A stretch of 64,000 bases of DNA from Microterricola gilva. GTDB lineage: Bacteria > Actinomycetota > Actinomycetes > Actinomycetales > Microbacteriaceae. Under the pieces are notes generated by a model. The model was given only the letters and a program-made list of their open reading frames with translations, did not search any database and had not been told where the DNA came from. This document shows positions 1 to 64,000 of the stretch, one piece after another. The DNA lies in contig NZ_SHLC01000001.1 in assembly GCF_004217495.1 (NCBI RefSeq), forward strand, positions 3,410,001 through 3,474,000. The letters run 5' to 3'. Within the stretch, counting starts at the first letter, position 1. Each line of letters starts with the position of its first letter. A program made the translations under genes and the position numbers.

Positions 1-405
1 CTGACGAATCCGCATCAGATGGAGAACTGGATAGGCACCTACACGGGTCAGCCGACGACAGGCGGGGTCAAGTTCCGGATGACGAGCGAACCCGACGCCG
101 AGTGGGAGTACGTGACGATTCTCGAGTGCGCGCCGCCGCACCGCTTCCTGGTGGAGTCGCGAGAGGGCATCGAGAAGATGCGGGTGTTCTGCCACCTCAC
201 CGAGGCGGGAGGCATGACCACGCTGACACTGGGTCAGCGGCTGCACGAGTCGAAGGATGCCGCCACGATGGGCCCGGGCTGGGACTACTACCTCGATCGG
301 CTCATCGCGTCCCGCGCCGGCCATGCGCTGCCGGAATGGGAACACTACTACCCGGCCCACTCCGGCTACTACAAGGAGCTGGAGATCCCCGCGAAGAGTG
401 CATGA
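1..405 (+). CDS. SRPBCC (AHSA1/START-like) domain protein, 5' end outside window
   Basis: The reading frame is open from base 1 (L-T-N-P-H-Q before the first Met at 19) and stops at 403-405, so this is the C-terminal part of a longer protein. The visible sequence has the alternating hydrophobic pattern and the late conserved Trp/Tyr-rich helix (GWDYYLDRL) of the polyketide cyclase/AHSA1 branch of the SRPBCC fold. These are small ligand-binding cavity proteins of often unknown substrate. The opening LTNPHQMENW resembles the usual start of the first helix of this domain, so only about 20-40 residues are probably missing. No specific ligand can be inferred. Confidence 0.75.
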   Translation: MTNPHQMENWIGTYTGQPTTGGVKFRMTSEPDAEWEYVTILECAPPHRFLVESREGIEKMRVFCHLTEAGGMTTLTLGQRLHESKDAATMGPGWDYYLDRLIASRAGHALPEWEHYYPAHSGYYKELEIPAKSA

Positions 406-553
406 GCCACCGCGCCGCCTCGCGTTGCACCTGAGCGCCCCGCGCGAAGCGGGTGTTGCGCGGCGCGTGCGCGCGGCATCCGGAGAGGCACCCGCAATAC
501 TGAGGACAGCCAGTCGGCTGCCACGAGGCGGCCGGTGACCAGGAAGGGCGTCC

Positions 554-1747
554 ATGCCTCGCGGATCTCTCGTTCATCGCGCACACAACGAACAGGGTCG
601 TGCAGCCGCGCGGAACGCGGTGGAGGGCAAGGCGCCGTCGGCGCACTCGGCCCACCTCGGCGCAGGCAGCGTGCCTCGTTCGCTGCGTCAGCGCGAGAAG
701 CCGAGCATGTTCCACACCCGCCCGCTGGTGTGGGGCTTCACCGTGACGATCGGTGTGCTCATCGCCCTGGTTCTCGCGCTCACGCTGTACAACCTCGGAT
801 CCGTGCTGATCTCGGTGTTCGCGGCGCTCTTCATCAGCCTCGGGCTCGACCCGCTGATCCGCTGGTTCCAGAAGCTCGGCATGCCGCGGGCGTGGGCGCT
901 CGTCACGGTGATCGCGCTCATCGTCGCGATGCTGGCCACGATCCTGCTGATCATCATCCCGCTGATCATCGAGCAGGTGCAGCAGATCGTGACCACGGTG
1001 CCGCAGCAGGTCGCCGCGCTCGAGAAGAGCGGCTGGTTCACCCAGCTCGATGAGAACACCGGCGGCCTCGTCGGCACGGTCGTCGACTGGGTCCAGAAGA
1101 CGATCGCCGACCCCAAGTTCTGGGCGACCGTCGGCGGCGGGGCACTCCAGGTCGGATTCGCGGTGACGAACGCGCTGAGTTCCGGCTTCTTCGTCGCGAT
1201 CCTCACCATCTGGTTCGTCGCGACGCTCGACACGATGAAGACGGCCGCCTACTCGCTCGTCGCCGCATCCAAGCGTGAGGTCTTCTCCGGCTACGCCAAC
1301 CGCATCATGGACTCGGTCGGCCGCTACCTCAGCGGAATGGTCATCCTCGCCTTCATCAACTCGGTGTTCAGCGTCATCCTGCTCAGCCTGGTCGGCGTGC
1401 ACTACGCCTTCATCATCGGCGTCGCGGTCTTCTTCATCACGCTCATCCCCCTGGTCGGAACCGTGATCACCACGGCGTTCATGACCGTGATCGCGCTCTT
1501 CGTCTCGCCGACGGCCGCGCTCATCACGCTGCTCTCCATGCTCGTCTACATGCAGGTCGAGGCGTACATCCTCACGCCGCGGGTGATGAGCAAGGCCGTG
1601 CAGGTGCCGGGCTCGATCGTGTTGATCTCGGCCCTGGCCGGTGGCACGCTCGCCGGACTCGGCGGTGCCCTCGTCGCGATCCCCGTCTCGGCCGGGATCA
1701 TCCTGCTCATCCGCGAGGTGCTGATCCCGGCCAAGCAACGGCAGTAG
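554..1747 (+). CDS. AI-2E family transporter (PerM/YdiK-like membrane protein)
   Basis: The 397-residue protein has about eight hydrophobic segments. The arrangement is typical of the AI-2E/PerM family: two N-terminal helices, a long amphipathic stretch, then a C-terminal bundle with a GALVAIPVSAGIIL-like last helix. Members were named for autoinducer-2 export, but many are Na+/H+ antiporters or have unknown substrates. The ATG at 554 follows AGGAAGGG at 541-548. A second Met at residue 52 (MFHTRPLVWGF) begins the clearly membrane-embedded part, so the first 51 polar residues may be a cytoplasmic tail or the start may lie further downstream. The gene appears monocistronic. Confidence 0.85.
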   Translation: MPRGSLVHRAHNEQGRAAARNAVEGKAPSAHSAHLGAGSVPRSLRQREKPSMFHTRPLVWGFTVTIGVLIALVLALTLYNLGSVLISVFAALFISLGLDPLIRWFQKLGMPRAWALVTVIALIVAMLATILLIIIPLIIEQVQQIVTTVPQQVAALEKSGWFTQLDENTGGLVGTVVDWVQKTIADPKFWATVGGGALQVGFAVTNALSSGFFVAILTIWFVATLDTMKTAAYSLVAASKREVFSGYANRIMDSVGRYLSGMVILAFINSVFSVILLSLVGVHYAFIIGVAVFFITLIPLVGTVITTAFMTVIALFVSPTAALITLLSMLVYMQVEAYILTPRVMSKAVQVPGSIVLISALAGGTLAGLGGALVAIPVSAGIILLIREVLIPAKQRQ

Positions 1748-2160
1748 CGGTCTACCCCCGCGCGCTCTCCCCCAGCCAGGGGAAAGACCATGGACCGATT
1801 GCTTGATCTGGTCAGGCGCTCGTCACACCGCTAGACGTCCAGCATCGTCTCGGTGACGCGAAGGCCAACCAGAGCGCCGATGTGACTGAACGGGACAGAG
1901 TAGAAGTTCCTCGCCCAGACCAGATGGGCGCTCCTGTTCACCTTGCGCGTGCATGCCCGTGCTGATCTCGAACGGCGCAGAAGGCAGCGGCGTCACTTTC
2001 TGGCGAAACTGCGTGGAAGTTCGCCGTCGTCACCCCGTAGCAAGATCCGAATACCCAAACGGGCGGCGCTATACTATAGTGATCCGAGACCTGCCGCCCG
2101 AACCGAGGCGTTCGCAGAAATTGAGCACTATCCCCCGGGAAAGTTGAGCAAGGGAGCTCC
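1748..2160. other. 413-bp intergenic region with an operator but no gene
   Basis: No ORF here has plausible protein features. The first 300 bases hold nothing recognisable. The last 100 bases carry the CTATACTATAG palindrome at 2069-2079 and a ribosome binding site (AAGGGAG, about 2150-2156) for the MFS gene at 2161. Confidence 0.7.
2069..2079. promoter_or_regulatory. Palindromic operator CTATA-C-TATAG, copy 1
   Basis: An 11-bp inverted repeat (5-bp arms around a central C) lies 82 bp before the MFS start codon. It contains TATACT, which matches a -10 box at five of six positions, so a bound protein would cover the promoter. The same core occurs at 11028 and 18785. The odd-length dyad is typical of FadR/FCD-type GntR regulators, two of which are encoded nearby (8774 and 19616). 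Confidence 0.65.
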
Positions 2161-3477
2161 ATGATCACGCAAGACGTCGCGGCGCCCTCGTCAGTACAGC
2201 TGACAGGCAATGCCACCAAAACCGAGCGTAAGAACCTTCGCGCGCTCAGCTGGGGCCACGCCCTCGAATGGTACGACTGGGCGATCTTCGGTCTGCTCTC
2301 TTCGTACCTTGGGGCCCACTTCTTCCCCGCAGACAACGAACTCGCATCGACACTGAATGCGCTCGCCGTCTTCGCCGTTGGATTCATTGCTCGCCCCATT
2401 GGCGGCATCGTCTTCGGATCCATCGCCGACCGTCTTGGCCGCCGCAAGATCATGATCTTCGCCATCGCAGCCGTGTCCTTCGGCAGCTTCGTCATCGGCG
2501 TCCTGCCGGGGTACGAGACCATCGGTGCTGCCGCGCCGATCATCGTCGTCGCCATGCGTTTGCTGCAGGGCCTGTCTGCCGGCGTCGAGGCGCCTCTCGG
2601 CACCGCCTACGCACTCGAACTGGTTCCGAACCGCCCCGGTTATGTCTCGGGCTTCTTCGGATTCTTCAACAACCTCGGAAACCTGCTCGCACCGCTGTCG
2701 ATCTTGTTCCTCACACAACTGCTCACGGGTGACAACCTCGCAGAGTGGGGCTGGCGCATTCCGTTCATCATCGGCGGACTGTTCGGTCTCATCGTGCTGT
2801 GGCTGCGCAGCACGCTGCCTGAGACGCTCGACATCGACGGCGCACGCGAAGCAAAGGCTGAGAAGAAGCAGCTCCCCTCGGTATGGGGCGACGTACGCAA
2901 GTACTGGCTGAGCGTTCTGGCCACCGTCTTCATCGTCGGTGCCATCCAGGCCTACAACTACACGTGGATCGCTGGCCTGCCCAACCTCGCGCGCGCTGCT
3001 TTCCAGGAAGACCCAGCCGCTGTTTTCGCCATCACCACCGGCTTCGGAATCTTCATGACTCTTGGCGCACTGTTCCTCAGCAAGGTTCTTGACCGTTTCG
3101 CGATGTCAAAGGTCTTCGTCGTCGCTCGCGTCCTGGCAATTCCGACGATCTTCCTGTCATTGCTCTACACACAGCCCGGCATCGAAACCTTCGCAGGGGT
3201 CATGTTCGGTGGCGCGATCGTGTTGCTTCTCAACATGACGATCTTCGTCACGGTCTCCAACTCGCTGCTGCCCCAACACATCCGCGGCACGGGTCTCGGC
3301 CTCGGCTACGGCTTCGGCGTTGCGCTCTTCGGTGGCACCGCTTCGTACCTGCTGCTGTGGCTGCAGGGCGAGGGCATGTTCTGGATGTTCCCGGTATACA
3401 TCGCCGCCCTGTGCGCAATCAGCGTGGTTCTGTACCTCGTAGCCAAGAAGCGCAACGGCATCTTCGTCGGTAAGTAG
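2161..3477 (+). CDS. MFS transporter (MHS-like), first paralogue
   Basis: The protein has 438 residues and about 12 membrane segments. The MFS loop signature GSIADRLGRR is at residues 86-95, and HALEWYDW at 33-40 is typical of the metabolite:H+ symporter branch. It probably imports an organic substrate with protons. It is followed by a nucleoside hydrolase and a cytidine deaminase on the same strand, so a nucleoside is the most likely substrate. A close paralogue is encoded at 9648-10967; long blocks such as VRKYWLSVLA.VFIVGA.QAYNYTW match almost residue for residue. The start has a good ribosome site (AAGGGAG, about 5-nt spacing). By eye the operon is less G+C rich than its surroundings. Confidence 0.85.
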   Translation: MITQDVAAPSSVQLTGNATKTERKNLRALSWGHALEWYDWAIFGLLSSYLGAHFFPADNELASTLNALAVFAVGFIARPIGGIVFGSIADRLGRRKIMIFAIAAVSFGSFVIGVLPGYETIGAAAPIIVVAMRLLQGLSAGVEAPLGTAYALELVPNRPGYVSGFFGFFNNLGNLLAPLSILFLTQLLTGDNLAEWGWRIPFIIGGLFGLIVLWLRSTLPETLDIDGAREAKAEKKQLPSVWGDVRKYWLSVLATVFIVGAIQAYNYTWIAGLPNLARAAFQEDPAAVFAITTGFGIFMTLGALFLSKVLDRFAMSKVFVVARVLAIPTIFLSLLYTQPGIETFAGVMFGGAIVLLLNMTIFVTVSNSLLPQHIRGTGLGLGYGFGVALFGGTASYLLLWLQGEGMFWMFPVYIAALCAISVVLYLVAKKRNGIFVGK

Positions 3478-3484
3478 TCCGACT

Positions 3485-3531
3485 CTCTGCGCGATACCGG
3501 CAACGTCGGCAACGGTGCCGGTATCGCAGAG
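3485..3531 (+). terminator. Strong intercistronic hairpin
   Basis: Arms CTCTGC-(GC)-GATACCGGCA (3485-3502) and TGCCGGTATC-GCAGAG (3516-3531) pair over 16 bp with a 2-nt bulge and a 13-nt loop. There is no U-tract, and the next gene follows in 40 bp. It may therefore be a partial terminator or an mRNA-stabilising element that sets transporter versus enzyme levels. Confidence 0.6.
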
Positions 3532-3570
3532 GTTCCCCACTGACACAGGCACCATAGAAAGAACGGAACC

Positions 3571-4527
3571 ATGGAACGCTTCATCATTGACACTGACCCC
3601 GGCATCGACGACGCCGGCGCACTGTTCTGGGCACTCGCAACGGACAAGTTCCACGTCGAGGCGCTCACCACCGTCTTCGGGAACGTAAACGTTCAGAAGG
3701 CAACCGCCAACGCACGGAAGATCACACACCTGTCGGGTCGCCCTGACTTGCCGATTTGGGTTGGCGCTCCCCGCCCTCTCGTCGGGGAGCCGAACTTCGC
3801 CGAGCACATTCACCGCCCAAGCGGCGTTGGGTACTGGGAGTACCCCGATCCGGCTCCCGGCACTGATGGCCCAACCGAGGCCGTGCAGAAGATGATCGAC
3901 CTCGTCATGTCAAACCCGGGCGAGATCAGCATCATGGCGCTCGCACCGCTCACGAACGTCGCTCTCGCGATCTCGTTGGAGCCGAAGTTTGCTGAGAACG
4001 TCCGTCGCATCATCTACATGGGTGGAGCAGCTCTCACGTGGGGCAACGCCTCTCCTGTTGCCAGCGCGAACATCTTCAACGATCCTGAAGCTGCCGAAAT
4101 CGTCGTGCAATCTGGTGCGAAGCTGACACAGGTCGGTCTTGACGTGTGCCGCAAGTTCTCGGTCACCCCTGACCGGGTAGAGAAGCTGTGGGCATCAGGT
4201 TCACCCATGGGCCGCGCCCTGTGCGAAATGATCGGCTACCCCGACCGCCACCAGGACACCACTGAGATGCCAGAGTGGAAGTCAGAAGGCATGCACCTGA
4301 ACGATGTTCCATGCATTGCCTACGCCATCAACCCGGACTGGTTCCAGGTGCGTCATCTGCGCGTCGATGTTGAACTGGACGGCAAGCACACCCGCGGACA
4401 GACAGTCGTGCAGATGATCGACCGTTGGGGCGGTGTCCCCAACGTTGATGTGTTGCTGGACATTGACGCGGCAGCCGTGGCAGACGCGCTCGTCGAGTCC
4501 GTCACCGCTTTCGGAACCAGGAACTAG
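3571..4527 (+). CDS. Nucleoside hydrolase (IunH/RihA-C family), first paralogue
   Basis: The 318-residue protein begins with the Asp cluster that defines the family (DTDPGIDDA, residues 7-15) and binds Ca2+ and the ribose hydroxyls. The usual MALAPLTNVALA and GGA segments follow. Members hydrolyse the N-glycosidic bond of purine or pyrimidine nucleosides in the cytosol. The pairing with a transporter and cytidine deaminase supports nucleoside salvage, perhaps of pyrimidines, but specificity cannot be read from sequence. Length is normal for the family. A strong hairpin lies on each side of the gene. Confidence 0.9.
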   Translation: MERFIIDTDPGIDDAGALFWALATDKFHVEALTTVFGNVNVQKATANARKITHLSGRPDLPIWVGAPRPLVGEPNFAEHIHRPSGVGYWEYPDPAPGTDGPTEAVQKMIDLVMSNPGEISIMALAPLTNVALAISLEPKFAENVRRIIYMGGAALTWGNASPVASANIFNDPEAAEIVVQSGAKLTQVGLDVCRKFSVTPDRVEKLWASGSPMGRALCEMIGYPDRHQDTTEMPEWKSEGMHLNDVPCIAYAINPDWFQVRHLRVDVELDGKHTRGQTVVQMIDRWGGVPNVDVLLDIDAAAVADALVESVTAFGTRN

Positions 4528-4568
4528 TGCGACGGACTGCTGCCCGCTCTGAGCGCGGCCAGCAGTGA

Positions 4569-4607
4569 AAGCCTTCGGCCGTGGGTATTGGACACGGTCG
4601 AAGGCTT
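4569..4607 (+). terminator. Second intercistronic hairpin
   Basis: AAGCCTTCGGCCGTG (4569-4583) pairs with CACGGTCGAAGGCTT (4593-4607): 15 pairs including one G-U, with a 9-nt loop, followed by CGTCTTTGTCC. It lies between the nucleoside hydrolase and the cytidine deaminase start at 4642. It is a possible terminator, or a stability element within the operon. Confidence 0.6.
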
Positions 4608-4641
4608 CGTCTTTGTCCCGTGTATTCGGAAAGGTACGACT

Positions 4642-5061
4642 ATGACTCAAGATCTCCTCCCCACAGACACGGAACTCGTCGAGGCCGCCGCGGCCCTCCT
4701 GTCTCGCGTGCACGATCCAGGCGCCGTTCGGGTTGCCGCCGCTGCACGCGGCATCTCGGGAGCCGTGTATCTCGGCGTGAGTCTCGCCACCCCGCGCGTC
4801 AAAGTGTGTGCTGAAAGCAGCGCGGTCGCCAACGCGAAAATCGGCGGCGACGAAGCCATCACCACGATCGTTTCTGTCGGGCTCGGGGTTGACGATGTTC
4901 CGCACGTCATCAACCCGTGCGGGGTGTGCCGTGAACTGATCCCGAAGTTTGGTCAGGATCTGCGTGTCCTCATCGACACGGGGGACGGTGTCGTCGCCGC
5001 AGTGACCCCCGTCGAACTCCTGCCTATGCCGTGGATCCGCGCTCGCTCCTACGACGACTAA
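4642..5061 (+). CDS. Cytidine deaminase family protein
   Basis: The protein has 139 residues. The zinc/catalytic signature is C-A-E at residues 56-58 and P-C-G-V-C at 92-96, so Cys56, Cys93 and Cys96 would bind zinc and Glu58 would shuttle the proton. Family members deaminate cytidine or deoxycytidine; blasticidin-type deaminases share the same short architecture. GGAAAGG at 4628-4634 marks the ATG at 4642. The longer in-frame reading from 4588 starts inside a hairpin and is rejected. Operon position after transporter and nucleoside hydrolase suggests salvage of cytosine nucleosides. Confidence 0.85.
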   Translation: MTQDLLPTDTELVEAAAALLSRVHDPGAVRVAAAARGISGAVYLGVSLATPRVKVCAESSAVANAKIGGDEAITTIVSVGLGVDDVPHVINPCGVCRELIPKFGQDLRVLIDTGDGVVAAVTPVELLPMPWIRARSYDD

Positions 5062-5146
5062 AGAGGCACAACTAGCGGGTTTCGCCGCCTGCTCGTCTCG
5101 CGCGGTTGATTCGGTCGCTGGCGCTCCCCCGAGCCAACCGGAGTGA

Positions 5147-7450
5147 TCAGGCGGCGGGGGCGAGGCGGGCGGGGTCGAGGCTGACCTGGCGCAGCAGCTG
5201 GGCGTTCAGCGCCACCACGATCGTCGAGAGCGACATCAACACGGCGCCGGCCGCCGGCGAGAGCACGAAGCCGACCCCGGCCAGCACGCCGGCGGCCAGC
5301 GGCACCGAGACGATGTTGTAGCCGGCCGCCCAGACCAGGTTCTGGATCATCTTGCGGTAGCTCGCATGTGAGAGCTCGATGATCGAGAGCACCGCACGGG
5401 GGTCGTTGGCGGCCAGCACAACACCGGCGGACTCGACGGCCACGTCGGTTCCGGCCCCGATCGCGATGCCGACATCCGCGCGGGCGAGCGCCGGGGCGTC
5501 GTTCACGCCGTCGCCGACCATGGCGACCGTGAGCCCGCGCTTCTGCAGCGCCGCCACGTGGGCGTCCTTGTCGCCGGGCAGCACCTCGGCGAACACCTCG
5601 TCGATACCGAGGTCGGCGCCGACGGCATCCGCCACCTGTTGGGCGTCCCCGGTGATCATGGCCACGCGGATGCCGCGGCGGTGCAGCGCCGCGATGGCAT
5701 CCTGTGACTCGGCGCGCACCGCATCCTGCAGGGCAAAAGCGCCGAGCACGGCCTGGCCGTCGGCACTCCCGGCGGCGCGCACGAGGTAAAGCACGGAGGC
5801 ACCGCGGGCCTTCCACGCATCGACCGACCCCCGGATGGCATCGGGGGCGGCGATGGAGTCGGCCTCGAGCAGGCGCGGGCCACCGACGGCGTAGTCGTCA
5901 CCGTCGACGCGGGCACGCACGCCCACGCCGGTGTAGGAACGGAACTCGGTGACCTGCCCGAAGCGCGCACCGACCGGGGTACCGGCTGCGTCCGCCACGA
6001 CAGTTGCGTGGTGCGCATCGGCGAGCGCGGCCGCGACGATCGCGCGGGCGACCGGGTGCTCGCTGGACTGCTCAGTCGCCGCCGCCAGGCGCAGCACCTC
6101 GCTACGCGTCTGCCCGTCGGCCACGGCGACGTCGCTCACGGCGTGCTCGCCTCGGGTGAGCGTTCCTGTCTTGTCGAAGAGCACGACGTCGATGTGGCGC
6201 ATGCGCTCGAGGGCGAGGCGGTCCTTCACGAGCACGCCGGCCCTGGCCGCACGCTCGGTCGAGATCGCGATCACCAGCGGGATCGCGAGCCCGAGGGCGT
6301 GCGGGCAGGCGATGACGAGCACCGTGACGGTGCGGGTGATGGCGTCATCCGGGCTGCCGAGGAGCATCCAGACGATGAAGGTCACGAGGCCGGCAGCGGC
6401 GGCGAAGTAGAACAGCAGCGCCGCCGCACGGTCGGCGAGGGCCTGCGCGCGCGAACCGGAGGCCTGGGCCTCGGCGACGAGCCGCTGGATGCCGGCGAGC
6501 GCCGTGGCGTCGCCGACGGCGGTCACCCGCACCCGGATCGCGCTGTCGGTGGCGACGGTCCCGGCCACGACGGTGTCGCCGAGGCTGCGCGGCACGGCCG
6601 CGGACTCCCCCGTGATCATCGACTCGTCGACCTCGGCCGCCCCGTCAACGATCACACCGTCGGCCGGCACGCGCGCACCGGAGCGCACGAGCACGACATC
6701 GCCTGCGGCGAGTTCGCCGATCGGCACCTCGCTGATCGCGTTGCCGGTGATAGCTCCTTCGATCCGTTCGGCGGTGTCGGGCAGCAGGGCCGCGAGGGCG
6801 TCGAGGGCACCGGATGCCGCACCGAGCGCCCGCATCTCGATCCAGTGCCCGAGCAGCATGATCACGATGAGCAGCGCGAGCTCCCACCAGAAGTCGAGCT
6901 CGAGGCCGAGACCGAGGCTCGTGGCCCAGGAGGCGATGAAGGCGACGCTGATCGCCATCGCGATCAGCGTCATCATGCCTGGCTGCCTGGAGCGCAGCTC
7001 GCGCACGGCGCCCTGCAGGAACGGCATGCCGCCGTAGAAGAAGATCACCGTGCCGAGGACCGGCGGGATCCAGGTGGATCCGGGGAACTCGGGCAGGTGG
7101 TAGCCGAGCAGGTGCGCCACCATCGGGCTGAAGAAGACGACCGGAATGGAGAGCGCAAGGCTCCACCAGAATTTGTCACGGAACATCGCGACGCTGTGCC
7201 CGGCGTGGCTGCTCCCACTATGCCCGGCATGGCTGTGCACGGCGTGGTCGTCGTCCGACCCGTGGCCGGCGTGACCGGCGTGGTTCACGTTCCCGGTCTG
7301 ATGCCCGGCGTGCACATCAGGGTCCGCGTGATCGAGGTGGCCGGCGTGCCCACTGTGATCGGCGTGCCCACCCCTGTCGTGACCGCTCGACGCCTGGCCG
7401 GCGTGCCCGTCGTGGCCGCCAGCCGCGGTGCGCTGATTCTCGTTGTGCAT
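5147..7450 (-). CDS. copB: P1B-type heavy-metal ATPase with CPH motif and His-rich N-terminus (CopB-like)
   Basis: The 767-residue protein exports metal across the membrane using ATP. The first ~110 residues are a His/Gly-rich stretch with many HAGH-like units and no Cys-x-x-Cys domain. The membrane motif is Cys-Pro-His at 382-384, which marks the P1B-3 (CopB) branch linked to Cu2+/Cu+ or Ag+ export. The phosphorylation site DKTGTLT begins at Asp426, the HP motif is in SEHPVARA, and the GDGVNDAPAL hinge is present. The start at 7450 has GGAAGG upstream. The longer frame to 7582 crosses the copper box and is unlikely. Expression is probably induced by copper through the operator at 7484-7500. 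Confidence 0.9.
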   Translation of the reverse strand: MHNENQRTAAGGHDGHAGQASSGHDRGGHADHSGHAGHLDHADPDVHAGHQTGNVNHAGHAGHGSDDDHAVHSHAGHSGSSHAGHSVAMFRDKFWWSLALSIPVVFFSPMVAHLLGYHLPEFPGSTWIPPVLGTVIFFYGGMPFLQGAVRELRSRQPGMMTLIAMAISVAFIASWATSLGLGLELDFWWELALLIVIMLLGHWIEMRALGAASGALDALAALLPDTAERIEGAITGNAISEVPIGELAAGDVVLVRSGARVPADGVIVDGAAEVDESMITGESAAVPRSLGDTVVAGTVATDSAIRVRVTAVGDATALAGIQRLVAEAQASGSRAQALADRAAALLFYFAAAAGLVTFIVWMLLGSPDDAITRTVTVLVIACPHALGLAIPLVIAISTERAARAGVLVKDRLALERMRHIDVVLFDKTGTLTRGEHAVSDVAVADGQTRSEVLRLAAATEQSSEHPVARAIVAAALADAHHATVVADAAGTPVGARFGQVTEFRSYTGVGVRARVDGDDYAVGGPRLLEADSIAAPDAIRGSVDAWKARGASVLYLVRAAGSADGQAVLGAFALQDAVRAESQDAIAALHRRGIRVAMITGDAQQVADAVGADLGIDEVFAEVLPGDKDAHVAALQKRGLTVAMVGDGVNDAPALARADVGIAIGAGTDVAVESAGVVLAANDPRAVLSIIELSHASYRKMIQNLVWAAGYNIVSVPLAAGVLAGVGFVLSPAAGAVLMSLSTIVVALNAQLLRQVSLDPARLAPAA

Positions 7451-7483
7451 GCTGCAATGCCTTCCGTCAGTCACCCCAACCCT

Positions 7484-7500
7484 ATACCCCAGTGGGGTAT
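7484..7500. promoter_or_regulatory. CsoR/RicR-like copper operator
   Basis: ATACCCC-AGT-GGGGTAT is a perfect 7-bp inverted repeat with a 3-bp spacer, 33 bp before the copB start. It has the G-tract palindrome form known for CsoR/RicR copper-sensing repressors. No csoR gene is visible in the window, so the regulator would act in trans. Confidence 0.75.
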
Positions 7501-7600
7501 TCCCGTCCAGCCCTCGTGTGCATTGCCGCCCGGCCACAGCACCCGAGGGCGCCAGCGGCGACGCCACTCTTCGCGCCGCCATCCGCTCGCCCGGCCCGTC

Positions 7601-7628
7601 TTGACAGTCGTAAAGAATCGAATATTAT
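7601..7628 (+). promoter_or_regulatory. Predicted sigma-70 type promoter of the BtpA/SgcQ gene
   Basis: TTGACA (7601-7606), a 16-bp spacer and TATTAT (7623-7628) form a near-consensus promoter in an otherwise G+C-rich region, about 150 bp before the start at 7786. Confidence 0.6.
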
Positions 7629-7632
7629 TTGA
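7618..7632. promoter_or_regulatory. Imperfect palindrome over the -10 box (candidate GntR operator)
   Basis: TCGAATA-T-TATTTGA has 7-bp arms with one mismatch around a single central base. This is the same odd-length layout (ATA-N-TAT core) as the CTATACTATAG sites. It overlaps the predicted -10 element, so binding would block transcription of 7786. Assignment to the same regulator is an inference. Confidence 0.4.
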
Positions 7633-7785
7633 AGTGTCGCCGAATGAGGTCGCGGATCGCGTCTCGTTCACACCTCATTTCGCGGCGCCCGATGCAGCTC
7701 GCAGAGGGCACTGGCACAACGTCAAAGCAGATGTTCGCAGTCAACGCGTGCTGATGCTCCGACCACTTTTGTAAGGAGAAATCAC

Positions 7786-8622
7786 ATGAGCAACCCCTAC
7801 CTCCAGCGCTTCACCGGCGTCTTCGCCGACAAGGCCCCCGTGATCGGCATGGTCCACATGTATGCGCTTCCCGGAGCCCCTGGCTACTCCGGAGACCTGA
7901 ACGACGTCATCGACCGCGCTGTCGCAGACGCGACGTCACTCGCAGAGGGTGGCGTCGACGCACTGCTCGTCGAGAACTTCCACGACTACCCCTTCTACCC
8001 GGTCACCATCGAGCCGGAGACCGTCGCCGCCGCGGCCGTCGTCGCCCGCGAGGTCGCCCGCCACACCGACCTCCCGCTCGGCATCAACATCCTCCGCAAC
8101 TCCTGGAAGGCATCACTCGGCATCGCAGCAGCGGTGGACGCCCAGTTCATCCGGCTCAACATCCTCACGGATGCCTCGGTGACCGACCAGGGCATCATCA
8201 ACAGCGAGGCGCACCTCGTGGCCCGCTACAAGAAGAGCATCGGCGGCGAGCACATCCTCACCCTCGCCGACCTGCTCACCAAGCACGCCCGCCCGATCGT
8301 CGAGCGCCCGGTCGGCGTCATCGCCGCCGACATGCTGCACCGCGGCGGCGCGGACGCCATCATCCTCGCCGGTGACGACACGAGCATGCCGCCGAGCCTT
8401 GACCGCCTGCGCCAGGTCAAGGACGCCATCCCGGACGCCCCGGTCATCCTCGGCTCGGGCATGACCGCGCAGCACGCCGCCACCTACGCCGAGGTCGCCG
8501 ACGGCGCCGTGTTCGGCTACGGCTCCAAGCCCGACCGCAACATGGACCTGCCGGCCAGCACCGAGCTGGCCCGCGAGTTCGTGGGACTGTGGCGCGGTGG
8601 CAAGGAGAAGAAGGCCGCGTAG
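7786..8622 (+). CDS. BtpA/SgcQ family protein
   Basis: The 278-residue predicted TIM-barrel protein belongs to the BtpA/SgcQ family. Recognisable blocks are the N-terminal VIGMVHMYALPGAP segment, VDALLVENFHDYPF near residues 59-72, and the late glycine-rich VILGSGMT segment. BtpA was named for a role in photosystem I biogenesis, and SgcQ sits in an E. coli sugar operon; a general enzymatic reaction is not settled. Here it has its own strong promoter, a clear AAGGAG site, and is followed by a terminator and a GntR regulator. It may act on a sugar or sugar phosphate of the neighbouring pathway, but this is a guess from position. Confidence 0.8.
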   Translation: MSNPYLQRFTGVFADKAPVIGMVHMYALPGAPGYSGDLNDVIDRAVADATSLAEGGVDALLVENFHDYPFYPVTIEPETVAAAAVVAREVARHTDLPLGINILRNSWKASLGIAAAVDAQFIRLNILTDASVTDQGIINSEAHLVARYKKSIGGEHILTLADLLTKHARPIVERPVGVIAADMLHRGGADAIILAGDDTSMPPSLDRLRQVKDAIPDAPVILGSGMTAQHAATYAEVADGAVFGYGSKPDRNMDLPASTELAREFVGLWRGGKEKKAA

Positions 8623-8633
8623 CAACCGAACGA

Positions 8634-8669
8634 CCGTTGGGCCCGCGCCATCCGACGCGGGCCCAACGG
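8634..8669 (+). terminator. Hairpin after the BtpA/SgcQ gene
   Basis: CCGTTGGGCCCGCG (8634-8647) pairs perfectly with CGCGGGCCCAACGG (8656-8669) around an 8-nt loop, just after the stop at 8622. It lacks a U-run, as is common in actinobacteria. Confidence 0.75.
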
Positions 8670-8773
8670 CATGTCCGCATCCATCGTCCCGCTCCGCCAC
8701 ATGCCCCGCGCACGCCCCCCGACCGGCGTCAAGCTGCGATACTTTTACCGCCCATGTGTTGTGAGGAGTTCGA

Positions 8774-9517
8774 GTGACCGAGGACCACGTCCCGCCGTCG
8801 AGGCGACGTTCCACCCGCGTGCCCCTCGCCGACCGGGCCTACGAGGAGCTCCTCCTCCAAGTCATCAGGGGCCGGCGCCCACCCGGGGACTGGCTGAACA
8901 TCCATGCGCTCTCGCGCGAGCTCAACCTGTCCGCAACGCCCATCCGAGAGGCTCTCGCCCGCCTGGAACCGACTGGCTTCGTTCGGCGGAATCCGTTGCG
9001 CGGCTACGAGGTCGCACCTCTGCTCTCGCCGACAGAGATCCAGCAGTTGATGGATGCGCGACTCCTGTTCGAGCCGGCGTTCGCCGCGGAGGCCGCAACC
9101 AGCTCGACCCCCGCCTTCCTGCAGCAGCTCGTCGACACCATCGAGTCGATGGAGCACGCGGGCGATGTCACGAACGCGGAGTCGCTCAAGGAGAGCTGGC
9201 TCGCCGACGAGTCGTTCCATACCCTGCTGAGCGCCAACACCGGCAACCCATTCATCCACAGGGCATTCACGGCACTGGGCAGCCAGCTCCAGCGGTTCCG
9301 CTTCAGCGGACGGGCAGGCAGAACGCACGCGCTGGAGGCGGCGAAGGAGCACAGGGAGATCCTCGAGGCCATCCGCCGCGGCGACGGGGTCGCTGCCGCC
9401 GAGCTCATGCGATCCCACATCGAGTCGGCGCGGCAGCGCACTCTCGCCGACGAGCGCGCGGTGCACGAGGCCGCGGAGGCCGCAGCCAGCTCGACCCCAC
9501 GGCGCTCGGCCCGCTAG
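8774..9517 (+). CDS. GntR family regulator, FCD type, paralogue A
   Basis: The protein has 247 residues. It has an N-terminal winged helix-turn-helix (about residues 18-85, with HALSRELN..ATPIREALARLEPTGFV) followed by an all-helical FCD ligand-binding domain with the metal-site residues typical of FadR-type GntR proteins. The GTG start at 8774 follows GAGGAG (8763-8768). It resembles the protein at 19616 through the recognition helix and wing (LSRELxxxxTPxREALARLE; LRGYxVAP). The two probably recognise related operators, and CTATA-C-TATAG is the best candidate. The ligand is likely a sugar acid or related carboxylate. Confidence 0.85.
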   Translation: MTEDHVPPSRRRSTRVPLADRAYEELLLQVIRGRRPPGDWLNIHALSRELNLSATPIREALARLEPTGFVRRNPLRGYEVAPLLSPTEIQQLMDARLLFEPAFAAEAATSSTPAFLQQLVDTIESMEHAGDVTNAESLKESWLADESFHTLLSANTGNPFIHRAFTALGSQLQRFRFSGRAGRTHALEAAKEHREILEAIRRGDGVAAAELMRSHIESARQRTLADERAVHEAAEAAASSTPRRSAR

Positions 9518-9577
9518 CCGGCACCCAGCTCGCACCGGCCGCTCCTCGCCGTCCGCCGGCCAGCTCGCAGACAGCAC

Positions 9578-9630
9578 AACGCCGCGTTGCCGACCGCACC
9601 GCAGAGCGGTGGGCCGGCAACGCGGCGTTT
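9578..9630. terminator. Bidirectional terminator
   Basis: AACGCCGCGTTGCCG (9578-9592) and CGGCAACGCGGCGTT (9615-9629) form a perfect 15-bp stem between the convergent gntR (ends 9517) and MFS (ends 9648) genes. A short T-run follows on the plus strand. Confidence 0.85.
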
Positions 9631-9647
9631 GTTCGGGCTACGACGGG

Positions 9648-10967
9648 CTACTTGCCGGCGAAGACACCGTTCCGGCGCTTCGCGACCAGGTAGAGCACGA
9701 GGCTGATGGCGCACAGGGTGGCCACGTAGACCGGGAAGAGAGCCCCGAGATCGATGCTCCGCAGGTAGACGAACAGGTACGACGCTGTGCCACCGAACAG
9801 GGCGACGCCGATGCCGTAGCCGAGCCCAACGGCTGTGCCTCGGAACTGCTGCGGGATCATCAGGTTCGCGACCGTGCTGAAGATGGTGAGGTTGAGCAGC
9901 AGGACGAGCGAGCCACCCAGCATCACCGCGGCAAGCTGGCCGACGCCATCGCCGGTGTAGAGGAGTACGAGGAAGATCGTCGGGATCGCGAGGATGCGTC
10001 CGACCACGAAGGCCCGCGACAGGTTCCACTTGTCGAGGAAACGGCTGAGGACCAGTGCTCCAACGGTGAGGATGCCGCCGAGAGTCGTCGACACGGCGAA
10101 GACGCCGGTCGGGTCCTCGTTGTATGTGCCGGTCGCCATCGAGGGCAGGCCGGACAGCCAGGTGTAGTTGTAGGCCTGGACCGCGCCGACGATGAACACC
10201 ACGGCGAGGACGCTGAGCCAGTACTTGCGAACGCCGCGCCAGACCTCAGCAGACTTCCCGCTGGCGGGGGCCGTCGAGCCGTCGGTCACCGGCGGAAGCG
10301 TCTCGGGCAGGGTGCGACGCAGCCAGAGCACGATGAAGCCGAGCAGACCGCCGAGGATGAACGGCACGCGCCATCCCCATTCGGCCATTCCCTCCGGGCC
10401 GATCAGCATGGTCGTCACGAGCGCCGTGAGCGGAGCGAGCATGTTGCCCAGGTTGTTGAACGTCGCCATGAAGCCGGCAACGTACCCGGGGCGCTCCGGA
10501 ACGAGCTCCACGCCGTACGCCGCGCCGAGCGATCCCTCAATACCGGTTGAGAAGCCCTGCAGGATGCGGCAGAGCAGAACAATCACACCGGCCCAGATGC
10601 CGAGCGTCTCGTGCGTCGGGGTGATTCCGATGACGAGGCTCGCGGCCGCGGTGATGCCGACGGCGCCGACCATGACGGGCCGCCGGCCCAGACGGTCGGC
10701 AACGAGGCCGAGGAAGACGCCACCGATCGGCCGCACGACGAAGCCGACGGCAAACACGGCCAGCGAGTTCAAGGTCGCCGCAACAACGCTCTCCGCCGGG
10801 AAGAACGCCTGGCCGAGGTAGACGGACAGGAGCCCGAACATCGCCCAGTCGTACCACTCCAGTGCGTGACCGGCACTCAGTGCGAACAGCTGCCTGGCCT
10901 GGCGCCGCTTCAGCGCCTGGGGGGATTCAGTGCCCTCACGGAGCACGGGGTCTTGAACTTTAGACAT
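9648..10967 (-). CDS. MFS transporter (MHS-like), second paralogue
   Basis: The protein has 439 residues from the preferred ATG at 10967. It has about 12 membrane segments, the HALEWYDW block and the loop signature GLVADRLGRR. It is strongly similar along its length to the transporter at 2161. An in-frame ATG at 11009 would add 14 residues but has no ribosome site, whereas AAAGGAG at 10986-10980 precedes 10967 (long 12-nt spacing) and the shorter form matches the paralogue's length. It lies downstream of the nucleoside hydrolase and sugar-acid genes and probably imports their starting compound. The operator at 11028-11038 lies 60 bp before the start. Confidence 0.85.
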   Translation of the reverse strand: MSKVQDPVLREGTESPQALKRRQARQLFALSAGHALEWYDWAMFGLLSVYLGQAFFPAESVVAATLNSLAVFAVGFVVRPIGGVFLGLVADRLGRRPVMVGAVGITAAASLVIGITPTHETLGIWAGVIVLLCRILQGFSTGIEGSLGAAYGVELVPERPGYVAGFMATFNNLGNMLAPLTALVTTMLIGPEGMAEWGWRVPFILGGLLGFIVLWLRRTLPETLPPVTDGSTAPASGKSAEVWRGVRKYWLSVLAVVFIVGAVQAYNYTWLSGLPSMATGTYNEDPTGVFAVSTTLGGILTVGALVLSRFLDKWNLSRAFVVGRILAIPTIFLVLLYTGDGVGQLAAVMLGGSLVLLLNLTIFSTVANLMIPQQFRGTAVGLGYGIGVALFGGTASYLFVYLRSIDLGALFPVYVATLCAISLVLYLVAKRRNGVFAGK

Positions 10968-11027
10968 GGGAGGGGGGAGCTCCTTTGCTCGGGGGTCAAG
11001 CGGAATCATTGCGGGGGAAACTTCTGA

Positions 11028-11038
11028 CTATAGTATAG
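11028..11038. promoter_or_regulatory. Palindromic operator CTATA-C-TATAG, copy 2
   Basis: On the minus strand this reads CTATACTATAG, identical to the core at 2069 and 18785. It lies in the 122-bp gap between the nucleoside hydrolase stop and the preferred MFS start. Again it includes a TATACT sequence that could serve as -10 for the MFS gene. Confidence 0.65.
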
Positions 11039-11089
11039 CGAGAATTTGGGGGCGGGGGTGAGAAATCGTCACCCCAGTGCGCGGCGGCG

Positions 11090-12079
11090 TCAGCGCCACG
11101 GCAGCGGGCGCCGCAGCGTCTCGTCGATCATCTCCAGGACCCCGTTGAAGTCCATGTCGAAGATCACGCGGTGCTGAGGCCGGGTCTCTCCCTTCTCCGG
11201 GTGCACGCCGGCCAGGAACCGCTCGCCCGTCTCGGGGTCCTCGAAGGTCGCCAGTGGCCGCTGGACGGCACCCGCGACGAGGTCGGGGCGCAGCAGCGTG
11301 GCCACCGCGAGGCTGTCGTTGATCCCCATGACGCGCGCGTCGTCGGGCTGGGGATAGGAGCGGGAGTAGAAACCGGCGTAGTCGTGGCTGATCTTCGTGA
11401 TCAGCTCGGCCGGCGCGTAGCCGGTGGACGCGGCGATGTCGAGGAAGAAGTTCTCCGGCACGAGCGCCTGACGCGTGACGTACGGACCACACCAGGTCAC
11501 GTTGCCCGGGCGGCTCGCGACCTCCTGCGCGGCGTCGATGTCGAAGGAGACGTTGGGGTCGCGGGAGACGCGGAAGCGGCGGTCGGCCCACGGCTCGGTG
11601 TCGTTGTAGAGCGCCGGCCCGAGGGTGCCGACGATCGTCACGCTCTTCAGGCGCTCGAGCAGCAGCGGATCCGTCTGGAGCGCCGTGGCCAGGTTGGTCT
11701 GCGGGCCCAGCGCGAGGTAGTCGATCTCGCCCTCGTGCTCGTTGACGAGGTCGAGCAGGACCTGGATGCCGTTCGGCTCGGTGGGCACCGAGACGGCCGG
11801 GCGCAGGCCGGTGTTGCCGAAGCCGTCGTCGCCGTGCACGCCGGAGGACAACTTGAGCTCCTGCTTCAGCGGCACATCGCAGCCCCGGTAGACCGGCACG
11901 TCCTGGCGCCCGCAGGTGTCGAGCACGTAGCGCGCGTTGTCGGCCGCGCGGTCGCCGTGGCAGTTGCCGAAGACGCTCAGCACGGCCAGGATCTCGACGT
12001 CCGGGTCGGCCGCCAGGAGCATCAGCGCCAGCGCGTCATCCACACCGGTGTCGGTGTCCACTACAACTTTTCTCTTCAT
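11090..12079 (-). CDS. Nucleoside hydrolase family protein, second paralogue
   Basis: The 329-residue protein has the family Asp cluster DTDTGVDDA at residues 8-16 and the usual central LALGPQTNLATAL block. It is clearly diverged from the enzyme at 3571, for example through the extra KQELKLSSGVHGDDGFG loop, so a different substrate is likely. AAGGA lies 5 nt before the ATG. It lies 92 bp after the ModA-like gene on the same strand, at the end of the sugar-acid operon and just before the second MFS gene. It may release the sugar that the upstream enzymes oxidise. Confidence 0.88.
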   Translation of the reverse strand: MKRKVVVDTDTGVDDALALMLLAADPDVEILAVLSVFGNCHGDRAADNARYVLDTCGRQDVPVYRGCDVPLKQELKLSSGVHGDDGFGNTGLRPAVSVPTEPNGIQVLLDLVNEHEGEIDYLALGPQTNLATALQTDPLLLERLKSVTIVGTLGPALYNDTEPWADRRFRVSRDPNVSFDIDAAQEVASRPGNVTWCGPYVTRQALVPENFFLDIAASTGYAPAELITKISHDYAGFYSRSYPQPDDARVMGINDSLAVATLLRPDLVAGAVQRPLATFEDPETGERFLAGVHPEKGETRPQHRVIFDMDFNGVLEMIDETLRRPLPWR

Positions 12080-12171
12080 GACATTCCTTAGTTCTCTGTT
12101 CGCGCGTCGTGCTGTCGCGCGGATTCACTCTCTGTCGGCCGCCGCGGTGAAGCGTGACGGCCAGGGTGTGC

Positions 12172-12849
12172 TCAGGGGGCGCTCAGCCCGACCGCCGCGA
12201 ACGCCTCGCTCGCGCGGGTGCTCGTCAGGTAGGACGCGAATGCGCCTGCCGCCTCGGGGGCGCCCGCCCGCACGCCGATTGCGAACCGCGCGTAGGACTG
12301 CAGCTCGTGCGGGATCGGCTCGACGATGTGGGGGCCGGCGACCGAGCGCAGCTCGCTGACCTGCTGGATGGCGACATCCGCGCGCCCGTCGACGACGGCC
12401 TCCGCCGTGAGTCCAGCGGTGAATCGGACGGCTCGCACGTCGAGGCGCTCCAGCAGCTCGCGCTGACGCATCACCTCGGCGAAGTGCAGCCCGCTCGCAC
12501 CGGAGAGCGAGTACGCGACCGCCCTGGCGCCGAGCAGATAGTCGAGGAACGCCTGCGCCGAGTCGTCAGCGGGGGCTGGCGCCTCCGGCATCCGCGCGAA
12601 TCCGACCGCCGAGACCGCGATCTCGGCAACGGCGTCACCGTCGAGGATGCCCTGATCGGCGAGGCCGCGCACCGAGCCGGCGACGCCGAGGACCATGTCG
12701 GGACGCTCGCCGGCGCCGATGCGTTCCAGCAGCACCGAGGTCGGCTCGAAGGTCACCTCGACCCTGCTGCCGCTCGCGGCCTCGAATTCGGGGATGAGCG
12801 ATTCGACGAGCGGTTGCTGCACGACGAGTCCGCTGTAGAGGGTGATCAT
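12172..12849 (-). CDS. ModA-like substrate-binding domain protein without signal peptide
   Basis: The 225-residue protein resembles extracellular solute-binding proteins of the ModA/SBP_bac_11 type (ITLYSGLVVQQPLVESLIPEFEAASG opening; the final SYLTSTRASEAFAAVGL helix). It starts directly with the first beta strand and has no signal peptide or lipobox. The ATG at 12849 overlaps the stop of the aldolase gene (ATGA) and has AAAGGA upstream, so the short start is well supported. A cytoplasmic binding domain could sense or sequester an anionic intermediate, or be an enzyme of the same fold. No ABC permease or ATPase gene is nearby. Confidence 0.7.
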   Translation of the reverse strand: MITLYSGLVVQQPLVESLIPEFEAASGSRVEVTFEPTSVLLERIGAGERPDMVLGVAGSVRGLADQGILDGDAVAEIAVSAVGFARMPEAPAPADDSAQAFLDYLLGARAVAYSLSGASGLHFAEVMRQRELLERLDVRAVRFTAGLTAEAVVDGRADVAIQQVSELRSVAGPHIVEPIPHELQSYARFAIGVRAGAPEAAGAFASYLTSTRASEAFAAVGLSAP

Positions 12850-13496
12850 GCGGGATGGGTCCTTTCGGGGGCGGTGCGCGACGTCAGCGCGGCCAGTCGC
12901 TCCGCGGTGAGCGGAGCGGTGGGGTGCCCCGTGGTGATGAAGTACACCTGGGCGGTGTGCTCGAGCTCTTCGAGCGCGTCGAGCGCGGAATCGAGGTCGA
13001 CACCGGCCACGACGGGGCCGTGGTTGCGCAGCAGAAGCGCGTGTCCGGCGCGGGCGGCCTCCTCGACGGCGGCCGTGGCGGCCGGGTCCCCCGGCGCGAA
13101 GTACGGCAGCAGCCGGAGCTCGCCGACCCGCATCCCGTAGTACGCCGTCAGAGGCGGGAGCGGACGCTCCGGGTCCAGCCCGTCCAGGCACGACAGCGCG
13201 GCCGAGTAGAGCGAGTGGGTGTGCACGACGGCGTTCAGGTCTGGGCGCACACGCAGCATCGCGACGTGGAGGAACGCTTCCTTCGTCGGCTTCGGCCCGC
13301 CCAGGTGGTGCCCGGCGGCATCCAGGACAGACAGCTCGCCCGCCTCGACCTCACCAAGGTTCACCCCGGTCGGCGTGACCAGAATGCGCTCACCATCGCG
13401 GATCGCCAGATTGCCGGTGCGGCCGTGGGTGAGCCCCCGTCGATGGATCGACCGCGCGACGCGCTCGATCTGCGCCGCAGCGTCCTCGCCGCTCAT
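12846..13496 (-). CDS. otnC: Class II aldolase family, OtnC-like 3-oxo-tetronate 4-phosphate decarboxylase
   Basis: The 216-residue zinc enzyme of the AraD/adducin fold has the HTH pair in VVHTHSLYSAAL, a third His in LLLRNHGPVV and an acidic residue in PTKEAFLHVA. OtnC enzymes decarboxylate 3-oxo-tetronate 4-phosphate to dihydroxyacetone phosphate. Assignment rests on the adjoining DUF1537 kinase (overlap of 4 bp) and the OtnI-like isomerase in the same operon. A different chain length (for example a five-carbon acid) is possible. Confidence 0.8.
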   Translation of the reverse strand: MSGEDAAAQIERVARSIHRRGLTHGRTGNLAIRDGERILVTPTGVNLGEVEAGELSVLDAAGHHLGGPKPTKEAFLHVAMLRVRPDLNAVVHTHSLYSAALSCLDGLDPERPLPPLTAYYGMRVGELRLLPYFAPGDPAATAAVEEAARAGHALLLRNHGPVVAGVDLDSALDALEELEHTAQVYFITTGHPTAPLTAERLAALTSRTAPERTHPA

Positions 13497-14716
13497 CGCG
13501 CCTCCCCGCTCCGTGCCACGTCGACGAACAGATCGGGGTCGCCGAAGTTCCCTGACTTCAGGACGAGGTGCAGGTCACGGTCGGTGTCGTGGATCCACGG
13601 GGCACCGAGCGCCGCCTCCTCGCCGACGACGGCGGTCCGCGTTCCGAGCGCCTTGACGACCTCGCCAGAGGTCTCGCCACCGGCGATCAGCATCCGGTGC
13701 AGGCCGCGGTCGGCCAGCTGCGTCGCGATGAGGCCGGCGGTCTGCTCGTACAGCGCACCGAGGTCGCGGCTGGCGTCCCGCTCCTCGGCTGGACTGGAGG
13801 AGTAGATCAGCGCCGAGGCATCGGCCGGCTGCGCGTCCCACCACGCCAGTGCGCTCTCGGCCAGCTCGGACGCCGACTCCCCCGGCTCGGCGACGAGCTG
13901 GAAGGCCTCGCCACCGCTGGCACGGAAGCGTGCGATCTGCTCGAGGGTGCGGCGCGAGCAGCTGCCGGCGAGGATCGCCGTCCGACCGCTCGGTGGGCCG
14001 GCGACGACGCGGTCGGATGCCGGGCGGCGCAGCGCGATCGCACCGATGAGCCCGGCGGATCCGGCGACGAGCACGTCGCCGTCCACGGCCTCTGCGATGA
14101 CGGCGAGGTCGGCTTCGATGACCGCATCGACGACGAGATGGGCGATGCCGGATGCCGCGGCGGCGGCGATACCGGCACGGACCGACTCTGCGCCATCGCG
14201 GACGGTCTCGAGCGGGAGCAGGTCGACGGTCCCGGTCACCTGCGGGGCGAGCAGCCTCGGCACCGATGAATCACGCATGGGGGTGACCGGGTGCTCGCGC
14301 ATGTGGGTCTCGTGCAGCAGGGCGTCGCCGACGAACAGGTGGCCGCGGTAGACCGTTCGGCCGTGCAGCGGTGCCGCGGGGGTCGTCACGACGATGCCGG
14401 CGCCGAGCTCGGCCGCGAGCGCCTCGGTCACGGGGCCGATGTTGCCCTCCGCCGTCGAATCGAAGGTCGAGCAGTACTTCAGGTAGAAGCGATCGGCGCC
14501 GAGGCGCTGGAGTGCCGCGAGCGCGGCGAGGCTCTGGGCGACGGCATCCTGCACCGCGATCGATCTGGTCTTCAGCCCGATCACGATGGCGTCGGCGTCG
14601 CCTGCTCCCTCGCCGATGTCGGCGGTCAGGGAGAGCAGCGTCCGCAGCCCGGAGCGACTGAGGGCCGCTGCGACGTCGGTCGCGCCGGTGACGTCATCGG
14701 CGATGACCCCGATCAT
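13493..14716 (-). CDS. otnK: Four-carbon acid sugar kinase family protein (OtnK-like, DUF1537)
   Basis: The 407-residue protein has the two-domain DUF1537 architecture. The N-terminal domain begins IGVIADDVTGATDVA and the C-terminal nucleotide-binding domain includes AGGETSGEVVKALG. OtnK phosphorylates 3-oxo-tetronate at O4, while relatives act on threonate, erythronate or apionate-derived acids. It is coupled by stop-start overlaps to the racemase-like gene before it and the aldolase after it. With OtnI and OtnC it forms the known isomerase-kinase-decarboxylase set. Confidence 0.85.
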   Translation of the reverse strand: MIGVIADDVTGATDVAAALSRSGLRTLLSLTADIGEGAGDADAIVIGLKTRSIAVQDAVAQSLAALAALQRLGADRFYLKYCSTFDSTAEGNIGPVTEALAAELGAGIVVTTPAAPLHGRTVYRGHLFVGDALLHETHMREHPVTPMRDSSVPRLLAPQVTGTVDLLPLETVRDGAESVRAGIAAAAASGIAHLVVDAVIEADLAVIAEAVDGDVLVAGSAGLIGAIALRRPASDRVVAGPPSGRTAILAGSCSRRTLEQIARFRASGGEAFQLVAEPGESASELAESALAWWDAQPADASALIYSSSPAEERDASRDLGALYEQTAGLIATQLADRGLHRMLIAGGETSGEVVKALGTRTAVVGEEAALGAPWIHDTDRDLHLVLKSGNFGDPDLFVDVARSGEAR

Positions 14717-15381
14717 CGACCGCGCCCGTCGATGTCGGCCGCCAAGCGGGCGGCGGCGGCACGCGGGCCGTCGAGCGTCGGAACGGCGAAGCTCTCGGCG
14801 AGAACGGCCGCGGCGGGCGCCAGCGAGAACTGGGCGAGCACGATCAGCTCGTAGTCGGCTGCGACGGTCGCCACGGCATCCGCGAGCACCTCGGCGAGGC
14901 TGTCGGCGGGGAGCGGCTTCGCTGCGGCCGGAACGACGAGCGACCGGATCTCCGTCGTGACGCCGGCCGACTCGAAGGCGGCGGCGAGACGCGCTGAGCT
15001 GTCCGCGGCGGCTGACTCCAGCGAGGCGACGAGCAGCACGCGCGCCGGGCGGTGCGCAACGGCCTCGGCGAAGAGGGGCCCGTCGGCCGACAGCACGGCG
15101 ACACCGTCGGCCGTGACGTCGCGAACGTCGGCGCGCGCGCCGTACTGCGAGCAGGTCAGCAGCACGCCGTCGGCTCCTCCGGCGATCGCCAGCTCGATGA
15201 GCTGGTCCATCCGCGCGGCCAGCGGCGCGCTGATGCCGCCCTCGAGCTGGGCGTCGGCGAGCAGGCGGTCATCGAGCAGGTTCCAGACGGTCCCGGTCGG
15301 GAACGCCTCGCTCATCGCGGCGGCCGCCGGGCCGATTGCCAGCGGCGTTGCGCTGATGAGTGCGATGCGTGCGTCGCTCAT
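14713..15381 (-). CDS. Asp/Glu racemase superfamily-like protein lacking the second catalytic Cys
   Basis: The 222-residue protein has the pseudo-symmetric fold pattern of aspartate/glutamate/hydantoin racemases and maleate isomerases. The first catalytic Cys is present in LLTCSQYGA, but the matching second site reads LAQFSLAP where a Cys is expected. A two-base racemase mechanism is therefore doubtful. It may be a one-base epimerase, isomerase or lyase for a sugar acid. The start at 15381 overlaps the isomerase stop (ATGA); the longer in-frame start at 15402 is not needed. Its place between otnI and otnK suggests a role in the same pathway. Confidence 0.65.
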   Translation of the reverse strand: MSDARIALISATPLAIGPAAAAMSEAFPTGTVWNLLDDRLLADAQLEGGISAPLAARMDQLIELAIAGGADGVLLTCSQYGARADVRDVTADGVAVLSADGPLFAEAVAHRPARVLLVASLESAAADSSARLAAAFESAGVTTEIRSLVVPAAAKPLPADSLAEVLADAVATVAADYELIVLAQFSLAPAAAVLAESFAVPTLDGPRAAAARLAADIDGRGR

Positions 15382-16184
15382 GCGCTGATCCTCTCTGTCC
15401 ATGTCAGGCCATCGTGGGTGTCGGCGACGGGTCCGTACTCGCAGCCGATCCAGCCCGCGTAGTCACTGGCGGCGATCCGGGCGAGCACGCGCTCGTAAGC
15501 GATCTCCCCCGTTCCAGGTTCGCCCCGTCCGGGGTTGTCGGCGATCTGAACGTGCCCGACGAGCGGGGCGAGGCGCTCAAAGCGCTCGATCACATTCCCG
15601 CGATCGACCTGGGCGTGGTAGACGTCGAAGAGCACGCCGACCGTGTCGGGATCGACGGCTTCGGCGACCGCGGCCGCCGTCTCCATCGACTCCAGGCCGT
15701 AGCGCGGCTGATCCCGCTTGTTGATCGCCTCGAGCACGATGCGGATGCCGGCACTGCGCGCCTGCTCCGCCGCCCAGCCGATGTTCGCAACGTAGCCGGC
15801 GAAGGCGCGCTCTGGATCGGCGTCGGCCGGTCGCAGTCCGGCCATCACGTGGATCACGGGCGTGCCGAGGACCGTCGCGTACTCCAGCGCGGAGAGCACT
15901 CCGGCGCGGAACTCGTCGCGCGCTCCCGGAACGAAGCCAGCACCCATGACCGTCGTCGAGCCCGCGGGCCCCGCCGGCGTGTTGATCAGCACCTGCTCGA
16001 GGCCTGCTTGGTCGAGCATCCGGCGGATCGCGTCGGCCGACAGCTCGTATGGTGAGGCGAACTCCACGCCGGTGAACCCCGAGGCGGCGGCCGCGTCGAA
16101 GCGCTGCTCGAACGGCACCTCCGTGTACATCCACTTGAGGTTCGCCGCGAGCCGGACGGATCCGGAGCTCGTCTCGACGATCAC
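15378..16184 (-). CDS. otnI: Hydroxypyruvate isomerase family protein (OtnI-like 2-oxo-tetronate isomerase)
   Basis: The 268-residue AP-endonuclease-2-type TIM barrel carries hallmark blocks LAANLKWMYTEVPF, IVLEAINKRDQPRY (metal-binding Glu) and VGHVQIADNPGRGEPGTGEI near the C-terminus. These are typical of Hyi/OtnI enzymes, which interconvert 2-oxo and 3-oxo (or hydroxypyruvate and tartronate-semialdehyde) forms. The GTG start at 16184 overlaps the dehydrogenase stop (GTGA). With OtnK and OtnC downstream, 2-oxo-tetronate isomerase is the better assignment. Confidence 0.8.
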   Translation of the reverse strand: MIVETSSGSVRLAANLKWMYTEVPFEQRFDAAAASGFTGVEFASPYELSADAIRRMLDQAGLEQVLINTPAGPAGSTTVMGAGFVPGARDEFRAGVLSALEYATVLGTPVIHVMAGLRPADADPERAFAGYVANIGWAAEQARSAGIRIVLEAINKRDQPRYGLESMETAAAVAEAVDPDTVGVLFDVYHAQVDRGNVIERFERLAPLVGHVQIADNPGRGEPGTGEIAYERVLARIAASDYAGWIGCEYGPVADTHDGLTWTERISA

Positions 16185-17176
16185 GCGAGCACCGCCTCGT
16201 AGCCGGGATTCACGACGAACTGGGGGCCGGCGACTCCGGTGAGCACATCGATGACGTTGGCTGCGGCCATCAGGCCGGACGTGCCACGTGCCTCGCGGGT
16301 CGCTCCGGCGACGTGCGTGGTCGCGAGGATTCCCGGCGTGTGCAGCAGCGGGCTGTCCTGGGGCAACGGCTCGGTGGCGAACACGTCAAGCGCCGCGCCG
16401 CCGATCACGCCGTTGCGGACGGCGTCGACCAGCGCGTCCTCGTCGACGATCCCACCGCGCGCGGTGTTGATCAGGATCGAGTCGGACTTCATGGTGCGCA
16501 GGCGGTCGGCGTTGATGAGATTGCGCGTCGAGTCGTCGAGGAAGAGGTGCAGCGTGACGACGTCAGCCTGCGCCAGAACCTCGTCGAGCTCCGCGCGTCG
16601 GATGCCGTTGGCCGCGGCGAAGTCCTCGTCGAAGTACGGGTCGTAGGCCACGATCTCCATGCCGAATCCGGCGGCGATGCCTGCGACGGCCTTGCCGATG
16701 GAACCGAGACCGAGGATGCCGAGGGTCGCCCCGCGCAGCTCCCGACCGGTCAGCTGCTGCCAGCTGCCGTTCGCCAGGTTCTGGATGTTCTCCGGCACAC
16801 GACGAGCGGTGGCCAGCATCAGCGCGAAGACGTGCTCGGCGACGGCCTGTCGGTTGGCTCCGGCGGTGATGCAGACCGGGATGTTGCGAGCCGTCGCCGT
16901 GGCGACGTCGACGCTGTCGTAGCCGACGCCGGTGCGCACGACGATCTCGAGGCGCTCGGCCGCGCTCAGGTCTGCGGCGGTCAGCGGCATGGTGCCCGCG
17001 ATGATCGCACGCGACCCGGCCAGCAGCTCGGCGCGCTCGGCGGCGGGCAGGGTGGCGAGGTCAGGCACGTGACGCGTGGTCAGCCCGGCGGCGCGCAGCA
17101 TCCGGTCGGCCTCGTCGCCGGCGTGCAGGAAGGCGGTGGTGATCAGGACATCGGTGAAATCGGCGGCAGTGCTCAC
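16181..17176 (-). CDS. D-isomer-specific 2-hydroxyacid dehydrogenase
   Basis: The 331-residue cytosolic enzyme has an N-terminal substrate domain and an NAD(P)-binding domain with GILGLGSIGKAVA. The catalytic set of the family is visible: Arg in NTARGGIVDEDAL, and His in TTHVAGATREA. It oxidises a D-2-hydroxy acid to a 2-oxo acid, or the reverse. In this operon it could turn an aldonate (for example a tetronate) into the 2-oxo acid used by the OtnI-like isomerase, taking the place of LtnD. The GTG start overlaps the SDR stop. 2-Ketogluconate- or glyoxylate-type activity cannot be excluded. Confidence 0.82.
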   Translation of the reverse strand: MSTAADFTDVLITTAFLHAGDEADRMLRAAGLTTRHVPDLATLPAAERAELLAGSRAIIAGTMPLTAADLSAAERLEIVVRTGVGYDSVDVATATARNIPVCITAGANRQAVAEHVFALMLATARRVPENIQNLANGSWQQLTGRELRGATLGILGLGSIGKAVAGIAAGFGMEIVAYDPYFDEDFAAANGIRRAELDEVLAQADVVTLHLFLDDSTRNLINADRLRTMKSDSILINTARGGIVDEDALVDAVRNGVIGGAALDVFATEPLPQDSPLLHTPGILATTHVAGATREARGTSGLMAAANVIDVLTGVAGPQFVVNPGYEAVLA

Positions 17177-17958
17177 CAGATCCCTCCCTCGTAGCTAGAA
17201 GCGGTGAACGCTCCGCCGTGGAATTCCGGCGTAGCGGCGGCGAAGTCGACGCCTTCGGTGTGGTTGGCGGCGTCATCCTTGGGGACGAAGCCGATTGCGG
17301 CCCAGCCGGCATCGGCGTTCCACCAGCGATCGGTGTTCGCCGAGCAGCCGTAGACGACCTGGCAGCCGACCGGGCCGCTCTCGATCGCGCAGCGCGTCAG
17401 CTCGACGCCGTCCGGCCAGCTCAGCCAGAGCCCGAGCTGTCGTCGGTCTTCGGGGGCGGGGCGGAATGTGCCGATGCGCAGGAGCACCGATTCGATGCCC
17501 CACTTGTCGTGGTAGAGGCTCGCGAGCGCCTCACCGAATGCCTTGGACACGCCGTAGTAGGTGTCCGGCCGCAGCGGCGCGGTCTCGTCAAGCACCTCGC
17601 TGGCCGGGTGGAACCCGACGACGTGGTTCGAGCTCGCGTAGACGACCCGGCGTACCCCGGCCCGTCGTGCAGCCTCGTAGACGTTGTACGTGCCGTCGAT
17701 GTTGGAGGTGCGGATCTCGTCGTACGGCGCCTCATCGGCGACTCCGCCGAGGTGCACGATGACGTCGACGCCCGCTGCCGCCTCGGTGAGCCGATCAAGG
17801 TCGGCGAGGTCGCCGATGACGATCTCCTCGTTGGCGTGCAGCGGCCGGTCGCTCTCGCTCCGCGCGTAGAGCACGACGCGGTCGTAGCGCCCAGCGAGGC
17901 CCTCGCGGATCACGCCGCCCATTCGTCCGGTGCCACCGGTGTAGAGCACTGTTGTCAT
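17173..17958 (-). CDS. Extended SDR, uronate/aldose 1-dehydrogenase-like
   Basis: The 261-residue Rossmann protein has the glycine motif TGGTGRMGG at residues 7-15, Ser-rich VYASSNHVVG, and the catalytic Tyr135-x3-Lys139 in TYYGVSK. Spacing and the SNHVVGFHP block resemble bacterial uronate dehydrogenases, which oxidise a sugar at C1 to a lactone. It is preceded by the metallo-hydrolase gene and followed by a 2-hydroxyacid dehydrogenase, an order that would fit sugar to lactone to acid to oxo acid. The actual sugar is unknown. Confidence 0.78.
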   Translation of the reverse strand: MTTVLYTGGTGRMGGVIREGLAGRYDRVVLYARSESDRPLHANEEIVIGDLADLDRLTEAAAGVDVIVHLGGVADEAPYDEIRTSNIDGTYNVYEAARRAGVRRVVYASSNHVVGFHPASEVLDETAPLRPDTYYGVSKAFGEALASLYHDKWGIESVLLRIGTFRPAPEDRRQLGLWLSWPDGVELTRCAIESGPVGCQVVYGCSANTDRWWNADAGWAAIGFVPKDDAANHTEGVDFAAATPEFHGGAFTASSYEGGIW

Positions 17959-17982
17959 CTTGGTCCTTTCGTCGCAGCGGCC

Positions 17983-18726
17983 TCAGCCGATGCTGCGGTC
18001 TTGCTCGCCACCGGTCGCGTCGGCGAAGTAGCCGATTACCGCGTGTTGCGGTCGCACACGCTGCACCTCGCAGTCGACGACGGTGAGCCCGACGTCGTGG
18101 CCGGGGAGGAGCACTCCAGAGGTGTCCGTGAGAAGTGAGCGCAGGCGGTCGATCGTCGCAACGCTCTGCTCGTCGTCCATGCTCGAGTCGGCGCGCAGCG
18201 TCGCGAGCTCGTGGATGTTCTTGACGGAGTCGCCGGCGAAGATCATGCCCTGCGCGGTGCGCTCCGTGAAGAATGCGAGGTGGTGGGGGGTGTGCCCTGG
18301 GCTCGCGATCGCGTGGATCCCTGGCAGAATCTCCTGGCCTGCCGACATCCGCTCGACCCCGTTCGTGCGCCGGAGCAGCTCCTGCACGTGCAGGTCGGGG
18401 ATGAACTTCGTCCCGGCCGGCTGATCGGCGGCCCAGGCAAGCTCCTTCTCCCCCACCCAGGTCGTCGCATTTGCGAACATCGTGAAGTTCGCCACGTGGT
18501 CCCAGTGCATGTGGGTGAGCAGGACGTCGGTGACATCATCCGGGGTCAGTCCCAGCTTGGCCAGGCCCTCGTGAATCAGAGGGATGTACGCGGGCTGGCC
18601 CGCGTCGACGAGAACCCGCCGCTCGCCATCGTCGAGGAGCCACATGCTGCTCCACCCGAATGCACCGTGCGATGACGATTTGCCGGGGAATCCCTCTACA
18701 AGTGGGTGGGCGGTGTACGCGTTCAT
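17983..18726 (-). CDS. MBL-fold metallo-hydrolase (lactonase-like)
   Basis: The 247-residue metallo-beta-lactamase-fold enzyme has the metal motif H72-M-H74-W-D76-H77. Further ligands are in SPGHTPHH, FAGDS and LLPGHD. The length and THMHWDHV pattern resemble AHL-lactonase/quorum-quenching type hydrolases. As the first gene of the sugar-acid operon, right behind a perfect operator palindrome, it probably opens the lactone made by the SDR enzyme. GTGAGG precedes the ATG at 18726. Confidence 0.82.
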   Translation of the reverse strand: MNAYTAHPLVEGFPGKSSSHGAFGWSSMWLLDDGERRVLVDAGQPAYIPLIHEGLAKLGLTPDDVTDVLLTHMHWDHVANFTMFANATTWVGEKELAWAADQPAGTKFIPDLHVQELLRRTNGVERMSAGQEILPGIHAIASPGHTPHHLAFFTERTAQGMIFAGDSVKNIHELATLRADSSMDDEQSVATIDRLRSLLTDTSGVLLPGHDVGLTVVDCEVQRVRPQHAVIGYFADATGGEQDRSIG

Positions 18727-18780
18727 GACGGCCTCACCGTCGTCGATACGCTCCTGTGCATCATCGCCTCCAAACTCTCA

Positions 18781-18799
18781 ACGGCTATACTATAGCCGT
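18781..18799. promoter_or_regulatory. Perfect 19-bp palindromic operator, copy 3
   Basis: ACGGCTATA-C-TATAGCCGT has 9-bp perfect arms around one base and contains the CTATACTATAG core at 18785-18795. It lies 54 bp before the minus-strand metallo-hydrolase operon and 128 bp before the plus-strand DUF1097 gene, so it could control both directions. It is the strongest of the three sites. Confidence 0.75.
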
Positions 18800-18927
18800 A
18801 CCCACAGACTACAGCACCCTCTGGAACGAGTCGAACTCGGCGCTGCCACTCACAGGAGCAGCTCAGAAACCGGCGTGCCTCGTGGGCTTCCCATGACCCG
18901 CACGACCGATCACTGCCGAGGTGGAAC

Positions 18928-19500
18928 GTGAGTATCGATCTGAATGTCCGCGAGCGGCAGGCTCCCATCGAGGCAGGGCGGGCGGGCCGGTTCCGCCTGG
19001 CGCTGCCACCCGAGATCGCCGCGACCCTGCTTGCCGTGTCGACCGTCGCACTGGGGGCGTTGCTCGGCCTGCCGACCTACGGGATCTTCCTCGGCTGGGC
19101 CGCGGCGGGCCTGGCCGGAACGGGCAGGCCAGCCAGGCTGCCGGTGCTCGCACGCTGCCTCGCGGTCGGAGCGGTGTTCGGGGCCGGGACTCTCGCGGCG
19201 ACATCCGCCCTCGAGTCGGTGCTCGGCCCAGACGTGCCGCAGTGGGTGTGCGCGGCCGTGGTGCTCGCCGTCGCGAACCCGTTGATGATCATGGTCGGGC
19301 GGGCGCCAGCGCTGAGTTCCGTGCCGGGGATGTTCATCGGGTTCTCGACACTCTTCGCCGTGTTCTTCAGCAACACGGCAGCGGTCTCCGGCAACATCGT
19401 CGCCGCCCTGCTCGTCACGGTGTCGATGAATCTGACCGGTCTCGCCTTCTACCTGATCTACAACCGCCTGACCGGCCGGCCGCGCGCCGAACGCGCGTGA
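18928..19500 (+). CDS. DUF1097-like membrane protein
   Basis: The protein has 190 residues and about five or six hydrophobic segments after a short polar N-terminus. The arrangement (LGLPTYGIFLGWAAAGLAGTG; SVPGMFIGFSTLFAVFF) resembles DUF1097 membrane proteins, whose function is not known. The start is GTG at 18928. It runs divergently from the sugar-acid operon and ends 115 bp before a GntR gene on the same strand, so it may be co-regulated. A transport or efflux role for a pathway intermediate is only a guess. Confidence 0.65.
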   Translation: MSIDLNVRERQAPIEAGRAGRFRLALPPEIAATLLAVSTVALGALLGLPTYGIFLGWAAAGLAGTGRPARLPVLARCLAVGAVFGAGTLAATSALESVLGPDVPQWVCAAVVLAVANPLMIMVGRAPALSSVPGMFIGFSTLFAVFFSNTAAVSGNIVAALLVTVSMNLTGLAFYLIYNRLTGRPRAERA

Positions 19501-19615
19501 ATCGCGCCGGAGCGGCCATGCCGACAACACTTTCTGGGCAGCCGAACCCGCTCGGAACGAACTCGACATTCCGCGCCGCCACCGCCCGCAACCGCGTCGA
19601 GGTTGAGGCTAAGCT

Positions 19616-20287
19616 GTGAGGATGATCGAGCAGCCAGGGACCAAGCGGCCGATTGCCGATCAAATGTACGACGTTCTGCTGCAGCAGTTCATGTCGGGCG
19701 ATCGCGGCGCGGGCCAGAGCCTGAACATCGGTGCGCTCTCCCGCGAACTCGATGTGAGCCAGACGCCTCTGCGCGAAGCCCTGGCCAGGCTCGAGCACAC
19801 CGGTCTGGTCGAGCGTGAGGCGCTGCGCGGATACCGGGTCGCCCCGATGATGACGCGGCTCGAGGTGCAGCAGCTGATGGAGGCTCGCCTCGTGCTGGAG
19901 CCGACGCTGGCCGAGCAGGCCGCGCTGCGCAAGACCGACGAGTTCATCGGCGCGCTGCGCGAGACGGTCGACGAGTTCCACCAGTCCGCGGCCCTTGCCG
20001 ATGTCGCGGCGGAGGGATTCAACCAGTACTGGCGCTCGGACGACCGCTTCCACATGCTGATCGCCGCGCAGGCCGGCAACCCGTTCCTGGCGATGGCCTA
20101 CACCGCGCTCGGCGGGCAGATCCAGCGCTTCCGCCTCTTCTCCAAACTGGGACGCACCGGCGCGAAGTTCGCGGCACCCGAACACAGCTCGATCCTCGAC
20201 GCGATCGCGTCCGGCGACGGGCCCGCTGCCGCGGCTGCCATGCGTGAGCACGTGATCGGCGCGACCGAGCGGCTGCTCGAGGCCTGA
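19616..20287 (+). CDS. GntR family regulator, FCD type, paralogue B
   Basis: The protein has 223 residues. The winged helix-turn-helix (about residues 10-70) includes [28 protein letters not shown] and LRGYRVAP, and the C-terminal FCD domain includes RFHMLIAAQAGNPF. GAGG lies 7 nt before the GTG at 19616. The DNA-reading part closely matches the regulator at 8774. It sits next to the strongest operator (18781) and is a good candidate repressor of the metallo-hydrolase/OtnIKC operon. How the two paralogues share the sites is unknown. Confidence 0.87.
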   Translation: MRMIEQPGTKRPIADQMYDVLLQQFMSGDRGAGQSLNIGALSRELDVSQTPLREALARLEHTGLVEREALRGYRVAPMMTRLEVQQLMEARLVLEPTLAEQAALRKTDEFIGALRETVDEFHQSAALADVAAEGFNQYWRSDDRFHMLIAAQAGNPFLAMAYTALGGQIQRFRLFSKLGRTGAKFAAPEHSSILDAIASGDGPAAAAAMREHVIGATERLLEA

Positions 20288-20312
20288 CGCACCGCGTCTG
20301 GCCGCAGCCCCG

Positions 20313-21707
20313 CTAGTCGCGACCGAGCGACCTGGCACGGTTGCGCAGCAGGGCACGCTCCCGCTCGTTGCCGGTGAGCGCCGCCGCGCGCTCGAACTCG
20401 GCCCTGGCCTCCTCGGTGCGTCCGAGCTTCTGCAGCAGATCCGCGCGCACGCTCGGCAGCAGGTGGTAGCTCGCCAGCCGGCCCTCGGCGACGAGGGCGT
20501 CAACGAGGACGAGCGCAACGGCCGGCCCGCGCGCCATGGAGAGCGCGACGGCCCGGTTCAGCTCGACCACCGGCGACGGCACACGCCTGGCCAGCTGATC
20601 GTAGAGCTCGGCGATGCGCGCCCAGTCGGTGGCATCCGCGGTCACCGCCCGTCCGTGGCAGGCGGCGATCGCGGCCTGCAGTTGGTAGGAGCCGGCCGCG
20701 CCGCCTCGCGCCTGCTGGCAACGCTCTGCCCTGGCCAGGGCCGCGAGACCGCGCCGGATCAGCAGCTGATTCCAGCGGCTGCGATCCTGCTCGAGCAGCA
20801 AGATCGGCTCCCCCGTCGCGGTGGTGCGCGCGCCGAGCCGTGATGACTGGATCTCCATCAGCGCGACGAGCCCGTGCACCTCCGGCTCGCGCGGCAGCAG
20901 CTCGGCGAGCACGCGGCCGAGCCGCAGCGCCTCGCGGCAGAGCTCCGGCCGCATCCAGTCGTCGCCGGAGCTCGCGGCGTAGCCCTCGTTGAACACGAGG
21001 TAGATCACGGCAAGCACCGAGTCGAGCCTGGCCGGGAACTCGGCGCGCTCCGGCACCTCGAACGGCACGCCGGCCGCCGCGAGCGACTTCTTGGCCCGCA
21101 CGATGCGTTGCTGCATCGTCGCCGTCGGCACGACGAAGGCACGCGCGATCTGCTCGGCGCTGAGCCCGCCGAGCAGGCGCAGCGTCAGCGCGACCCGGGC
21201 GTCCTGGCTGAGCACGGGGTGGCAGGCGACGAAGATCAGCCTCAGCAGCTCGTCGTCGATCGGCTGCAGCACGGCCAGATCCGGCCGCGTCTGCACGGCG
21301 AGCGGAGCCCCGGCCATCGCCGTGGATGCGGCGGCCGATGGCGCGGGGCCGGATGCCGCCGCGGCGACCTCGGCCGCGGCATCCGCGGTGCGCAGCTCCT
21401 CGGCGAGCGCGGCGGCACGCTGGCCGAACGCCGCCTGCCGCCGCCACTGGTCGACGGCACGGCGTTTGGCGACCGTGGTGAGCCACGCGCCTGGGTTGCG
21501 CGGGACCCCGGACTCCGGCCACTGTTCGAGCGCGGCAACGAGGGCGTCCTGCGCGAGCTCCTCCGCCATGCCGACGTCACCGGTGACGCGGGCGAGCGCG
21601 GCGATGAGTCGACCGGATTCGATCCGCCACACGGCCTCGACGGCGCGACGCGCGGCGCCCACTGCTTCGCTCGCAGCGGGCTCCGCCATCACCGCCCGGT
21701 CGGTCAC
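20313..21707 (-). CDS. ECF42-type RNA polymerase sigma factor with C-terminal TPR-like extension
   Basis: The 464-residue protein carries sigma regions 2 and 4 in its first ~200 residues (AEELAQDALVAALEQWPE; LSAEQIARAFVVPTATMQQRIVRAKKSL). A long helical C-terminal extension follows (DUF6596/TPR-like), as in ECF42 sigma factors, which lack an anti-sigma factor. The extension is thought to control activity. The GTG start overlaps the stop of the DGPF protein gene (GTGA), the usual partner of ECF42. Confidence 0.88.
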   Translation of the reverse strand: MTDRAVMAEPAASEAVGAARRAVEAVWRIESGRLIAALARVTGDVGMAEELAQDALVAALEQWPESGVPRNPGAWLTTVAKRRAVDQWRRQAAFGQRAAALAEELRTADAAAEVAAAASGPAPSAAASTAMAGAPLAVQTRPDLAVLQPIDDELLRLIFVACHPVLSQDARVALTLRLLGGLSAEQIARAFVVPTATMQQRIVRAKKSLAAAGVPFEVPERAEFPARLDSVLAVIYLVFNEGYAASSGDDWMRPELCREALRLGRVLAELLPREPEVHGLVALMEIQSSRLGARTTATGEPILLLEQDRSRWNQLLIRRGLAALARAERCQQARGGAAGSYQLQAAIAACHGRAVTADATDWARIAELYDQLARRVPSPVVELNRAVALSMARGPAVALVLVDALVAEGRLASYHLLPSVRADLLQKLGRTEEARAEFERAAALTGNERERALLRNRARSLGRD

Positions 21708-22120
21708 GCGGTGCGCGACGCGCCGGTCTCCTCGCGCCAGACCTTCTCCTTCTGCACGTACTCGTTACTCTGGTCGAACTCCTCGAGCGCGAACACCTGG
21801 CGGACCTCGACCTGGCCTTCTGGGATCGGAATCCGCTTGGCCCACTCGATCGCCTCCTCCTTGGACGCGACATCGATGAGCCAGTAGCCGGCGAGGAGTT
21901 CCTTCGACTCGGTGAACGGGCCGTCGACGACGGTGCGATCTTCCCCGTCGTACGTCAGTCGCACACCCTCGGAGGTGGGGTGCAGGCCCTCGCCGGCCAG
22001 CATCACGCCGGCCTTGATGAGCTCCTCGTTGTAGCGGCCCATCGCGTTGAGCATCTCTTCCTCAGGACCGTTGGTCACGGAGTTGCTCTCGTCGGACTGC
22101 AGCAGCATCATGAACTTCAT
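21704..22120 (-). CDS. YCII-related DGPF-domain protein
   Basis: The 138-residue protein begins KFMMLLQSDE and carries the signature VVDGPFTESKELLAGYW around residues 65-80. DGPF proteins occur with ECF42 sigma factors and are probable members of their regulon. A biochemical role is not established. Translation is probably coupled to the sigma factor, which starts within the stop codon of this gene. Confidence 0.88.
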   Translation of the reverse strand: MKFMMLLQSDESNSVTNGPEEEMLNAMGRYNEELIKAGVMLAGEGLHPTSEGVRLTYDGEDRTVVDGPFTESKELLAGYWLIDVASKEEAIEWAKRIPIPEGQVEVRQVFALEEFDQSNEYVQKEKVWREETGASRTA

Positions 22121-22455
22121 GATCGTTCCCTTTCACTTGGTGGGAGGCGGAACCGCCTCATACCCAGGCGTCGAACGAGCGGGGCCCAGATCGACACGGC
22201 ATCCGAAATTTCTCAGAAATAGTTTCTGACGGCCTCCACCCTAGATTTCCGGATGCCGCAGCAACAGCCCCACCCCTGGCATCAGTCCCGGATCACTCGC
22301 GCGCCGGCGGCTGGCTCTCCCGGCCCGCGATAACTGCAGGGGCGCGGCATATTCACCGGGCCGGTGCACTTTTCGCGGGCCCCGGCGCGGGAGCGCAGAC
22401 CTGCGGCGTGGAATTGCGCCGCCTCGTCGGCGTCCGTCGCGGCTATGCTCTGGCC
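22121..22455. other. Intergenic region with promoter candidates and repeat
   Basis: This divergent region carries the upstream signals of the DGPF/ECF42 operon. A/T-rich TTTCTCAGAAA (22209-22219) is a perfect 5-bp inverted repeat around one base, possibly an operator. The first 60-bp repeat lies at 22322-22381. No coding sequence is convincing. Confidence 0.5.
22322..22381. repeat. 60-bp repeat, upstream copy
   Basis: A 60-bp element with terminal inverted repeats GGCCCGCGA / TCGCGGGCC and imperfect internal symmetry. The copy at 23163-23222 matches it at 57 of 60 positions in the same orientation. The two copies flank the DUF6226 gene, 841 bp apart start to start. Confidence 0.9.
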
Positions 22456-23136
22456 ATGACCCTGCGCTATCAGCGCCCCGCACTGCCGAGCGCCGTCTTC
22501 CTCGACGCCGGCGGTCGGCCGATCCCGTATGGCTCCCGCTGGGGAGTGGACGGCCCGCCCGAGAATAGTTACGGCGTCTCCGTGCATCCGGAGCGTTTCG
22601 CGGGGTTACACACGGTGGCGCACTCACTTATCGCGCACCTCGACCGGGAGTATGACGTCGAGGTGCGGCATGAGTCGGCTGCCGGTGCCGCGACCGAATT
22701 GCTGCACGCGCAGCGCGGCGTCCTAGAAATCGTACGCGTGATCCCCCGTGATCCCGAGGGAGCCCCGTTGCTGATTGCTCTAACCGCCTATCCCGGTGTG
22801 ATCCTCAACGCTGGGATACTGCACGAGTTCCCGTTTCCTTTCTGCGGCTGCGAAGCATGCGATGAGTCGGTCGAGGGGACCGCGTCAGAACTTGAGGAGC
22901 TCGTGCTCGCGGTGGCCGCTGGTGGATTCACCGAGCGATACCCGGTCGGACCGCGACGCGAGCTGCACCTCCGGCTCGTCACAGTCGATCCCGCCGGCGC
23001 GATAGCCGGCTCGCGCATCGGCGGCGACACGCCGACTGGGATCAGCGCAGAGCGCCTCGCGCACGGTGCCGCCGTGCTCAACGAACTCCCCCGCGGCTGG
23101 CAGCCATGGCCGCTCCGCAAACGCGCACCGGCGTGA
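22456..23136 (+). CDS. DUF6226 family protein
   Basis: The 226-residue soluble protein resembles DUF6226, with YGVSVHPERFAGLHTVAHSLIAHL near residues 38-61. FPFCGCEACDES, with three Cys and two acidic residues, suggests a possible metal site. No function is known. The ATG at 22456 is preferred over the longer frame from 22408, which overlaps less protein-like sequence. The gene stands alone and is flanked by two near-identical 60-bp repeats, which may mean it was gained as a unit. Confidence 0.7.
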   Translation: MTLRYQRPALPSAVFLDAGGRPIPYGSRWGVDGPPENSYGVSVHPERFAGLHTVAHSLIAHLDREYDVEVRHESAAGAATELLHAQRGVLEIVRVIPRDPEGAPLLIALTAYPGVILNAGILHEFPFPFCGCEACDESVEGTASELEELVLAVAAGGFTERYPVGPRRELHLRLVTVDPAGAIAGSRIGGDTPTGISAERLAHGAAVLNELPRGWQPWPLRKRAPA

Positions 23137-23162
23137 CGACCGCGCCACCCGAGACGTCTGCG

Positions 23163-23222
23163 GGCCCGCGATAACTGCAGGGGCCCGGTATATTCAACGG
23201 GCCGGTGCACTTTTCGCGGGCC
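23163..23222. repeat. 60-bp repeat, downstream copy
   Basis: It differs from the copy at 22322-22381 at three positions only (C for G, T for C and A for C, at unit positions 23, 27 and 35). It has the same terminal inverted repeats and lies 26 bp after the DUF6226 stop codon. Confidence 0.9.
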
Positions 23223-23298
23223 GCGAGCGGACCGAGGACGCGGCGCGCGGAGCGGACGCAGTCACGAGGCGAGCAGGTGCGTGCAGGCGCGAGCGGGC

Positions 23299-23865
23299 CT
23301 AGCTCCAGACGGAGGGCGCCTCTGCCCGGGTGGGCGGCAGTGCGACATCCGTGGCCCAGCTGAGCAGCCAGTCCGGCACCTCGATGCCCTCAGGCACCTC
23401 GCCGACGGCCTCGAGCAGTTCGTCCATGGGAACAGTGCCGCCGCTCTTCTTCAAGAAGCGCCCACGAATGAAGGCCTGCGCGTAGATCTCGGGGTTGCCG
23501 TCGGCGTCCGGGCGCACAGCACGATGCTCGACATACACGGCCTTCTCGTCGAAGCCGAGAATGCGCGACTCAACCGTGAAACGCTGCCACAGCTCGAGCG
23601 ACTTGCGAAAGCTGATGGTCTCCGACACCACAACCGTGTACCACCCGCGCTCCTTGAAGATCGCCCAGACGCCGTTGCGCACGAGCATGTCGAAGCGGGC
23701 GACGTCCATGATCGAGAGGTAGACGCCGTTGTTCATGTGGTTCAGGATGTCCTGATCGGTCGGCAACACCACGAAGTTCGTGCTGGCGACGTCGTAGTGC
23801 CCGAGCCGGGGCTTCCGGCGCGAGAAGACCAGCAAGTGCAGCATCGTGCGGAAGAACATGTGCAT
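23299..23865 (-). CDS. Acyl-CoA thioesterase-like protein (4HBT hot-dog fold)
   Basis: The 188-residue protein has the hot-dog pattern of the THEM6/4HBT group: VLPTDQDILNHMNNGVYLSIMDVARFDML places the usual Asp/Asn at the substrate tunnel, and ISFRKSLELWQRFTVESRILGFDEKAVYVEH forms the central sheet. Such enzymes hydrolyse acyl-CoA thioesters, although the substrate is unknown here. Two Met codons (residues 1 and 3) are possible starts. It is apparently monocistronic. Confidence 0.75.
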   Translation of the reverse strand: MHMFFRTMLHLLVFSRRKPRLGHYDVASTNFVVLPTDQDILNHMNNGVYLSIMDVARFDMLVRNGVWAIFKERGWYTVVVSETISFRKSLELWQRFTVESRILGFDEKAVYVEHRAVRPDADGNPEIYAQAFIRGRFLKKSGGTVPMDELLEAVGEVPEGIEVPDWLLSWATDVALPPTRAEAPSVWS

Positions 23866-23972
23866 CCCGCAACGCTAGCGCCGGGGTGCGGATGCCGCCG
23901 CATCCGTTGTGCGAATCCTCAAACGCCGCACGGTGCCGCCCACCCACGACGGCTGAAGGAGCGCTAGCGACT

Positions 23973-24019
23973 GAAGCCCTGAGCCCTGCGCACGACTGAA
24001 TTCAGTGTGCGAGGGCTTC
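23973..24019 (-). terminator. Terminator of the 2-methylcitrate operon
   Basis: GAAGCCCT (23973-23980) and AGGGCTTC (24012-24019) close a longer imperfect hairpin whose inner arms are CGCAC and GTGCG-like. It lies just downstream of prpC on the minus strand. Confidence 0.6.
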
Positions 24020-24045
24020 GTCGTTCCTCCTCAGTCGACGGGAAC

Positions 24046-25167
24046 TCAGGCGGGGAGCTCCCGCTGGTCGACGCCGTTGTACACGGACAGCGGACGGATC
24101 AGCGCGTTCGAGGCGAGCTGCTCCATCACGTGCGCCGTCCAGCCGACCACGCGGGCTGCGACGAAGATCGGCGTGAACGTCTCGGTGTCGAATCCCATCA
24201 GGTGGTAGGTGGGGCCTGCCGGATAGTCGAGGTTCGGCTTGATGTTCTTGCGCTCCCCCATCGCCGTTTCCAGTGCGTCATAGAGCTCGAGCATGTCCGG
24301 CCGGTCGTAGTGCTCCACCATCGACTCGAGCGCGGTGCGCATGGTCGGCACGCGGGAGTCGCCGTTCTTGTAGACCCGGTGCCCGAAGCCCATGATCTTC
24401 GCCTTGCGGGCGAGCGCCTCATCCAGCCAGGCCGCGGCCCTGTCGGCCGAGCCGATCTCGTCGAAGGTGTGCATGACGGCCTCGTTGGCCCCGCCGTGCA
24501 GCGGGCCCTTGAGTGCGCCGATCGCGCCGGTGACGGCCGAGTAGACGTCGGAGAGCGTCGAGGCGATGACCCGCGCCGTGAAGGTGGACGCGTTGAAGGA
24601 GTGCTCGGCGTAGAGCACGAGCGAGGTGCGGAAGGCGTCGACGACGACCGGCTCCGACTCCTCGCCGAAGGTCATCCAGAGGAAGTTCTCGGAGTAGTCG
24701 AGGTCGTCACGCGGTTCGACGAGCCCGAGGCCGTGGCGGCGGCGCTGGTCATAGGCGACGATCGCCGGCAGCTGGGCGAACAGGTGCTTCGACTTACGGA
24801 GGTTCTGCTCCTGCGCGTTGTCTTCGGCATCCGGATCGTTGGCGCCGATGATGCTCACGGCTGTGCGGCAGACGTCCATGGGGTGGGTGCTCAGCGGCAG
24901 GTCGTCGATCGCCCTGAGCACATTCGGCGCGATCGCCCGCGATGCGCGCTCCAGGGCCGTGAACTCGTCGAGCTGCTCGCGGGTGGGCAGCTCGCCGTAC
25001 CAGAGCAGCCAGGCGACCTCCTCGTAGCTGCACAGCGCTGCCAGCTCCTGCACCGGGTACCCGCGGTACAGCAGCGAATTCGTCTCTGGGTTCACCTTGG
25101 AGATCGCGGTGTAGTCAACCGGCACCCCGGCGAGGCCTTTGTAGATTTCGGGCTTGGCGTCAGTCAT
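24046..25167 (-). CDS. prpC: 2-Methylcitrate synthase / citrate synthase II
   Basis: The 373-residue citrate-synthase-fold enzyme has the active-site blocks GPLHGGANE, GFGHRVYKNGDSR and the Asp in PNLDYPAGPTYH. The short length and the start (YKGLAGVPVDYTAISKVNPETNSLLYRGYP) are typical of 2-methylcitrate synthases, which condense propionyl-CoA with oxaloacetate. It is the last gene of the gntR-prpD-prpB-prpC operon, 42 bp after prpB. Confidence 0.92.
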   Translation of the reverse strand: MTDAKPEIYKGLAGVPVDYTAISKVNPETNSLLYRGYPVQELAALCSYEEVAWLLWYGELPTREQLDEFTALERASRAIAPNVLRAIDDLPLSTHPMDVCRTAVSIIGANDPDAEDNAQEQNLRKSKHLFAQLPAIVAYDQRRRHGLGLVEPRDDLDYSENFLWMTFGEESEPVVVDAFRTSLVLYAEHSFNASTFTARVIASTLSDVYSAVTGAIGALKGPLHGGANEAVMHTFDEIGSADRAAAWLDEALARKAKIMGFGHRVYKNGDSRVPTMRTALESMVEHYDRPDMLELYDALETAMGERKNIKPNLDYPAGPTYHLMGFDTETFTPIFVAARVVGWTAHVMEQLASNALIRPLSVYNGVDQRELPA

Positions 25168-25209
25168 CGTCGTCTGCTTCCTGTGCGCTTGTGGTTCGGA
25201 TGCCGCGGG

Positions 25210-26109
25210 CTAACGCTGCACGGTGAAGTTGAACACTCCGGAATCGAAGTGGTTGTAGCCCTCGTAGTCGATGAGCTCGTAGAGGTCTGCCCGGTGCTGC
25301 ATCTCGCCGAGCAGCGGCTCGAGCGTGCCGGATTCGGTGAGCGTGTCGAGCCCGCGGGCCGTCGCGCCCATCGCCAGGCGCAGCATCGACACCGGCCAGA
25401 TCACCATGTTCATGCCGATGTCGGCGAGCTGCTGCGTGGTGAACAGCTGGCTCTTGCCGAACTCGGTCATGTTGGCCAGCAGCGGAACGTCGACGGCCGC
25501 GCGCATCGCCTCGAACTCCTCGAGCGAGCGCATCGCCTCGGGGAAGATCGCGTCGGCGCCGGCATCGACGAGCCTCTTGGCCCGGTCGAGTGCCGCGTTC
25601 AACCCGTCGACGGCGGCGATGTCCGTGCGCGCCATCACGAGGAAGTTGGGGTCGCGGCGGGCGTCGACGGCCGCCCGGATGCGCTTCAGCGCAGTCGACT
25701 CGTCGACGACCTGCTTGCCGTCGATGTGGCCGCAGCGCTTCGGGTTGATCTGGTCCTCGATGTGCATGCCGGCGAGACCGGCATCCTCAATCTCCTGCAC
25801 GGTGCGCGCCACGTTCATCGGCTCGCCGAAGCCGGTGTCGGCGTCGACGATTGCGGGCAGCTCGGTCATGCGGGCGATCTGCTTGGCTCGGCCGGCGACC
25901 TCGCTGAGCGTTGTCAGGCCGATGTCGGGCAGGCCGAGATCGGCGCTGAGCACGGCGCCAGAGATGTAGACGCCGTCAAAGCCTTTGCGCTCGATCAGCC
26001 GCGCCGAGAGCGGGTTGAACGCACCGGGGAAGCGCAGCAGCTCGCCGCCGGCGAGGCCGGCACGGAAGGCGATGCGCTTCTCGGCCGGGGTGGCCTGGGC
26101 GTACAACAT
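25210..26109 (-). CDS. prpB: 2-Methylisocitrate lyase
   Basis: The 299-residue protein belongs to the isocitrate lyase/PEP mutase family with the catalytic signature KRCGH (in NPKRCGHIDGK) and the metal-binding VDADTGFGE block. It cleaves 2-methylisocitrate to pyruvate and succinate. The ATG at 26109 shares one base with the prpD stop (TGATG). A much longer frame reaching 27360 is the prpD antiphase reading and is not real. Confidence 0.93.
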   Translation of the reverse strand: MLYAQATPAEKRIAFRAGLAGGELLRFPGAFNPLSARLIERKGFDGVYISGAVLSADLGLPDIGLTTLSEVAGRAKQIARMTELPAIVDADTGFGEPMNVARTVQEIEDAGLAGMHIEDQINPKRCGHIDGKQVVDESTALKRIRAAVDARRDPNFLVMARTDIAAVDGLNAALDRAKRLVDAGADAIFPEAMRSLEEFEAMRAAVDVPLLANMTEFGKSQLFTTQQLADIGMNMVIWPVSMLRLAMGATARGLDTLTESGTLEPLLGEMQHRADLYELIDYEGYNHFDSGVFNFTVQR

Positions 26110-27647
26110 CAGAAGATTCCCTCTGGGTTCTGCACGGATGCCAGCACACCCGGCGCCGCGTGGATCGTGAGCCCACCGAGCTCTTCGGCCGTGAGCTCCG
26201 GCAGGCGCTCGGCGAGGGCGATGAAGCGCTCGATCTCGGCCTCGTCGAGCACGGGCTCTGCCAGCATCCGGAACTTCGCAATGTAGTCGGCACGGGCGAA
26301 CGGACGCGCGCCGAGCGGGTGGGCGTCGGCGACGGCGATCTCCTCGGAGATGACGCTGCCGTCCTTCATCGTGATGACGACGCGGCCGCCGAAGGCCTTC
26401 TCGGCGACATCGAGCGAGTGGTAGCGCCGCGTCCACTCCGGGTCCTCGACCGTCGTGACCTTGTTCCACAGCTCGACGGTGTCCGGCCGCTGGGCGCGCT
26501 CCGGCTTGTAGGAGTCGACGTGGTGCCAGCTGCCGTCCTGCAGGGCAACCGTGAAGATGTACGGCACCGAGTGGTCGAGCGTCTCGCGGCTGGCCGTCGG
26601 GTCGTACTTCTGTGGGTCGTTCGCGCCGGAACCGATCACGTAGTGCGTGTGGTGCGAGGTGTGCAGCACCACGCTCTCGATGCCGTCGACGTCGTCGAAG
26701 ATCAGCGGGTACTCGTTGTGCAGGCGGCGGGCGAGGTCGATGATCGCCTGCGCCTGGTACTCGGCCGAGTGCTCCTTGGTGTAGCTGTCGAGGATGGCGC
26801 GTTTGGCTTCGCCCGGCTCGGGCAGTGACACCTCGTATGCGGCATCCGGCCCGTCGAGCAGCCAGGCGATCACGCCGTCCTCCCCCTCGTAGATCGGGGT
26901 CGGGCTGGTCTCGCCGCGCATGGCCCGGTCGACTGCCTCGACGGCCATCTTGCCCGCGAAGGCGGGGGCGTGCGCCTTCCAGGACGAGATCTCGCCCTTC
27001 CGCGACTGCCGCGTCGCCGTCGTGGTGTGCAGCGCCTGCCCGATGGCCTGGAAGATCGTGTCGGCGTCGAGGCCGAGCAGCGTTCCGATGCCGGCTGCGG
27101 CGCTCGGGCCGAGGTGGGCCACGTGGTCGATCTTGTGCTTGTGCAGGCTGATCGCCTTCGCGAGGTCGACCTGGATCTCGTAGCCGGTGGCGATGGCGCG
27201 CACGACGTCGCGCCCGGTCAGCCCCCGCTTCTCGGCGAGGTGCTGCGCGACAGCGATGATCGGCGGGATGTTGTCGGCCGGGTGCGAGTACTCGGCAGCC
27301 AGGAAGGTGTCGTGGTAGTCGAGCTCGCGCACGGCGACCCCGTTGGCCCATGCCGCCCACTCCGGGCTGGTGCGGCGGGCCTGGTCGAGCCCGAACACCG
27401 TCGCACCGACGCCGTGAACCGAGACGGGGTGCGAGGTGGCCTGCGAGCGCGCGGAGACGACGGGGGCCCTGGTGAGGGATGCCGCGGCGACGGCCGCGTT
27501 GTCGATGACGCGGTTGATCACCATCTCGGTGACCTCGTCGCTCACCTCCACCGGGTCGGCGGCGAGAACGGCCAGTTTGTAGGCGAGCTGGTCCTCGCGG
27601 GCGAGGTTCTCGTCACTGCGGTGCACTCGGAGGTGATGCTGCTGCAC
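26109..27647 (-). CDS. prpD: 2-Methylcitrate dehydratase (MmgE/PrpD family)
   Basis: The protein has 512 residues, close to full-length PrpD. The N-terminal all-helical domain includes [19 protein letters not shown] and [21 protein letters not shown]. The C-terminal domain includes [15 protein letters not shown]. It dehydrates 2-methylcitrate in propionate breakdown. It starts 26 bp after the GntR gene and is followed directly by prpB. Confidence 0.93.
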
Positions 27648-27673
27648 GGGGTTCCTTTCGTCGTGCTGCGGGC

Positions 27674-28339
27674 TCAGGCGATGCCTGCGCTGCTCGTTGC
27701 TTCACTCTCCGCGCTGGAGAGTGCATTGGTCAAGCTTTTGTGCAGGTGCACATGGGTGGCGTGGCTGGCCAGCGAGGCATCGCCGGCGACGATGGCCTCG
27801 ACGATGAGCAGGTGCTCGGCCGCCGCCTGCCGCAGCCGCTCGTGATCGTGGCTCGCGAGCCGGCGGATTCTGCTCGAGTGCAGGCGCACATTCTGCAGGG
27901 CGGCGACGAGGTATTCGTTGTCGACGGCGTCGTCGATGGCGAGGTCGATGTCGTCGACGATGCTGAAATATTCGCGCAGGCCCGTCTCGCCCTGCTCGAG
28001 GAGTTCCGGCGCCTGGGCGAGGCGATCGCGCAGCCGGCGGAACGGCACGTCGTCACGGCGACGGGCAGCGAGCATGGCGGCCTGGCCCTCGAGCGCCTGG
28101 CGCAGCTCGTAGAGTCCGACGATGTTCTCGCCAGAGATCTCGCTCACCACGAGGCCACGTCCGGAGAGGGAGGTGACGAGGCGGTCGGCGGTCAGCCGCG
28201 CGAGGGCCTCGCGCAGCGGCGTGCGGGAGACACCGAGACGATTGGCCTGCTCGACCTCCGCGAGCACGGTGCCCGGGCGGAGGACGCCGTCGAGGATCTC
28301 GCCGCGCAGGGTGTCGTACGCCTTTTCACCTGCCCGCAT
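27674..28339 (-). CDS. GntR/FCD regulator of the prp operon
   Basis: The 221-residue protein has the winged helix domain ([43 protein letters not shown]) and an FCD domain. The ATG at 28339 has a GAGGGGGAAG site; the longer frame from 28405 begins inside an operator and is rejected. It is the first gene of the prpDBC operon, so it probably represses itself and the operon through the TGTATACA sites upstream, with a 2-methylcitrate-like compound as inducer. Confidence 0.85.
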
Positions 28340-28404
28340 GCTTCCCCCTCGCCGCAGCGGCGCACGTCCGACGGCGCCTGCTTCACAGCGACAAATCGTC
28401 GCCA

Positions 28405-28412
28405 TGTATACA
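28405..28412. promoter_or_regulatory. GntR operator TGTATACA, site 1
   Basis: A perfect 8-bp palindrome 66 bp before the regulator start, inside a larger dyad: CAAATCGTC (28392-28400) and GACGATTTG (28428-28436) form a 9-bp inverted repeat around it. Confidence 0.65.
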
Positions 28413-28466
28413 GACTATGCCGCATCGGACGATTTGCGCCACTTTGACCGCGACATTCGGGCCGAA

Positions 28467-28474
28467 TGTATACA
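28467..28474. promoter_or_regulatory. GntR operator TGTATACA, site 2
   Basis: An identical palindrome 62 bp (about six helical turns) from site 1, with shared flanks AATGTATACAG / CATGTATACAG. The spacing would allow one regulator assembly to bind both sites on the same DNA face. Confidence 0.65.
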
Positions 28475-28497
28475 GTTGGGGGCAATTGGGGGGCGGG

Positions 28498-29070
28498 CTA
28501 CTCGGCGTGCTGCTGCGCCGCCCATGCGGCAACTCTGGCCGAACTCTCCGCTTCGGAGAGGTCTTCAACGCGGGTCATCACGCTCCAGCGCACTCCGAAC
28601 GGGTCGACGACTGACGCGAAGCGGTCGCCGGAGACGAAGGTCATCGGCTGCTCCCGCACCGTCGCCCCGGCCGCCGCGGCGGCCCGTGCGACGTCATCGA
28701 CATTCGACACGTAGACCGCCAAGGAGTACGTGACGGCCCCACCCGGCTCCGGCGCCACGAGCCCGTAGCTCTCGAGGGCGTCGCTCATCGTGATGCCGCC
28801 GGAGCCGAAATCCAGCTCGGCGTGTGCAATGAGATCGGAGCCGCCCGGAAACCGGGTGATGTCGATGATGCGGGCACCAAGCACATCGCGATAGAACTCG
28901 AGTGCTGCCGCCGCCGGGGTGACCACGATGTGCGGGGTGATCGAGGTCTTGCCGTGCGGGAGGCCGGCGGTGGTGTGCAGGCCCGTCACGGGCTCCGTGA
29001 GTTCCGTGTTCGTGGCCGTGTTCGTGCTGTCTGTGTTCGTGCTGTCTAGGCTCGTGCTGTCTGTCGTCAT
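28498..29070 (-). CDS. VOC superfamily (glyoxalase/PhnB-like) protein
   Basis: The 190-residue protein has a single PhnB/VOC unit from about residue 40 (TSITPHIVVTPAAAALEFYRDVLGA...) to the DPFGVRWSVMTRVEDLS motif. Members bind metal or small ligands; the specific reaction is unknown. The first ~30 residues are a Thr/Ser/Asn/Asp repeat encoded by near-identical DNA units and are probably disordered. It is divergent from an AraC regulator 75 bp away. Confidence 0.8.
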   Translation of the reverse strand: MTTDSTSLDSTNTDSTNTATNTELTEPVTGLHTTAGLPHGKTSITPHIVVTPAAAALEFYRDVLGARIIDITRFPGGSDLIAHAELDFGSGGITMSDALESYGLVAPEPGGAVTYSLAVYVSNVDDVARAAAAAGATVREQPMTFVSGDRFASVVDPFGVRWSVMTRVEDLSEAESSARVAAWAAQQHAE

Positions 29071-29145
29071 GCGTTCAGGCTAGAAACGACTGTCGGCGTT
29101 GTCTTGTACTTTTGCGACAACGCGTACATGGGGTGAGGAGGGCAC

Positions 29146-29925
29146 ATGCCGCAGTCGCACGGCCATCTGAACCCCGCCGCGCCCGAGGCGCCGCGCGAGG
29201 TCGTGTTCGACCGCTTCGAGTTGGGCTCCGGCCTGGCCGAGCTGGTGCGGCACGTCTGGGTCGTGCGGTGGGACATTCCACCCGGCGAGGTGCGTCCGCA
29301 ACGCGTGCTCAGCTATCCGGCGTTCAACGCTGTGCTCGAACCGGGTCACGCCCGGCTCTTCGGCCCGGACCCTCGCCTCGACGTGCACGAACTGCGTGGG
29401 GCCTCGTGGGCGGTCGGCGTGCTGTTCCGGCCGGCCGCGGCATCCGTGCTCACGCAGACTCCCCCACGCGAACTGCTCGGCCGCGGCGAGGCCCTGCCTG
29501 GTGCGCCGCTCGGCGCAGTGAGCGAAGCAATGGCTTCGGATGCCGCGCGGCAACGCCTGGTCGAGCTGCTCGGCCGCTGGCTCAGCCCACTGGCACGCGG
29601 GCTGGATCAGCGGGCCATTGCCGTGAACGCGGTCTGCGAACTCGCCGAGACGGACGCGAGCATCACCCGGGTCGACGAGCTCGCCGCTCGCGTCGGACTG
29701 TCGGCACGCACGCTGGAACGGCTGGTGAGAGCACATGTCGGGGTGAGCCCCAAATGGCTCATCGACTGCCGACGCCTGCAGCAGGCCGCGGCGCGGCTGC
29801 GGGGCGATGCTGGCGATCTCTCGGAGCTGGCCGCCGAGCTGGGTTACGCCGACTACGCCCACTTCTCCCGCGCGCACAAGAAGGTCCTCGGCGAGACTCC
29901 CGAGCAGACGCGGCGCGTCAGTTGA
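29146..29925 (+). CDS. AraC family transcriptional regulator
   Basis: The 259-residue protein has an N-terminal ligand domain of the DUF6597 type (FELGSGLAELVRHVWVVRWDIPPG...). The AraC double helix-turn-helix occupies about the last 100 residues (LAARVGLSARTLERLVRAHVGVSPKWLIDCRRLQQA; LAAELGYADYAHFSRAHKKVLGETP). It has a strong ribosome site (GAGGAGGG). It is divergent from the VOC gene, which it may control. Confidence 0.85.
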   Translation: MPQSHGHLNPAAPEAPREVVFDRFELGSGLAELVRHVWVVRWDIPPGEVRPQRVLSYPAFNAVLEPGHARLFGPDPRLDVHELRGASWAVGVLFRPAAASVLTQTPPRELLGRGEALPGAPLGAVSEAMASDAARQRLVELLGRWLSPLARGLDQRAIAVNAVCELAETDASITRVDELAARVGLSARTLERLVRAHVGVSPKWLIDCRRLQQAAARLRGDAGDLSELAAELGYADYAHFSRAHKKVLGETPEQTRRVS

Positions 29926-29979
29926 GGCCGTCGCGCTCGGATCGATAGCCTCGGGAAAGGCCACCACGACCTCACAGAA

Positions 29980-30879
29980 ATGGAACACATGCCTGAGATT
30001 GCCTCGATGTCCCCCTGGAAGCGCTTCTGGGAACGAGGTGGCTGGTGGAAGGCCGTCATCCTCGCCGCCGCGTATTACGCGCTGTACCAGCTGGGCGGGC
30101 TCCTCTTTCTGCCGCTGGCAGAGCAGGCCGAGCCCGGCAGCGCGGCGTACATCCTCGCCACGGTCGCCCTCCCGATTTTCCTCGGCTGCGTGATCCTGAT
30201 GGCCTTCGGACTCTCGTTGGGGTGGCTCCGCGAGCTGTTTGGCCGCCAGCCCATCCGGGGCAGCTGGTGGATGTGGATCGCCGTGGCCGTGGTGCTCCTG
30301 TTCAACATCCTGCGCTTTGCAACGATCGACTACGCCGAAGCCGGATTCGACGTTGTCGCGGCATGGCTCTTCGCCAGCCTGTTCATCGGATTCGCCGAGG
30401 AGGTGCTCACCCGCGGCTATGTCGTGAACCTCATGCGCAAGGCCGGGCACTCGGAGATCGCCGTGGCAACCGTGTCAGCCGCCGTCTTCGCCGGTCTGCA
30501 CGCAGGCAACCTGCTCACCGGCCAGTCGCTCTTCGCGACTCTCATGCAGTTGGGCTACACCTTCGCATTCGGCATCTGCATGTACCTCGCGCTGCGCGTG
30601 ACGGGCAACATCATCTGGCCGATCTTGCTGCACGCCACGACCGACCCCAGCATCTTCCTGCAGACCACCTACCCGGCGTCTGGATCCCTGACGGCGATCG
30701 CGGGCCTGGCAACATCGCGGTGGTCGCGACCGGCCTCGTGCTGCTCATCTTCATCCGTGGCCGCGTCGCCGCCCGCGAGGGCGACCCCGCGCTGGTCGCG
30801 CAGGCGCCGCTCGCGTAACCGCGACCGCTCACTCGCAGCGGGGCCCCGCCTTTTCGGCAGGGCCCCGCTCGCTGTTTAA
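29980..30879 (+). CDS. CPBP family intramembrane metalloprotease with C-terminal frameshift
   Basis: A multi-pass membrane protein of the CPBP (CAAX protease/bacteriocin-processing) family. The EExxxR motif (EEVLTR) and the FxxxH motif (FAGLHA) are intact, and a further His lies in LLHATTDPS. After ASGSLTAIAG the open frame turns into Arg/Ser-rich nonsense and runs to 30879. In the overlapping frame the natural ending continues (PGNIAVVATGLVLLIFIRGRVAAREG...) and stops at 30818. Loss of one G in the run at 30702-30704 explains this. The frame to 30879 also runs through the terminator. Either a real mutation, which would lose the last helix, or a sequencing error. Confidence 0.8.
   Translation: MEHMPEIASMSPWKRFWERGGWWKAVILAAAYYALYQLGGLLFLPLAEQAEPGSAAYILATVALPIFLGCVILMAFGLSLGWLRELFGRQPIRGSWWMWIAVAVVLLFNILRFATIDYAEAGFDVVAAWLFASLFIGFAEEVLTRGYVVNLMRKAGHSEIAVATVSAAVFAGLHAGNLLTGQSLFATLMQLGYTFAFGICMYLALRVTGNIIWPILLHATTDPSIFLQTTYPASGSLTAIAGLATSRWSRPASCCSSSSVAASPPARATPRWSRRRRSRNRDRSLAAGPRLFGRAPLAV
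30837..30869 (+). terminator. Terminator after the CPBP gene
   Basis: AGCGGGGCCCCGCC (30837-30850) and GGCAGGGCCCCGCT (30856-30869) pair with one mismatch around TTTTC, followed by CGCTGTTTAAG. Confidence 0.8.
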
Positions 30880-30892
30880 GGACGCCCGCTGA

Positions 30893-31016
30893 TTGAGCTT
30901 GTCGAAATCAGCCCGCACCTGGTTTCGACAAGCTCAACCGGCGGAGCGCTCAACCACCGGGAGCTCAACCAGCGGAGCGCTCAACCAGCGGAGCGCTCAA
31001 CCACCGGGGAGCTCAC
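30893..31016. repeat. Inverted repeat plus short tandem repeats
   Basis: TTGAGCTTGTCGAAA (30893-30907) and TTTCGACAAGCTCAA (30923-30937) are a perfect 15-bp inverted pair. It is followed by four to five irregular units of the type GGAGCGCTCAACCAGC up to 31016. A degenerate relative of the inverted pair lies at 39616-39664. It appears to be a dispersed intergenic repeat and lies downstream of both flanking genes. Confidence 0.85.
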
Positions 31017-31025
31017 CCGACTGGC

Positions 31026-32093
31026 TCAGTCCCAGAGCGGCTCCGGCGCGCGGTGCGCCAGCGCACGGTCGGCGATGCCGGCCGGCAGCTCGGCGAGGGT
31101 CTGCGGGTTCCAGCGCGGTCGACGGTCCTTGTCGATCACCTGCGCGCGGATTCCCTCGGCGAGGTCGGGTTGCTCGATCATCCACGCACACACGCCGTAC
31201 TCCTGCTCGAGCACGGCGCGGAGGCCCGGCGCCGTCGCGGCCGCCCGCACCGAGGCGAGTGTCACCGTGAGACCGAGTGGCGAGAGCGCCTCCAGCTCTT
31301 CGGCCGCGGTGTGCGCCTCCGCCTCCGGCCTGGCGCGCAGCCGCTCGATGATCCCCGCGACGGTGTCGGCCGAGTAGCAGGCGTCGATCCAGGCGCGGCG
31401 CGCGGTGAGCGGCGCCGCGGCATCCTCTGCCCGCTCCGGCGTCTCGTCGAAGAGCATCACGATCTCGGCCGGCGAGCCGGGGTCTGCCCGTTCGGCGAGC
31501 GCCTGCAGCAGGTGCGGCAGCGTCGCACTCTCGACGTAGAAGTCGGCGAAGCCGGCGTCGATCGCGTCGGCCGCATCCATGCTGGCCGAGTTGAGGGCGA
31601 GGTAGGTTCCGAGCTCGCCGGGCGCCCGGGCGAGCAACCACGTGCCGCCGACGTCCGGACAGAAGCCGATGCGGGTCTCCGGCATGGCCAGCTGCGAGCG
31701 CTCGGTGACGACGCGGATGCCGGCATGCCCGGCCAGGCCGATGCCGCCGCCCATCGTGACGCCGTCCATGATCGCGACGAAGGGCTTCGGGTACTCGGCG
31801 ATGAGGGCGTTGAGGCGGTACTCCGCGCGGAAGAAGCCGCGGGAGAGATCGTGCGTGCCCGCGATGGTGTGTGCGTAGAGTTCGCGGATGTCGCCTCCGG
31901 CACAGAGCCCCCGCTCGCCTGCACCGTCGAGCAGCACCACCGAGACCTCGCTGTCGTGCTGCCAGGCGAGGAGCGTCTCGCTCAGCACCGCAATCATCGC
32001 CGCGTTCAAGGCGTTGAGGGCGCGCGGTCGGTTGAGCGTGAGCCGTCCGACCCCGTCGGCAACGCTGACAAGTACCTGCGGTTCTTCGCTCAT
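31026..32093 (-). CDS. Enoyl-CoA hydratase/isomerase family, 3-hydroxyisobutyryl-CoA hydrolase-like
   Basis: The 355-residue crotonase-fold protein has oxyanion-hole segments GLCAGGDIRELY and MDGVTMGGGIGLA, followed by MPETRIGFCPDVGGTW. A long C-terminal part ends with IRAQVIDKDRRPRWNP, the pattern that separates 3-hydroxyisobutyryl-CoA hydrolases (valine breakdown) from plain hydratases. It stands alone, with no other valine-degradation genes nearby. Confidence 0.85.
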   Translation of the reverse strand: MSEEPQVLVSVADGVGRLTLNRPRALNALNAAMIAVLSETLLAWQHDSEVSVVLLDGAGERGLCAGGDIRELYAHTIAGTHDLSRGFFRAEYRLNALIAEYPKPFVAIMDGVTMGGGIGLAGHAGIRVVTERSQLAMPETRIGFCPDVGGTWLLARAPGELGTYLALNSASMDAADAIDAGFADFYVESATLPHLLQALAERADPGSPAEIVMLFDETPERAEDAAAPLTARRAWIDACYSADTVAGIIERLRARPEAEAHTAAEELEALSPLGLTVTLASVRAAATAPGLRAVLEQEYGVCAWMIEQPDLAEGIRAQVIDKDRRPRWNPQTLAELPAGIADRALAHRAPEPLWD

Positions 32094-32135
32094 GCCATCA
32101 CGTTATCGCCCGCCATCCGCGCGCCACCCACCGCC

Positions 32136-32204
32136 GGCCAGTCGGGATCGCAGTTTGACGTCTCTCCGTGCGCGGGAAGGCGTCAAACTGCGATCCCGCT
32201 GGCC
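32136..32204. repeat. Long inverted repeat in a divergent promoter region
   Basis: Arms GGCCAGTCGGGATCGCAGTT-TGACG (32136-32160) and CGTC-AAACTGCGATCCCGCTGGCC (32181-32204) pair almost perfectly, with one extra base on the left arm, around a 20-bp loop. It sits between divergently transcribed genes, where a terminator is not expected. Confidence 0.85.
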
Positions 32205-32235
32205 GCGTCCGCGCGGCCCGGAGTAGCATTCCCAG

Positions 32236-32940
32236 ATGGTTCCCTGGCCCAACCTCCTCGGTTTCGCGCTCGCCTCGATCGCGCTCATCGCTCTGCCCGG
32301 ACCGAGCGTGCTGTTCGTGATCGGCCGCACCCTCACGCTCGGCCGCACGGGTGGGCTGCTCAGTGTGCTCGGCAACTCGCTCGGCGCCCTGCCCGCCCTG
32401 CTGCTGGTCTCGCTCGGCGTCGGCACGATCGTGGCCCAGTCCGCGACGCTGTTCACGGTGATCAAGTTCGCCGGCGCCGGCTACCTCGTCTACCTGGGCA
32501 TCCAGGCGATCCGGCACCGCAAGGATGCCGGGGCACCCGCGACGGCCGAGAGCACCCCGGCCGGCAACACGCCGGCGGAGGTTCCGTCGCCCACGCGCTT
32601 CGCCAGGCTGACGCGCTCCGTCCGGCATCCGACCACCCGCATCCTCGGTGAGGCGTTCCTCGTCGGCCTGACCAACCCCAAGACGATCGTGTTCTTCGTG
32701 GCGGTGCTGCCGCAGTTCGTCGACTACAGCGCCGGGGCGATCCCGCTGCAACTGGCCGAGCTCGGCCTCGTCTTCATCGTGCTCGCCCTGATCGGCGACA
32801 GCCTGTGGGCGTTCACGGCCGGTGCAGCACGCAGCTGGTTCGCCAAGTCCCCCACGCGCATCGAGCACCTGGCCGGGGCAGGCGGCGCGATGATGATCGG
32901 TCTCGGCGGCGTTCTCGCCTTCGCCGGCTCCAAGAGCTGA
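32236..32940 (+). CDS. LysE/RhtB family exporter
   Basis: The protein has 234 residues and about six membrane segments. The family start PNLLGFALASIALIALPGPSVLFVIGRTLTLGRTGG and the central LVGLTNPKTIVFFVAVLPQFVD block are both present. Family members export amino acids or derivatives. A Pro/Ala/Thr-rich insert (about residues 95-120) forms the cytoplasmic loop. A strong terminator follows. Confidence 0.88.
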   Translation: MVPWPNLLGFALASIALIALPGPSVLFVIGRTLTLGRTGGLLSVLGNSLGALPALLLVSLGVGTIVAQSATLFTVIKFAGAGYLVYLGIQAIRHRKDAGAPATAESTPAGNTPAEVPSPTRFARLTRSVRHPTTRILGEAFLVGLTNPKTIVFFVAVLPQFVDYSAGAIPLQLAELGLVFIVLALIGDSLWAFTAGAARSWFAKSPTRIEHLAGAGGAMMIGLGGVLAFAGSKS

Positions 32941-32963
32941 GCCACGGCCCGGGCCACGACGAA

Positions 32964-33000
32964 GGCGGGGCGAGGGAGTGCACAGCTCCCCCGCCCCGCC
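32964..33000. terminator. Bidirectional terminator between lysE-like and symporter genes
   Basis: GGCGGGGCGAGGGAG (32964-32978) and CTCCCCCGCCCCGCC (32986-33000) pair with one mismatch between convergent genes. Confidence 0.8.
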
Positions 33001-33015
33001 GGTTTCGCTCCTCGC

Positions 33016-34533
33016 TCAGCGCTTGACGCGTCGACCCTCCGCCGTCGCGATCAGATCGGTGACGGCATGTGGGGCATCGTCGGTGTCGCTGTCGATGGTG
33101 CCGGCCAGGCGGTCCGTCCAGATCTTCAGCACGTTCGCCGGGGTGGGCTTGCTCAGCAGGCTCGCGACGATGTACGCGATCAGGCCGGCTGCGAGTCCGA
33201 AGTAGATGGGCTCGTTCGCCAGCACGTCCCCGACCACGACCATGGTGCCGAGGGTGACGACCGTGCCGACGCCCATCGACCACAGCGCACCGGCGCCCGT
33301 GGCCCGCTTCCAGAGGAAGCCACCGAGGATCGGCACCAGCAGGCCGCCGACGAGGATGTCGTAGGCGACGGTGAGTGCCGCGACGACGTCGTTGAGCAGC
33401 GTCGCCACGACGATCACGACGAGGCCGAGCACCACGACGTAGAGCCGGTTCGAGCGCATGTCGTGCTCGGGGTTCGCGCTCGTGATGGGCTGGGCCGGGC
33501 GGCCGAGGAGGCGGCGGACGAGCGGCATCACGTCGGCACGGGCGACGGTCGCGGTGGCGATGAGCGCACCGGAGGCCGTGGACATCATGGCGGCGACGGC
33601 AGCGGCCAGCACGATGCCGCTGACGCCGACCGGCAGGATCTGCGTGGCGATGGCCGCGTAGACGTCGTCGGAGGACTCCATGTTCGGCATGAAGGATGCC
33701 GCGGCCGTGCCGATCAGCGCACCGGCGACGCCGTAGAGCAGGCAGTAGACGCCTGCGGCGGTTCCGCCCCACTTGGCGACCTTGGGTGAGCGCGCCGTGA
33801 ACACGCGCTGCCAGATGTCCTGGCCGATGAGCATGCCGAAGGTGTAGATCACGAAGAAGGTCACGATTGTGTCGACACCGATCGCGCCGAGGTCGAACAC
33901 CGAGGAGCCGAGACGCTCGACGATGCCCTCGTAGCCGCCGGCGTGGATCCAGGCGAATGGGAGCAGTAGGAAGAAGACACCGATGGTCTTCAGCACGAAC
34001 TGCACCATGTCGGTGAGCGTGATCGACCACATGCCGCCGATCGAGGAGTAGAGCAGCACGATGCCGCCGCCGATGATCACCGAGACGGTGCGGTTGGCGT
34101 CGAAGAGCACGTTGAAGATCGTCGCGTAGGCGATGGTCGAGGTCACCGACAGCATCAGCGTGTACGCCATCATCACGATGCCGCTGGAGGAGGTGGCATC
34201 CATGCCGTACCGCAGCTTGAGCATCTGGGCGACCGTGTACACCTTGAGCTTCTGGATGCGGCTGCCGAAGACGAGGCTGAGCACCAGGAGCCCGACGGCG
34301 ATCGCCACGACCAGCCACATGCCGGAGATGCCGTACTTGTAGCCGAGGCCGACACCGCCGACCGTCGACGCACCGCCGAGCACGACGGCGGCCATGGTGC
34401 CCGTGTAGAGCATCGGCCCGAGCCGGCGCCCGGCGACGAGGAAGTCGCTGGAGTTCTTGGTGCGGCGTTTGCCCCACCAGCCGAAGGCCAGCATGGCGGC
34501 GAGGTAGATGACGATGATTGCAATATCCATCAT
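33016..34533 (-). CDS. Sodium:solute symporter family protein
   Basis: The protein has 505 residues and about 13 membrane segments with the LeuT-fold SSS pattern (RTKNSSDFLVAGRRLGP after helix 1; GGMWSITLTDMVQF; GLIAYIVASLL). AAAGGA lies before tandem ATGs at 34533 and 34530. The next upstream genes on the strand encode a ThDP enzyme and an agmatinase-family enzyme (53-bp gap to the former), so the substrate may be a guanidino compound or arginine-derived metabolite. An upstream frame to 35025 is spurious. Confidence 0.87.
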   Translation of the reverse strand: MMDIAIIVIYLAAMLAFGWWGKRRTKNSSDFLVAGRRLGPMLYTGTMAAVVLGGASTVGGVGLGYKYGISGMWLVVAIAVGLLVLSLVFGSRIQKLKVYTVAQMLKLRYGMDATSSSGIVMMAYTLMLSVTSTIAYATIFNVLFDANRTVSVIIGGGIVLLYSSIGGMWSITLTDMVQFVLKTIGVFFLLLPFAWIHAGGYEGIVERLGSSVFDLGAIGVDTIVTFFVIYTFGMLIGQDIWQRVFTARSPKVAKWGGTAAGVYCLLYGVAGALIGTAAASFMPNMESSDDVYAAIATQILPVGVSGIVLAAAVAAMMSTASGALIATATVARADVMPLVRRLLGRPAQPITSANPEHDMRSNRLYVVVLGLVVIVVATLLNDVVAALTVAYDILVGGLLVPILGGFLWKRATGAGALWSMGVGTVVTLGTMVVVGDVLANEPIYFGLAAGLIAYIVASLLSKPTPANVLKIWTDRLAGTIDSDTDDAPHAVTDLIATAEGRRVKR

Positions 34534-34586
34534 TGGATCCTTTGCGTGACTGAGGTGGTGCAGGTGGAGATCCAGCCCGTGGTGGG

Positions 34587-36239
34587 CTAGCTCAGGTGGG
34601 TCGGTGCGAACATGCGCAGCACCGTTTTCAGGACCACGACCGTCGGTCCCTGTGTGGCGAAGCTCTCCCCCAAGACCTCGCCGAGTGTGTCGAGTGTCGC
34701 CTCGCGCGCCGGCACGTCGAAGGCGGCAGCGAGCGCGACGAAGTCCGGCCTGGACAGCTCCGTCGCCGTCGCCTGACCGAATGCGTCCGTCATGTATTCG
34801 CGCAGGATGCCGTAGCCGCCGTCGTCGATGATGAGCCAGGTGACCGCGGAGTTGTGCTGCCTGGCTGTCGCCAGCTCGGCGATCGAGTACATGGCCCCGC
34901 CGTCGCCGGAGACGGCCAGGGTGCGCCGCCCGGTCCCGATCGCGGCGGCCAGGGCGGCGGGAAAGCCGAAGCCCAGCCCGCCGGCGCCCTGCGCCGAGTG
35001 GAATGCGCCATCGAGCGGGTTCCACGCCGACCAGGCCCAGTATCCGGCGATCGTCATGTCCCAGAAGGTCTGGGCGTCGGCGGGAACGGCCGAACGGATG
35101 TCGGCGAGCACGCCGAGCTCGCGCTCGAGCCCCTGGCCGGCGAGCCGCTGCTCGACCGCAAGTCGGAGCTCGGCAGCGATGACCGCGCCGCGCGAGCGCT
35201 CGGCGTCGAATGCCCGCTCCGGCAGGCGCTCGGCGATCGCCGCGAGCGCGAGCGCCGCGTCGGAGTGCAGCGCGAGCGCCTCGTGGTTCGACTCGAGCAC
35301 GCGGGCTTCCGCATCGACCTGGATGAGCGTGCCGCGCGGCGCGAAGGTGAAGTAGTTGCTGGTGACCTCGCCCATCGAGGTGCCGACGGCGAGGAGCACG
35401 TCCGCGTTCTCGAGCAGCTCGGTGGTGAAGCGATCCTCGATCCAGCTGGCGGCGGAGAGCGGGTGCTCGAACGCGATTGCGCCCTTTCCGCCGACGGTGC
35501 TGACAACGGGTGCATCGAGCAGCTCGGCGAGGCGCAGCAGGGCCTCCGCACCGCCGGCCGAGCGGCGGACGCCACCCCCGGCGAGGATCACCGGGCGCTC
35601 GGCGGACCGCAGCAGTGCCGCGGCGGCATCCGCCAGCTCCGCGCGGGGCGGGACGGCGGGAATCGGGGCGCTCACCGTGCGCACGGGGGGAACGTGGGTG
35701 ACCTCGAGCAGGACGTCCTGCGGGACCTCGACCCAGGTGGGTCCGGCCGGCGCCGTCTGCGCCAGGGCCCAGGCCGCGGCGATCGCGGAGGGAATCTGGC
35801 TCGCCTCGCGCACCAGGGCCGTGCTCTTGGTGACGTTGCTGGCGCTGGCCCGCTGGTCATCGAGCTGGTGCAGCATGCCCTTGCGGGCACCGCCGAGGCC
35901 GGAACGGGGAATCTGGCTCGAGATCACGAGCAGGGGCACCCCGGTCGCGTAGGCCTCCTGCAGCGCGGCGAGCGCCGTGAGGGCGCCAGGCCCCGTCGAG
36001 AGGAAGAGAACGCCGACCTCGCCCGTCGCCCTGGCGTAGCCGTCCGCGCCGAAGCCGGAGTTGTTCTCGACCCGGGAACTGACGAAGTGCAGCTCGCTGC
36101 GACTGAGTGCGTCGAAGAGGCCGAGGGCGTGCTGGCCGGGAATTCCGAAGACGGTGCTGGTGCCGAGGGCCGTGAGCGTCTCCACGACGACGTCGCCGCC
36201 GTTGCGCCGGTGGCCGCCCCGCGCTGCGCTATCGGACAC
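34587..36239 (-). CDS. Thiamine diphosphate-dependent decarboxylase/synthase (AruI- or IlvB-like)
   Basis: The 550-residue protein has the three-domain ThDP architecture. The catalytic Glu lies in [20 protein letters not shown] near the N-terminus, and the ThDP-binding GDG is in [18 protein letters not shown]. The usual closing NN is replaced by DD ([13 protein letters not shown]). The family includes acetolactate synthase, sulfoacetaldehyde acetyltransferase and 2-ketoarginine decarboxylase. Because the GTG start overlaps the end of an agmatinase-family gene by 11 bp, a role in decarboxylating a 2-oxo-guanidino acid is plausible, with the ureohydrolase removing urea. This pathway is an inference. 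Confidence 0.8.
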
Positions 36240-37227
36240 GGTCGGCACCGACCCCGGCGGCAGGCCCCTGGGCTGAAGCCTCGTCGGCCGTGCGGAGCGC
36301 GAGCAGCGACACGAGGTCATAGGCGACGTGGGCGGCGGCGACGCCGGTGATCTCGGCGTGGTCGTAGGCGGGGGCCACCTCGACGACGTCGGCGCCGATG
36401 ATGTTGAGCCCGACGAAGCCGCGGAGGATCTCGAGCAGTTCGCGGCTCGTGATGCCGCCGGCCTCCGGGGTGCCTGTGCCTGGCGCGTGGGCGGGGTCGA
36501 GCACGTCGATGTCGATGGAGATGTAGAGCGGGCGGTCACCGATCCGGTCGCGCAGCTTGGCGGCGACCTCGTCGACGCCCTGCCGGTAGACGTCGGCGGA
36601 GGTCACGATGCCGAATCCGAAGCGGCGGTCCTCCTCGAGGTCGCGCTTGCCGTAGAGCGGCCCGCGCGTTCCGACGTGGCTGAGCGCCTCCGTGTCGATG
36701 ATGCCCTCTTCGAAGGCCCGTCGGAACGGCGTCCCGTGGGTGTACTCCGCACCGAAGTAGGTGTCCCAGGTGTCGAGGTGCGCGTCGAAGTGCAGCAGGG
36801 CGACTGGGCCGTGGCGCTCGGCCGCCGCACGGAGCAGCGGGAGTGCGATCGTGTGGTCGCCGCCGAGTGTCACCAGACGGGTGCCGTTCGCGGTGAGATC
36901 GGTGGCCGCCTGCTGAATCGTGTCAATCGCCTCGCCGATGTTGAAGGGGTTGACCGCGATGTCGCCAGCATCCGCCACCTGTGCGATGTCGAACGGCGAG
37001 ACGTCGAGAGCCGGGTTGTATGGCCGGAGCAGGCGGGAGGCGTCCCGGATGTGGTTCGGGCCGAAGCGGGCGCCCGGCCTGTAGGAGACACCGCTGTCGA
37101 ACGGCACGCCGGCCACGACGATGTCGGCGTGCTCGACCTGGTCGAGTCGTGGCAGGCGGGCGAAGCCGTCCCGCCCGGCGAAACGCGGCGTGCGGGCGGA
37201 ATCGATGGGGCCGATAGGCGGAGTCAT
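36229..37227 (-). CDS. Agmatinase/guanidinobutyrase family ureohydrolase
   Basis: The 332-residue enzyme has the binuclear Mn2+ motifs [20 protein letters not shown] and [19 protein letters not shown]. It hydrolyses a guanidino compound to urea and an amine; whether the substrate is agmatine, 4-guanidinobutyrate or another compound cannot be told. The ATG at 37227 has AGGAAG upstream; an upstream start at 37272 would add 15 residues without support. It is the first enzyme gene after the XRE-cupin regulator. Confidence 0.9.
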
Positions 37228-37442
37228 GTGTGCAACTTCCTCGTTGGAGCTCGTCGCCCTGCTGCTGTTCACGTCGTCGCGGGGTTGTGCGCGTGTTGTT
37301 CAGTGGGCATCGAATGTTGCCTGTAAAGCTACTTCCGTGGTGAGCTTTCGTCAACCCCGATCCGCAAGAAAGTGGGCGCGACGACGCGATCGGCCGCACG
37401 TGAGCGCGCGGAGAAGCCCGGATTCTCGCGGGGTGGGTGGGG

Positions 37443-38036
37443 TTAGGCGGAGGCCCAGGGGGCTGGAGCGAGCACCCAGATCAGCGTGGCGCTCTCCGGC
37501 CCGGCAACGCTCCAGCTGTGCGGCTCGTGGCCGTTGAAGGTGAGGGAATCCCCCGCCTCGAGCACCCACTCGGCGTCGGAGAAGCGCACCGTGAGCGAGC
37601 CGTCGAGCACGTGCACCGTCTCGATATCGGCGTTCACGGAGTAGAGCTGATCTCCGCCGTGGCCGCCGGGGGCGACGACGGAGCGGATCATCTGGATGCG
37701 CGCCTCGTTGCGCGGCGTCAGCAGACGCTCGTCGCTGTCGATTCCGCCGAGGTTGATGCGCGGGCCCGTTCCTGCGCGCACCAGCTGCACATCGGCCTCT
37801 TCGAAGAGGGACCCGACCGAGATCGAGAGCACAGCGCACAGCGTGATCAGTGACGCGACGCTCGGTGAGGTGATGTCGCGCTCGACGCGGGAGAGGAATC
37901 CCTTGGTGAGGCCCGTGATGCGCGCGACCTCGTCGATCGTGAGCTGTTGCGCCTGGCGCGCGGCGCGCAGGCGTGAGCCGATCGCGACGGGGCGATTGCT
38001 GGGTTCGATCGGCATGGCACGCATGGTGCGTGTCAC
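37443..38036 (-). CDS. XRE family regulator with cupin domain
   Basis: The protein has 197 residues. The helix-turn-helix (about residues 19-75) includes RLRAARQAQQLTIDEVARITGLTKGFLSRVERDITSPSVASL. A C-terminal cupin_2 barrel follows (LDGSLTVRFSDAEWVLEAGDSLTFNGHEPHSW). Such regulators (PuuR/SutR-like) often control amine and amino-acid use. It lies 216 bp upstream of the ureohydrolase on the same strand and probably regulates that operon. The start is uncertain: GTG 38036, ATG 38024 and ATG 38015 all lack a clear ribosome site. Confidence 0.85.
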   Translation of the reverse strand: MTRTMRAMPIEPSNRPVAIGSRLRAARQAQQLTIDEVARITGLTKGFLSRVERDITSPSVASLITLCAVLSISVGSLFEEADVQLVRAGTGPRINLGGIDSDERLLTPRNEARIQMIRSVVAPGGHGGDQLYSVNADIETVHVLDGSLTVRFSDAEWVLEAGDSLTFNGHEPHSWSVAGPESATLIWVLAPAPWASA

Positions 38037-38054
38037 GTTACCGGATGTCGCGCG

Positions 38055-38594
38055 TCAGTCGGCGGTGGCGGTGCCCGTGATCGTGCCGCGGGCCAGGGTG
38101 TGGAAGTGCAGGTTGAAGCCGAGCACGGCCGGGGTCGAGCCGGGGTCGAGGTCGAGGCGGGCGACGTCGAGCGCGTGCACCGCGAAGATGTAGCGGTGAA
38201 CGCCCGTGCTCGGTGGTGGGCCGGCGCCGATGAACGAGGTGAGGCGGATCTCGTTCGGCAGGGTGAGCGCCCCGGCCGGCAGCAGCGCGCCGCCCGGCGC
38301 CCCGGCGTTCTCCGGCAACGAGGTCACGCTCGCCGGAAGGTTGCAGACCGCCCAGTGCCAGTAGCCGGACCCGGTCGGGGCATCGGGGTCGAAGCAGGTC
38401 ACGGCGTAGCTCAGCGTCCCGGCCGGCGCGCCGGACCAACTGAGCTGGGGCGAGGTGTCGCTGCCTCCACGGCCGGTGGCCCACTGGGCTCGCGCGAACG
38501 GCTCGCCATCGCGCACGCTCTCGCTGCGCACGGTGAGCGGTGCGAAATTCTTCAGCGTCGCCAGCTCTGCATACGGGTCGTAATTGAACATCAT
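38055..38594 (-). CDS. YbhB/YbcL family Raf kinase inhibitor-like protein (PEBP fold)
   Basis: The 179-residue protein has the PEBP signature TSPQLSWSGAPAGTLSYAVTCFDPDAPTGSGYWHWAV in the middle and the C-terminal HRYIFAVHALD strand. Bacterial members bind small anionic ligands; their role is unclear. The start has AGAGGA before tandem ATGs at 38594 and 38591. It ends 18 bp from the regulator gene. Confidence 0.9.
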   Translation of the reverse strand: MMFNYDPYAELATLKNFAPLTVRSESVRDGEPFARAQWATGRGGSDTSPQLSWSGAPAGTLSYAVTCFDPDAPTGSGYWHWAVCNLPASVTSLPENAGAPGGALLPAGALTLPNEIRLTSFIGAGPPPSTGVHRYIFAVHALDVARLDLDPGSTPAVLGFNLHFHTLARGTITGTATAD

Positions 38595-38677
38595 CGTCCT
38601 CTCGCTCCTGCCTCCAGCCTAGTGACGGCGGCGGTGAGACCAGCGTCCGTTCAGCCGGGCGCCCGTAAACTTGGCCG

Positions 38678-39592
38678 GTGGCCACAGCCAAAATCCTCCT
38701 CTACTACGCATTCACGCCGCTCGCCGACCCCGAGGCGATTCGCCTCTGGCAGCGCGACCTCGCCGAGTCGCTCGGCCTGCGCGGGCGCATCCTGCTCTCG
38801 GAGCACGGCATCAACGGCACCCTCGGCGGCGACCTCGCCGCGATGAAGCGCTACGTGCGCAAGACGAAGCAGTACGCACCCTTCAAGGGCATCGACTTCA
38901 AGTGGAGTGATGGCACCGGGCTCGACGAGAGCGGTGCCAGCCTCGACTTCCCCCGACTCAGCGTCAAGGTGCGCGACGAGATCGTCTCCTTCGGTGCTCC
39001 AGGCGAGTTGAGCGTCGACGGCGATGGCGTCGTCGGCGGCGGAACCAAGCTGGCGCCGCGCGAACTGAACGCGCTCGTCGCCGAGCGCGCGGCATCCGGA
39101 ACCGAGGTCGTCTTCTTTGATGGCCGCAACGCCTTCGAGGCCGAGATCGGGCGCTTCAAGAACGCGATCGTTCCGGATGTCGCTACCACGCGCGACTTCG
39201 TGAGCGAGCTCGACAGCGGCAAGTACGACCACCTCAAGGGCACGCCGATCGTCACCTACTGCACCGGCGGCATCCGCTGCGAGGTGCTCTCCGGCCTGAT
39301 GAAGAGCCGCGGATTCGACGAGGTCTACCAGCTCGATGGCGGCATCGTGCGCTACGGCGAGGCCTTCGGCGACGACGGCCTCTGGGACGGCTCGCTCTAC
39401 GTCTTCGACAAGCGCGGCTCGATCGACTTCAGCGACCACACGGCCGTCATCGGCGGCTGTGTGCGCTGCGGCGATGCCACCAAGCGCATGCAGAACTGCA
39501 CCGACCTCTCGTGCCGCGAACAGCTCGTCGTGTGCGAGAGCTGCGCGAGCGCCGCGCCGACGTTCTGCGGCGAGCACGCGGTCGTCGTCTAG
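38678..39592 (+). CDS. trhO: Rhodanese-type tRNA uridine(34) hydroxylase
   Basis: The protein has 304 residues. It has an N-terminal ferredoxin-like/acylphosphatase-like part ([16 protein letters not shown]), a rhodanese domain with the active Cys195 in CTGGIRCE, and a C-terminal Cys-rich segment ([17 protein letters not shown]) likely to bind zinc. TrhO introduces the hydroxyl group of 5-hydroxyuridine at the tRNA wobble position using oxygen. GTG start. Confidence 0.9.
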
Positions 39593-39615
39593 GCGCCCGG
39601 CCTGCCTCTGTCGCT

Positions 39616-39664
39616 GGCTCAGCCTCTCGAAACCTCGCCGCGCCTGATTTCGACAGGCTCAATC
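39616..39664. repeat. Degenerate copy of the TGAGC-TTGTCGAAA inverted repeat
   Basis: GGCTCAGCCTCTCGAAACC and GATTTCGACAGGCTCAATC form an imperfect inverted pair related to 30893-30937. It lies between convergent genes and may serve as a terminator. Confidence 0.65.
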
Positions 39665-39677
39665 AACGGGAACGGGG

Positions 39678-40151
39678 TCACTCAGCGGGGGCGGGCTCCG
39701 TCACCGGGGGCTGCGCCTGCTCCGTGCGGCGGGCGTACGACCTAGCCGCCCGGCTGGAGAGCGCGAGCAGAATGAGGATGTCGAGCGCGAGGCTGAGCAG
39801 CGTCGTGCGCAGAGAGATGTCGAGCCCGGAACGCCACCAGTCGATGAACGGCACCAGGATGCTGATCGTCGCCAGCGACATGGCGGTGATGCGCGCCCAG
39901 TTCACCCCCCGCCAGACGAGCCAGGCGAGCACGAGGTAGAAGGCGAGCCAGACGCCGTAGCCGAGCGCGCCCACGCGCACGACGCCCTCGGCGACGAGCT
40001 GTTCGTCCGGCGTCAGCGTCTCGCCGTCGAGCAGCTCGTTCTGCACGAAACCGGGCACGTCGGCCAGGGCGAAGGCGATGAGAGTGAACCCGGAGAGCAC
40101 CCTGGCGATCATCAGGATCGCGCCGACGGCGATGGGGGCCGGCCGCTTCAC
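39678..40151 (-). CDS. Four-helix membrane protein of unknown function
   Basis: The protein has 157 residues and four predicted membrane helices, the second after VPGFVQNELLDGETLTPDEQ and a basic/Pro-rich tail. No family is recognised. The ATG overlaps the stop of the LssY-like gene (ATGA), so the two are probably co-translated. Confidence 0.7.
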   Translation of the reverse strand: MKRPAPIAVGAILMIARVLSGFTLIAFALADVPGFVQNELLDGETLTPDEQLVAEGVVRVGALGYGVWLAFYLVLAWLVWRGVNWARITAMSLATISILVPFIDWWRSGLDISLRTTLLSLALDILILLALSSRAARSYARRTEQAQPPVTEPAPAE

Positions 40152-41071
40152 GAGATGCCCCGCACTTCCACGGTCGCCGGCGGCTCGGCACCTGGCGCCG
40201 GCTCTGACTCGCCTGCACCGGCGTCCACAACACCGCGGAGATCGATCACCGGCATGTCGCCGTCCGTTTGAATCGAATCACCGCCGCCGTTGCGGGAGTG
40301 ATAGCCGGTCGAGAAGTCACGGATGACGAGCAGGCGCGCGGCCGACTCCGCACCGCGCACGGTGGCGATGATGTGGTCGCGTTCGACGTCGGTGTTCTCG
40401 TCGATCTTGTGCGTGATCTGCAGCGTGAACAGCGAGAAGCCGACGGCGCGGTCGAAGGTCCCGGCTGCGAGCCACTCCACCCGGTGCCCGCCCGGAAGCA
40501 TCCAGCCATCCGGGCAGCGCCAGAAGCGCACGTGATGGCGCTTGGCCGGATTGCCAGCCACCTCCTGCTGGTAGGCGAAGTCCTGCTGACGCTCGAACAG
40601 GAACAGCGGGCTGACCGGCGCCTCGTCGTAACTGCGCCGAGAGAGCGTCGACCGGACGATGCGCCAGCTCGACGCCAGCGTCAGGTCGTCGGCGCGGGTC
40701 CACCCGGCCGCTTCCATGGTCTGCTCCAGCTGCTCTGTACTGCCGAGGAGTGCGAGGTTGACGGGATCCCCGAGGAGCCCGTCGCTCGTGCGGGTGCGTC
40801 CGATGAAGTAGTTGGGAACGTAGAGCTGCGTGAGGATGCGGTGCAGGCGCGGCAGCACGAGGTAGGCGAGCAGCAGCCAGAATGCGAGCAGGAACAGCAG
40901 CCCGGCCCAGCCCCATTCCAGGCTCTCGGTGGCGAGCAGCACGGCCAGCCACACCGCGGCGAGGCCGGCGAAGACGAAGAAGAAGTTGTCGAGCGCCGCG
41001 CTGAACGAACGGCGCCCGGCGCGCCGTGGCGACTGGCGTTTCTCGGTGTTCAGAGCCGCGGGTGCTGGCAT
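40148..41071 (-). CDS. LssY C-terminal domain-like membrane protein
   Basis: The 307-residue protein has two membrane helices (about residues 25-70) followed by a soluble domain resembling LssY_C, with PVSPLFLFERQQDFAYQQEV and KRHHVRFWRCPDG. Its function is unknown; LssY domains are often associated with phosphatase-type membrane proteins. The start at 41071 is preferred, but a frame from 41158 is also open and no clear ribosome site settles the choice. Confidence 0.65.
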   Translation of the reverse strand: MPAPAALNTEKRQSPRRAGRRSFSAALDNFFFVFAGLAAVWLAVLLATESLEWGWAGLLFLLAFWLLLAYLVLPRLHRILTQLYVPNYFIGRTRTSDGLLGDPVNLALLGSTEQLEQTMEAAGWTRADDLTLASSWRIVRSTLSRRSYDEAPVSPLFLFERQQDFAYQQEVAGNPAKRHHVRFWRCPDGWMLPGGHRVEWLAAGTFDRAVGFSLFTLQITHKIDENTDVERDHIIATVRGAESAARLLVIRDFSTGYHSRNGGGDSIQTDGDMPVIDLRGVVDAGAGESEPAPGAEPPATVEVRGIS

Positions 41072-41175
41072 GACGTCATCGTATCCGCTCCGCGGGCCGC
41101 GCTGCCCGAGCCACCCGCGCCAGACGGTCACGTCCGATTCCAGCGAACGCGCCCACATGGTGCCTCACTACTGTG

Positions 41176-41985
41176 ATGCACATGACGAACACGACCTCAC
41201 CGACCACGGATGCCACGCCCTCCGCCCGCGCCGACGAACTCCTGCGCCTGCACGAAGCCCCAGAGCTGCTGCAGCTCGTGAACGTGTGGGACGTCGTCAG
41301 CGCCAGGGCCGTCGCCGCACTGCCGGAGACGCGTGCCCTGGCCACCGCGAGCCACTCCATCGCCGCAAGCTTCGGCTACCCCGACGGTGAGGCGATCCCC
41401 CGCGACCTCATGCTCGACATGGTCGGCCGCATCACGGCCGCAACCGAGCTGCCCGTGACCGCCGACCTCGAGGCCGGCTACGGCGATGCGGGAGACACCA
41501 TGCGCCGTGCGATCGCCGTCGGCGTCGTCGGTGCGAACATCGAGGACGAGCTGAAGCCGCTGCGCGAGGCGACCGCCGTCATGGCCGCCGTCGTCGCGGC
41601 CGGAGAGGCCGAGGGCGTTCCCGTCGTGCTGAATGCGCGCACCGACGCCTTCCTGCGCGGAGGTGACCGGGCGATCGACGTCATCGTCGCCGATGCGATC
41701 GAACGCGGCCGCGCCTACCTCGACGCCGGAGCCGCCTGCGTCTTCGTTCCGGGCAACTTCGGGGAGGACGTCGTCGTGCAACTAGTCGAGGCCTTCGGCG
41801 AGCGCCGGCTCAGCGTGATCGGGCTCCCCCAGCTGCCCTCCCCCGCCCGTCTGGCCGAGCTCGGCGTCGCGCGCGTCTCGTACGGACCGTATGTGCAACG
41901 CGTCGCACTGACCGCCCTGCAGGATGTGGCATCCGCCCTCTATGCGGGCGGCGTGATCCCGACGGCGACCCGCGCCCTCAACTGA
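41176..41985 (+). CDS. Isocitrate lyase/phosphoenolpyruvate mutase family protein
   Basis: The 269-residue (beta/alpha)8 protein has VTADLEAGYGD (metal/substrate loop), GVVGANIEDE and VVLNARTDAFL. It lacks the Lys-Lys-Cys-Gly-His catalytic loop of true lyases, as in the broad PEP mutase/oxaloacetase-like group. The reaction is unknown. GTG 41173, ATG 41176 and ATG 41182 are all possible starts. Confidence 0.82.
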   Translation: MHMTNTTSPTTDATPSARADELLRLHEAPELLQLVNVWDVVSARAVAALPETRALATASHSIAASFGYPDGEAIPRDLMLDMVGRITAATELPVTADLEAGYGDAGDTMRRAIAVGVVGANIEDELKPLREATAVMAAVVAAGEAEGVPVVLNARTDAFLRGGDRAIDVIVADAIERGRAYLDAGAACVFVPGNFGEDVVVQLVEAFGERRLSVIGLPQLPSPARLAELGVARVSYGPYVQRVALTALQDVASALYAGGVIPTATRALN

Positions 41986-42112
41986 CGCCGAGCGACCGCA
42001 CCGGCATCGTGTATCACTGAATGGCGGTGCCCGCAGGCTCGCTAGAATCGGGAGGCTCCGTGCCGGATCACGGGCTCCGACAGCACGGCGACAAGAGCAG
42101 ACGAGGGAATCG

Positions 42113-44506
42113 ATGACCGCACACACCGTCCAGGCGGTCGACATCGTCGCCGCCCTCTCGCTCGATGAGAAGGTCCAGCTGCTCTCCGGGACGAGCATGT
42201 GGCTGACCGCCGGCGTCGGCGAGGTACCACCGGTGCTGCTCGCGAACGGTCCGAACGGTGTCGCCAAGCAGGCGGCGGACGGCGACCACGTCGGCGGCGG
42301 CGAGATGCTGCCGGCGACGTGCTTCCCCTCGTCATCCGTTCTCGCCAGCAGCTGGGACGTTCCACTGCTCGAAGAGGTCGGCGCCGCGCTCGGCCGGGAG
42401 GCCCGCGCCAAGGACGTCGGTGTGCTGCTCGGACCCGGCCTCAACATCAAGCGCCACCCGGGAGGCGGCCGCGTCTTCGAGTACTTCTCCGAGGACCCGC
42501 ACCTGGCCGGCACGGTCGCCGCTGCGCTCGTGCGCGGTGTGCAGTCGGAGGGCGTCGGCTCTTCGATCAAGCACTTCGCCGCCAACAACCAAGAGACGTA
42601 CCGGATGCGGCTCGACTCGGTCATCGATGAGCGCACCCTGCGCGAGATCTACCTGCACGGCTTCGAGATCGCCGTGCGCGAGTCGGCGCCGTGGACGGTC
42701 ATGTCCTCGTACAACCTGCTCAACGGTGAGCACACCGGCGAATCCCGCCGCCTGATCACCGAGATCCTCCGCGACGAGTGGGGCTTCGACGGCCTGGTGA
42801 TGAGCGACTGGTTCGCTGTCGCCGACCGCCCGACCGCCGTGCGCGCCGGCCTCGACCTCGAGATGCCCGGCAACGGCGGCGCCTGGGCCCAGCGGGTCAA
42901 GAAGGCCATCGCCGACGGCAGCCTCAGCATGGCCGACGTCGACCGTGCGGCCGAGCGCGTCGCCGCCCTTGCCCTGCGGGCCCGCGCCGAGGCCGCCGGC
43001 CGCCCGAGCGCGGTCGACCTCGACGCCCATCACGAGCTCGCCCGCCGTGCCGCGGCCGCCGGCGCCGTGCTGCTCACCAACGACGGCATCCTGCCGCTGC
43101 GCGCAGAGGGCAGCATCGCCATCATCGGGCCGGCAGCAGAGACGCCGCGCTTCCAGGGCGTCGGCAGCTCCCTCGTCAACGCGCGCAAGGTCGAAAACAT
43201 GCTCGACACCCTGCGGACGCGACTCGGCGACGACGCCACGCTCGGCTTCGCCCCCGGCTATGAGCTGGGCGACGGTTCTGCCTCGCCCGCGCAGCTGCAG
43301 GATGCCGCAGAGCTCGCCGCGGCATCAGACACCGTCATCCTCATGCTCGCCATCCCGGCCGGCAAGGAGGCAGAGGGCATCGACCGCGAGAACATCGTCT
43401 TCCCCGACGGCATGAACGAGCTCGTGCGCCGGGTGACCGCCGCGAACGCCCGCACCGTGATCGTGCTTGTCAACGGCGCCCCGCTCGAGTTGCCGTGGGC
43501 CGACGACGCAGCCGCCCTGTTTGAGAGCTACCTCGGCGGCGAGGCCGGCGGCCCGGCGATCGTCGACGTGCTCTTCGGCGATGCGGAGCCGGGCGGCAGG
43601 CTCGGCGAGAGCTTCCCGGTCGCGGCGGCCGATCTGCCGGCCAGCGCGAACTTCCCGACCACGCTCACCCAGGTGCAGTACCGCGAGAACCTCTACGTCG
43701 GCTACCGCTTCCACGACAGCTTCGGCGTGGCCCCGCGCTTCGCCTTCGGGCACGGTCTCGGCTACACCACGTTCGAGTTCGGGCCACTCACGGTCAGCGG
43801 AACCGCCCCGGAGCTCACGGTGACACTCGAGCTGAAGAACACGGGTCCGCGCGCCGGTTCCGAGGTCGTGCAGCTCTACGTGCACGCCAATGATTCGGCC
43901 GTGCACCGGCCGGAACAGGAGCTCAAGGCATTCACGAAGGTGCACCTCGCCGCCGGCGAGACGCAGACCGTGCGCCTCACGCTCGACGCGCGCTCCTTCG
44001 CCGTGTACGACGTCGCGGCCGCCGACTGGGCCAGCGAGCCCGGCAGCTACGAGCTCCGCGTCGGCGCCTCCTCGCGTGACATCCGCGTCGCCGAGACCGT
44101 CGTGGTGGAGACGGGATCCCGCCCGGCGCCCGTCGCCCGTCCCGCCGCCGCCGTCGCGAGCGAGGCCGAGTTCGGCCGCCTGCTCGGCCGCCCGGTTCCG
44201 CAGGCCCGCGGGCTGCTGCCGTACACGACCGACTCGGCCATCAACGACCTGACCAGCACCTGGTTGGGGCGGCGCCTGCACGGAGCGCTCCTCGGCGTGA
44301 TCTCGAAGCAGCTGCCTGACACCGCCGACAGCGATGCGAAGGCGATGATGGAGGCCGTGGTCGGCGGGATGCCGCTGCGCGCCCTCGTCGCGAACTCGGG
44401 CGGCAAGGTCTCCTTCGACACGATCGACCGCATCATCGCGGTGCTCAACGCGCTGTCGCCGGCCGCTGGACGTGCCAGGCGTGCCGCCGCCCGCTCGCGC
44501 GGTTAG
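42113..44506 (+). CDS. Glycoside hydrolase family 3 beta-glucosidase-like enzyme
   Basis: The 797-residue protein has an N-terminal (beta/alpha)8 domain with KHFAANNQE and the nucleophile Asp in LVMSDWFAV. It is followed by the alpha/beta sandwich domain and the C-terminal fibronectin-III-like domain ([18 protein letters not shown]...ELKAFTKV). Typical substrates are beta-glucosides or xylosides. There is no signal peptide, so it acts on imported oligosaccharides. The last ~100 residues go beyond the usual FnIII end and resemble no domain I know. GAGGGA marks the start. Confidence 0.9.
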
Positions 44507-44517
44507 GCTCGTTTCTC

Positions 44518-44925
44518 GTGCTCAGAACAATGCTCAGCGGCAAGATCCACCGTGCGACCGTCACCCACGCCGACCTCGACTACGTCGGCTCGATCACGAT
44601 CGATCGCGATCTGCTCGACGCGGCCGGCATCCTGCCAGGTGAGCAGGTGGCCGTCGTCGACGTCACGAATGGCGCACGGCTGGAGACCTACACGATCTCG
44701 GGCGAGCGCGGCAGCGGCGTCGTCGGCATCAATGGCGCTGCCGCCCACCTCGTGCACCCCGGCGACATCGTGATCGTCATCGCATACGGCCAGATGCCGA
44801 GCGACGAGGCGCTCGTCTTCGAGCCGCGTGTCGTGCACGTCGATGCCGCGAACCGGACCATCGCGGTGGGCTCGGATGCCGCGGAATCTCTCGTGGCCGG
44901 GCTGCAGCGCCCGCCGCACGCGTAG
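44518..44925 (+). CDS. panD: Aspartate 1-decarboxylase
   Basis: The 135-residue proenzyme self-cleaves between Gly24 and Ser25 (DYVGSITID) to form the pyruvoyl group. It makes beta-alanine for pantothenate. [22 protein letters not shown] and the C-terminal FEPRVVHVD block are typical. GTG start, 11 bp after the GH3 gene, perhaps in one transcript by chance. Confidence 0.93.
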
Positions 44926-45045
44926 CCGGGTCTCCGCCGCGCGGCCGGTGCGTTATCCCCCGCGCGAGGGATGCCGAGGCTCTGGCGCACTCAATAGGCT
45001 GAGGGCGTGGCGGGGGTTCCCCCGTCCAGTGGCGGGCTACCCGCC

Positions 45046-45113
45046 GAGCATCGGTGGCGGTTTCGTAGGCTTCCTTGATACGGGCTGCCGCCTTTCGCAA
45101 CGCTTCGCGTTGC
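45046..45113. repeat. Dispersed hairpin repeat, copy 1
   Basis: Its core CATCGGTGGCGGTTTCGTAG...GCTTCCTTGATACGGGCTGCCGCCTTTCG matches the units at 49795 and 49850. It ends in the hairpin CGCAACGC-TTC-GCGTTGCG, 23 bp before the ABC transporter start. Confidence 0.85.
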
Positions 45114-45135
45114 GTGCAGCAGTTGAGAGGATTCC

Positions 45136-46047
45136 ATGCCCATCGGAGTGCCCATCGAGTTCGCCGGGGTGACCAAGCGCTTCGGCGCGGTCAACGCCGT
45201 CAACGACCTCTCGTTCACCGTCGAGCCCGGCCGGGTCACCGGCTTCCTTGGACCAAACGGTGCAGGCAAGACGACGAGCCTGCGCATGCTGCTCGGCCTC
45301 GTGAAGCCGACCAGCGGAACGGCCACCTTCGGTGGCGTGCCGTACCGCAAGCTGCCGAGCCCGCTGACGACCGTCGGTGCGGCGCTCGAGGCCGCGAGCT
45401 TCCACCCCGGTCGCACGGCGCGCAATCACCTCGGTGTCTACGCGAAGGCGGCAGGACTCGACACGGCGCGCGTGGACATCGTGCTCGAGAAGGTCGGCCT
45501 GGCCGAATACGGCAACCGCCGCGTCGGCGGCTACTCGCTCGGCATGCGGCAGCGCCTCGGCCTCGCCGGCACCCTGCTCGGCGACCCGGGCGTGCTGGTG
45601 CTCGACGAGCCGATCAACGGCCTCGACCCCGAGGGCATCAAGTGGATCCGCACGTTCCTGCGGGAACTCGCGGCAGAGGGCCGCACCGTGCTGGTGAGCT
45701 CGCACCTGCTCAGCGAGGTGCAGCAGAGCGTGGACGAGGTCGTGATCATCGCCCGCGGGCAACTCGTCCACCGTGGACCGCTCTCCAGTCTCGACAACGA
45801 GAAGGCCCCGCACGTCGTCGCCGACTCGCCGAACCGCGAGGCCCTCGCGTCCGCCCTCGGAGCCGCCGGCCTCGAGTACACGATCGGGCGCGGCGGGCTG
45901 CTCGTCGCGGCATCCGACCCCGCCCAGGTCGGCAGCATCGCCTTCGCCGCCGGCGTCGAGATCAGCGCGCTGCACCGACAGAAGGCCGGCCTGGAGGATT
46001 CCTTCCTCGCGCTTGTCTCCAACGAGGCGGAAGGGGACGCACGATGA
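45136..46047 (+). CDS. ABC transporter ATP-binding protein
   Basis: The 303-residue protein has Walker A GPNGAGKTT, signature YSLGMRQRLGLA and Walker B VLVLDEPINGLDPEG, followed by the His switch (SSHLLSEV). A C-terminal ~90-residue extension is typical of the DrrA/CcmA-type exporters. It forms a two-component exporter with the permease encoded by the overlapping next gene; the substrate is unknown. Confidence 0.93.
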   Translation: MPIGVPIEFAGVTKRFGAVNAVNDLSFTVEPGRVTGFLGPNGAGKTTSLRMLLGLVKPTSGTATFGGVPYRKLPSPLTTVGAALEAASFHPGRTARNHLGVYAKAAGLDTARVDIVLEKVGLAEYGNRRVGGYSLGMRQRLGLAGTLLGDPGVLVLDEPINGLDPEGIKWIRTFLRELAAEGRTVLVSSHLLSEVQQSVDEVVIIARGQLVHRGPLSSLDNEKAPHVVADSPNREALASALGAAGLEYTIGRGGLLVAASDPAQVGSIAFAAGVEISALHRQKAGLEDSFLALVSNEAEGDAR

Positions 46048-46874
46048 CATTCCTGAATGCACTCTCCGCCGAGTTCGCGAAGCTCTTCACCACCCGCCTG
46101 TGGTGGATCCTGGCGCTCACCCTGTTCCTCTACGTCGGCGCCATGGCCGGCGGGCTCGGCGCACTGTTCGGCTGGGCGGCATCCAACGCGGATGCCAGCG
46201 CATCGGCCGGGGTCTCCCCCCTGCCGGAAGGCCTCAACCTGCACGCCGTGATCTACAGCATGGCGACCACGATCGGCTACGTCTTCCCCGTGCTGCTCGG
46301 CGCCTTCGCGGTGACCGGTGAGTTCCGACACCAGACACTCACGCCGACGTTCCTGGCGACGCCCCGCCGCGGCATCGTGCTCTCGGCCAAGGTGCTGTCG
46401 ATGCTGATCGTCGGTGCCGGGCTCGGTGTCGTCGCGTGGCTTGCGACGGTTGGGCTCGGTGCCGCGGCGCTCGGAGCCTTCGATCTTGAGACCGGGCTCG
46501 GTGCGGAGGACAGCTGGACGATGATCGCCCGCGGCGTGCTCGCCATGGCGCTCTGGGCCGCCGTCGGCGTCGGCCTCGGCACGCTGGTTCCCAGCCAGGT
46601 CGCCGCGCTCATCATCGTGATCGCGTTCACCCAGTTCGTCGAACCGACGCTGCGTCTCGCCGCCTCATTCAACGAGGTCACGGCGAGCATCGCCCGTTTC
46701 CTGCCCGGCGCGGCCAGCGATGCCCTCGTCGGCGCGAGCTTCTACTCGATCGCCACGCCGGGTGGCGGAAGCGAGGCGCTGCTGTGGTGGCAGGGCGGGA
46801 TCATCCTGCTCGCCATCGCAATTGCCGCGACCGTCGGCGGCTACTTCACGAGCTGGCGCCGCGACGTCACGTGA
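46044..46874 (+). CDS. ABC transporter permease
   Basis: The protein has 276 residues and six membrane helices of the ABC-2 type, with VTGEFRHQTLTPTFLATPRR as the coupling segment. The ATG at 46044 overlaps the ATPase stop (ATGA). A longer frame from 45075 is antiphase to the ATPase gene and rejected. Confidence 0.9.
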   Translation: MTFLNALSAEFAKLFTTRLWWILALTLFLYVGAMAGGLGALFGWAASNADASASAGVSPLPEGLNLHAVIYSMATTIGYVFPVLLGAFAVTGEFRHQTLTPTFLATPRRGIVLSAKVLSMLIVGAGLGVVAWLATVGLGAAALGAFDLETGLGAEDSWTMIARGVLAMALWAAVGVGLGTLVPSQVAALIIVIAFTQFVEPTLRLAASFNEVTASIARFLPGAASDALVGASFYSIATPGGGSEALLWWQGGIILLAIAIAATVGGYFTSWRRDVT

Positions 46875-46926
46875 TCCGGATGCTCGTGCCCCGGCCGGAT
46901 AGGCCCGCCCTGATTAGGCTGGGGGC

Positions 46927-47979
46927 ATGAGCAGCCAATTCCGGGCGATTGTTGTCGATGAGGTTTCCGGGGAGAACGGCGAGGCGGCCGCGCGACGGCG
47001 TGGCGTGCTGCGCACCCTCGACGATGACTTCTTCAGCGCGGCCGGCGATGACGACCGCCCGCTGCCGAGCACGGCGACGGGCGTCAGCATCGACGTCAGC
47101 TACTCCAGCATCAACTACAAGGACGGCCTCGCGGTCGCCGGGCGGCCTGGCGTCGTGCGACGCCTGCCCCTCATCGCCGGCATCGACGTCGTCGGAACCG
47201 TGACGGCCAGCGGCGACCCCCGCTGGGCGCCTGGCGACAGCGTCGTGCTGAACGGGGCCGGGCTCGGTGAGAGCCGGCACGGCGGGCTCAGTGAGCGCAC
47301 CGTCGTCGACGGCGCTTCGCTGCTGCGCCTGCCGAGCGCGATCAGCCCGCGCAGGGCCGCCGCCCTCGGCACGGCGGGCTTCACGGCCATGCTCGCGGTC
47401 ATGGCCCTGGAGCGGCAGGGCATCGGCCCGCGCTCCGGTGAGATCCTGGTGACGGGCGCGGCCGGCGGCGTCGGATCGGTTGCGGTGATGCTGCTCTCCC
47501 GAGCCGGCTACAGCGTGACGGCGGCATCCGGCAGGGCGGCGACGGAGGGCGACTACCTGCGCGCACTCGGGGCGGCGACCGTGATCGACCGCGCCGAGCT
47601 CCTCCAGCCGGGCAAGCCGCTGCAGAGCACGCGGTGGGCCGGAGCCATCGATTCGCTCGGCGGAACGAGCCTGGCCACGGTGCTCGCCCAGATCAGCTAC
47701 GGCGGCTCCGTTGCAAGCTGCGGCCTCGCCGCCGGTGCCGAGCTGCCGTCGACGGTGCTGCCATTCATCCTGCGCGGCGTCAACCTGCTCGGCGTGAACT
47801 CCGTCGACGCACCCATCGCGCTCCGCGAGGCGGCATGGCTGCGCTTGGCCGGCGAGGCGCAGCTCGCGCGCCTCGACGAGCTCAGCACCGAGATCGGACT
47901 CTCCGCGGTGCCGGAGACCGCGGAGGCGATCCTGGCCGGAACGGTGCGCGGTCGCACGATCGTGAACGTGCGCGCCTGA
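46927..47979 (+). CDS. Quinone oxidoreductase, YhdH/AcuI (acryloyl-CoA reductase-like) family
   Basis: The 350-residue zinc-free MDR enzyme begins with the family's polar part, followed by VSYSSINYKDGLAVAG, GIDVVGTV and the NADPH site ILVTGAAGGVGSVAVMLL. It ends with AEAILAGTVRGRTIVNV. AcuI-type members reduce acryloyl-CoA to propionyl-CoA using NADPH; others reduce quinones or enones. No linked pathway is visible, although propionate genes lie 20 kb away. Confidence 0.88.
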   Translation: MSSQFRAIVVDEVSGENGEAAARRRGVLRTLDDDFFSAAGDDDRPLPSTATGVSIDVSYSSINYKDGLAVAGRPGVVRRLPLIAGIDVVGTVTASGDPRWAPGDSVVLNGAGLGESRHGGLSERTVVDGASLLRLPSAISPRRAAALGTAGFTAMLAVMALERQGIGPRSGEILVTGAAGGVGSVAVMLLSRAGYSVTAASGRAATEGDYLRALGAATVIDRAELLQPGKPLQSTRWAGAIDSLGGTSLATVLAQISYGGSVASCGLAAGAELPSTVLPFILRGVNLLGVNSVDAPIALREAAWLRLAGEAQLARLDELSTEIGLSAVPETAEAILAGTVRGRTIVNVRA

Positions 47980-47989
47980 GGCCGGCCCC

Positions 47990-49114
47990 ATGACGGCGCA
48001 GCTCACCCGCACGGAGGCGATCGCCCGCCGCATGCACAGCCATGCGCTGTGGAATCCCATCGCCGAGAGCCCGGGTGGCATCGTGGCGCACTTCACGGCC
48101 ATGCAGGCGCAGGAGTACGGCTACGCACTCTGGGCGACGGCCCAGCGCATGACGAACCGGCCGGATGCCGCGAGCCTCGCCGCCGCCGTGGACGCCGGCG
48201 ACATCCTGCGCACCCACGTACTGCGACCGACCTGGCACTTCGTTGCCCCTGCCGAGGCACGCTGGCTGCTGGAGCTGACCGCGCCGCGCGTGCAGCGCAT
48301 CAACGCGCCGTACCTCCGGCGGAACGGCCTCGACTCTGCGACGCTGAACCGAGCCCTCGCGCTCATCGAGACCGAGCTCGCCGGGGGGCGACACCGCAGT
48401 CGCGCGCAGCTCCAGGAACATCTCGCGCGGTCGGGGCTCGCGTTCGGCGGCATGGCAATGGGCCTCGTGATGATGGAGGCGGAACTGACGCGGCGGGTGA
48501 TCAGCGGCACGACGCTCGGCACAGCGCGGAGCTACGCGCTCTTCGACGAGCGCGTGCCGACGGCCGACACCGCATTCGACCGCGAACGGGCGCTCTCAAC
48601 GCTGGTGGCTCGCTTCATCGCCACGCGGGGGCCGGTCACGCTCAAAGACTTTGCCGTGTGGAGCGGGCTCACGCTGCGTGACGCCAAGGATGGGCTCGCC
48701 GTTGCCAACGACAGGGAACCCGATCGGTTCACCGCGGTTGGGGTCGAGGACTTCGCGTGCTGGTGGGCGGAGCCAGGCACCGTCGCCACGGCGCCGGCAG
48801 TCCCGCGGGTGGATCTGGTGCAGGGCTATGACGAGTATGTGATGTCGTATTTCCCGAGCAAGACGCTCATGCAGCCACCGGAATATAAGCCGACCGCGGA
48901 GTTCGGTCGGCTGCTGCACACGGTGCTGATCGACGGGGTGATGGCCGGCCAGTGGAAGCACGTGCTCCGTGCCCGCGACGTGACGGTGCAGATCGCGACG
49001 CTGCGTGTATTCACCGCCGCCGAGCGCGAGGCAACAGAGCAGGCCGCGCATCGCTACGGCCGCTTCCTCGGCGTGCCCGCAGCCGTCGAGTGGTTGGGCG
49101 CCACTCCGAAGTAA
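47990..49114 (+). CDS. Winged helix DNA-binding domain protein (HTH_42 family)
   Basis: The 374-residue protein has the tandem winged-helix arrangement of the HTH_42/YcaQ-like group: GIVAHFTAMQAQEYGYALWA, then RPTWHFVAPAEARWLLELTAPR, and a C-terminal YDEYVMSYFPSK block. Relatives include DNA glycosylases that unhook crosslinks, but most members have no proven function. It starts 10 bp after the reductase gene. Confidence 0.85.
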   Translation: MTAQLTRTEAIARRMHSHALWNPIAESPGGIVAHFTAMQAQEYGYALWATAQRMTNRPDAASLAAAVDAGDILRTHVLRPTWHFVAPAEARWLLELTAPRVQRINAPYLRRNGLDSATLNRALALIETELAGGRHRSRAQLQEHLARSGLAFGGMAMGLVMMEAELTRRVISGTTLGTARSYALFDERVPTADTAFDRERALSTLVARFIATRGPVTLKDFAVWSGLTLRDAKDGLAVANDREPDRFTAVGVEDFACWWAEPGTVATAPAVPRVDLVQGYDEYVMSYFPSKTLMQPPEYKPTAEFGRLLHTVLIDGVMAGQWKHVLRARDVTVQIATLRVFTAAEREATEQAAHRYGRFLGVPAAVEWLGATPK

Positions 49115-49127
49115 CCCCGTGGTGTGG

Positions 49128-49697
49128 TTACGCCGACTCGGCCGCGCGAGCGCGGGTGGCGCGCGGCTTCGTGGCCACGGCTGCAGCGGCGGCGTCTCCG
49201 ACGGCAGCCTCCGCGCTGGCGTCCGCGAGCTTGGCAGCGACGACCGGCTTGGCCTTGGGCTTGGGCTTGGCCTTGGGCTTCGCGCCGACCGTGGTCACCG
49301 TCGACTTCGCGCCTCCTGCGACCGCGGCGTCGACCTCGGCAGCGGCCGCACCACCGACGTTGAGCGTGTCGACGAGATCGACCGCGTGATTCGTGCTCAC
49401 GATGAGACGGGCATATTCCTCATCGGCAATATCAATGATCACTGCCTGGCGCTTGTTCTTGATGATCAGGAAATCCTTGCCGCCGTGGAACTTCCAGGTG
49501 CCGATGGCAAGCACGAGCGGAATGAGCGCGCCCGGTGCACGGATGCCGCGGATCCAGATCCACGGGTCATCGGTGATCGTGACGGAGCGGATGGCCGCAC
49601 GTGGAACGGAGATCTCTTCGCGGCGCAGCGCCAACGCCTTTTCGGCTGCAGTGAGTTGGATCTCAAGCCGGTCGGGGTGTACGCGCAGGGAGGCCAT
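49128..49697 (-). CDS. Conserved hypothetical protein with basic Lys/Pro repeat
   Basis: The 189-residue protein has a ~110-residue N-terminal domain of mostly beta strands (LRVHPDRLEIQLTAAEKALALRREEISVP; DFLIIKNKRQAVIIDI), perhaps PH-like. It is followed by a low-complexity tail with KPKAKPKPKAKP and Ala-rich stretches. The tail's DNA is repetitive. No function is known. Confidence 0.65.
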   Translation of the reverse strand: MASLRVHPDRLEIQLTAAEKALALRREEISVPRAAIRSVTITDDPWIWIRGIRAPGALIPLVLAIGTWKFHGGKDFLIIKNKRQAVIIDIADEEYARLIVSTNHAVDLVDTLNVGGAAAAEVDAAVAGGAKSTVTTVGAKPKAKPKPKAKPVVAAKLADASAEAAVGDAAAAAVATKPRATRARAAESA

Positions 49698-49794
49698 ACA
49701 CCCAGTCTGCCAAGAGCCGCAGACATTCGCCCTATCAGAAACCTCACAATGCGGTGACGATGCTCTGTCGGGTGCCTCTCAGCCGAAGGAACTG

Positions 49795-49917
49795 CCAGCA
49801 CCGGTGGCCGTTCCCTAGGCTTCCCTGGACCGGGCTACCGCGGGAACTCCCAGCACCGGTGGCCGTTCCCGAGGCTTCCTTGGATCGGGCTGCCGCCTTT
49901 CGTGACGCTGCGCGTCA
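49795..49917. repeat. Dispersed hairpin repeat, copies 2 and 3 in tandem
   Basis: Two units starting CCAGCACCGGTGGCCGTTCC at 49795 and 49850 (period 55 bp). The second ends in CGTGACGC-TGC-GCGTCACG, the counterpart of the copy-1 hairpin with changes on both arms that keep the pairing. It lies downstream of hemL. Confidence 0.85.
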
Positions 49918-49931
49918 CGCTGTCGAATCCG

Positions 49932-51257
49932 TCAGTCGACGAGAACGGGCTGCGCGGCGGCGGCGGCGCGAGCGGCATCCGGCAGCGCGTCGAGGATGCG
50001 CGTGATCGCGCGCTCGTCGTGCGCCGCGGTGACGAACCACGCCTCGAATACCGAAGGAGGTAGCGAGACACCGTTGCCCAGCATCGACTGGAAGAAGGCC
50101 GGGTACCGATAGGACTCCTGCGTCAGCACCTCGTCATAGTTGCGGGCACCATGTGAGAGGTGCTCGCCGAAGACGAAGCTGAACAGGTTGCCCGCCCGCT
50201 GCACGTGGTGCGCGACGCCCTCGGCGGCCAGCGCGGCCGAGACCGACTCTGAAATGAGCAGTGCGCTCGCATTCAGCTGCGCGTAGACGGCGTCGTCGGC
50301 GAGGCGCAGCGTCTCGAGGCCGGCGGCCACGGCGACCGGGTTCCCCGAGAGCGTGCCGGCCTGGTAGACCGGTCCGAGCGGGGCGAGGTAGTCCATGACC
50401 TCGGCGCGGCCACCGAGCGCGGCGACGGGCAGCCCGCCGCCGATGACCTTGCCGAAGGTGAAGAGGTCGGGTGCGTAGCTCTCGGTGAACGGGTTCTCGA
50501 GGCCCCAGTAGCCCGCGCTGCCGACCCGGAATCCGGTGAGTACCTCGTCCATGATGAGGAGGGAGCCGTTGGCGTGCACGATCTCGGCGAGGGCGGCGTT
50601 GAACCCGGGGTCGGGGGCGACGACACCCATGTTCGCGGCGGCGGCCTCGGTGATCACGGCGGCGATGTTGGGCCCGTGCGTCGCAAACGCCGCGCGGACC
50701 GCCTCGAGGTCGTTGTACGGCAGCACGAGGGTCTGCGCGGCCGTGGCCGCCGTGACGCCGGCCGATCCAGGCAGTGCGAGGGTGGCCAGTCCGGAACCCG
50801 CGGCGGCCAGAAGTCCGTCGGAGTGTCCGTGGTAGTGTCCGGCGAACTTCACGAGGAGCTCACGGCCGGTGTAGCCGCGCGCCAACCGGATCGCCGTCAT
50901 CGTGGCCTCGGTGCCGGTGGAGACGAGACGCACCTTCTGCACGGGGGCGACACGCTGCTCGATGAGTTCGGCCAGCTCGGTCTCCGCCGGGGTGCTGGCT
51001 CCGAAGGAGAGGCCGCGGGCGGCGGCATCCTGAACGACCTTGACCACCTGGGGGTGCGCGTGGCCGAGGATCGCAGGGCCCCAGCTCGCGACGAGGTCGA
51101 CGTATTCGCGCCCGGCCGAGTCGGTGACGTATGCACCCGACGCCTCGACGAGGAAGAGCGGCGTGCCACCGACGGAGCGGAATGCCCGGACCGGGGAGTT
51201 CACCCCTCCGGGGATCGCGGCCTGCGCGCGCTCGAAAAGACTCTCATTGCTGCTCAT
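49932..51257 (-). CDS. hemL: Glutamate-1-semialdehyde 2,1-aminomutase
   Basis: The 441-residue PLP enzyme of class-III aminotransferase fold has the cofactor Lys at 270 in [12 protein letters not shown] and the start [19 protein letters not shown]. It makes 5-aminolevulinate in the C5 haem route. The ATG at 51257 overlaps the hemB stop (ATGA). Confidence 0.95.
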
Positions 51258-52243
51258 GCGACATCTCCAGTGTTCAGCCATCCGGCCAGTTCGGTTGCCC
51301 AGTAGGTGAGCACAACGTCGGCGCCGGCACGGTGGATGCCGAGCACCGATTCGTGCACGGCACGCTTGCGGTCGATCCACCCGTGCATCGCGGCGGCCTC
51401 GATCATCGCGTACTCGCCGGACACTTGATATGCCCAAACGGGAATATCACTGGCGGCGGCGACGTCGGCGAGCACGTCGAGGTAGCTGCCTGCCGGCTTC
51501 ACCATGACGATGTCCGCGCCCTCCTCGATGTCGAGCATCGCCTCGCGTAACCCCTCACGGCGGTTACTGGGGTTGAGCTGGTAGCTGCGGCGATCGCCGT
51601 CGAGGGTCGACTCCACGGCGTCGCGGAACGGGCCGTAGAACGCCGAGGCGTACTTGGCCGAGTAGGCGAGGACGGCGGTGTCGACGAAACCCGCTCCGTC
51701 GAGGGCCTCGCGCACCGCGGCGACCTGGCCGTCCATCATCCCGGAGAGGCCGAGCAGTTCGGAGCCGGATGCCGCCTGCACGAGCGCCATCTCGCGATAG
51801 CGTTCGAGCGTCGCGTCGTTGTCGATGCGGCCGCGCACGTCGAGAACACCGCAGTGCCCGTGGTCGGTGAACTCATCCAGGCAGAGGTCCGTCTGCACGA
51901 CGAGGGCGTCGCCGACCTCATCGGCGACGACGCGTGTCGCGAGGTTCAGGATGCCCTGCGGATCTGTCGCTCCCGTACCCGTCGCGTCGCGGTGCTCTGG
52001 CACGCCGAACAGCATGACGCCGCCGACGCCGGCGGCCGCGGCATCCGCAACGGCGCCCTTCACGCTCTCCAGCGTGTGCTGCACCACTCCGGGCATCGAG
52101 GAGATGGGGACGGGACCGCCGCCCTCGCGGACGAAGATCGGGAGCACGAGCTGGCCGGGGTGAAGCCGGGTCTCGGAGGCGATGCGCCTGATCGCGGGGG
52201 TGGTGCGCAGGCGGCGTGGACGAATACGGGGAGTAACAGTCAC
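51254..52243 (-). CDS. hemB: Delta-aminolevulinic acid dehydratase (porphobilinogen synthase)
   Basis: The 329-residue protein has the Schiff-base Lys in [10 protein letters not shown] and the second active-site Lys in [14 protein letters not shown]. The metal loop reads [14 protein letters not shown]: the first and third Cys of the zinc motif are kept and the second is Asp. GTG start, 57 bp after the elongase gene. Confidence 0.95.
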
Positions 52244-52300
52244 CCAATCAGCCTACGTGCATCCGGGCCCGTCGGGTTCAGGAGCCAGGTGCCGTCAGGC

Positions 52301-53188
52301 TCAGGAGCCCAGCGCCGTCAGGATCAGCAGCAGCGTGGCGAGGAAGCCGACGAGGTAGTTGACCCACAGGAAATGGCGCCAGCCGCCGTTGGCGCTACCG
52401 GAATCGGCGTCGCTGACCGAACGATACGGCCACGCGAGAGCGATGTACGGGACGACGAGGACTGCCGCGAGCGCGCCGGGCCACCCGATGAAGCAGAGCA
52501 CGAGCCCAGCAGCGGCCCAACAGGCCATCGCGAGGCGAACCGTCGCGGCGGCCCCGAATGCCGTCGCGACGGAACCGATCCCACCCTCCCGGTCGGGCAC
52601 GACGTCCTGCACGGCGCCGAAGGCGTGGCTCGCGACCCCCCAGAGGAAGAATGCACAGAGGATTGCGAGGATCTCGGGGCTGATCGCGGCTCCGGCCAAC
52701 ACGAGGCCGTACACCGCAGGCGAGACGAAGTGGGTACTCGAGGTGAGCGAATCGAGCACGGGGATCTCTTTGAAGCGCAGTCCGGGAACGGAGTAGGCGG
52801 CCACGGCGAACAGACTCACCGCCAGCACGAGCCAGGATGCCGGCGAGCCCAGGGCGCAGAGCACCACGATGAAGGGCGCGCAGAGCGCCCCGGCGACAAC
52901 GAGCGTCGTGCGGTGCATGGCGGTGTCGAGCAGCGCCCCCTCGACCCCGCCCTTGCGGGGGTTCGCGACGTCGGACGCGTAGTCGAAGACGTCGTTGATG
53001 CCGTACATGGCGAGGTTGTACGGGATCAGGAAGAAGACCGAGCCGACGACGAGTGCCGCATTGACCTCGCCCGTGCTGAGGTAGTAGGCGGCGGCGAACG
53101 GGAACGCCGTGTTGATCCAGCTCAGCGGCCGCGAGGCGGTCACCAGCTGGCGCAGCACGCCACGTCGAACCGCCGCGTCACTGCGCAT
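52301..53188 (-). CDS. crtEb: Lycopene elongase (UbiA-type prenyltransferase, C50 carotenoid)
   Basis: The 295-residue membrane prenyltransferase has about eight helices and the prenyl-diphosphate motif NDVFDYASDVANPRKGG (NDxxD...). It adds C5 units to lycopene at the 2,2' positions to give C45/C50 carotenoids. The split lycopene cyclase genes directly upstream support this. The ATG at 53188 overlaps the cyclase gene by 11 bp; a TTG at 53200 is the alternative. Confidence 0.88.
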   Translation of the reverse strand: MRSDAAVRRGVLRQLVTASRPLSWINTAFPFAAAYYLSTGEVNAALVVGSVFFLIPYNLAMYGINDVFDYASDVANPRKGGVEGALLDTAMHRTTLVVAGALCAPFIVVLCALGSPASWLVLAVSLFAVAAYSVPGLRFKEIPVLDSLTSSTHFVSPAVYGLVLAGAAISPEILAILCAFFLWGVASHAFGAVQDVVPDREGGIGSVATAFGAAATVRLAMACWAAAGLVLCFIGWPGALAAVLVVPYIALAWPYRSVSDADSGSANGGWRHFLWVNYLVGFLATLLLILTALGS

Positions 53189-53522
53189 GATCGGCCCCAA
53201 CCGTGCGTTGGTAGCGTGGCCGCGGCGCGGCGAGCAGCCAGAGCGCAGGCAGCAGGATCACGGCGGCGATCGGGTAGGCGAAGTCCTCGATCGGCGCCAG
53301 GCCGATGAACCAGCCGAGCAGGTGCTCCGCGGTGTACTCCATCAGCCCTGCGGCGATCATGAGGCTGTCGAAGACCGCCGTCAGCACGACGAGCACCGCA
53401 GCCGTGAGCGCGGCGGCGGCCACGGCGGACCCGAGCCGGGCGGGCCGCCTGATGAGCAGTGCGGATGCCGCAACCCCGACCGCGATCGTGAGGGCAACGG
53501 CGCTGAGCACGAGGTAACTCAT
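53178..53522 (-). CDS. crtYf: Lycopene cyclase domain, second subunit (CrtYf/YdD-type)
   Basis: The 114-residue, three-helix membrane subunit has AGLMEYTAEHLLGWFIGLAPIEDFAYPIAAVILLP, the cyclase block with the acidic pair. It works with the product of the preceding gene to cyclise the elongated lycopene, giving decaprenoxanthin- or sarcinaxanthin-type rings. Stop-start overlap of 4 bp with the first subunit. Confidence 0.85.
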   Translation of the reverse strand: MSYLVLSAVALTIAVGVAASALLIRRPARLGSAVAAAALTAAVLVVLTAVFDSLMIAAGLMEYTAEHLLGWFIGLAPIEDFAYPIAAVILLPALWLLAAPRPRYQRTVGADHAQ

Positions 53523-53875
53523 CGCGCCCCCTTCCCGACGCGCGCCGTATCGTCGACACGCACCCGACGGTCGAGCAGGAGCCTGGCCCCGTTGAACACA
53601 ACCATCGTCAGGTAGCAGAGGAAGACGAGGAAGAGGAGTTCCTCGAGCGGGAACTCGGGGCCGAGCATGATGCCGGTCGAGATCTCATTCTGTCCACGCA
53701 GGAAGATCCCGAGCGCGATGCCGGCGATGTCCCAGAGCACGAAGAAGGCAACGCCGAGGCCGAGCACCAGGGACGCCCGCCGCGCATCCCGCCAGAAGAA
53801 CAGGCCGAATCGGCGGTCGAGCAGCGCCATGCACGCGATCGTGCCGGCCAGGATGAGCAGGTAGAGCGCCGTCAC
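53519..53875 (-). CDS. crtYe: Lycopene cyclase domain, first subunit (CrtYe/Yc-type)
   Basis: The protein has 118 residues and three helices, with MLGPEFPLEELLFLVFLCYLTMVVFN near the C-terminal part matching the conserved acidic PxEE motif. It overlaps crtI by 4 bp. The heterodimeric cyclase is typical of actinobacterial C50 pathways. Confidence 0.85.
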   Translation of the reverse strand: MTALYLLILAGTIACMALLDRRFGLFFWRDARRASLVLGLGVAFFVLWDIAGIALGIFLRGQNEISTGIMLGPEFPLEELLFLVFLCYLTMVVFNGARLLLDRRVRVDDTARVGKGAR

Positions 53876-55524
53876 AGCGGTGCCTTCAGTGGTGACCCGC
53901 TGCGTTCACCGCGCAGCTTCTTGACGACGAGTTCGGCGCTGATCAGGCACATCGGCAGGCCGATCCCCGGGATCGTGCTGCCGCCGGCGTAGAGGAGCCC
54001 ATCGATGCGCGATGACGCGTTCCTGCCCCGGAAGAACGCGCTCTGCCGCAGCGTGTGTGCCGGTCCGAGCGCTCCGCCCCGCCAGGCGTTGAGATCGGTG
54101 GCGAAGTCGGCTGGGCCGACGGTGCGGCGCAGCACAATCCGTTGCGCCAGATCGGGGATGCCAGCCCACGACGCGATCTGTTGGATTGCGGCATCCGCTG
54201 CCCGCTCCACCTGTGCCGCCCCACCCCGGCCGAGGCCACCGGCTCCGATGCCCGGATCGGCCGGCACGGGAACGAGCACGAAGAGGTTCTCGTGGTCGAC
54301 GGGTGCTGCCGAGCCATCGGTGGCGCTCGGGCGGCAGACGTAGATGGATGCCGGTTCGGGGATGAAGCTCGGCGTGCCGTAGATCGCCGAGAAGTTGTCT
54401 GCCCAGTTCTCGGTGAAGAACAGGTTGTGGTGGCTGAGCTCTGGCAGTGATCCGCGCACGCCCAGCATCACGAGAACGGCGCCAGGGCCCGGATTGCGCT
54501 CGTCCCACCACTCTTCCGGGTAGCTCCGCAGTCCCTCCGGAACGAGTTGCGTCTCCGTGAAGTGCAAATCGGCGGCCGAGACGACGACGTCGCTCTCGAC
54601 GGAGTGCACGGCACCGGATGCGTCGGTGTAGCTGACCCCCGTTGCCCGGTGTGCGACGCCGCGGGCGCGGCCGAACCGCCTCGGCCGAGCGGCGGTCGTG
54701 ATCTCGGTCACCCGCGCCCCCGTCCGCACCTCGACACCCTCGGCGACGGCGAGCGCGGCGATGCGCTCGATCACGGTGCTGAAACCGCCGAGCGGATAGT
54801 AGACCCCGTCGGCCAGGTCGAGATGGCTCATCAGGTGGTACAGGCTCGGCACCTCGAACGGCGATGAGCCCAGGAAGACGGCCGGGTAGCCGAGCACCTG
54901 CTGCAGTCGCGGGTCGCTCACGTGCGTCTCGATGAGGTCGCTGAGGGAGCGCGTTCCGAGTCGCGCGATGGCTGGACCACGGCGCAGGACGTCGACGCCG
55001 ATCAAGCTGCGCGGGTCGTCGAAGGTGTTGTAGAGGAAACGCCCGATGGCGAGCTCGTAGGCGTCGGATGCCGAGGCGACGTACCGCCGGAGCGCCTCGC
55101 CGGCGCCCGCCTCGATCGAATCGAACAGGGCGACATTGCCCTCGAAGTCGGCCACGACGTCGATCGGGCTCTCGCTCCCCTCCGCGAAGACGCGGTAGCC
55201 GGGGTCGAGGCGCTGCAGCTCGAGCTGCTCAGCCGAGGAGGTGCCGAGCAGGCGGAAGAAGTGATCGAACACCTCAGGCATGAGGTACCACGACGGCCCG
55301 GTGTCGAAGCGGTATCCGTCCGCCTCCCAGGTCCCCGCCCGCCCGCCGAGCTGGTCGCTCGCCTCGAGCAGTGTGACCGCGTAGCCCTCCCGCCCGAGCA
55401 AAGCCGCCGTCGCGAGCCCGGCGATGCCTCCCCCGATGACCGTCGCAGACGCCCTCCCCGCCTGGTTGTTCCCGCGACGGCCGCCGATCGGCACCCTCGC
55501 CTGCACGTTCAGTGTGTGGCTCAT
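53872..55524 (-). CDS. crtI: Phytoene desaturase
   Basis: The 550-residue flavoenzyme has the dinucleotide motif VIGGGIAGLATAALLGREGYAVTLLEA near the N-terminus and the C-terminal carotenoid-desaturase signature (GLLYAGGSTIPGIGLPMCLISAELV). It desaturates phytoene to lycopene. The ATG at 55524 overlaps the crtB stop; an upstream frame to 55677 is the antiphase of crtB. Confidence 0.93.
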   Translation of the reverse strand: MSHTLNVQARVPIGGRRGNNQAGRASATVIGGGIAGLATAALLGREGYAVTLLEASDQLGGRAGTWEADGYRFDTGPSWYLMPEVFDHFFRLLGTSSAEQLELQRLDPGYRVFAEGSESPIDVVADFEGNVALFDSIEAGAGEALRRYVASASDAYELAIGRFLYNTFDDPRSLIGVDVLRRGPAIARLGTRSLSDLIETHVSDPRLQQVLGYPAVFLGSSPFEVPSLYHLMSHLDLADGVYYPLGGFSTVIERIAALAVAEGVEVRTGARVTEITTAARPRRFGRARGVAHRATGVSYTDASGAVHSVESDVVVSAADLHFTETQLVPEGLRSYPEEWWDERNPGPGAVLVMLGVRGSLPELSHHNLFFTENWADNFSAIYGTPSFIPEPASIYVCRPSATDGSAAPVDHENLFVLVPVPADPGIGAGGLGRGGAAQVERAADAAIQQIASWAGIPDLAQRIVLRRTVGPADFATDLNAWRGGALGPAHTLRQSAFFRGRNASSRIDGLLYAGGSTIPGIGLPMCLISAELVVKKLRGERSGSPLKAPL

Positions 55525-56420
55525 CCCGGCACCACCAGCGCCGCCGCGAGGATGCGCAGTTTTCGCGCCGTCGGCACCCGCACCCGCTGCTCGGCGAGCA
55601 TGGCGGCCGGGGTGGCGTCGATGCGCGCGGTGAGCTCTCCGAACAGGGCGGCCGCCGCACGAATCGCGCGGCGGCATCCGTTCGGCAGGCGTGGGATCAC
55701 GGCGTTGGCCGTGTCGAGGTCAGAACGGATGTCGGCCACGATCGCCGCCTTCTGCTCCTCCGTGATGGCGCGCGGTTCGACGCCGGGGAAGTAGCGCCGC
55801 CCCAGCGAGTCGTAGTCGGCCGCGATGTCGCGCAGGAAGTTGATCTTCTGGAACGCGGCACCCAGCTTCCTGGCGCCGTGCTCGAGCCGCCGTCGCTCGT
55901 TGTCGTTGACGTACTCGTCGAGGAGGAAGACCCGCAGGCACATCAGGCCGATGACCTCAGCCGAACCGTAGATGTACTCCCGCAGCTGCTCGGCGGTGAA
56001 CGGAGCCGGGTCGAGATCGCGGCGCATCGACGCGAAGAACGGGATGAGCAGCTCGGGGCCGATGGCCGTACGGCGGGCGCTACGGGCGAAGGCGTGGATG
56101 ATGAGATCGCTGCTGTAGCCGGTGTGCATCGCCCGCAGCGTCTCCGCCTCCATCGCGTCCAGACACTCGGCCTGCTGCGCTGTGCTCAGCCCGGCGGCCG
56201 CAGCCGCCCCATCGACGATCTCGTCGGCCACGCGCACGAGCGCGTAGATGTTCTCGACCTCGGGCCGGATGGCCGGGGAGAGCAGCCGGCTCGCCAGCCC
56301 GAATGAGCTCGAGTACTCGCGGATCACGACGGCGGCGCCCCGGTGCGCAGCACGCCCGTAGAGTGCCAGATCGGCGCCGGCCGCCGCACCCAGCGTTCCG
56401 CGCTCGAGCGGCCGACTCAT
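55521..56420 (-). CDS. crtB: Phytoene synthase
   Basis: The 299-residue trans-isoprenyl synthase has the two Asp-rich motifs in VRVADEIVD and NFLRDIAADYDSLGRRYFP. It joins two geranylgeranyl diphosphates to phytoene. Overlaps crtE by 4 bp (ATGA); a longer frame to 56561 is rejected. Confidence 0.94.
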   Translation of the reverse strand: MSRPLERGTLGAAAGADLALYGRAAHRGAAVVIREYSSSFGLASRLLSPAIRPEVENIYALVRVADEIVDGAAAAAGLSTAQQAECLDAMEAETLRAMHTGYSSDLIIHAFARSARRTAIGPELLIPFFASMRRDLDPAPFTAEQLREYIYGSAEVIGLMCLRVFLLDEYVNDNERRRLEHGARKLGAAFQKINFLRDIAADYDSLGRRYFPGVEPRAITEEQKAAIVADIRSDLDTANAVIPRLPNGCRRAIRAAAALFGELTARIDATPAAMLAEQRVRVPTARKLRILAAALVVPG

Positions 56421-57484
56421 GCGACACGCTCCGTCGCCTGGTGGCTGAGTCGGGCCAGCTCGGTGCGCAATGCGTCCGGCAGCGGCGCGGCGTCGAGCAC
56501 GGCGAGACTCTCCGCGACCGCGTGCGCGATGAGGCCCTCGACATAGTCGACGGCCCCGCACTCGACGAGAAGCGAGCGCAGCCTGGCGACGTCACCGGTC
56601 GACGCGTCTCCGCCGAGCAGCCCGCGCAGCTCCGCCCTGCTCTGTGTCTCGCGTGCGTACGCGATCATCGCCGTCACCTTGCCCTCCCGGATGTCGCCGA
56701 TCGTGCTCTTGCCGGTGACGGCTTCGTCGCCGAAGACGCCCAGAAGGTCATCCCTGAGCTGGAATGCCCGACCGACGAGGCTGCCGAAGCGGGCGAGCAC
56801 CGCCTCGGTCTGCGCCGGGGCGGAGGCAAGGATTGCGCCGGCACGCAACGGGGCTGAGAAGGAGTACGGCGCCGTCTTCCACGTCGTCATGTCCAGCACC
56901 GCGTGCAGGCCGGGTGTCGCGGTGCCGGCACTGAGCGCGACGTCGGCGAGTTCGCCGGCCGCCGATGCGAACACGGCCTCGTCGAGCAGCTCGAGCAGCG
57001 CGATGCGGATGGGCTCGGGAACCGCAACGCGCGCGACGAACCCCTGCGCATCGTGGATGAGCAGGTCGCCGGCCAGGATCGCGGATGCCTGAGCCCACCG
57101 TTCGGCGTCTGCGCCGCCGATTCCGGCGGCGAGCGCTTGGTCGACCCGCTCGCCCAGGATGTTGCGGCGCCCCCGTCGAACCAGGTCGCGGTCGATGACG
57201 TCGTCGTGCACGAGGAATCCCGTGTGCAGCAGCTCAAAGGCGACCGCGACCTCGACCGCCGCGTCGCCGAACCCGCCGCCCAGCTGTTCGTGCACGCCGA
57301 GCACGAGGGCAGGGCGGAGCAGCTTGCCGCCCGTCGCCGAGCGCGCGATCCCCGACCACAGCCCCTCGTAGTCGGCACCGAAGGCCGCAGCGGCCCCGAT
57401 GCGGCGCGCCCAGTGCCCGGCAAGCCTGGACTCGATTGCTGCGGCATCCTGCTCCGAGATGAAGCGCGTGAGAACCGCGGTCAT
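56417..57484 (-). CDS. crtE: Geranylgeranyl diphosphate synthase
   Basis: The 355-residue polyprenyl synthase has the first Asp-rich motif in LVHDDVIDRDLVRRG and the second in FQLRDDLLGVFGDE. It supplies C20 precursor for the carotenoid operon. The start overlaps the idi stop (ATGA). Confidence 0.93.
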   Translation of the reverse strand: MTAVLTRFISEQDAAAIESRLAGHWARRIGAAAAFGADYEGLWSGIARSATGGKLLRPALVLGVHEQLGGGFGDAAVEVAVAFELLHTGFLVHDDVIDRDLVRRGRRNILGERVDQALAAGIGGADAERWAQASAILAGDLLIHDAQGFVARVAVPEPIRIALLELLDEAVFASAAGELADVALSAGTATPGLHAVLDMTTWKTAPYSFSAPLRAGAILASAPAQTEAVLARFGSLVGRAFQLRDDLLGVFGDEAVTGKSTIGDIREGKVTAMIAYARETQSRAELRGLLGGDASTGDVARLRSLLVECGAVDYVEGLIAHAVAESLAVLDAAPLPDALRTELARLSHQATERVA

Positions 57485-58053
57485 GTCGCCACCTCCACTG
57501 TGAGACGCCCCGGCACGGCGAGACGCTCCAACTGGAGCACCAGCCAGGGGCTGAACGCCCAGGGCGTGAGCGCGACCGCCCGCGCCAGGTCTTCCGGTCG
57601 AACCCATGCGGTCTCGAGCACCTCGGCCGGGTCCGGGCGGAGCACCTCGTCCGTCACGGCGCGATAGACGGGACAGATCTCGTTCTCGACGATGCCGGCG
57701 GGGTCGACGGCACGGTAGCGGAAGTCCGGCAGTTCGAGCACAAGCGCGTTGTCCACAGGGTCGAGGTGCAGGCCGAGCTCTCTCGCGGCATGCCTGACGA
57801 CGGCGTCGGTGATGAGCTCGCCCGGTGCCGGGTGCCCGCAGAAGGAGTTCGTCCACACGCCAGGCCAGCTCCGCTTCCCCAGCGCACGCCGCGTCACGAG
57901 GAGCTCGCCTGCACTGTTGGACAGGTGGCAGGAGAAGGCGAGGTGGAGTGGCGTGCGCTCACCGTGCACCCGCTCCTTGTCGGCGCTCCCACTGGCGACG
58001 CCGTCCTCGGTGAGCAGAACGACCCTGTCGCCAGATACGTGAAATCCAGACAC
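57481..58053 (-). CDS. idi: Isopentenyl-diphosphate delta-isomerase, type 1
   Basis: The 190-residue Nudix-fold enzyme has the catalytic Cys72 in TNSFCGHP and Glu123/Glu125 in IVENEICPVY. It interconverts IPP and DMAPP. First gene of the carotenoid operon, divergent from the MarR gene across a palindromic operator. Confidence 0.94.
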   Translation of the reverse strand: MSGFHVSGDRVVLLTEDGVASGSADKERVHGERTPLHLAFSCHLSNSAGELLVTRRALGKRSWPGVWTNSFCGHPAPGELITDAVVRHAARELGLHLDPVDNALVLELPDFRYRAVDPAGIVENEICPVYRAVTDEVLRPDPAEVLETAWVRPEDLARAVALTPWAFSPWLVLQLERLAVPGRLTVEVAT

Positions 58054-58081
58054 TCTGCACTCCCTGCGAATTACCTAGCCA

Positions 58082-58096
58082 AGTTAGCTTCTAACT
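58082..58096. promoter_or_regulatory. Candidate MarR/CrtR operator
   Basis: AGTTAG-CTT-CTAACT (6-bp arms, 3-bp spacer) lies in the 77-bp gap between idi and the marR gene, positioned to block both promoters. The A/T-rich stretch CTAACTAA could hold the -10 of the marR promoter. Confidence 0.65.
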
Positions 58097-58130
58097 AAGC
58101 ATGACACACTTCCGCCAGTACACTAAGGCC

Positions 58131-58715
58131 ATGACGAAAGCGCAGCCGAGCTCGTGGGACCCCTCCGCGTCGATGCTCGACCCGCGCATCATCGATCCGG
58201 CAGGCAACTATGTGCACCACAGCGATCGTGCGCCGGAGGAGCTCGACCAGATCGTGGCCGTGCTGCGTGCGATCAAGGCCTGGCGGGAGTCAGAGGAACG
58301 CATCAGCCTGGAGTCGCGCAGCTACATGCGGCTGAACGAAACCGACATGAAAGCTCTGCGCTTCATCATCGCCGCGAAGAACTCGGGCGTCCTCGTCACG
58401 GCCGGAATGCTCGCCGACCACCTGCACATTTCGACGGCGTCGATCACCAAGATGCTCGATCGCCTCGAGAAGGCGAAGCACATCACGCGGTCCAAGCACC
58501 CGAGCGATCGCCGGGCGGTGGTCATCGGGGTCACGGATGAGACGCACGCCGATGCGCGTGCCACGATCGGGCGCAGGCACGCGAGACGCTTCGATGTCGC
58601 GGCCGAGCTGAGCCCGGACGAGCGGGACGTCGTCATCCGTTTTCTGAACAACCTTGCCGCACTCGAGAACGAGGTCGCGGAAGAGCTCGTCAACAAGGAA
58701 GCTCGAGCGGACTAG
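58131..58715 (+). CDS. MarR family regulator of the carotenoid operon (CrtR-like)
   Basis: The 194-residue protein has the winged helix at about residues 75-135 (LRFIIAAKNSGVLVTAGMLADHLHISTASITKMLDRLEKAKHITRSKHPSDRRAVVIGVT). The arrangement next to idi-crtEBI resembles the CrtR regulator of C. glutamicum, which responds to GGPP-type ligands. The ATG at 58131 is preferred; one at 58101 lies only 5 bp from the operator. Confidence 0.85.
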   Translation: MTKAQPSSWDPSASMLDPRIIDPAGNYVHHSDRAPEELDQIVAVLRAIKAWRESEERISLESRSYMRLNETDMKALRFIIAAKNSGVLVTAGMLADHLHISTASITKMLDRLEKAKHITRSKHPSDRRAVVIGVTDETHADARATIGRRHARRFDVAAELSPDERDVVIRFLNNLAALENEVAEELVNKEARAD

Positions 58716-58734
58716 CTCGAGCGGCGCGCGCTGC

Positions 58735-59589
58735 TCAGCCGGCGCTGCGTGCCTGAGCGGCGCGCACGAGCACCTCGATGAGGGATTCGGCCGTGCGCTC
58801 GTCAGCGATCGCGTCAACGCGCAGCCCGATCGCGCGAGCGTCCTTGGCGGTCTGCGGTCCGATGCAGACGACGAGGGTGCCGTCCGGGATGGGACCGAGC
58901 TGCTTCTGCACCTGCTCCGCGACGCTGCCGGAGGTCACGAGGACGGCCTGGACGCGCCCCTCCGCGACGTCGGCGACGACCGTCTCCTCAACCGGGACAC
59001 CGACCGTACGATAGGCGACGACCGCCTCGACGTGGTGGCCGATGCGGGCGAGCCCGACGCTCAGCAGCGGCTTGGCGATCGCGGAGCGGAGAGCGAGAAC
59101 GCGCAGGGGGATGGCGCCGTCGGTTGCTGCGGTCCACTCCTCGAGTAGACCTCTGGCGGAGTTGTCCTCCGCCGGCACGAGAGCGACCGGGTAGCCGGCC
59201 GCGGTGAGCGCTGCCGCTGTCGTCTCGCCGACGGCCGCGATCTTCGTCGCGGCAGGCACAACGGCCTGGTGCGATGAGAGCACATCGACGGTGGTCGCGC
59301 TCGTGACCGTCACCCAGTCGAAGCCACCTGCCGCCAGCTTGGCGAGAGCGGCCTCCAACGCGGCCGCGTCATCGGTCGGGGCGAAGTTGATCATCGGTGC
59401 GACCTTGGGAGAGGCACCCTGAGAACGCAGGCTGGCTGCCACCCTGTCACCCCATGGGCCGCCGCGGGGCACGAGGACGCGCCACCCGGTCAGTGGCTTC
59501 TGTGCCTTGTCCGGGGTCTGGGCCTTGTCCGGATGCTGGGCTTTGTCGGCCTTGCCCTCGTTCTCGAAGGCTGCAGAGCTCGTGGTCAC
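58735..59589 (-). CDS. hemD: Uroporphyrinogen-III synthase
   Basis: The 284-residue protein has the weakly conserved two-domain HemD pattern (FDWVTVTSATTVDVL; VLVTSGSVAEQV; VVCIGPQTAKDARAIGL). The first ~30 residues contain three DKAQ units (tandem) not found in the catalytic fold. It overlaps hemC by 4 bp. Confidence 0.88.
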   Translation of the reverse strand: MTTSSAAFENEGKADKAQHPDKAQTPDKAQKPLTGWRVLVPRGGPWGDRVAASLRSQGASPKVAPMINFAPTDDAAALEAALAKLAAGGFDWVTVTSATTVDVLSSHQAVVPAATKIAAVGETTAAALTAAGYPVALVPAEDNSARGLLEEWTAATDGAIPLRVLALRSAIAKPLLSVGLARIGHHVEAVVAYRTVGVPVEETVVADVAEGRVQAVLVTSGSVAEQVQKQLGPIPDGTLVVCIGPQTAKDARAIGLRVDAIADERTAESLIEVLVRAAQARSAG

Positions 59590-60560
59590 GGCGTTCCCTT
59601 CACGGCGGCAAGTTCCGCGGCGCCGTTGCCGAGAAGTTCAGCGACGACGCGCTCGGCGACATCGCGGGCGGCCTCGGCCAGGTGGGCGGCCGAGTGGCTC
59701 TCCGGGGATGCAGCGTGCGAACTCGTGATCGAGCGCATGCCGTCCAGGCTATATACCGTCGCGGTCAGGAAGAACAGCTCGTTGTCGATACTGGCCGTCG
59801 CCCCGACCGGTGCTGAGCAACCGGCCTCGAGGCCGGCCAGCACGAGGCGCTCTGCGAGCGTAGTCGCGGCGGTCGCGCCGTGGTTCACCGCCTCCAGAGC
59901 AGTGGAGAGTCCCCGGTCGAGTGCTCCGGCGCGGACCTCGATGGCCAGTGAGCCCTGACCGGGCGCGGTTGGCCACTCGTAGAGGTCGAGGTACTCGGTC
60001 ACGTGCTCCAGCTTGCCGAGGCGGCCGAGGCCGGCGGCGGCGAGCAGGACCGCGTCGAGGCGCTGCGGGTCGTCGGCGGCGAAGTCGTCGCTGACCCGCG
60101 CGAGCCGCGAGTCGATGTTGCCGCGGATGTCGACAATGTCGAGGTCGGGGCGCCGGGCACGTAGCTGTGCGATGCGGCGGGGCGAGCCGGTTCCGACGCG
60201 CGCGCCCTCCGGCAGCGTCTCGAGCGTGTGGCCGTCGCGGGCGCAGAGAGTGTCGCGGGCGTCGGCTCGCTTGGGCGTCGCGGCCAGGCGGAGGCCGGCG
60301 TAGTCGCCGGTCGGCAGGTCCTTGAGCGAGTGCACGATCAGATCGCACTCATCGGCGAGCAGCGATTCGCGCAGCGCGGAGGCGAACACCCCTGTGCCGC
60401 CGATGCTGGCGAGCGACTCGCGCGAGGTGTCACCGTGGGTTGTCACCGGCACGATCTCGATCTCGGCCTTCGCGGCGCTGCCGATGCGCGTGGCGATGGC
60501 CGTCGTCTGGGCCATCGCGAGTGCGCTGCCGCGGGTTCCGACCCGGATCACGGCGTTCAT
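59586..60560 (-). CDS. hemC: Porphobilinogen deaminase
   Basis: The 324-residue protein has the dipyrromethane-cofactor Cys248 in LEAGCSAPVGA, GTRGSALA at the start and GTGSPRRIAQL in the middle. It polymerises porphobilinogen to hydroxymethylbilane. Overlaps cpfC by 4 bp. Confidence 0.95.
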   Translation of the reverse strand: MNAVIRVGTRGSALAMAQTTAIATRIGSAAKAEIEIVPVTTHGDTSRESLASIGGTGVFASALRESLLADECDLIVHSLKDLPTGDYAGLRLAATPKRADARDTLCARDGHTLETLPEGARVGTGSPRRIAQLRARRPDLDIVDIRGNIDSRLARVSDDFAADDPQRLDAVLLAAAGLGRLGKLEHVTEYLDLYEWPTAPGQGSLAIEVRAGALDRGLSTALEAVNHGATAATTLAERLVLAGLEAGCSAPVGATASIDNELFFLTATVYSLDGMRSITSSHAASPESHSAAHLAEAARDVAERVVAELLGNGAAELAAVKGTP

Positions 60561-61618
60561 GCCGCACCCCCGTTGCCGGCATCCGCCGCGCCGACGCGCT
60601 CGTGGTCTGCCCACGGACCCAACTCGGTCAGGTGCGGGCGCTCGTCGACGGGGACGTCATTCACGCGCTCGAGCACGAGGTCGACCAGTCCGGAGACGAA
60701 GGCGGGGTGCACGCCCGGAGTCGGAACGCGCACGGCGATCAAGCTGTGGCCCTCCGCGGTTGCGACGGCCTCGTTGTCGAGGTCCCACATGACCTCCATG
60801 TGGTCGCTGACGAAACCGAACGGCACGATCACGACGGCCTTGACGAGGCCGGCAACGGCAAGCTCGTCGATGGCGTCGTTGATGTCCGGCTCGAGCCAGG
60901 GGGTGCGGGGGTCGCCGGAGCGCGACTGGTAGACGAGCGACCATGCGGCCGCTGGAGCGGTCTCGCCGTGGATGTACGAGGCGACGGCCAGGTGCTGGGC
61001 GACGTAGGCACCGCCGGGGCCGAACGACGGTCCGGATGCCTCTGCCGCCGTGTTCGGGATCGAATGGGTCACGTAGAGCACGTGGATGGCCTCGTCGGCG
61101 ATGCCCTGGGCACGCAGCTGGTGCACGGCGGAGGAGACGCCCTCGACGAAGGGCGTGACGAAGCCGGGGTGGTCGAAGAACTCACGGACGCGGTCGATCG
61201 ACATCTGCTCGCCGAGGCCGGTGTCTGCCAGCGCCTTCTCGAAGTCTTCGCGGTACTGGCCGACGCCCGAGTACGAGGTGTACGCGCTCGTGACCAGTCC
61301 GAGCAGCCGGTCGTCTCCCGCCGCATGCGCCTCGCGCACGGTGTCGGCGAAGAACGGGGCGGAGTTGCGGTTGCCCCAGTAGACGGGCAGCTCGATGCCG
61401 CGCGCGGCGAGCTCGGCCTCGAGAGCCGCCTTCAGCGCCCGGTTCTGGGCGTTGATCGGGCTCACACCGCCGAAGTGGCGGTAGTGGTGGGCGACCTCTT
61501 CGAGGCGCTCGTCTGGGATCCCGCGCCCGGCAGTCACATTGCGCAGGAACGGGATGACCTCGTCCTGCCCCTCCGGGCCGCCGAAGCTGGAAAGCAGGAT
61601 GGCGTCGTACTGGGCCAC
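60557..61618 (-). CDS. cpfC: Coproporphyrin ferrochelatase
   Basis: The 353-residue ferrochelatase has LLSSFGGPEGQDEVIPFL at the start, the metal-site His in HVLYVTHSIPN and the C-terminal VVIVPFGFVSDHMEVMWDLD with the catalytic Glu. In organisms with ChdC (next gene) it inserts iron into coproporphyrin III. GTG start shares a base with the chdC stop (TAGTG). Confidence 0.93.
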   Translation of the reverse strand: MAQYDAILLSSFGGPEGQDEVIPFLRNVTAGRGIPDERLEEVAHHYRHFGGVSPINAQNRALKAALEAELAARGIELPVYWGNRNSAPFFADTVREAHAAGDDRLLGLVTSAYTSYSGVGQYREDFEKALADTGLGEQMSIDRVREFFDHPGFVTPFVEGVSSAVHQLRAQGIADEAIHVLYVTHSIPNTAAEASGPSFGPGGAYVAQHLAVASYIHGETAPAAAWSLVYQSRSGDPRTPWLEPDINDAIDELAVAGLVKAVVIVPFGFVSDHMEVMWDLDNEAVATAEGHSLIAVRVPTPGVHPAFVSGLVDLVLERVNDVPVDERPHLTELGPWADHERVGAADAGNGGAA

Positions 61619-62346
61619 TACTGCAGCACCTCCACAAGTTCAGCGGTTTCGATCCGGCGCCCGGTGTAGAAGGGCACCTCTTCACGCACGTGCATGCGCG
61701 CATCGGTCGCGCGCAGTTCGCGCATCATGTCGACCAGATCGGTGAGCTCGTCACTCTCGATCGGCAGCAGCCACTCGTAGTCGCCGAGGGCGAATGCGGC
61801 AACCGTGTTGGCGATCGCGCCCGTGAACGCTGCACCCTTGCGGCCGTGGTCGGCGAGCATCTGGCTGCGCTCGGCCTCGGGCAGCAGGTACCACTCGTAG
61901 CTGCGCACGAAGGGGTAGATGGTCATCCAGCCCTTGGGCTCGAGCCCGCGCAGGAAGCCGGGAACGTGGCTCTTGTTGAACTCGGCATCGCGGTGGACGC
62001 CCATGGCGTTCCACGTGGGCAACAGGCTCTTGAGCATGCGTGCGCGACGCATCTCGCGCAGCGCCCACTGCAGGCCCTCGGCATCCGGACCGTGCAGCCA
62101 GAGCATGACGTCGGCGTCGGCACGGAGGCCGGACACGTCGTAGATGCCGCGGAGGGTCACGCCCTGCGCCTGGACCAGCGCGATGGTGTCATCGAGTTCG
62201 TGCACGAAGTGCGGAACATCGTGGCCGTCGAAATCATCGGGGTTGTTCGGATCGCGGCGCAAGACGGCGAACAGAGTGTAACCCTGCGGCGATCCCTCGG
62301 GTTCGAGCATGTCGGATGGGACCTGACGATCAGTCGGGGCAGTCAT
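61618..62346 (-). CDS. chdC: Coproheme decarboxylase (HemQ)
   Basis: The 242-residue chlorite-dismutase-fold enzyme has the radical-forming Tyr in MTIYPFVRSYEWYLLP and the proximal segment with FNKSHVPGFLRG. It converts coproheme to haem b with peroxide. First gene of the chdC-cpfC-hemC-hemD run; the longer frame to 62463 has no ribosome site. Confidence 0.93.
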   Translation of the reverse strand: MTAPTDRQVPSDMLEPEGSPQGYTLFAVLRRDPNNPDDFDGHDVPHFVHELDDTIALVQAQGVTLRGIYDVSGLRADADVMLWLHGPDAEGLQWALREMRRARMLKSLLPTWNAMGVHRDAEFNKSHVPGFLRGLEPKGWMTIYPFVRSYEWYLLPEAERSQMLADHGRKGAAFTGAIANTVAAFALGDYEWLLPIESDELTDLVDMMRELRATDARMHVREEVPFYTGRRIETAELVEVLQ

Positions 62347-62389
62347 GCCCCTAGTCTGCTCCGCTTTGCGCCGCGGGGCAAAAGCAGTG

Positions 62390-62701
62390 TTAGTTCCGGA
62401 CCGCGCGAATGATGGCCCAGACGCCGAGGCCGACGGCGGTCGCCGCCGCCAGAGCGACGGCACCGAGGGCGAGCGGGTTCTCTGCCGCCATGCGGCGCAC
62501 GCGGGCGCCCGTGCGGTCGGCTGCGAGCCCGATCTGCTTGGGAACGTTGAGCTTGTCTTCGATGGCGTCGAGGGTTGCGGCGAGCTCTGCGCGTGCGCGC
62601 GCGGCGTCGGCCTGCAACTCGGCCCGACTGCGGCGCGGCGCTTGCTGCTGCGCGGCGGCCGTGCTCGAGGCGGTCGCGCTGCTCTCAGGCGTGGCGGTCA
62701 T
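62390..62701 (-). CDS. DUF3618 domain protein
   Basis: The 103-residue protein has the DUF3618 pattern (SRAELQADAARARAELAATLDAIEDKLNVPKQ) and one C-terminal membrane helix. Its function is unknown; it occurs with holin-like and YtxH-like genes, as here, and may support envelope stress tolerance. The ATG at 62701 lies 17 bp inside the preceding gene. Confidence 0.85.
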   Translation of the reverse strand: MTATPESSATASSTAAAQQQAPRRSRAELQADAARARAELAATLDAIEDKLNVPKQIGLAADRTGARVRRMAAENPLALGAVALAAATAVGLGVWAIIRAVRN

Positions 62702-63110
62702 ACGATCCCTCTCCCTTGAAGACGTCCATGTCACGGCGCAGATCGACGTCGAACTCGCTCTTGGCCAGGCCGGCCTGGATACGGCCGCGACCGATGAAGA
62801 TCAGCAGAATGGCGAGCAGGAAGAGGATCCCGGCCACGATCAGCGCGGCCAGCCAGGCCGGAACGATGAGCGCGAACGCGAGCACGGCACAGGCGACGAG
62901 CACTGCGAGTCCGAAGAAGGCGAACCCGGCGGCAACGGCCATGAGCGCAACGCCGAGGCCGATGCGCTGACCCTTCTCGCTGAGTTCGGCCTTGAACTGC
63001 TCGATCTCGGCGCGGACCAGGTCGACGAGCAACCCGGGAAGGTCGCCGATCAGCTCAAAGAGGGACCGCCTGTTCGCCGCCTTCAGTGGGTTTCCGTCAT
63101 GTTCGCTCAT
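62685..63110 (-). CDS. Phage holin-like (holin superfamily III) membrane protein
   Basis: The 141-residue protein has a polar amphipathic N-terminus (LVDLVRAEIEQFKAELSEKGQRIG) and two or three helices. It belongs to the phage_holin_3_6 family of actinobacterial chromosomal proteins and is not a sign of a prophage. GTG 63113 is an alternative start. Confidence 0.85.
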   Translation of the reverse strand: MSEHDGNPLKAANRRSLFELIGDLPGLLVDLVRAEIEQFKAELSEKGQRIGLGVALMAVAAGFAFFGLAVLVACAVLAFALIVPAWLAALIVAGILFLLAILLIFIGRGRIQAGLAKSEFDVDLRRDMDVFKGEGSYDRHA

Positions 63111-63143
63111 CACGCACGCACCTTTCCTGGCGATCGGATGCGA

Positions 63144-63557
63144 TCAGCCCTCGGCCTTCGGAGTGGTCTTGGCCGACTTCGCAGCCGTCGGCTTCGAAGC
63201 CGTCGGCTTCGTGGCGGTCGGCTTCGCTGTGGCCGGCTTCGCGGCGGTCGACGTCGCGCTCGCCTGGGCTGGAGTGGCGCCCTGGGTCGCGGTGTCTGAC
63301 GCCGTATCGGCCGCCGCCTTGCCCTGCTTGGTCGCCGCATTCACGAGCTTCTTCGCGTTGTCGAAGAAGGCGTCGGAGACGGTGCCGACCCTGGCGAGGG
63401 CGAAACCCTTGACCTGGTCGACGCCCTGCTGCACGAGCGGCGTGTTCCACACGCTCTGCGCGGCATCCTTGATCTGTTCGTATCGCTTGCGGCCGGCGCG
63501 CGTGCCGAGCACGTAGCCCACCGCCGCACCGGAAACGAAGAGAAGCTTGCCCTTCAT
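63144..63557 (-). CDS. YtxH-like membrane-anchored protein with Ala/Thr/Lys/Pro tail
   Basis: The 137-residue protein begins with an N-terminal helix (LLFVSGAAVGYVLGTRAGRKRYEQI) typical of YtxH/small envelope proteins. The C-terminal third is a TKPTAxK-like repeat. It is probably a membrane-anchored stress protein; function not known. The frame extending to 63860 is not coding. Confidence 0.75.
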   Translation of the reverse strand: MKGKLLFVSGAAVGYVLGTRAGRKRYEQIKDAAQSVWNTPLVQQGVDQVKGFALARVGTVSDAFFDNAKKLVNAATKQGKAAADTASDTATQGATPAQASATSTAAKPATAKPTATKPTASKPTAAKSAKTTPKAEG

Positions 63558-63738
63558 GACACCCCGATCTGTTTCGCTGCTCTGCACAGCGTCGCCTTGC
63601 CTAGAGTAGCCCCGTTCCGGGCATCCCGAACCGGCGAAGTCGAAATATTCCATTTTCGAGATGCATCGGGGCGCGGCCTGCACTCCGCGCCGGTTCCCGC
63701 GCTGCGCGCCACGTGTTGTGGCGCACAGCGCAGAAGTT

Positions 63739-63810
63739 GGCGCAGTGAACGGCGCAGAGAACGGCGCAGTGAATGGCGCGGGGAACGGCGCGGCCCGCGG
63801 CGCGGCGCGG
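63739..63810. repeat. 12-bp tandem repeat
   Basis: Six consecutive 12-bp units of the GGCGCAGTGAAC type (63739, 63751, 63763, 63775, 63787, 63799), the first four well matched and the last two degenerating to GGCGCGG. They end right before the cgoX stop codon at 63811. Confidence 0.9.
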
Positions 63811-63999
63811 CTAGAGGTGCACGAAGTGGCGGCGGATGCCGGAGGCGGCGGCCGTGGCATCCGGAATCACTGAGGCAAGCCCCGTGCCGCCCAGCCAGGA
63901 TCCCGTCGCGGCGAGCGTCGTCTCCTCCTCGAGCCGCGCGCGCAGGGCCGTGACCCGTTCCCGCTGGCCGATGGCGGCGTGCGAGAGTGCGTCGCGCCA
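63811..63999 (-). CDS. cgoX: Coproporphyrinogen III oxidase (HemY-type), C-terminal end only
   Basis: The minus-strand frame running out of the window reads W-R-D-A-L-S-H-A and ends with GSWLGGTGLASVIPDA and RRHFVHL before TAG at 63813-63811. The GSWLxGTGL segment is the FAD-binding C-terminal motif of protoporphyrinogen/coproporphyrinogen oxidases. 63 residues are visible; the rest lies beyond 64000. With chdC and cpfC it completes the coproporphyrin-dependent haem route. Confidence 0.85.
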   Translation of the reverse strand, partial: WRDALSHAAIGQRERVTALRARLEEETTLAATGSWLGGTGLASVIPDATAAASGIRRHFVHL

Positions 64000-64000
64000 C

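Follow-up and report, generated by a model that had tools for sequence, protein, structure and literature searches.

A ten-gene operon of Microterricola gilva as a candidate modular ladder from a neutral aldose to a ketose phosphate

The locus described here raises the question of which substrate is delivered to the OtnI, OtnK and OtnC families of tetronate catabolism when their genes share an operon with putative aldose-oxidising enzymes, a nucleoside hydrolase (NH) and a transporter. In the window, a 64,000-nucleotide stretch of the soil bacterium Microterricola gilva, ten minus-strand genes run from 18726 to 9648 in the order MBL-SDR-HADH-OtnI-RAC-OtnK-OtnC-SBP-NH-MFS. The first eight, MBL through SBP, overlap or nearly so: a gap of 24 bp separates MBL and SDR, overlaps of 4 bp join SDR/HADH, HADH/OtnI, RAC/OtnK, OtnK/OtnC and OtnC/SBP, and the OtnI/RAC overlap is 25 bp as called and 4 bp with the RAC start at its second Met. 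The SBP start (12849) was picked by us, the ORF list holding a longer mechanical ORF. Gaps of 92 bp (SBP/NH) and 80 bp (NH/MFS) follow, and a simple scan found no terminator-like site in the former. The original prediction had the order and the outer coordinates exact, and the eight families it named (MBL, SDR, 2-hydroxyacid dehydrogenase, OtnI, OtnK, OtnC, IU_nuc_hydro and MFS) are all matched, although it overlooked RAC and SBP.

Judged from sequence, there is a roughly 55% probability that the operon encodes a full-length modular ladder for the oxidation of a neutral aldose, with the NH and the transporter on top. From the observed gene content, nesting, family replacement and NH clustering, we infer the substrate, the chemical steps and what RAC and SBP do as follows. 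In the window lineage, the NH and the transporter would supply the aldose at the top; the SDR and the lactonase would convert it to the lactone and then to the aldonate, which HADH would oxidise to the 2-oxo acid. At the foot of the ladder, formed by OtnI-RAC-OtnK-OtnC-SBP, OtnK would phosphorylate the 3-oxo aldonate and OtnC would remove its carboxyl group, leaving a ketose phosphate, namely dihydroxyacetone phosphate (DHAP) if C4 and an erythrulose phosphate if C5; the identity of the predicted ketose phosphate hangs on the carbon number.

OtnK, a 3-oxo-tetronate kinase of the DUF1537 family (13493..14716, minus strand), passes the curated model NF043035 (409 bits, cut-off 350) and matches PDB 3dqq at 281 bits. 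The OtnC-like class II aldolase/decarboxylase (12846..13496, minus) has NF043034 as its best-scoring model, at 228.7 bits and below the cut-off of 250, while the OtnI/hydroxypyruvate-isomerase-like TIM barrel (15378..16184, minus) lies below the curated cut-offs of both NF043033 (275.9 bits, 325) and the hydroxypyruvate isomerase model TIGR03234 (273.3 bits, 353). The proposed aldonate 2-dehydrogenase HADH (16181..17176, minus) is a D-2-hydroxyacid dehydrogenase by PF02826 (208 bits, versus 25 bits for a weak PF03446 match) and PF00389 (79 bits), and Pfam profiles place none of the other operon genes in the 6PGDH type. The SDR (17173..17958, minus), a uronate-dehydrogenase-like candidate aldose 1-dehydrogenase, belongs to the uronate dehydrogenase family, keeps the catalytic Tyr/Lys as YGVSK, and has PDB relatives at 192-200 bits in phmmer, the best being 6mfh (200), 3rft (196; 46% identity to a fragment over 228 aa) and 3ay3 (195). 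We take the aligned Arg and Ser positions to be the substrate carboxylate site of uronate dehydrogenase, where the Arg binds the uronate carboxylate; this Arg is kept in the SDRs of the window, L081, L098 and L123 and is Asp in L102, L104 and L105, and the Ser positions are altered in the window. Lastly, the MBL-fold hydrolase (17983..18726, minus; PF00753, 70.2 bits) is a putative sugar lactonase that matches AHL lactonase and pyridoxolactonase models weakly, always below cut-off, and shares HxHxDH, H, D and H, presumably the metal-site motifs, with all nine aligned sequences, the window among them.

The two overlooked genes are found together, as RAC is present at 19/19 SBP loci compared, and the scheme predicted as complete has no place for either. 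RAC (14713..15402, minus) is assigned to the Asp/Glu racemase superfamily, with 23.3 bits for PF01177 (below the Pfam cut-off of 31), and has one of the two catalytic cysteines of these racemases: the TCS motif is retained, and the second Cys, whose position corresponds in the alignment to a Cys in allantoin racemase 5lfd, is replaced by Gln or His in 26/26 sequences. The single cysteine makes a two-base racemase unlikely, and one-base proton transfer or decarboxylation would be the most likely chemistry. The fold search with the RAC model, whose pLDDT of 60.8 (three-row alignment) is too poor for active-site placement, gave no match at or below 0.001, so that only the superfamily is read from it. 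SBP (12172..12849, minus) is a ModA-fold protein that exceeds the cut-off of PF13531 (100.5 bits, 25) and matches ModA structures in a profile search (best E 3e-12), but falls below that of the ModA model TIGR01256 (26.3 bits, 62.5); its own structural model is likewise too poor to place an active site (pLDDT 52.2, three-row alignment). The protein begins directly at the first strand with no signal peptide by eye, it is probably cytosolic, and the operon contains no ABC genes; given neither export signal nor ABC partner, a transporter subunit is unlikely, and SBP may instead bind or isomerise an acid intermediate in the cytosol. These features suggest that the labels "solute-binding protein" and "racemase" are misleading. 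A tblastn search of plasmids with RAC returned nothing at 1e-12, yet SBP matches led to RAC-bearing plasmids.

Beyond the window, the gene set is complete in L006 and L007 (named Agromyces) and present with an altered NH/MFS end in G129 and G073, so the block is not a chance assembly; the recurrence of the same genes over families and phyla likewise rejects chance neighbours. Its occurrence is patchy, as two other sampled genomes of Microterricola (G063, G182) have no OtnK match. Among the flanking genes, the BtpA family protein (7786..8622, plus; PF03437, 233 bits) is 89% identical in L006 and L007, as also conserved there is the downstream GntR/FCD regulator 1 (8774..9517, plus; PF07729, PF00392), convergent with the MFS gene. 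GntR/FCD regulator 2 (19616..20287, plus; PF07729, PF00392) is of a kind found with many core clusters, and its relatives adjoin the core in L006, L007, L087, L095, L081, L069, L097, L098, L101 and L116.

The order of the steps was assessed in a matrix of 15 lineages from two phyla, picked for RAC and SBP and scored by us, in which the recurrent unit is OtnI-RAC-OtnK-OtnC-SBP (G103 lacks an OtnC match at 1e-15). The matrix leaves out SBP relatives without a cluster (L103, L119, L120), RAC without SBP (L065, L070), L124 as a duplicate of L116, and 10 of the 19 plasmid SBP matches, one being a second record of L116. In no lineage are aldose dehydrogenase and lactonase found without a 2-hydroxyacid oxidase, and the nesting has 0 violations (1e-05 of shuffles), also without the NH column (9.5e-05 of shuffles). 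The signal comes mostly from lactonase-dehydrogenase coupling; the nesting of NH within dehydrogenase is not significant by itself (0.27). A Sde182-like NH-fold gene (L104), an ADP-ribosylglycohydrolase (L081) and the Pantoea NH (L118), which lies with a ribokinase ~5 kb from a cluster that has no aldose dehydrogenase, were scored as no NH, and counting the last as NH gives 1 violation, with as few in 0.000365 of shuffles. Moreover, the lactonase place is filled by MBL, SMP-30 (as annotated) or a seven-bladed lactonase protein, and 2-hydroxyacid oxidation by HADH, Ldh_2 with a DAO-type protein, or an FMN hydroxyacid oxidase, lactonase or oxidase being swapped for unrelated families in L097/L098, L121, L123 and L117. 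Nesting and family replacement thus support the predicted sequence of aldose, lactone, aldonate, 2-oxo acid, 3-oxo acid, phosphate and decarboxylation. Importer types match the ladder only loosely: in L123 an aldose dehydrogenase is combined with a TRAP importer, and L115 and L118 have MFS.

Nucleosides yield five-carbon sugars, and their predicted link to the ladder is supported in part. The NH of the window (11090..12079, minus) is divergent: it exceeds the PF01156 cut-off (183 bits, 34.2) and has the N-terminal Asp cluster DTDTGVDDA, and in it and its relatives an Asn stands where the His before the C-terminal Asp, which we take to be catalytic, is expected. This His is retained by the first NH of G820, from a second bacterial family, in whose operon an adenosine deaminase (TIGR01430, 224.5 bits, cut-off 216.55) and two NHs precede MBL-HADH-OtnI-RAC-SBP-SDR-OtnK-OtnC. 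NHs are also enriched beside the cluster (8/29 in 12 genomes, against 0.23 expected). On the other side, an NH lies inside the cluster in only 2/15 lineages and three cluster-bearing genomes (G054, G124, G288) have no NH match; nucleosides are therefore at best one entry point, and NH and MFS, proposed as pathway parts, appear as additions of a few lineages. Glycoside import stays putative, since the MFS (9648..11009, minus; metabolite/H+ symporter type) is akin to transporters that move carboxylates with protons (TIGR00883, 232.8 bits, cut-off 443), though it shares 58% identity over 437 aa with its paralogue MFS2 (2161..3477, plus; an ORF). MFS2 adjoins NH2 (3571..4527, plus), an NH of the RihC/RihA group (PF01156, 281 bits; NF008036, 236 bits, cut-off 382), next to which lies a cytidine-deaminase-like protein (4588..5061, plus; NF005314, 76.7 bits, cut-off 131).

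A possible alternative, less probable than the aldose ladder, confines the pathway to four carbons, with a tetrose or tetronolactone converted to tetronate and then to DHAP through OtnI-OtnK-OtnC, and the NH as a separate neighbour. By column conservation OtnK is similar to the kinases known to act on C4 substrates, a poor match for a nucleoside pentose: the window OtnK departs from ordinary OtnKs at 5/77 conserved columns and the SBP group is set apart by 1, or 4/74 and 2 when L072 and L082, moved out because RAC and SBP lie on other contigs of their genomes, are counted as ordinary (7/51 OtnK rows are in neither group). SBP-linked OtnKs are scattered in the tree (topology only), for instance L105 beside L075; a fructose-bisphosphate aldolase and a bisphosphatase stand beside OtnC in A. 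vitis; and the clusters in genomes lacking NH point the same way. This limitation to C4 is opposed by the NHs and adenosine deaminase within the G820 operon and by NH clustering, and it gives RAC and SBP nothing to do, because for tetronates, according to the accessible part of PMC12540250, a dehydrogenase with OtnI, OtnK and OtnC is sufficient.

It is doubtful that a pentose released by NH is converted to 3-oxo-pentonate, from which OtnK and OtnC would form an erythrulose phosphate for the pentose phosphate pathway. Such a route would fit the genes for NH, adenosine deaminase and a cytidine-deaminase-like protein that lie within or close to clusters, and haloarchaea convert ribose via ribonolactone to ribonate, then using a dehydratase (accessible part of PMC8551123). 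The conserved OtnK columns speak against it, as do ribokinase-like genes in 5/5 genomes searched, though only 1/5 exceeds the family cut-off, and no tetrulose phosphate isomerase stood out among the cluster genes. It is unlikely, though of wider consequence, that RAC and SBP represent two novel kinds of enzyme, whose step lets the C5 sugar of nucleosides into C4 acid-sugar catabolism, with the lower part common to two phyla; if true, nucleosides would reach DHAP by an oxidative route that is itself new.

Still less probable is an aldarate route, in which the SDR would oxidise a C5 uronate, HADH and OtnI would yield 3-oxo-pentarate, and RAC would decarboxylate it to 3-oxo-tetronate, the normal OtnK substrate. 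This would solve the carbon count and suit the kinship of the SDR to uronate dehydrogenases, the carboxylate-type importers of several clusters, and RAC, among whose weak fold matches is arylmalonate decarboxylase, which also has a single cysteine. However, the presumed carboxylate-binding Arg is Asp in three lineages, other substrate-site residues differ, the RAC model is poor, and we know of no common five-carbon uronate source. Least probable, and rejected for ordinary erythronate genes, is a standard D-erythronate or L-threonate cluster that merely adjoins genes of other function, with OtnI, OtnK and OtnC as its enzymes; against it stand the absence of a DenD-type dehydrogenase (SDR 39.9 bits with the D-erythronate dehydrogenase model NF043036, cut-off 325) and the recurrence of SDR, lactonase, RAC and SBP with the core across families and phyla.

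As known so far, tetronate catabolism degrades acids in three or four steps. The aldose ladder shares the OtnI, OtnK and OtnC families and the step order with L-threonate/D-erythronate catabolism (LtnD or DenD, OtnI, OtnK, OtnC), but in place of a DenD match the operon has a D-2-hydroxyacid dehydrogenase, and it adds SDR, the proposed lactonase, RAC, SBP and NH. RAC and SBP are conserved yet unexplained by those versions of the tetronate route that were found described; they are small and probably soluble, and a missing step of sugar-acid catabolism is therefore testable. Apionate catabolism feeds an oxidised sugar lactone to a DUF1537 kinase, OiaK, from which the window OtnK is distinct (101.7 bits, cut-off 700), and the SDR is of the same sequence family as the uronate dehydrogenases 3rft and 3ay3, with changes at residues presumed to form the substrate site. 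In the accessible part of PMC8551123, the oxidative pentose pathways of haloarchaea use a pentose dehydrogenase and a pentonolactonase from aldose via lactone to aldonate, as proposed here, but dehydrate the acid to 2-keto-3-deoxypentonate, whereas the operon would oxidise C2 and continue through OtnI-OtnK-OtnC. The oxidative deoxyribose pathway of Pseudomonas simiae, as far as the accessible text of PMC6365646 describes it, likewise takes a nucleic-acid sugar via lactone and acid and groups lactonase, SDR and MFS genes, but it employs a molybdenum dehydrogenase and beta-keto acid cleavage, and the word "nucleoside" is absent from that text. No paper on this gene set is among the matches listed from the open-licence literature. 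By its gene content, the operon would extend tetronate catabolism upward to aldoses and, in some lineages, perhaps to nucleosides.

The block predicted from the sequence coincides in its coordinates with ten minus-strand genes of the window (18726-9648), and eight of the predicted gene families agree with Pfam and NCBIfam: MBL (the proposed lactonase), SDR (the proposed aldose 1-dehydrogenase), HADH (a D-2-hydroxyacid dehydrogenase), OtnI, OtnK, OtnC, the nucleoside hydrolase NH, and an MFS transporter. Two further genes were overlooked, namely RAC, a one-cysteine protein of the Asp/Glu racemase fold between OtnI and OtnK (15402-14713), and SBP, a ModA-fold protein by profile after OtnC (12849-12172), both of which lie within the overlapping stretch. 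Specifically, the seven junctions of the first eight genes comprise five 4 bp overlaps, one 25 bp overlap, and one 24 bp gap, and gaps of 92 and 80 bp precede NH and MFS, respectively. Divergently from MBL lie a DUF1097 protein (18928-19500, plus strand), present also in the G129 locus L087, and then GntR2, downstream of which a sigma-factor-like ORF with a small partner ORF (20313-22120, minus strand) was read by eye.

In RAC, the first cysteine (TCS) is kept and the second is gone in all 26 sequences; the lost residue aligns, in a weak match, with a cysteine of allantoin racemase. The structural model of RAC is poor, and its fold search, in which no match was at or below 0.001, brought up glutamate racemase, arylmalonate decarboxylase, allantoin racemase, and maleate isomerase alongside numerous unrelated proteins. 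For SBP, no signal peptide was seen by eye, and the operon holds no ABC genes. Aconitate isomerase is a protein of the same fold; a literature search for it with this fold showed no match carrying the enzyme name among the 15 of 163 listed.

The same gene set, sought in other genomes as the original prediction proposed, was indeed found. NF043035 matches in 70 of 199 family genomes and exceeds the cut-off in 36; up to 20 kb around these 36 OtnKs, four further regions, and two Agromyces loci were compared by tblastn with 14 window proteins. Besides the window, the full core occurs in both Agromyces loci (L006, L007) and in L087 and L095 (G129 and G073), while L081 (G103) carries a version devoid of OtnC and NH, L069 a rearranged one at a contig end, and L097/L098 split versions. 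SBP is present in five of the 36 OtnK regions (L069, L081, L084, L087, and L095, the window's own included), each with RAC, and also in L097 and L098, which were taken for RAC. Clusters of OtnC-OtnK-RAC devoid of SBP occur in L065 and L070, the latter with two tandem RAC copies.

Further away, the SBP profile matches four of 394 genomes of the class at 1e-15, window included; of the others, G568 and G288 have core clusters and G579 does not. At 1e-20, SBP is found in two of 24 genomes of the G820 family and in 13 of 150 of the G568 family, most of the latter being weak matches. SDR matches 13 of 396 genomes of the order at 1e-45, window included, and among eleven of the twelve others (all except G372) it accompanies the core in G838 and G820, whereas nine lack the core. 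On plasmids, SBP appears in 19 records, and in seven of the nine examined (L115, L116, L117, L118, L121, L122, L123) it is adjoined by RAC, OtnK, and OtnC, which L119 (by annotation) and L120 lack. The otnK of the Agrobacterium vitis plasmid matches in two pieces (L117:11385-12649), and its annotation covers the end only. RAC is present in all 19 SBP loci of the tree set, from which L104, L119, and L120 were left out. The gene set is thus real and conserved, and was incompletely described at first.

The order of steps originally proposed is well supported, as an inference from the gene content of 15 lineages, by nesting and family replacement, which together are its strongest support. Since these lineages were chosen for RAC and SBP, their counts (NH 2, in the Agromyces type and G820; aldose dehydrogenase 8; lactonase 7; 2-hydroxyacid oxidase 12) allow no statement on the frequency of these enzymes in the absence of RAC and SBP. 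The lactonase falls one short of the dehydrogenase at L102, which lies at a contig end. Nesting violations are zero, a value reached by 1e-05 of column shuffles; with the NH column removed, there are again none (9.5e-05), and counting the Pantoea nucleoside hydrolase as NH yields one (0.000365). The nesting of NH within the dehydrogenase alone is reached by 0.27 of shuffles. Moreover, enzyme families swap while the position in the ladder stays constant: the lactonase is MBL, SMP-30 (L123, as annotated), or a seven-bladed lactonase (L121); the dehydrogenase is SDR or a GMC complex (L121); and the oxidase is HADH, Ldh_2 with a DAO-type protein (L097), or an FMN hydroxyacid oxidase (L117 and, as annotated, L121 and L123). 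The seven lineages devoid of the dehydrogenase include three with acid importers (GntP in L116, DctM in L101, TTT in L117), two with MFS (L115, L118), one with an ABC importer (L122), and one with none in view (L069); importers match the ladder only partly, because L123 has a TRAP importer despite its dehydrogenase. In the Rhodococcus and Agrobacterium plasmid loci, D-glutamate cyclase-like genes (PF14336; L115:5171-6103, L122:7846-8814) lie near OtnI-RAC-OtnK-OtnC-SBP with no dehydrogenase for the acid seen, and perhaps represent another entry point.

On the carbon number, 19 OtnKs belonging to SBP clusters were set against 25 whose regions are devoid of RAC or SBP: the window differs at five of the 77 columns conserved in the latter, one column separates the SBP group, and in a FastTree phylogeny (branch support not inspected) the SBP-linked OtnKs are scattered over several positions. 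By this conservation and scatter, OtnK has probably remained a kinase of four-carbon substrates, with which a nucleoside-derived pentose is hard to reconcile. The nearest relative of SDR is uronate dehydrogenase, with altered substrate-site residues; the position that we take to bind the uronate carboxylate is Arg in the window and Asp in L102, L104, and L105, which speaks against a uronate substrate there. In G103, whose core has OtnK, the window OtnC as query finds no match at 1e-15; downstream of that core lie an ADP-ribosylglycohydrolase (PF03747), ABC-sugar-importer-like ORFs, and a PfkB-like kinase (L081:14239-19791).

A nucleoside feed of the pathway, as first proposed, is plausible. 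The G820 locus (L105) reads GntR, Zn-alcohol dehydrogenase, alpha/beta hydrolase, adenosine deaminase, NH, NH, MBL, HADH, OtnI, RAC, SBP, SDR, OtnK, OtnC, and most of its first eight genes overlap or lie a few bases apart. Across 12 genomes, eight of 29 NHs lie no more than about 10 kb from a cluster (30 kb target) versus 0.23 expected, amounting to roughly two independent cases, since the four genomes that contribute include three relatives. Against the link stand the presence of NH in so few lineages and the absence of any PF01156 match from whole-genome searches of G054, G124, and G288 (90, 96, and 99% complete). NHs lie away from the cluster in G568 and G941, as does one weak match in G103, and the contigs of G113 and G838 are too short to place them. 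In the window NH, Asn takes the place of the catalytic His of known enzymes. A second window group, MFS2-NH2-cytidine-deaminase-like (2161-5061), encodes proteins 58% (MFS2) and 30% (NH2) identical to their operon counterparts, and in G129 and G073, too, the core is accompanied by a further NH and an MFS. Beyond MFS, on the opposite strand, GntR1 and a BtpA family protein (7786-9517, plus strand) are kept together with NH and MFS in both Agromyces loci, L087 retaining only a GntR1 remnant; BtpA could be part of the pathway's nucleoside end. Between BtpA and the NH2 group lies a P-type ATPase whose N-terminus is long and rich in His, Gly, and Asp (5147-7582, minus strand), and a similar ORF adjoins the cluster in G129. 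In Pantoea, a ribokinase, a solute-binding protein, and a nucleoside hydrolase (L118:1-2461) lie about 5 kb from the RAC-SBP cluster.

Among the open-licence literature matches listed, no published account of this gene set was found. Individual portions have known counterparts: the four-step and three-step threonate routes (PMC12540250), haloarchaeal activities of ribose dehydrogenase and lactonase (PMC8551123), oxidative deoxyribose catabolism (PMC6365646), and, in Ralstonia eutropha, an OtnK that is essential for the catabolism of threonate and erythronate (PMC10580937).
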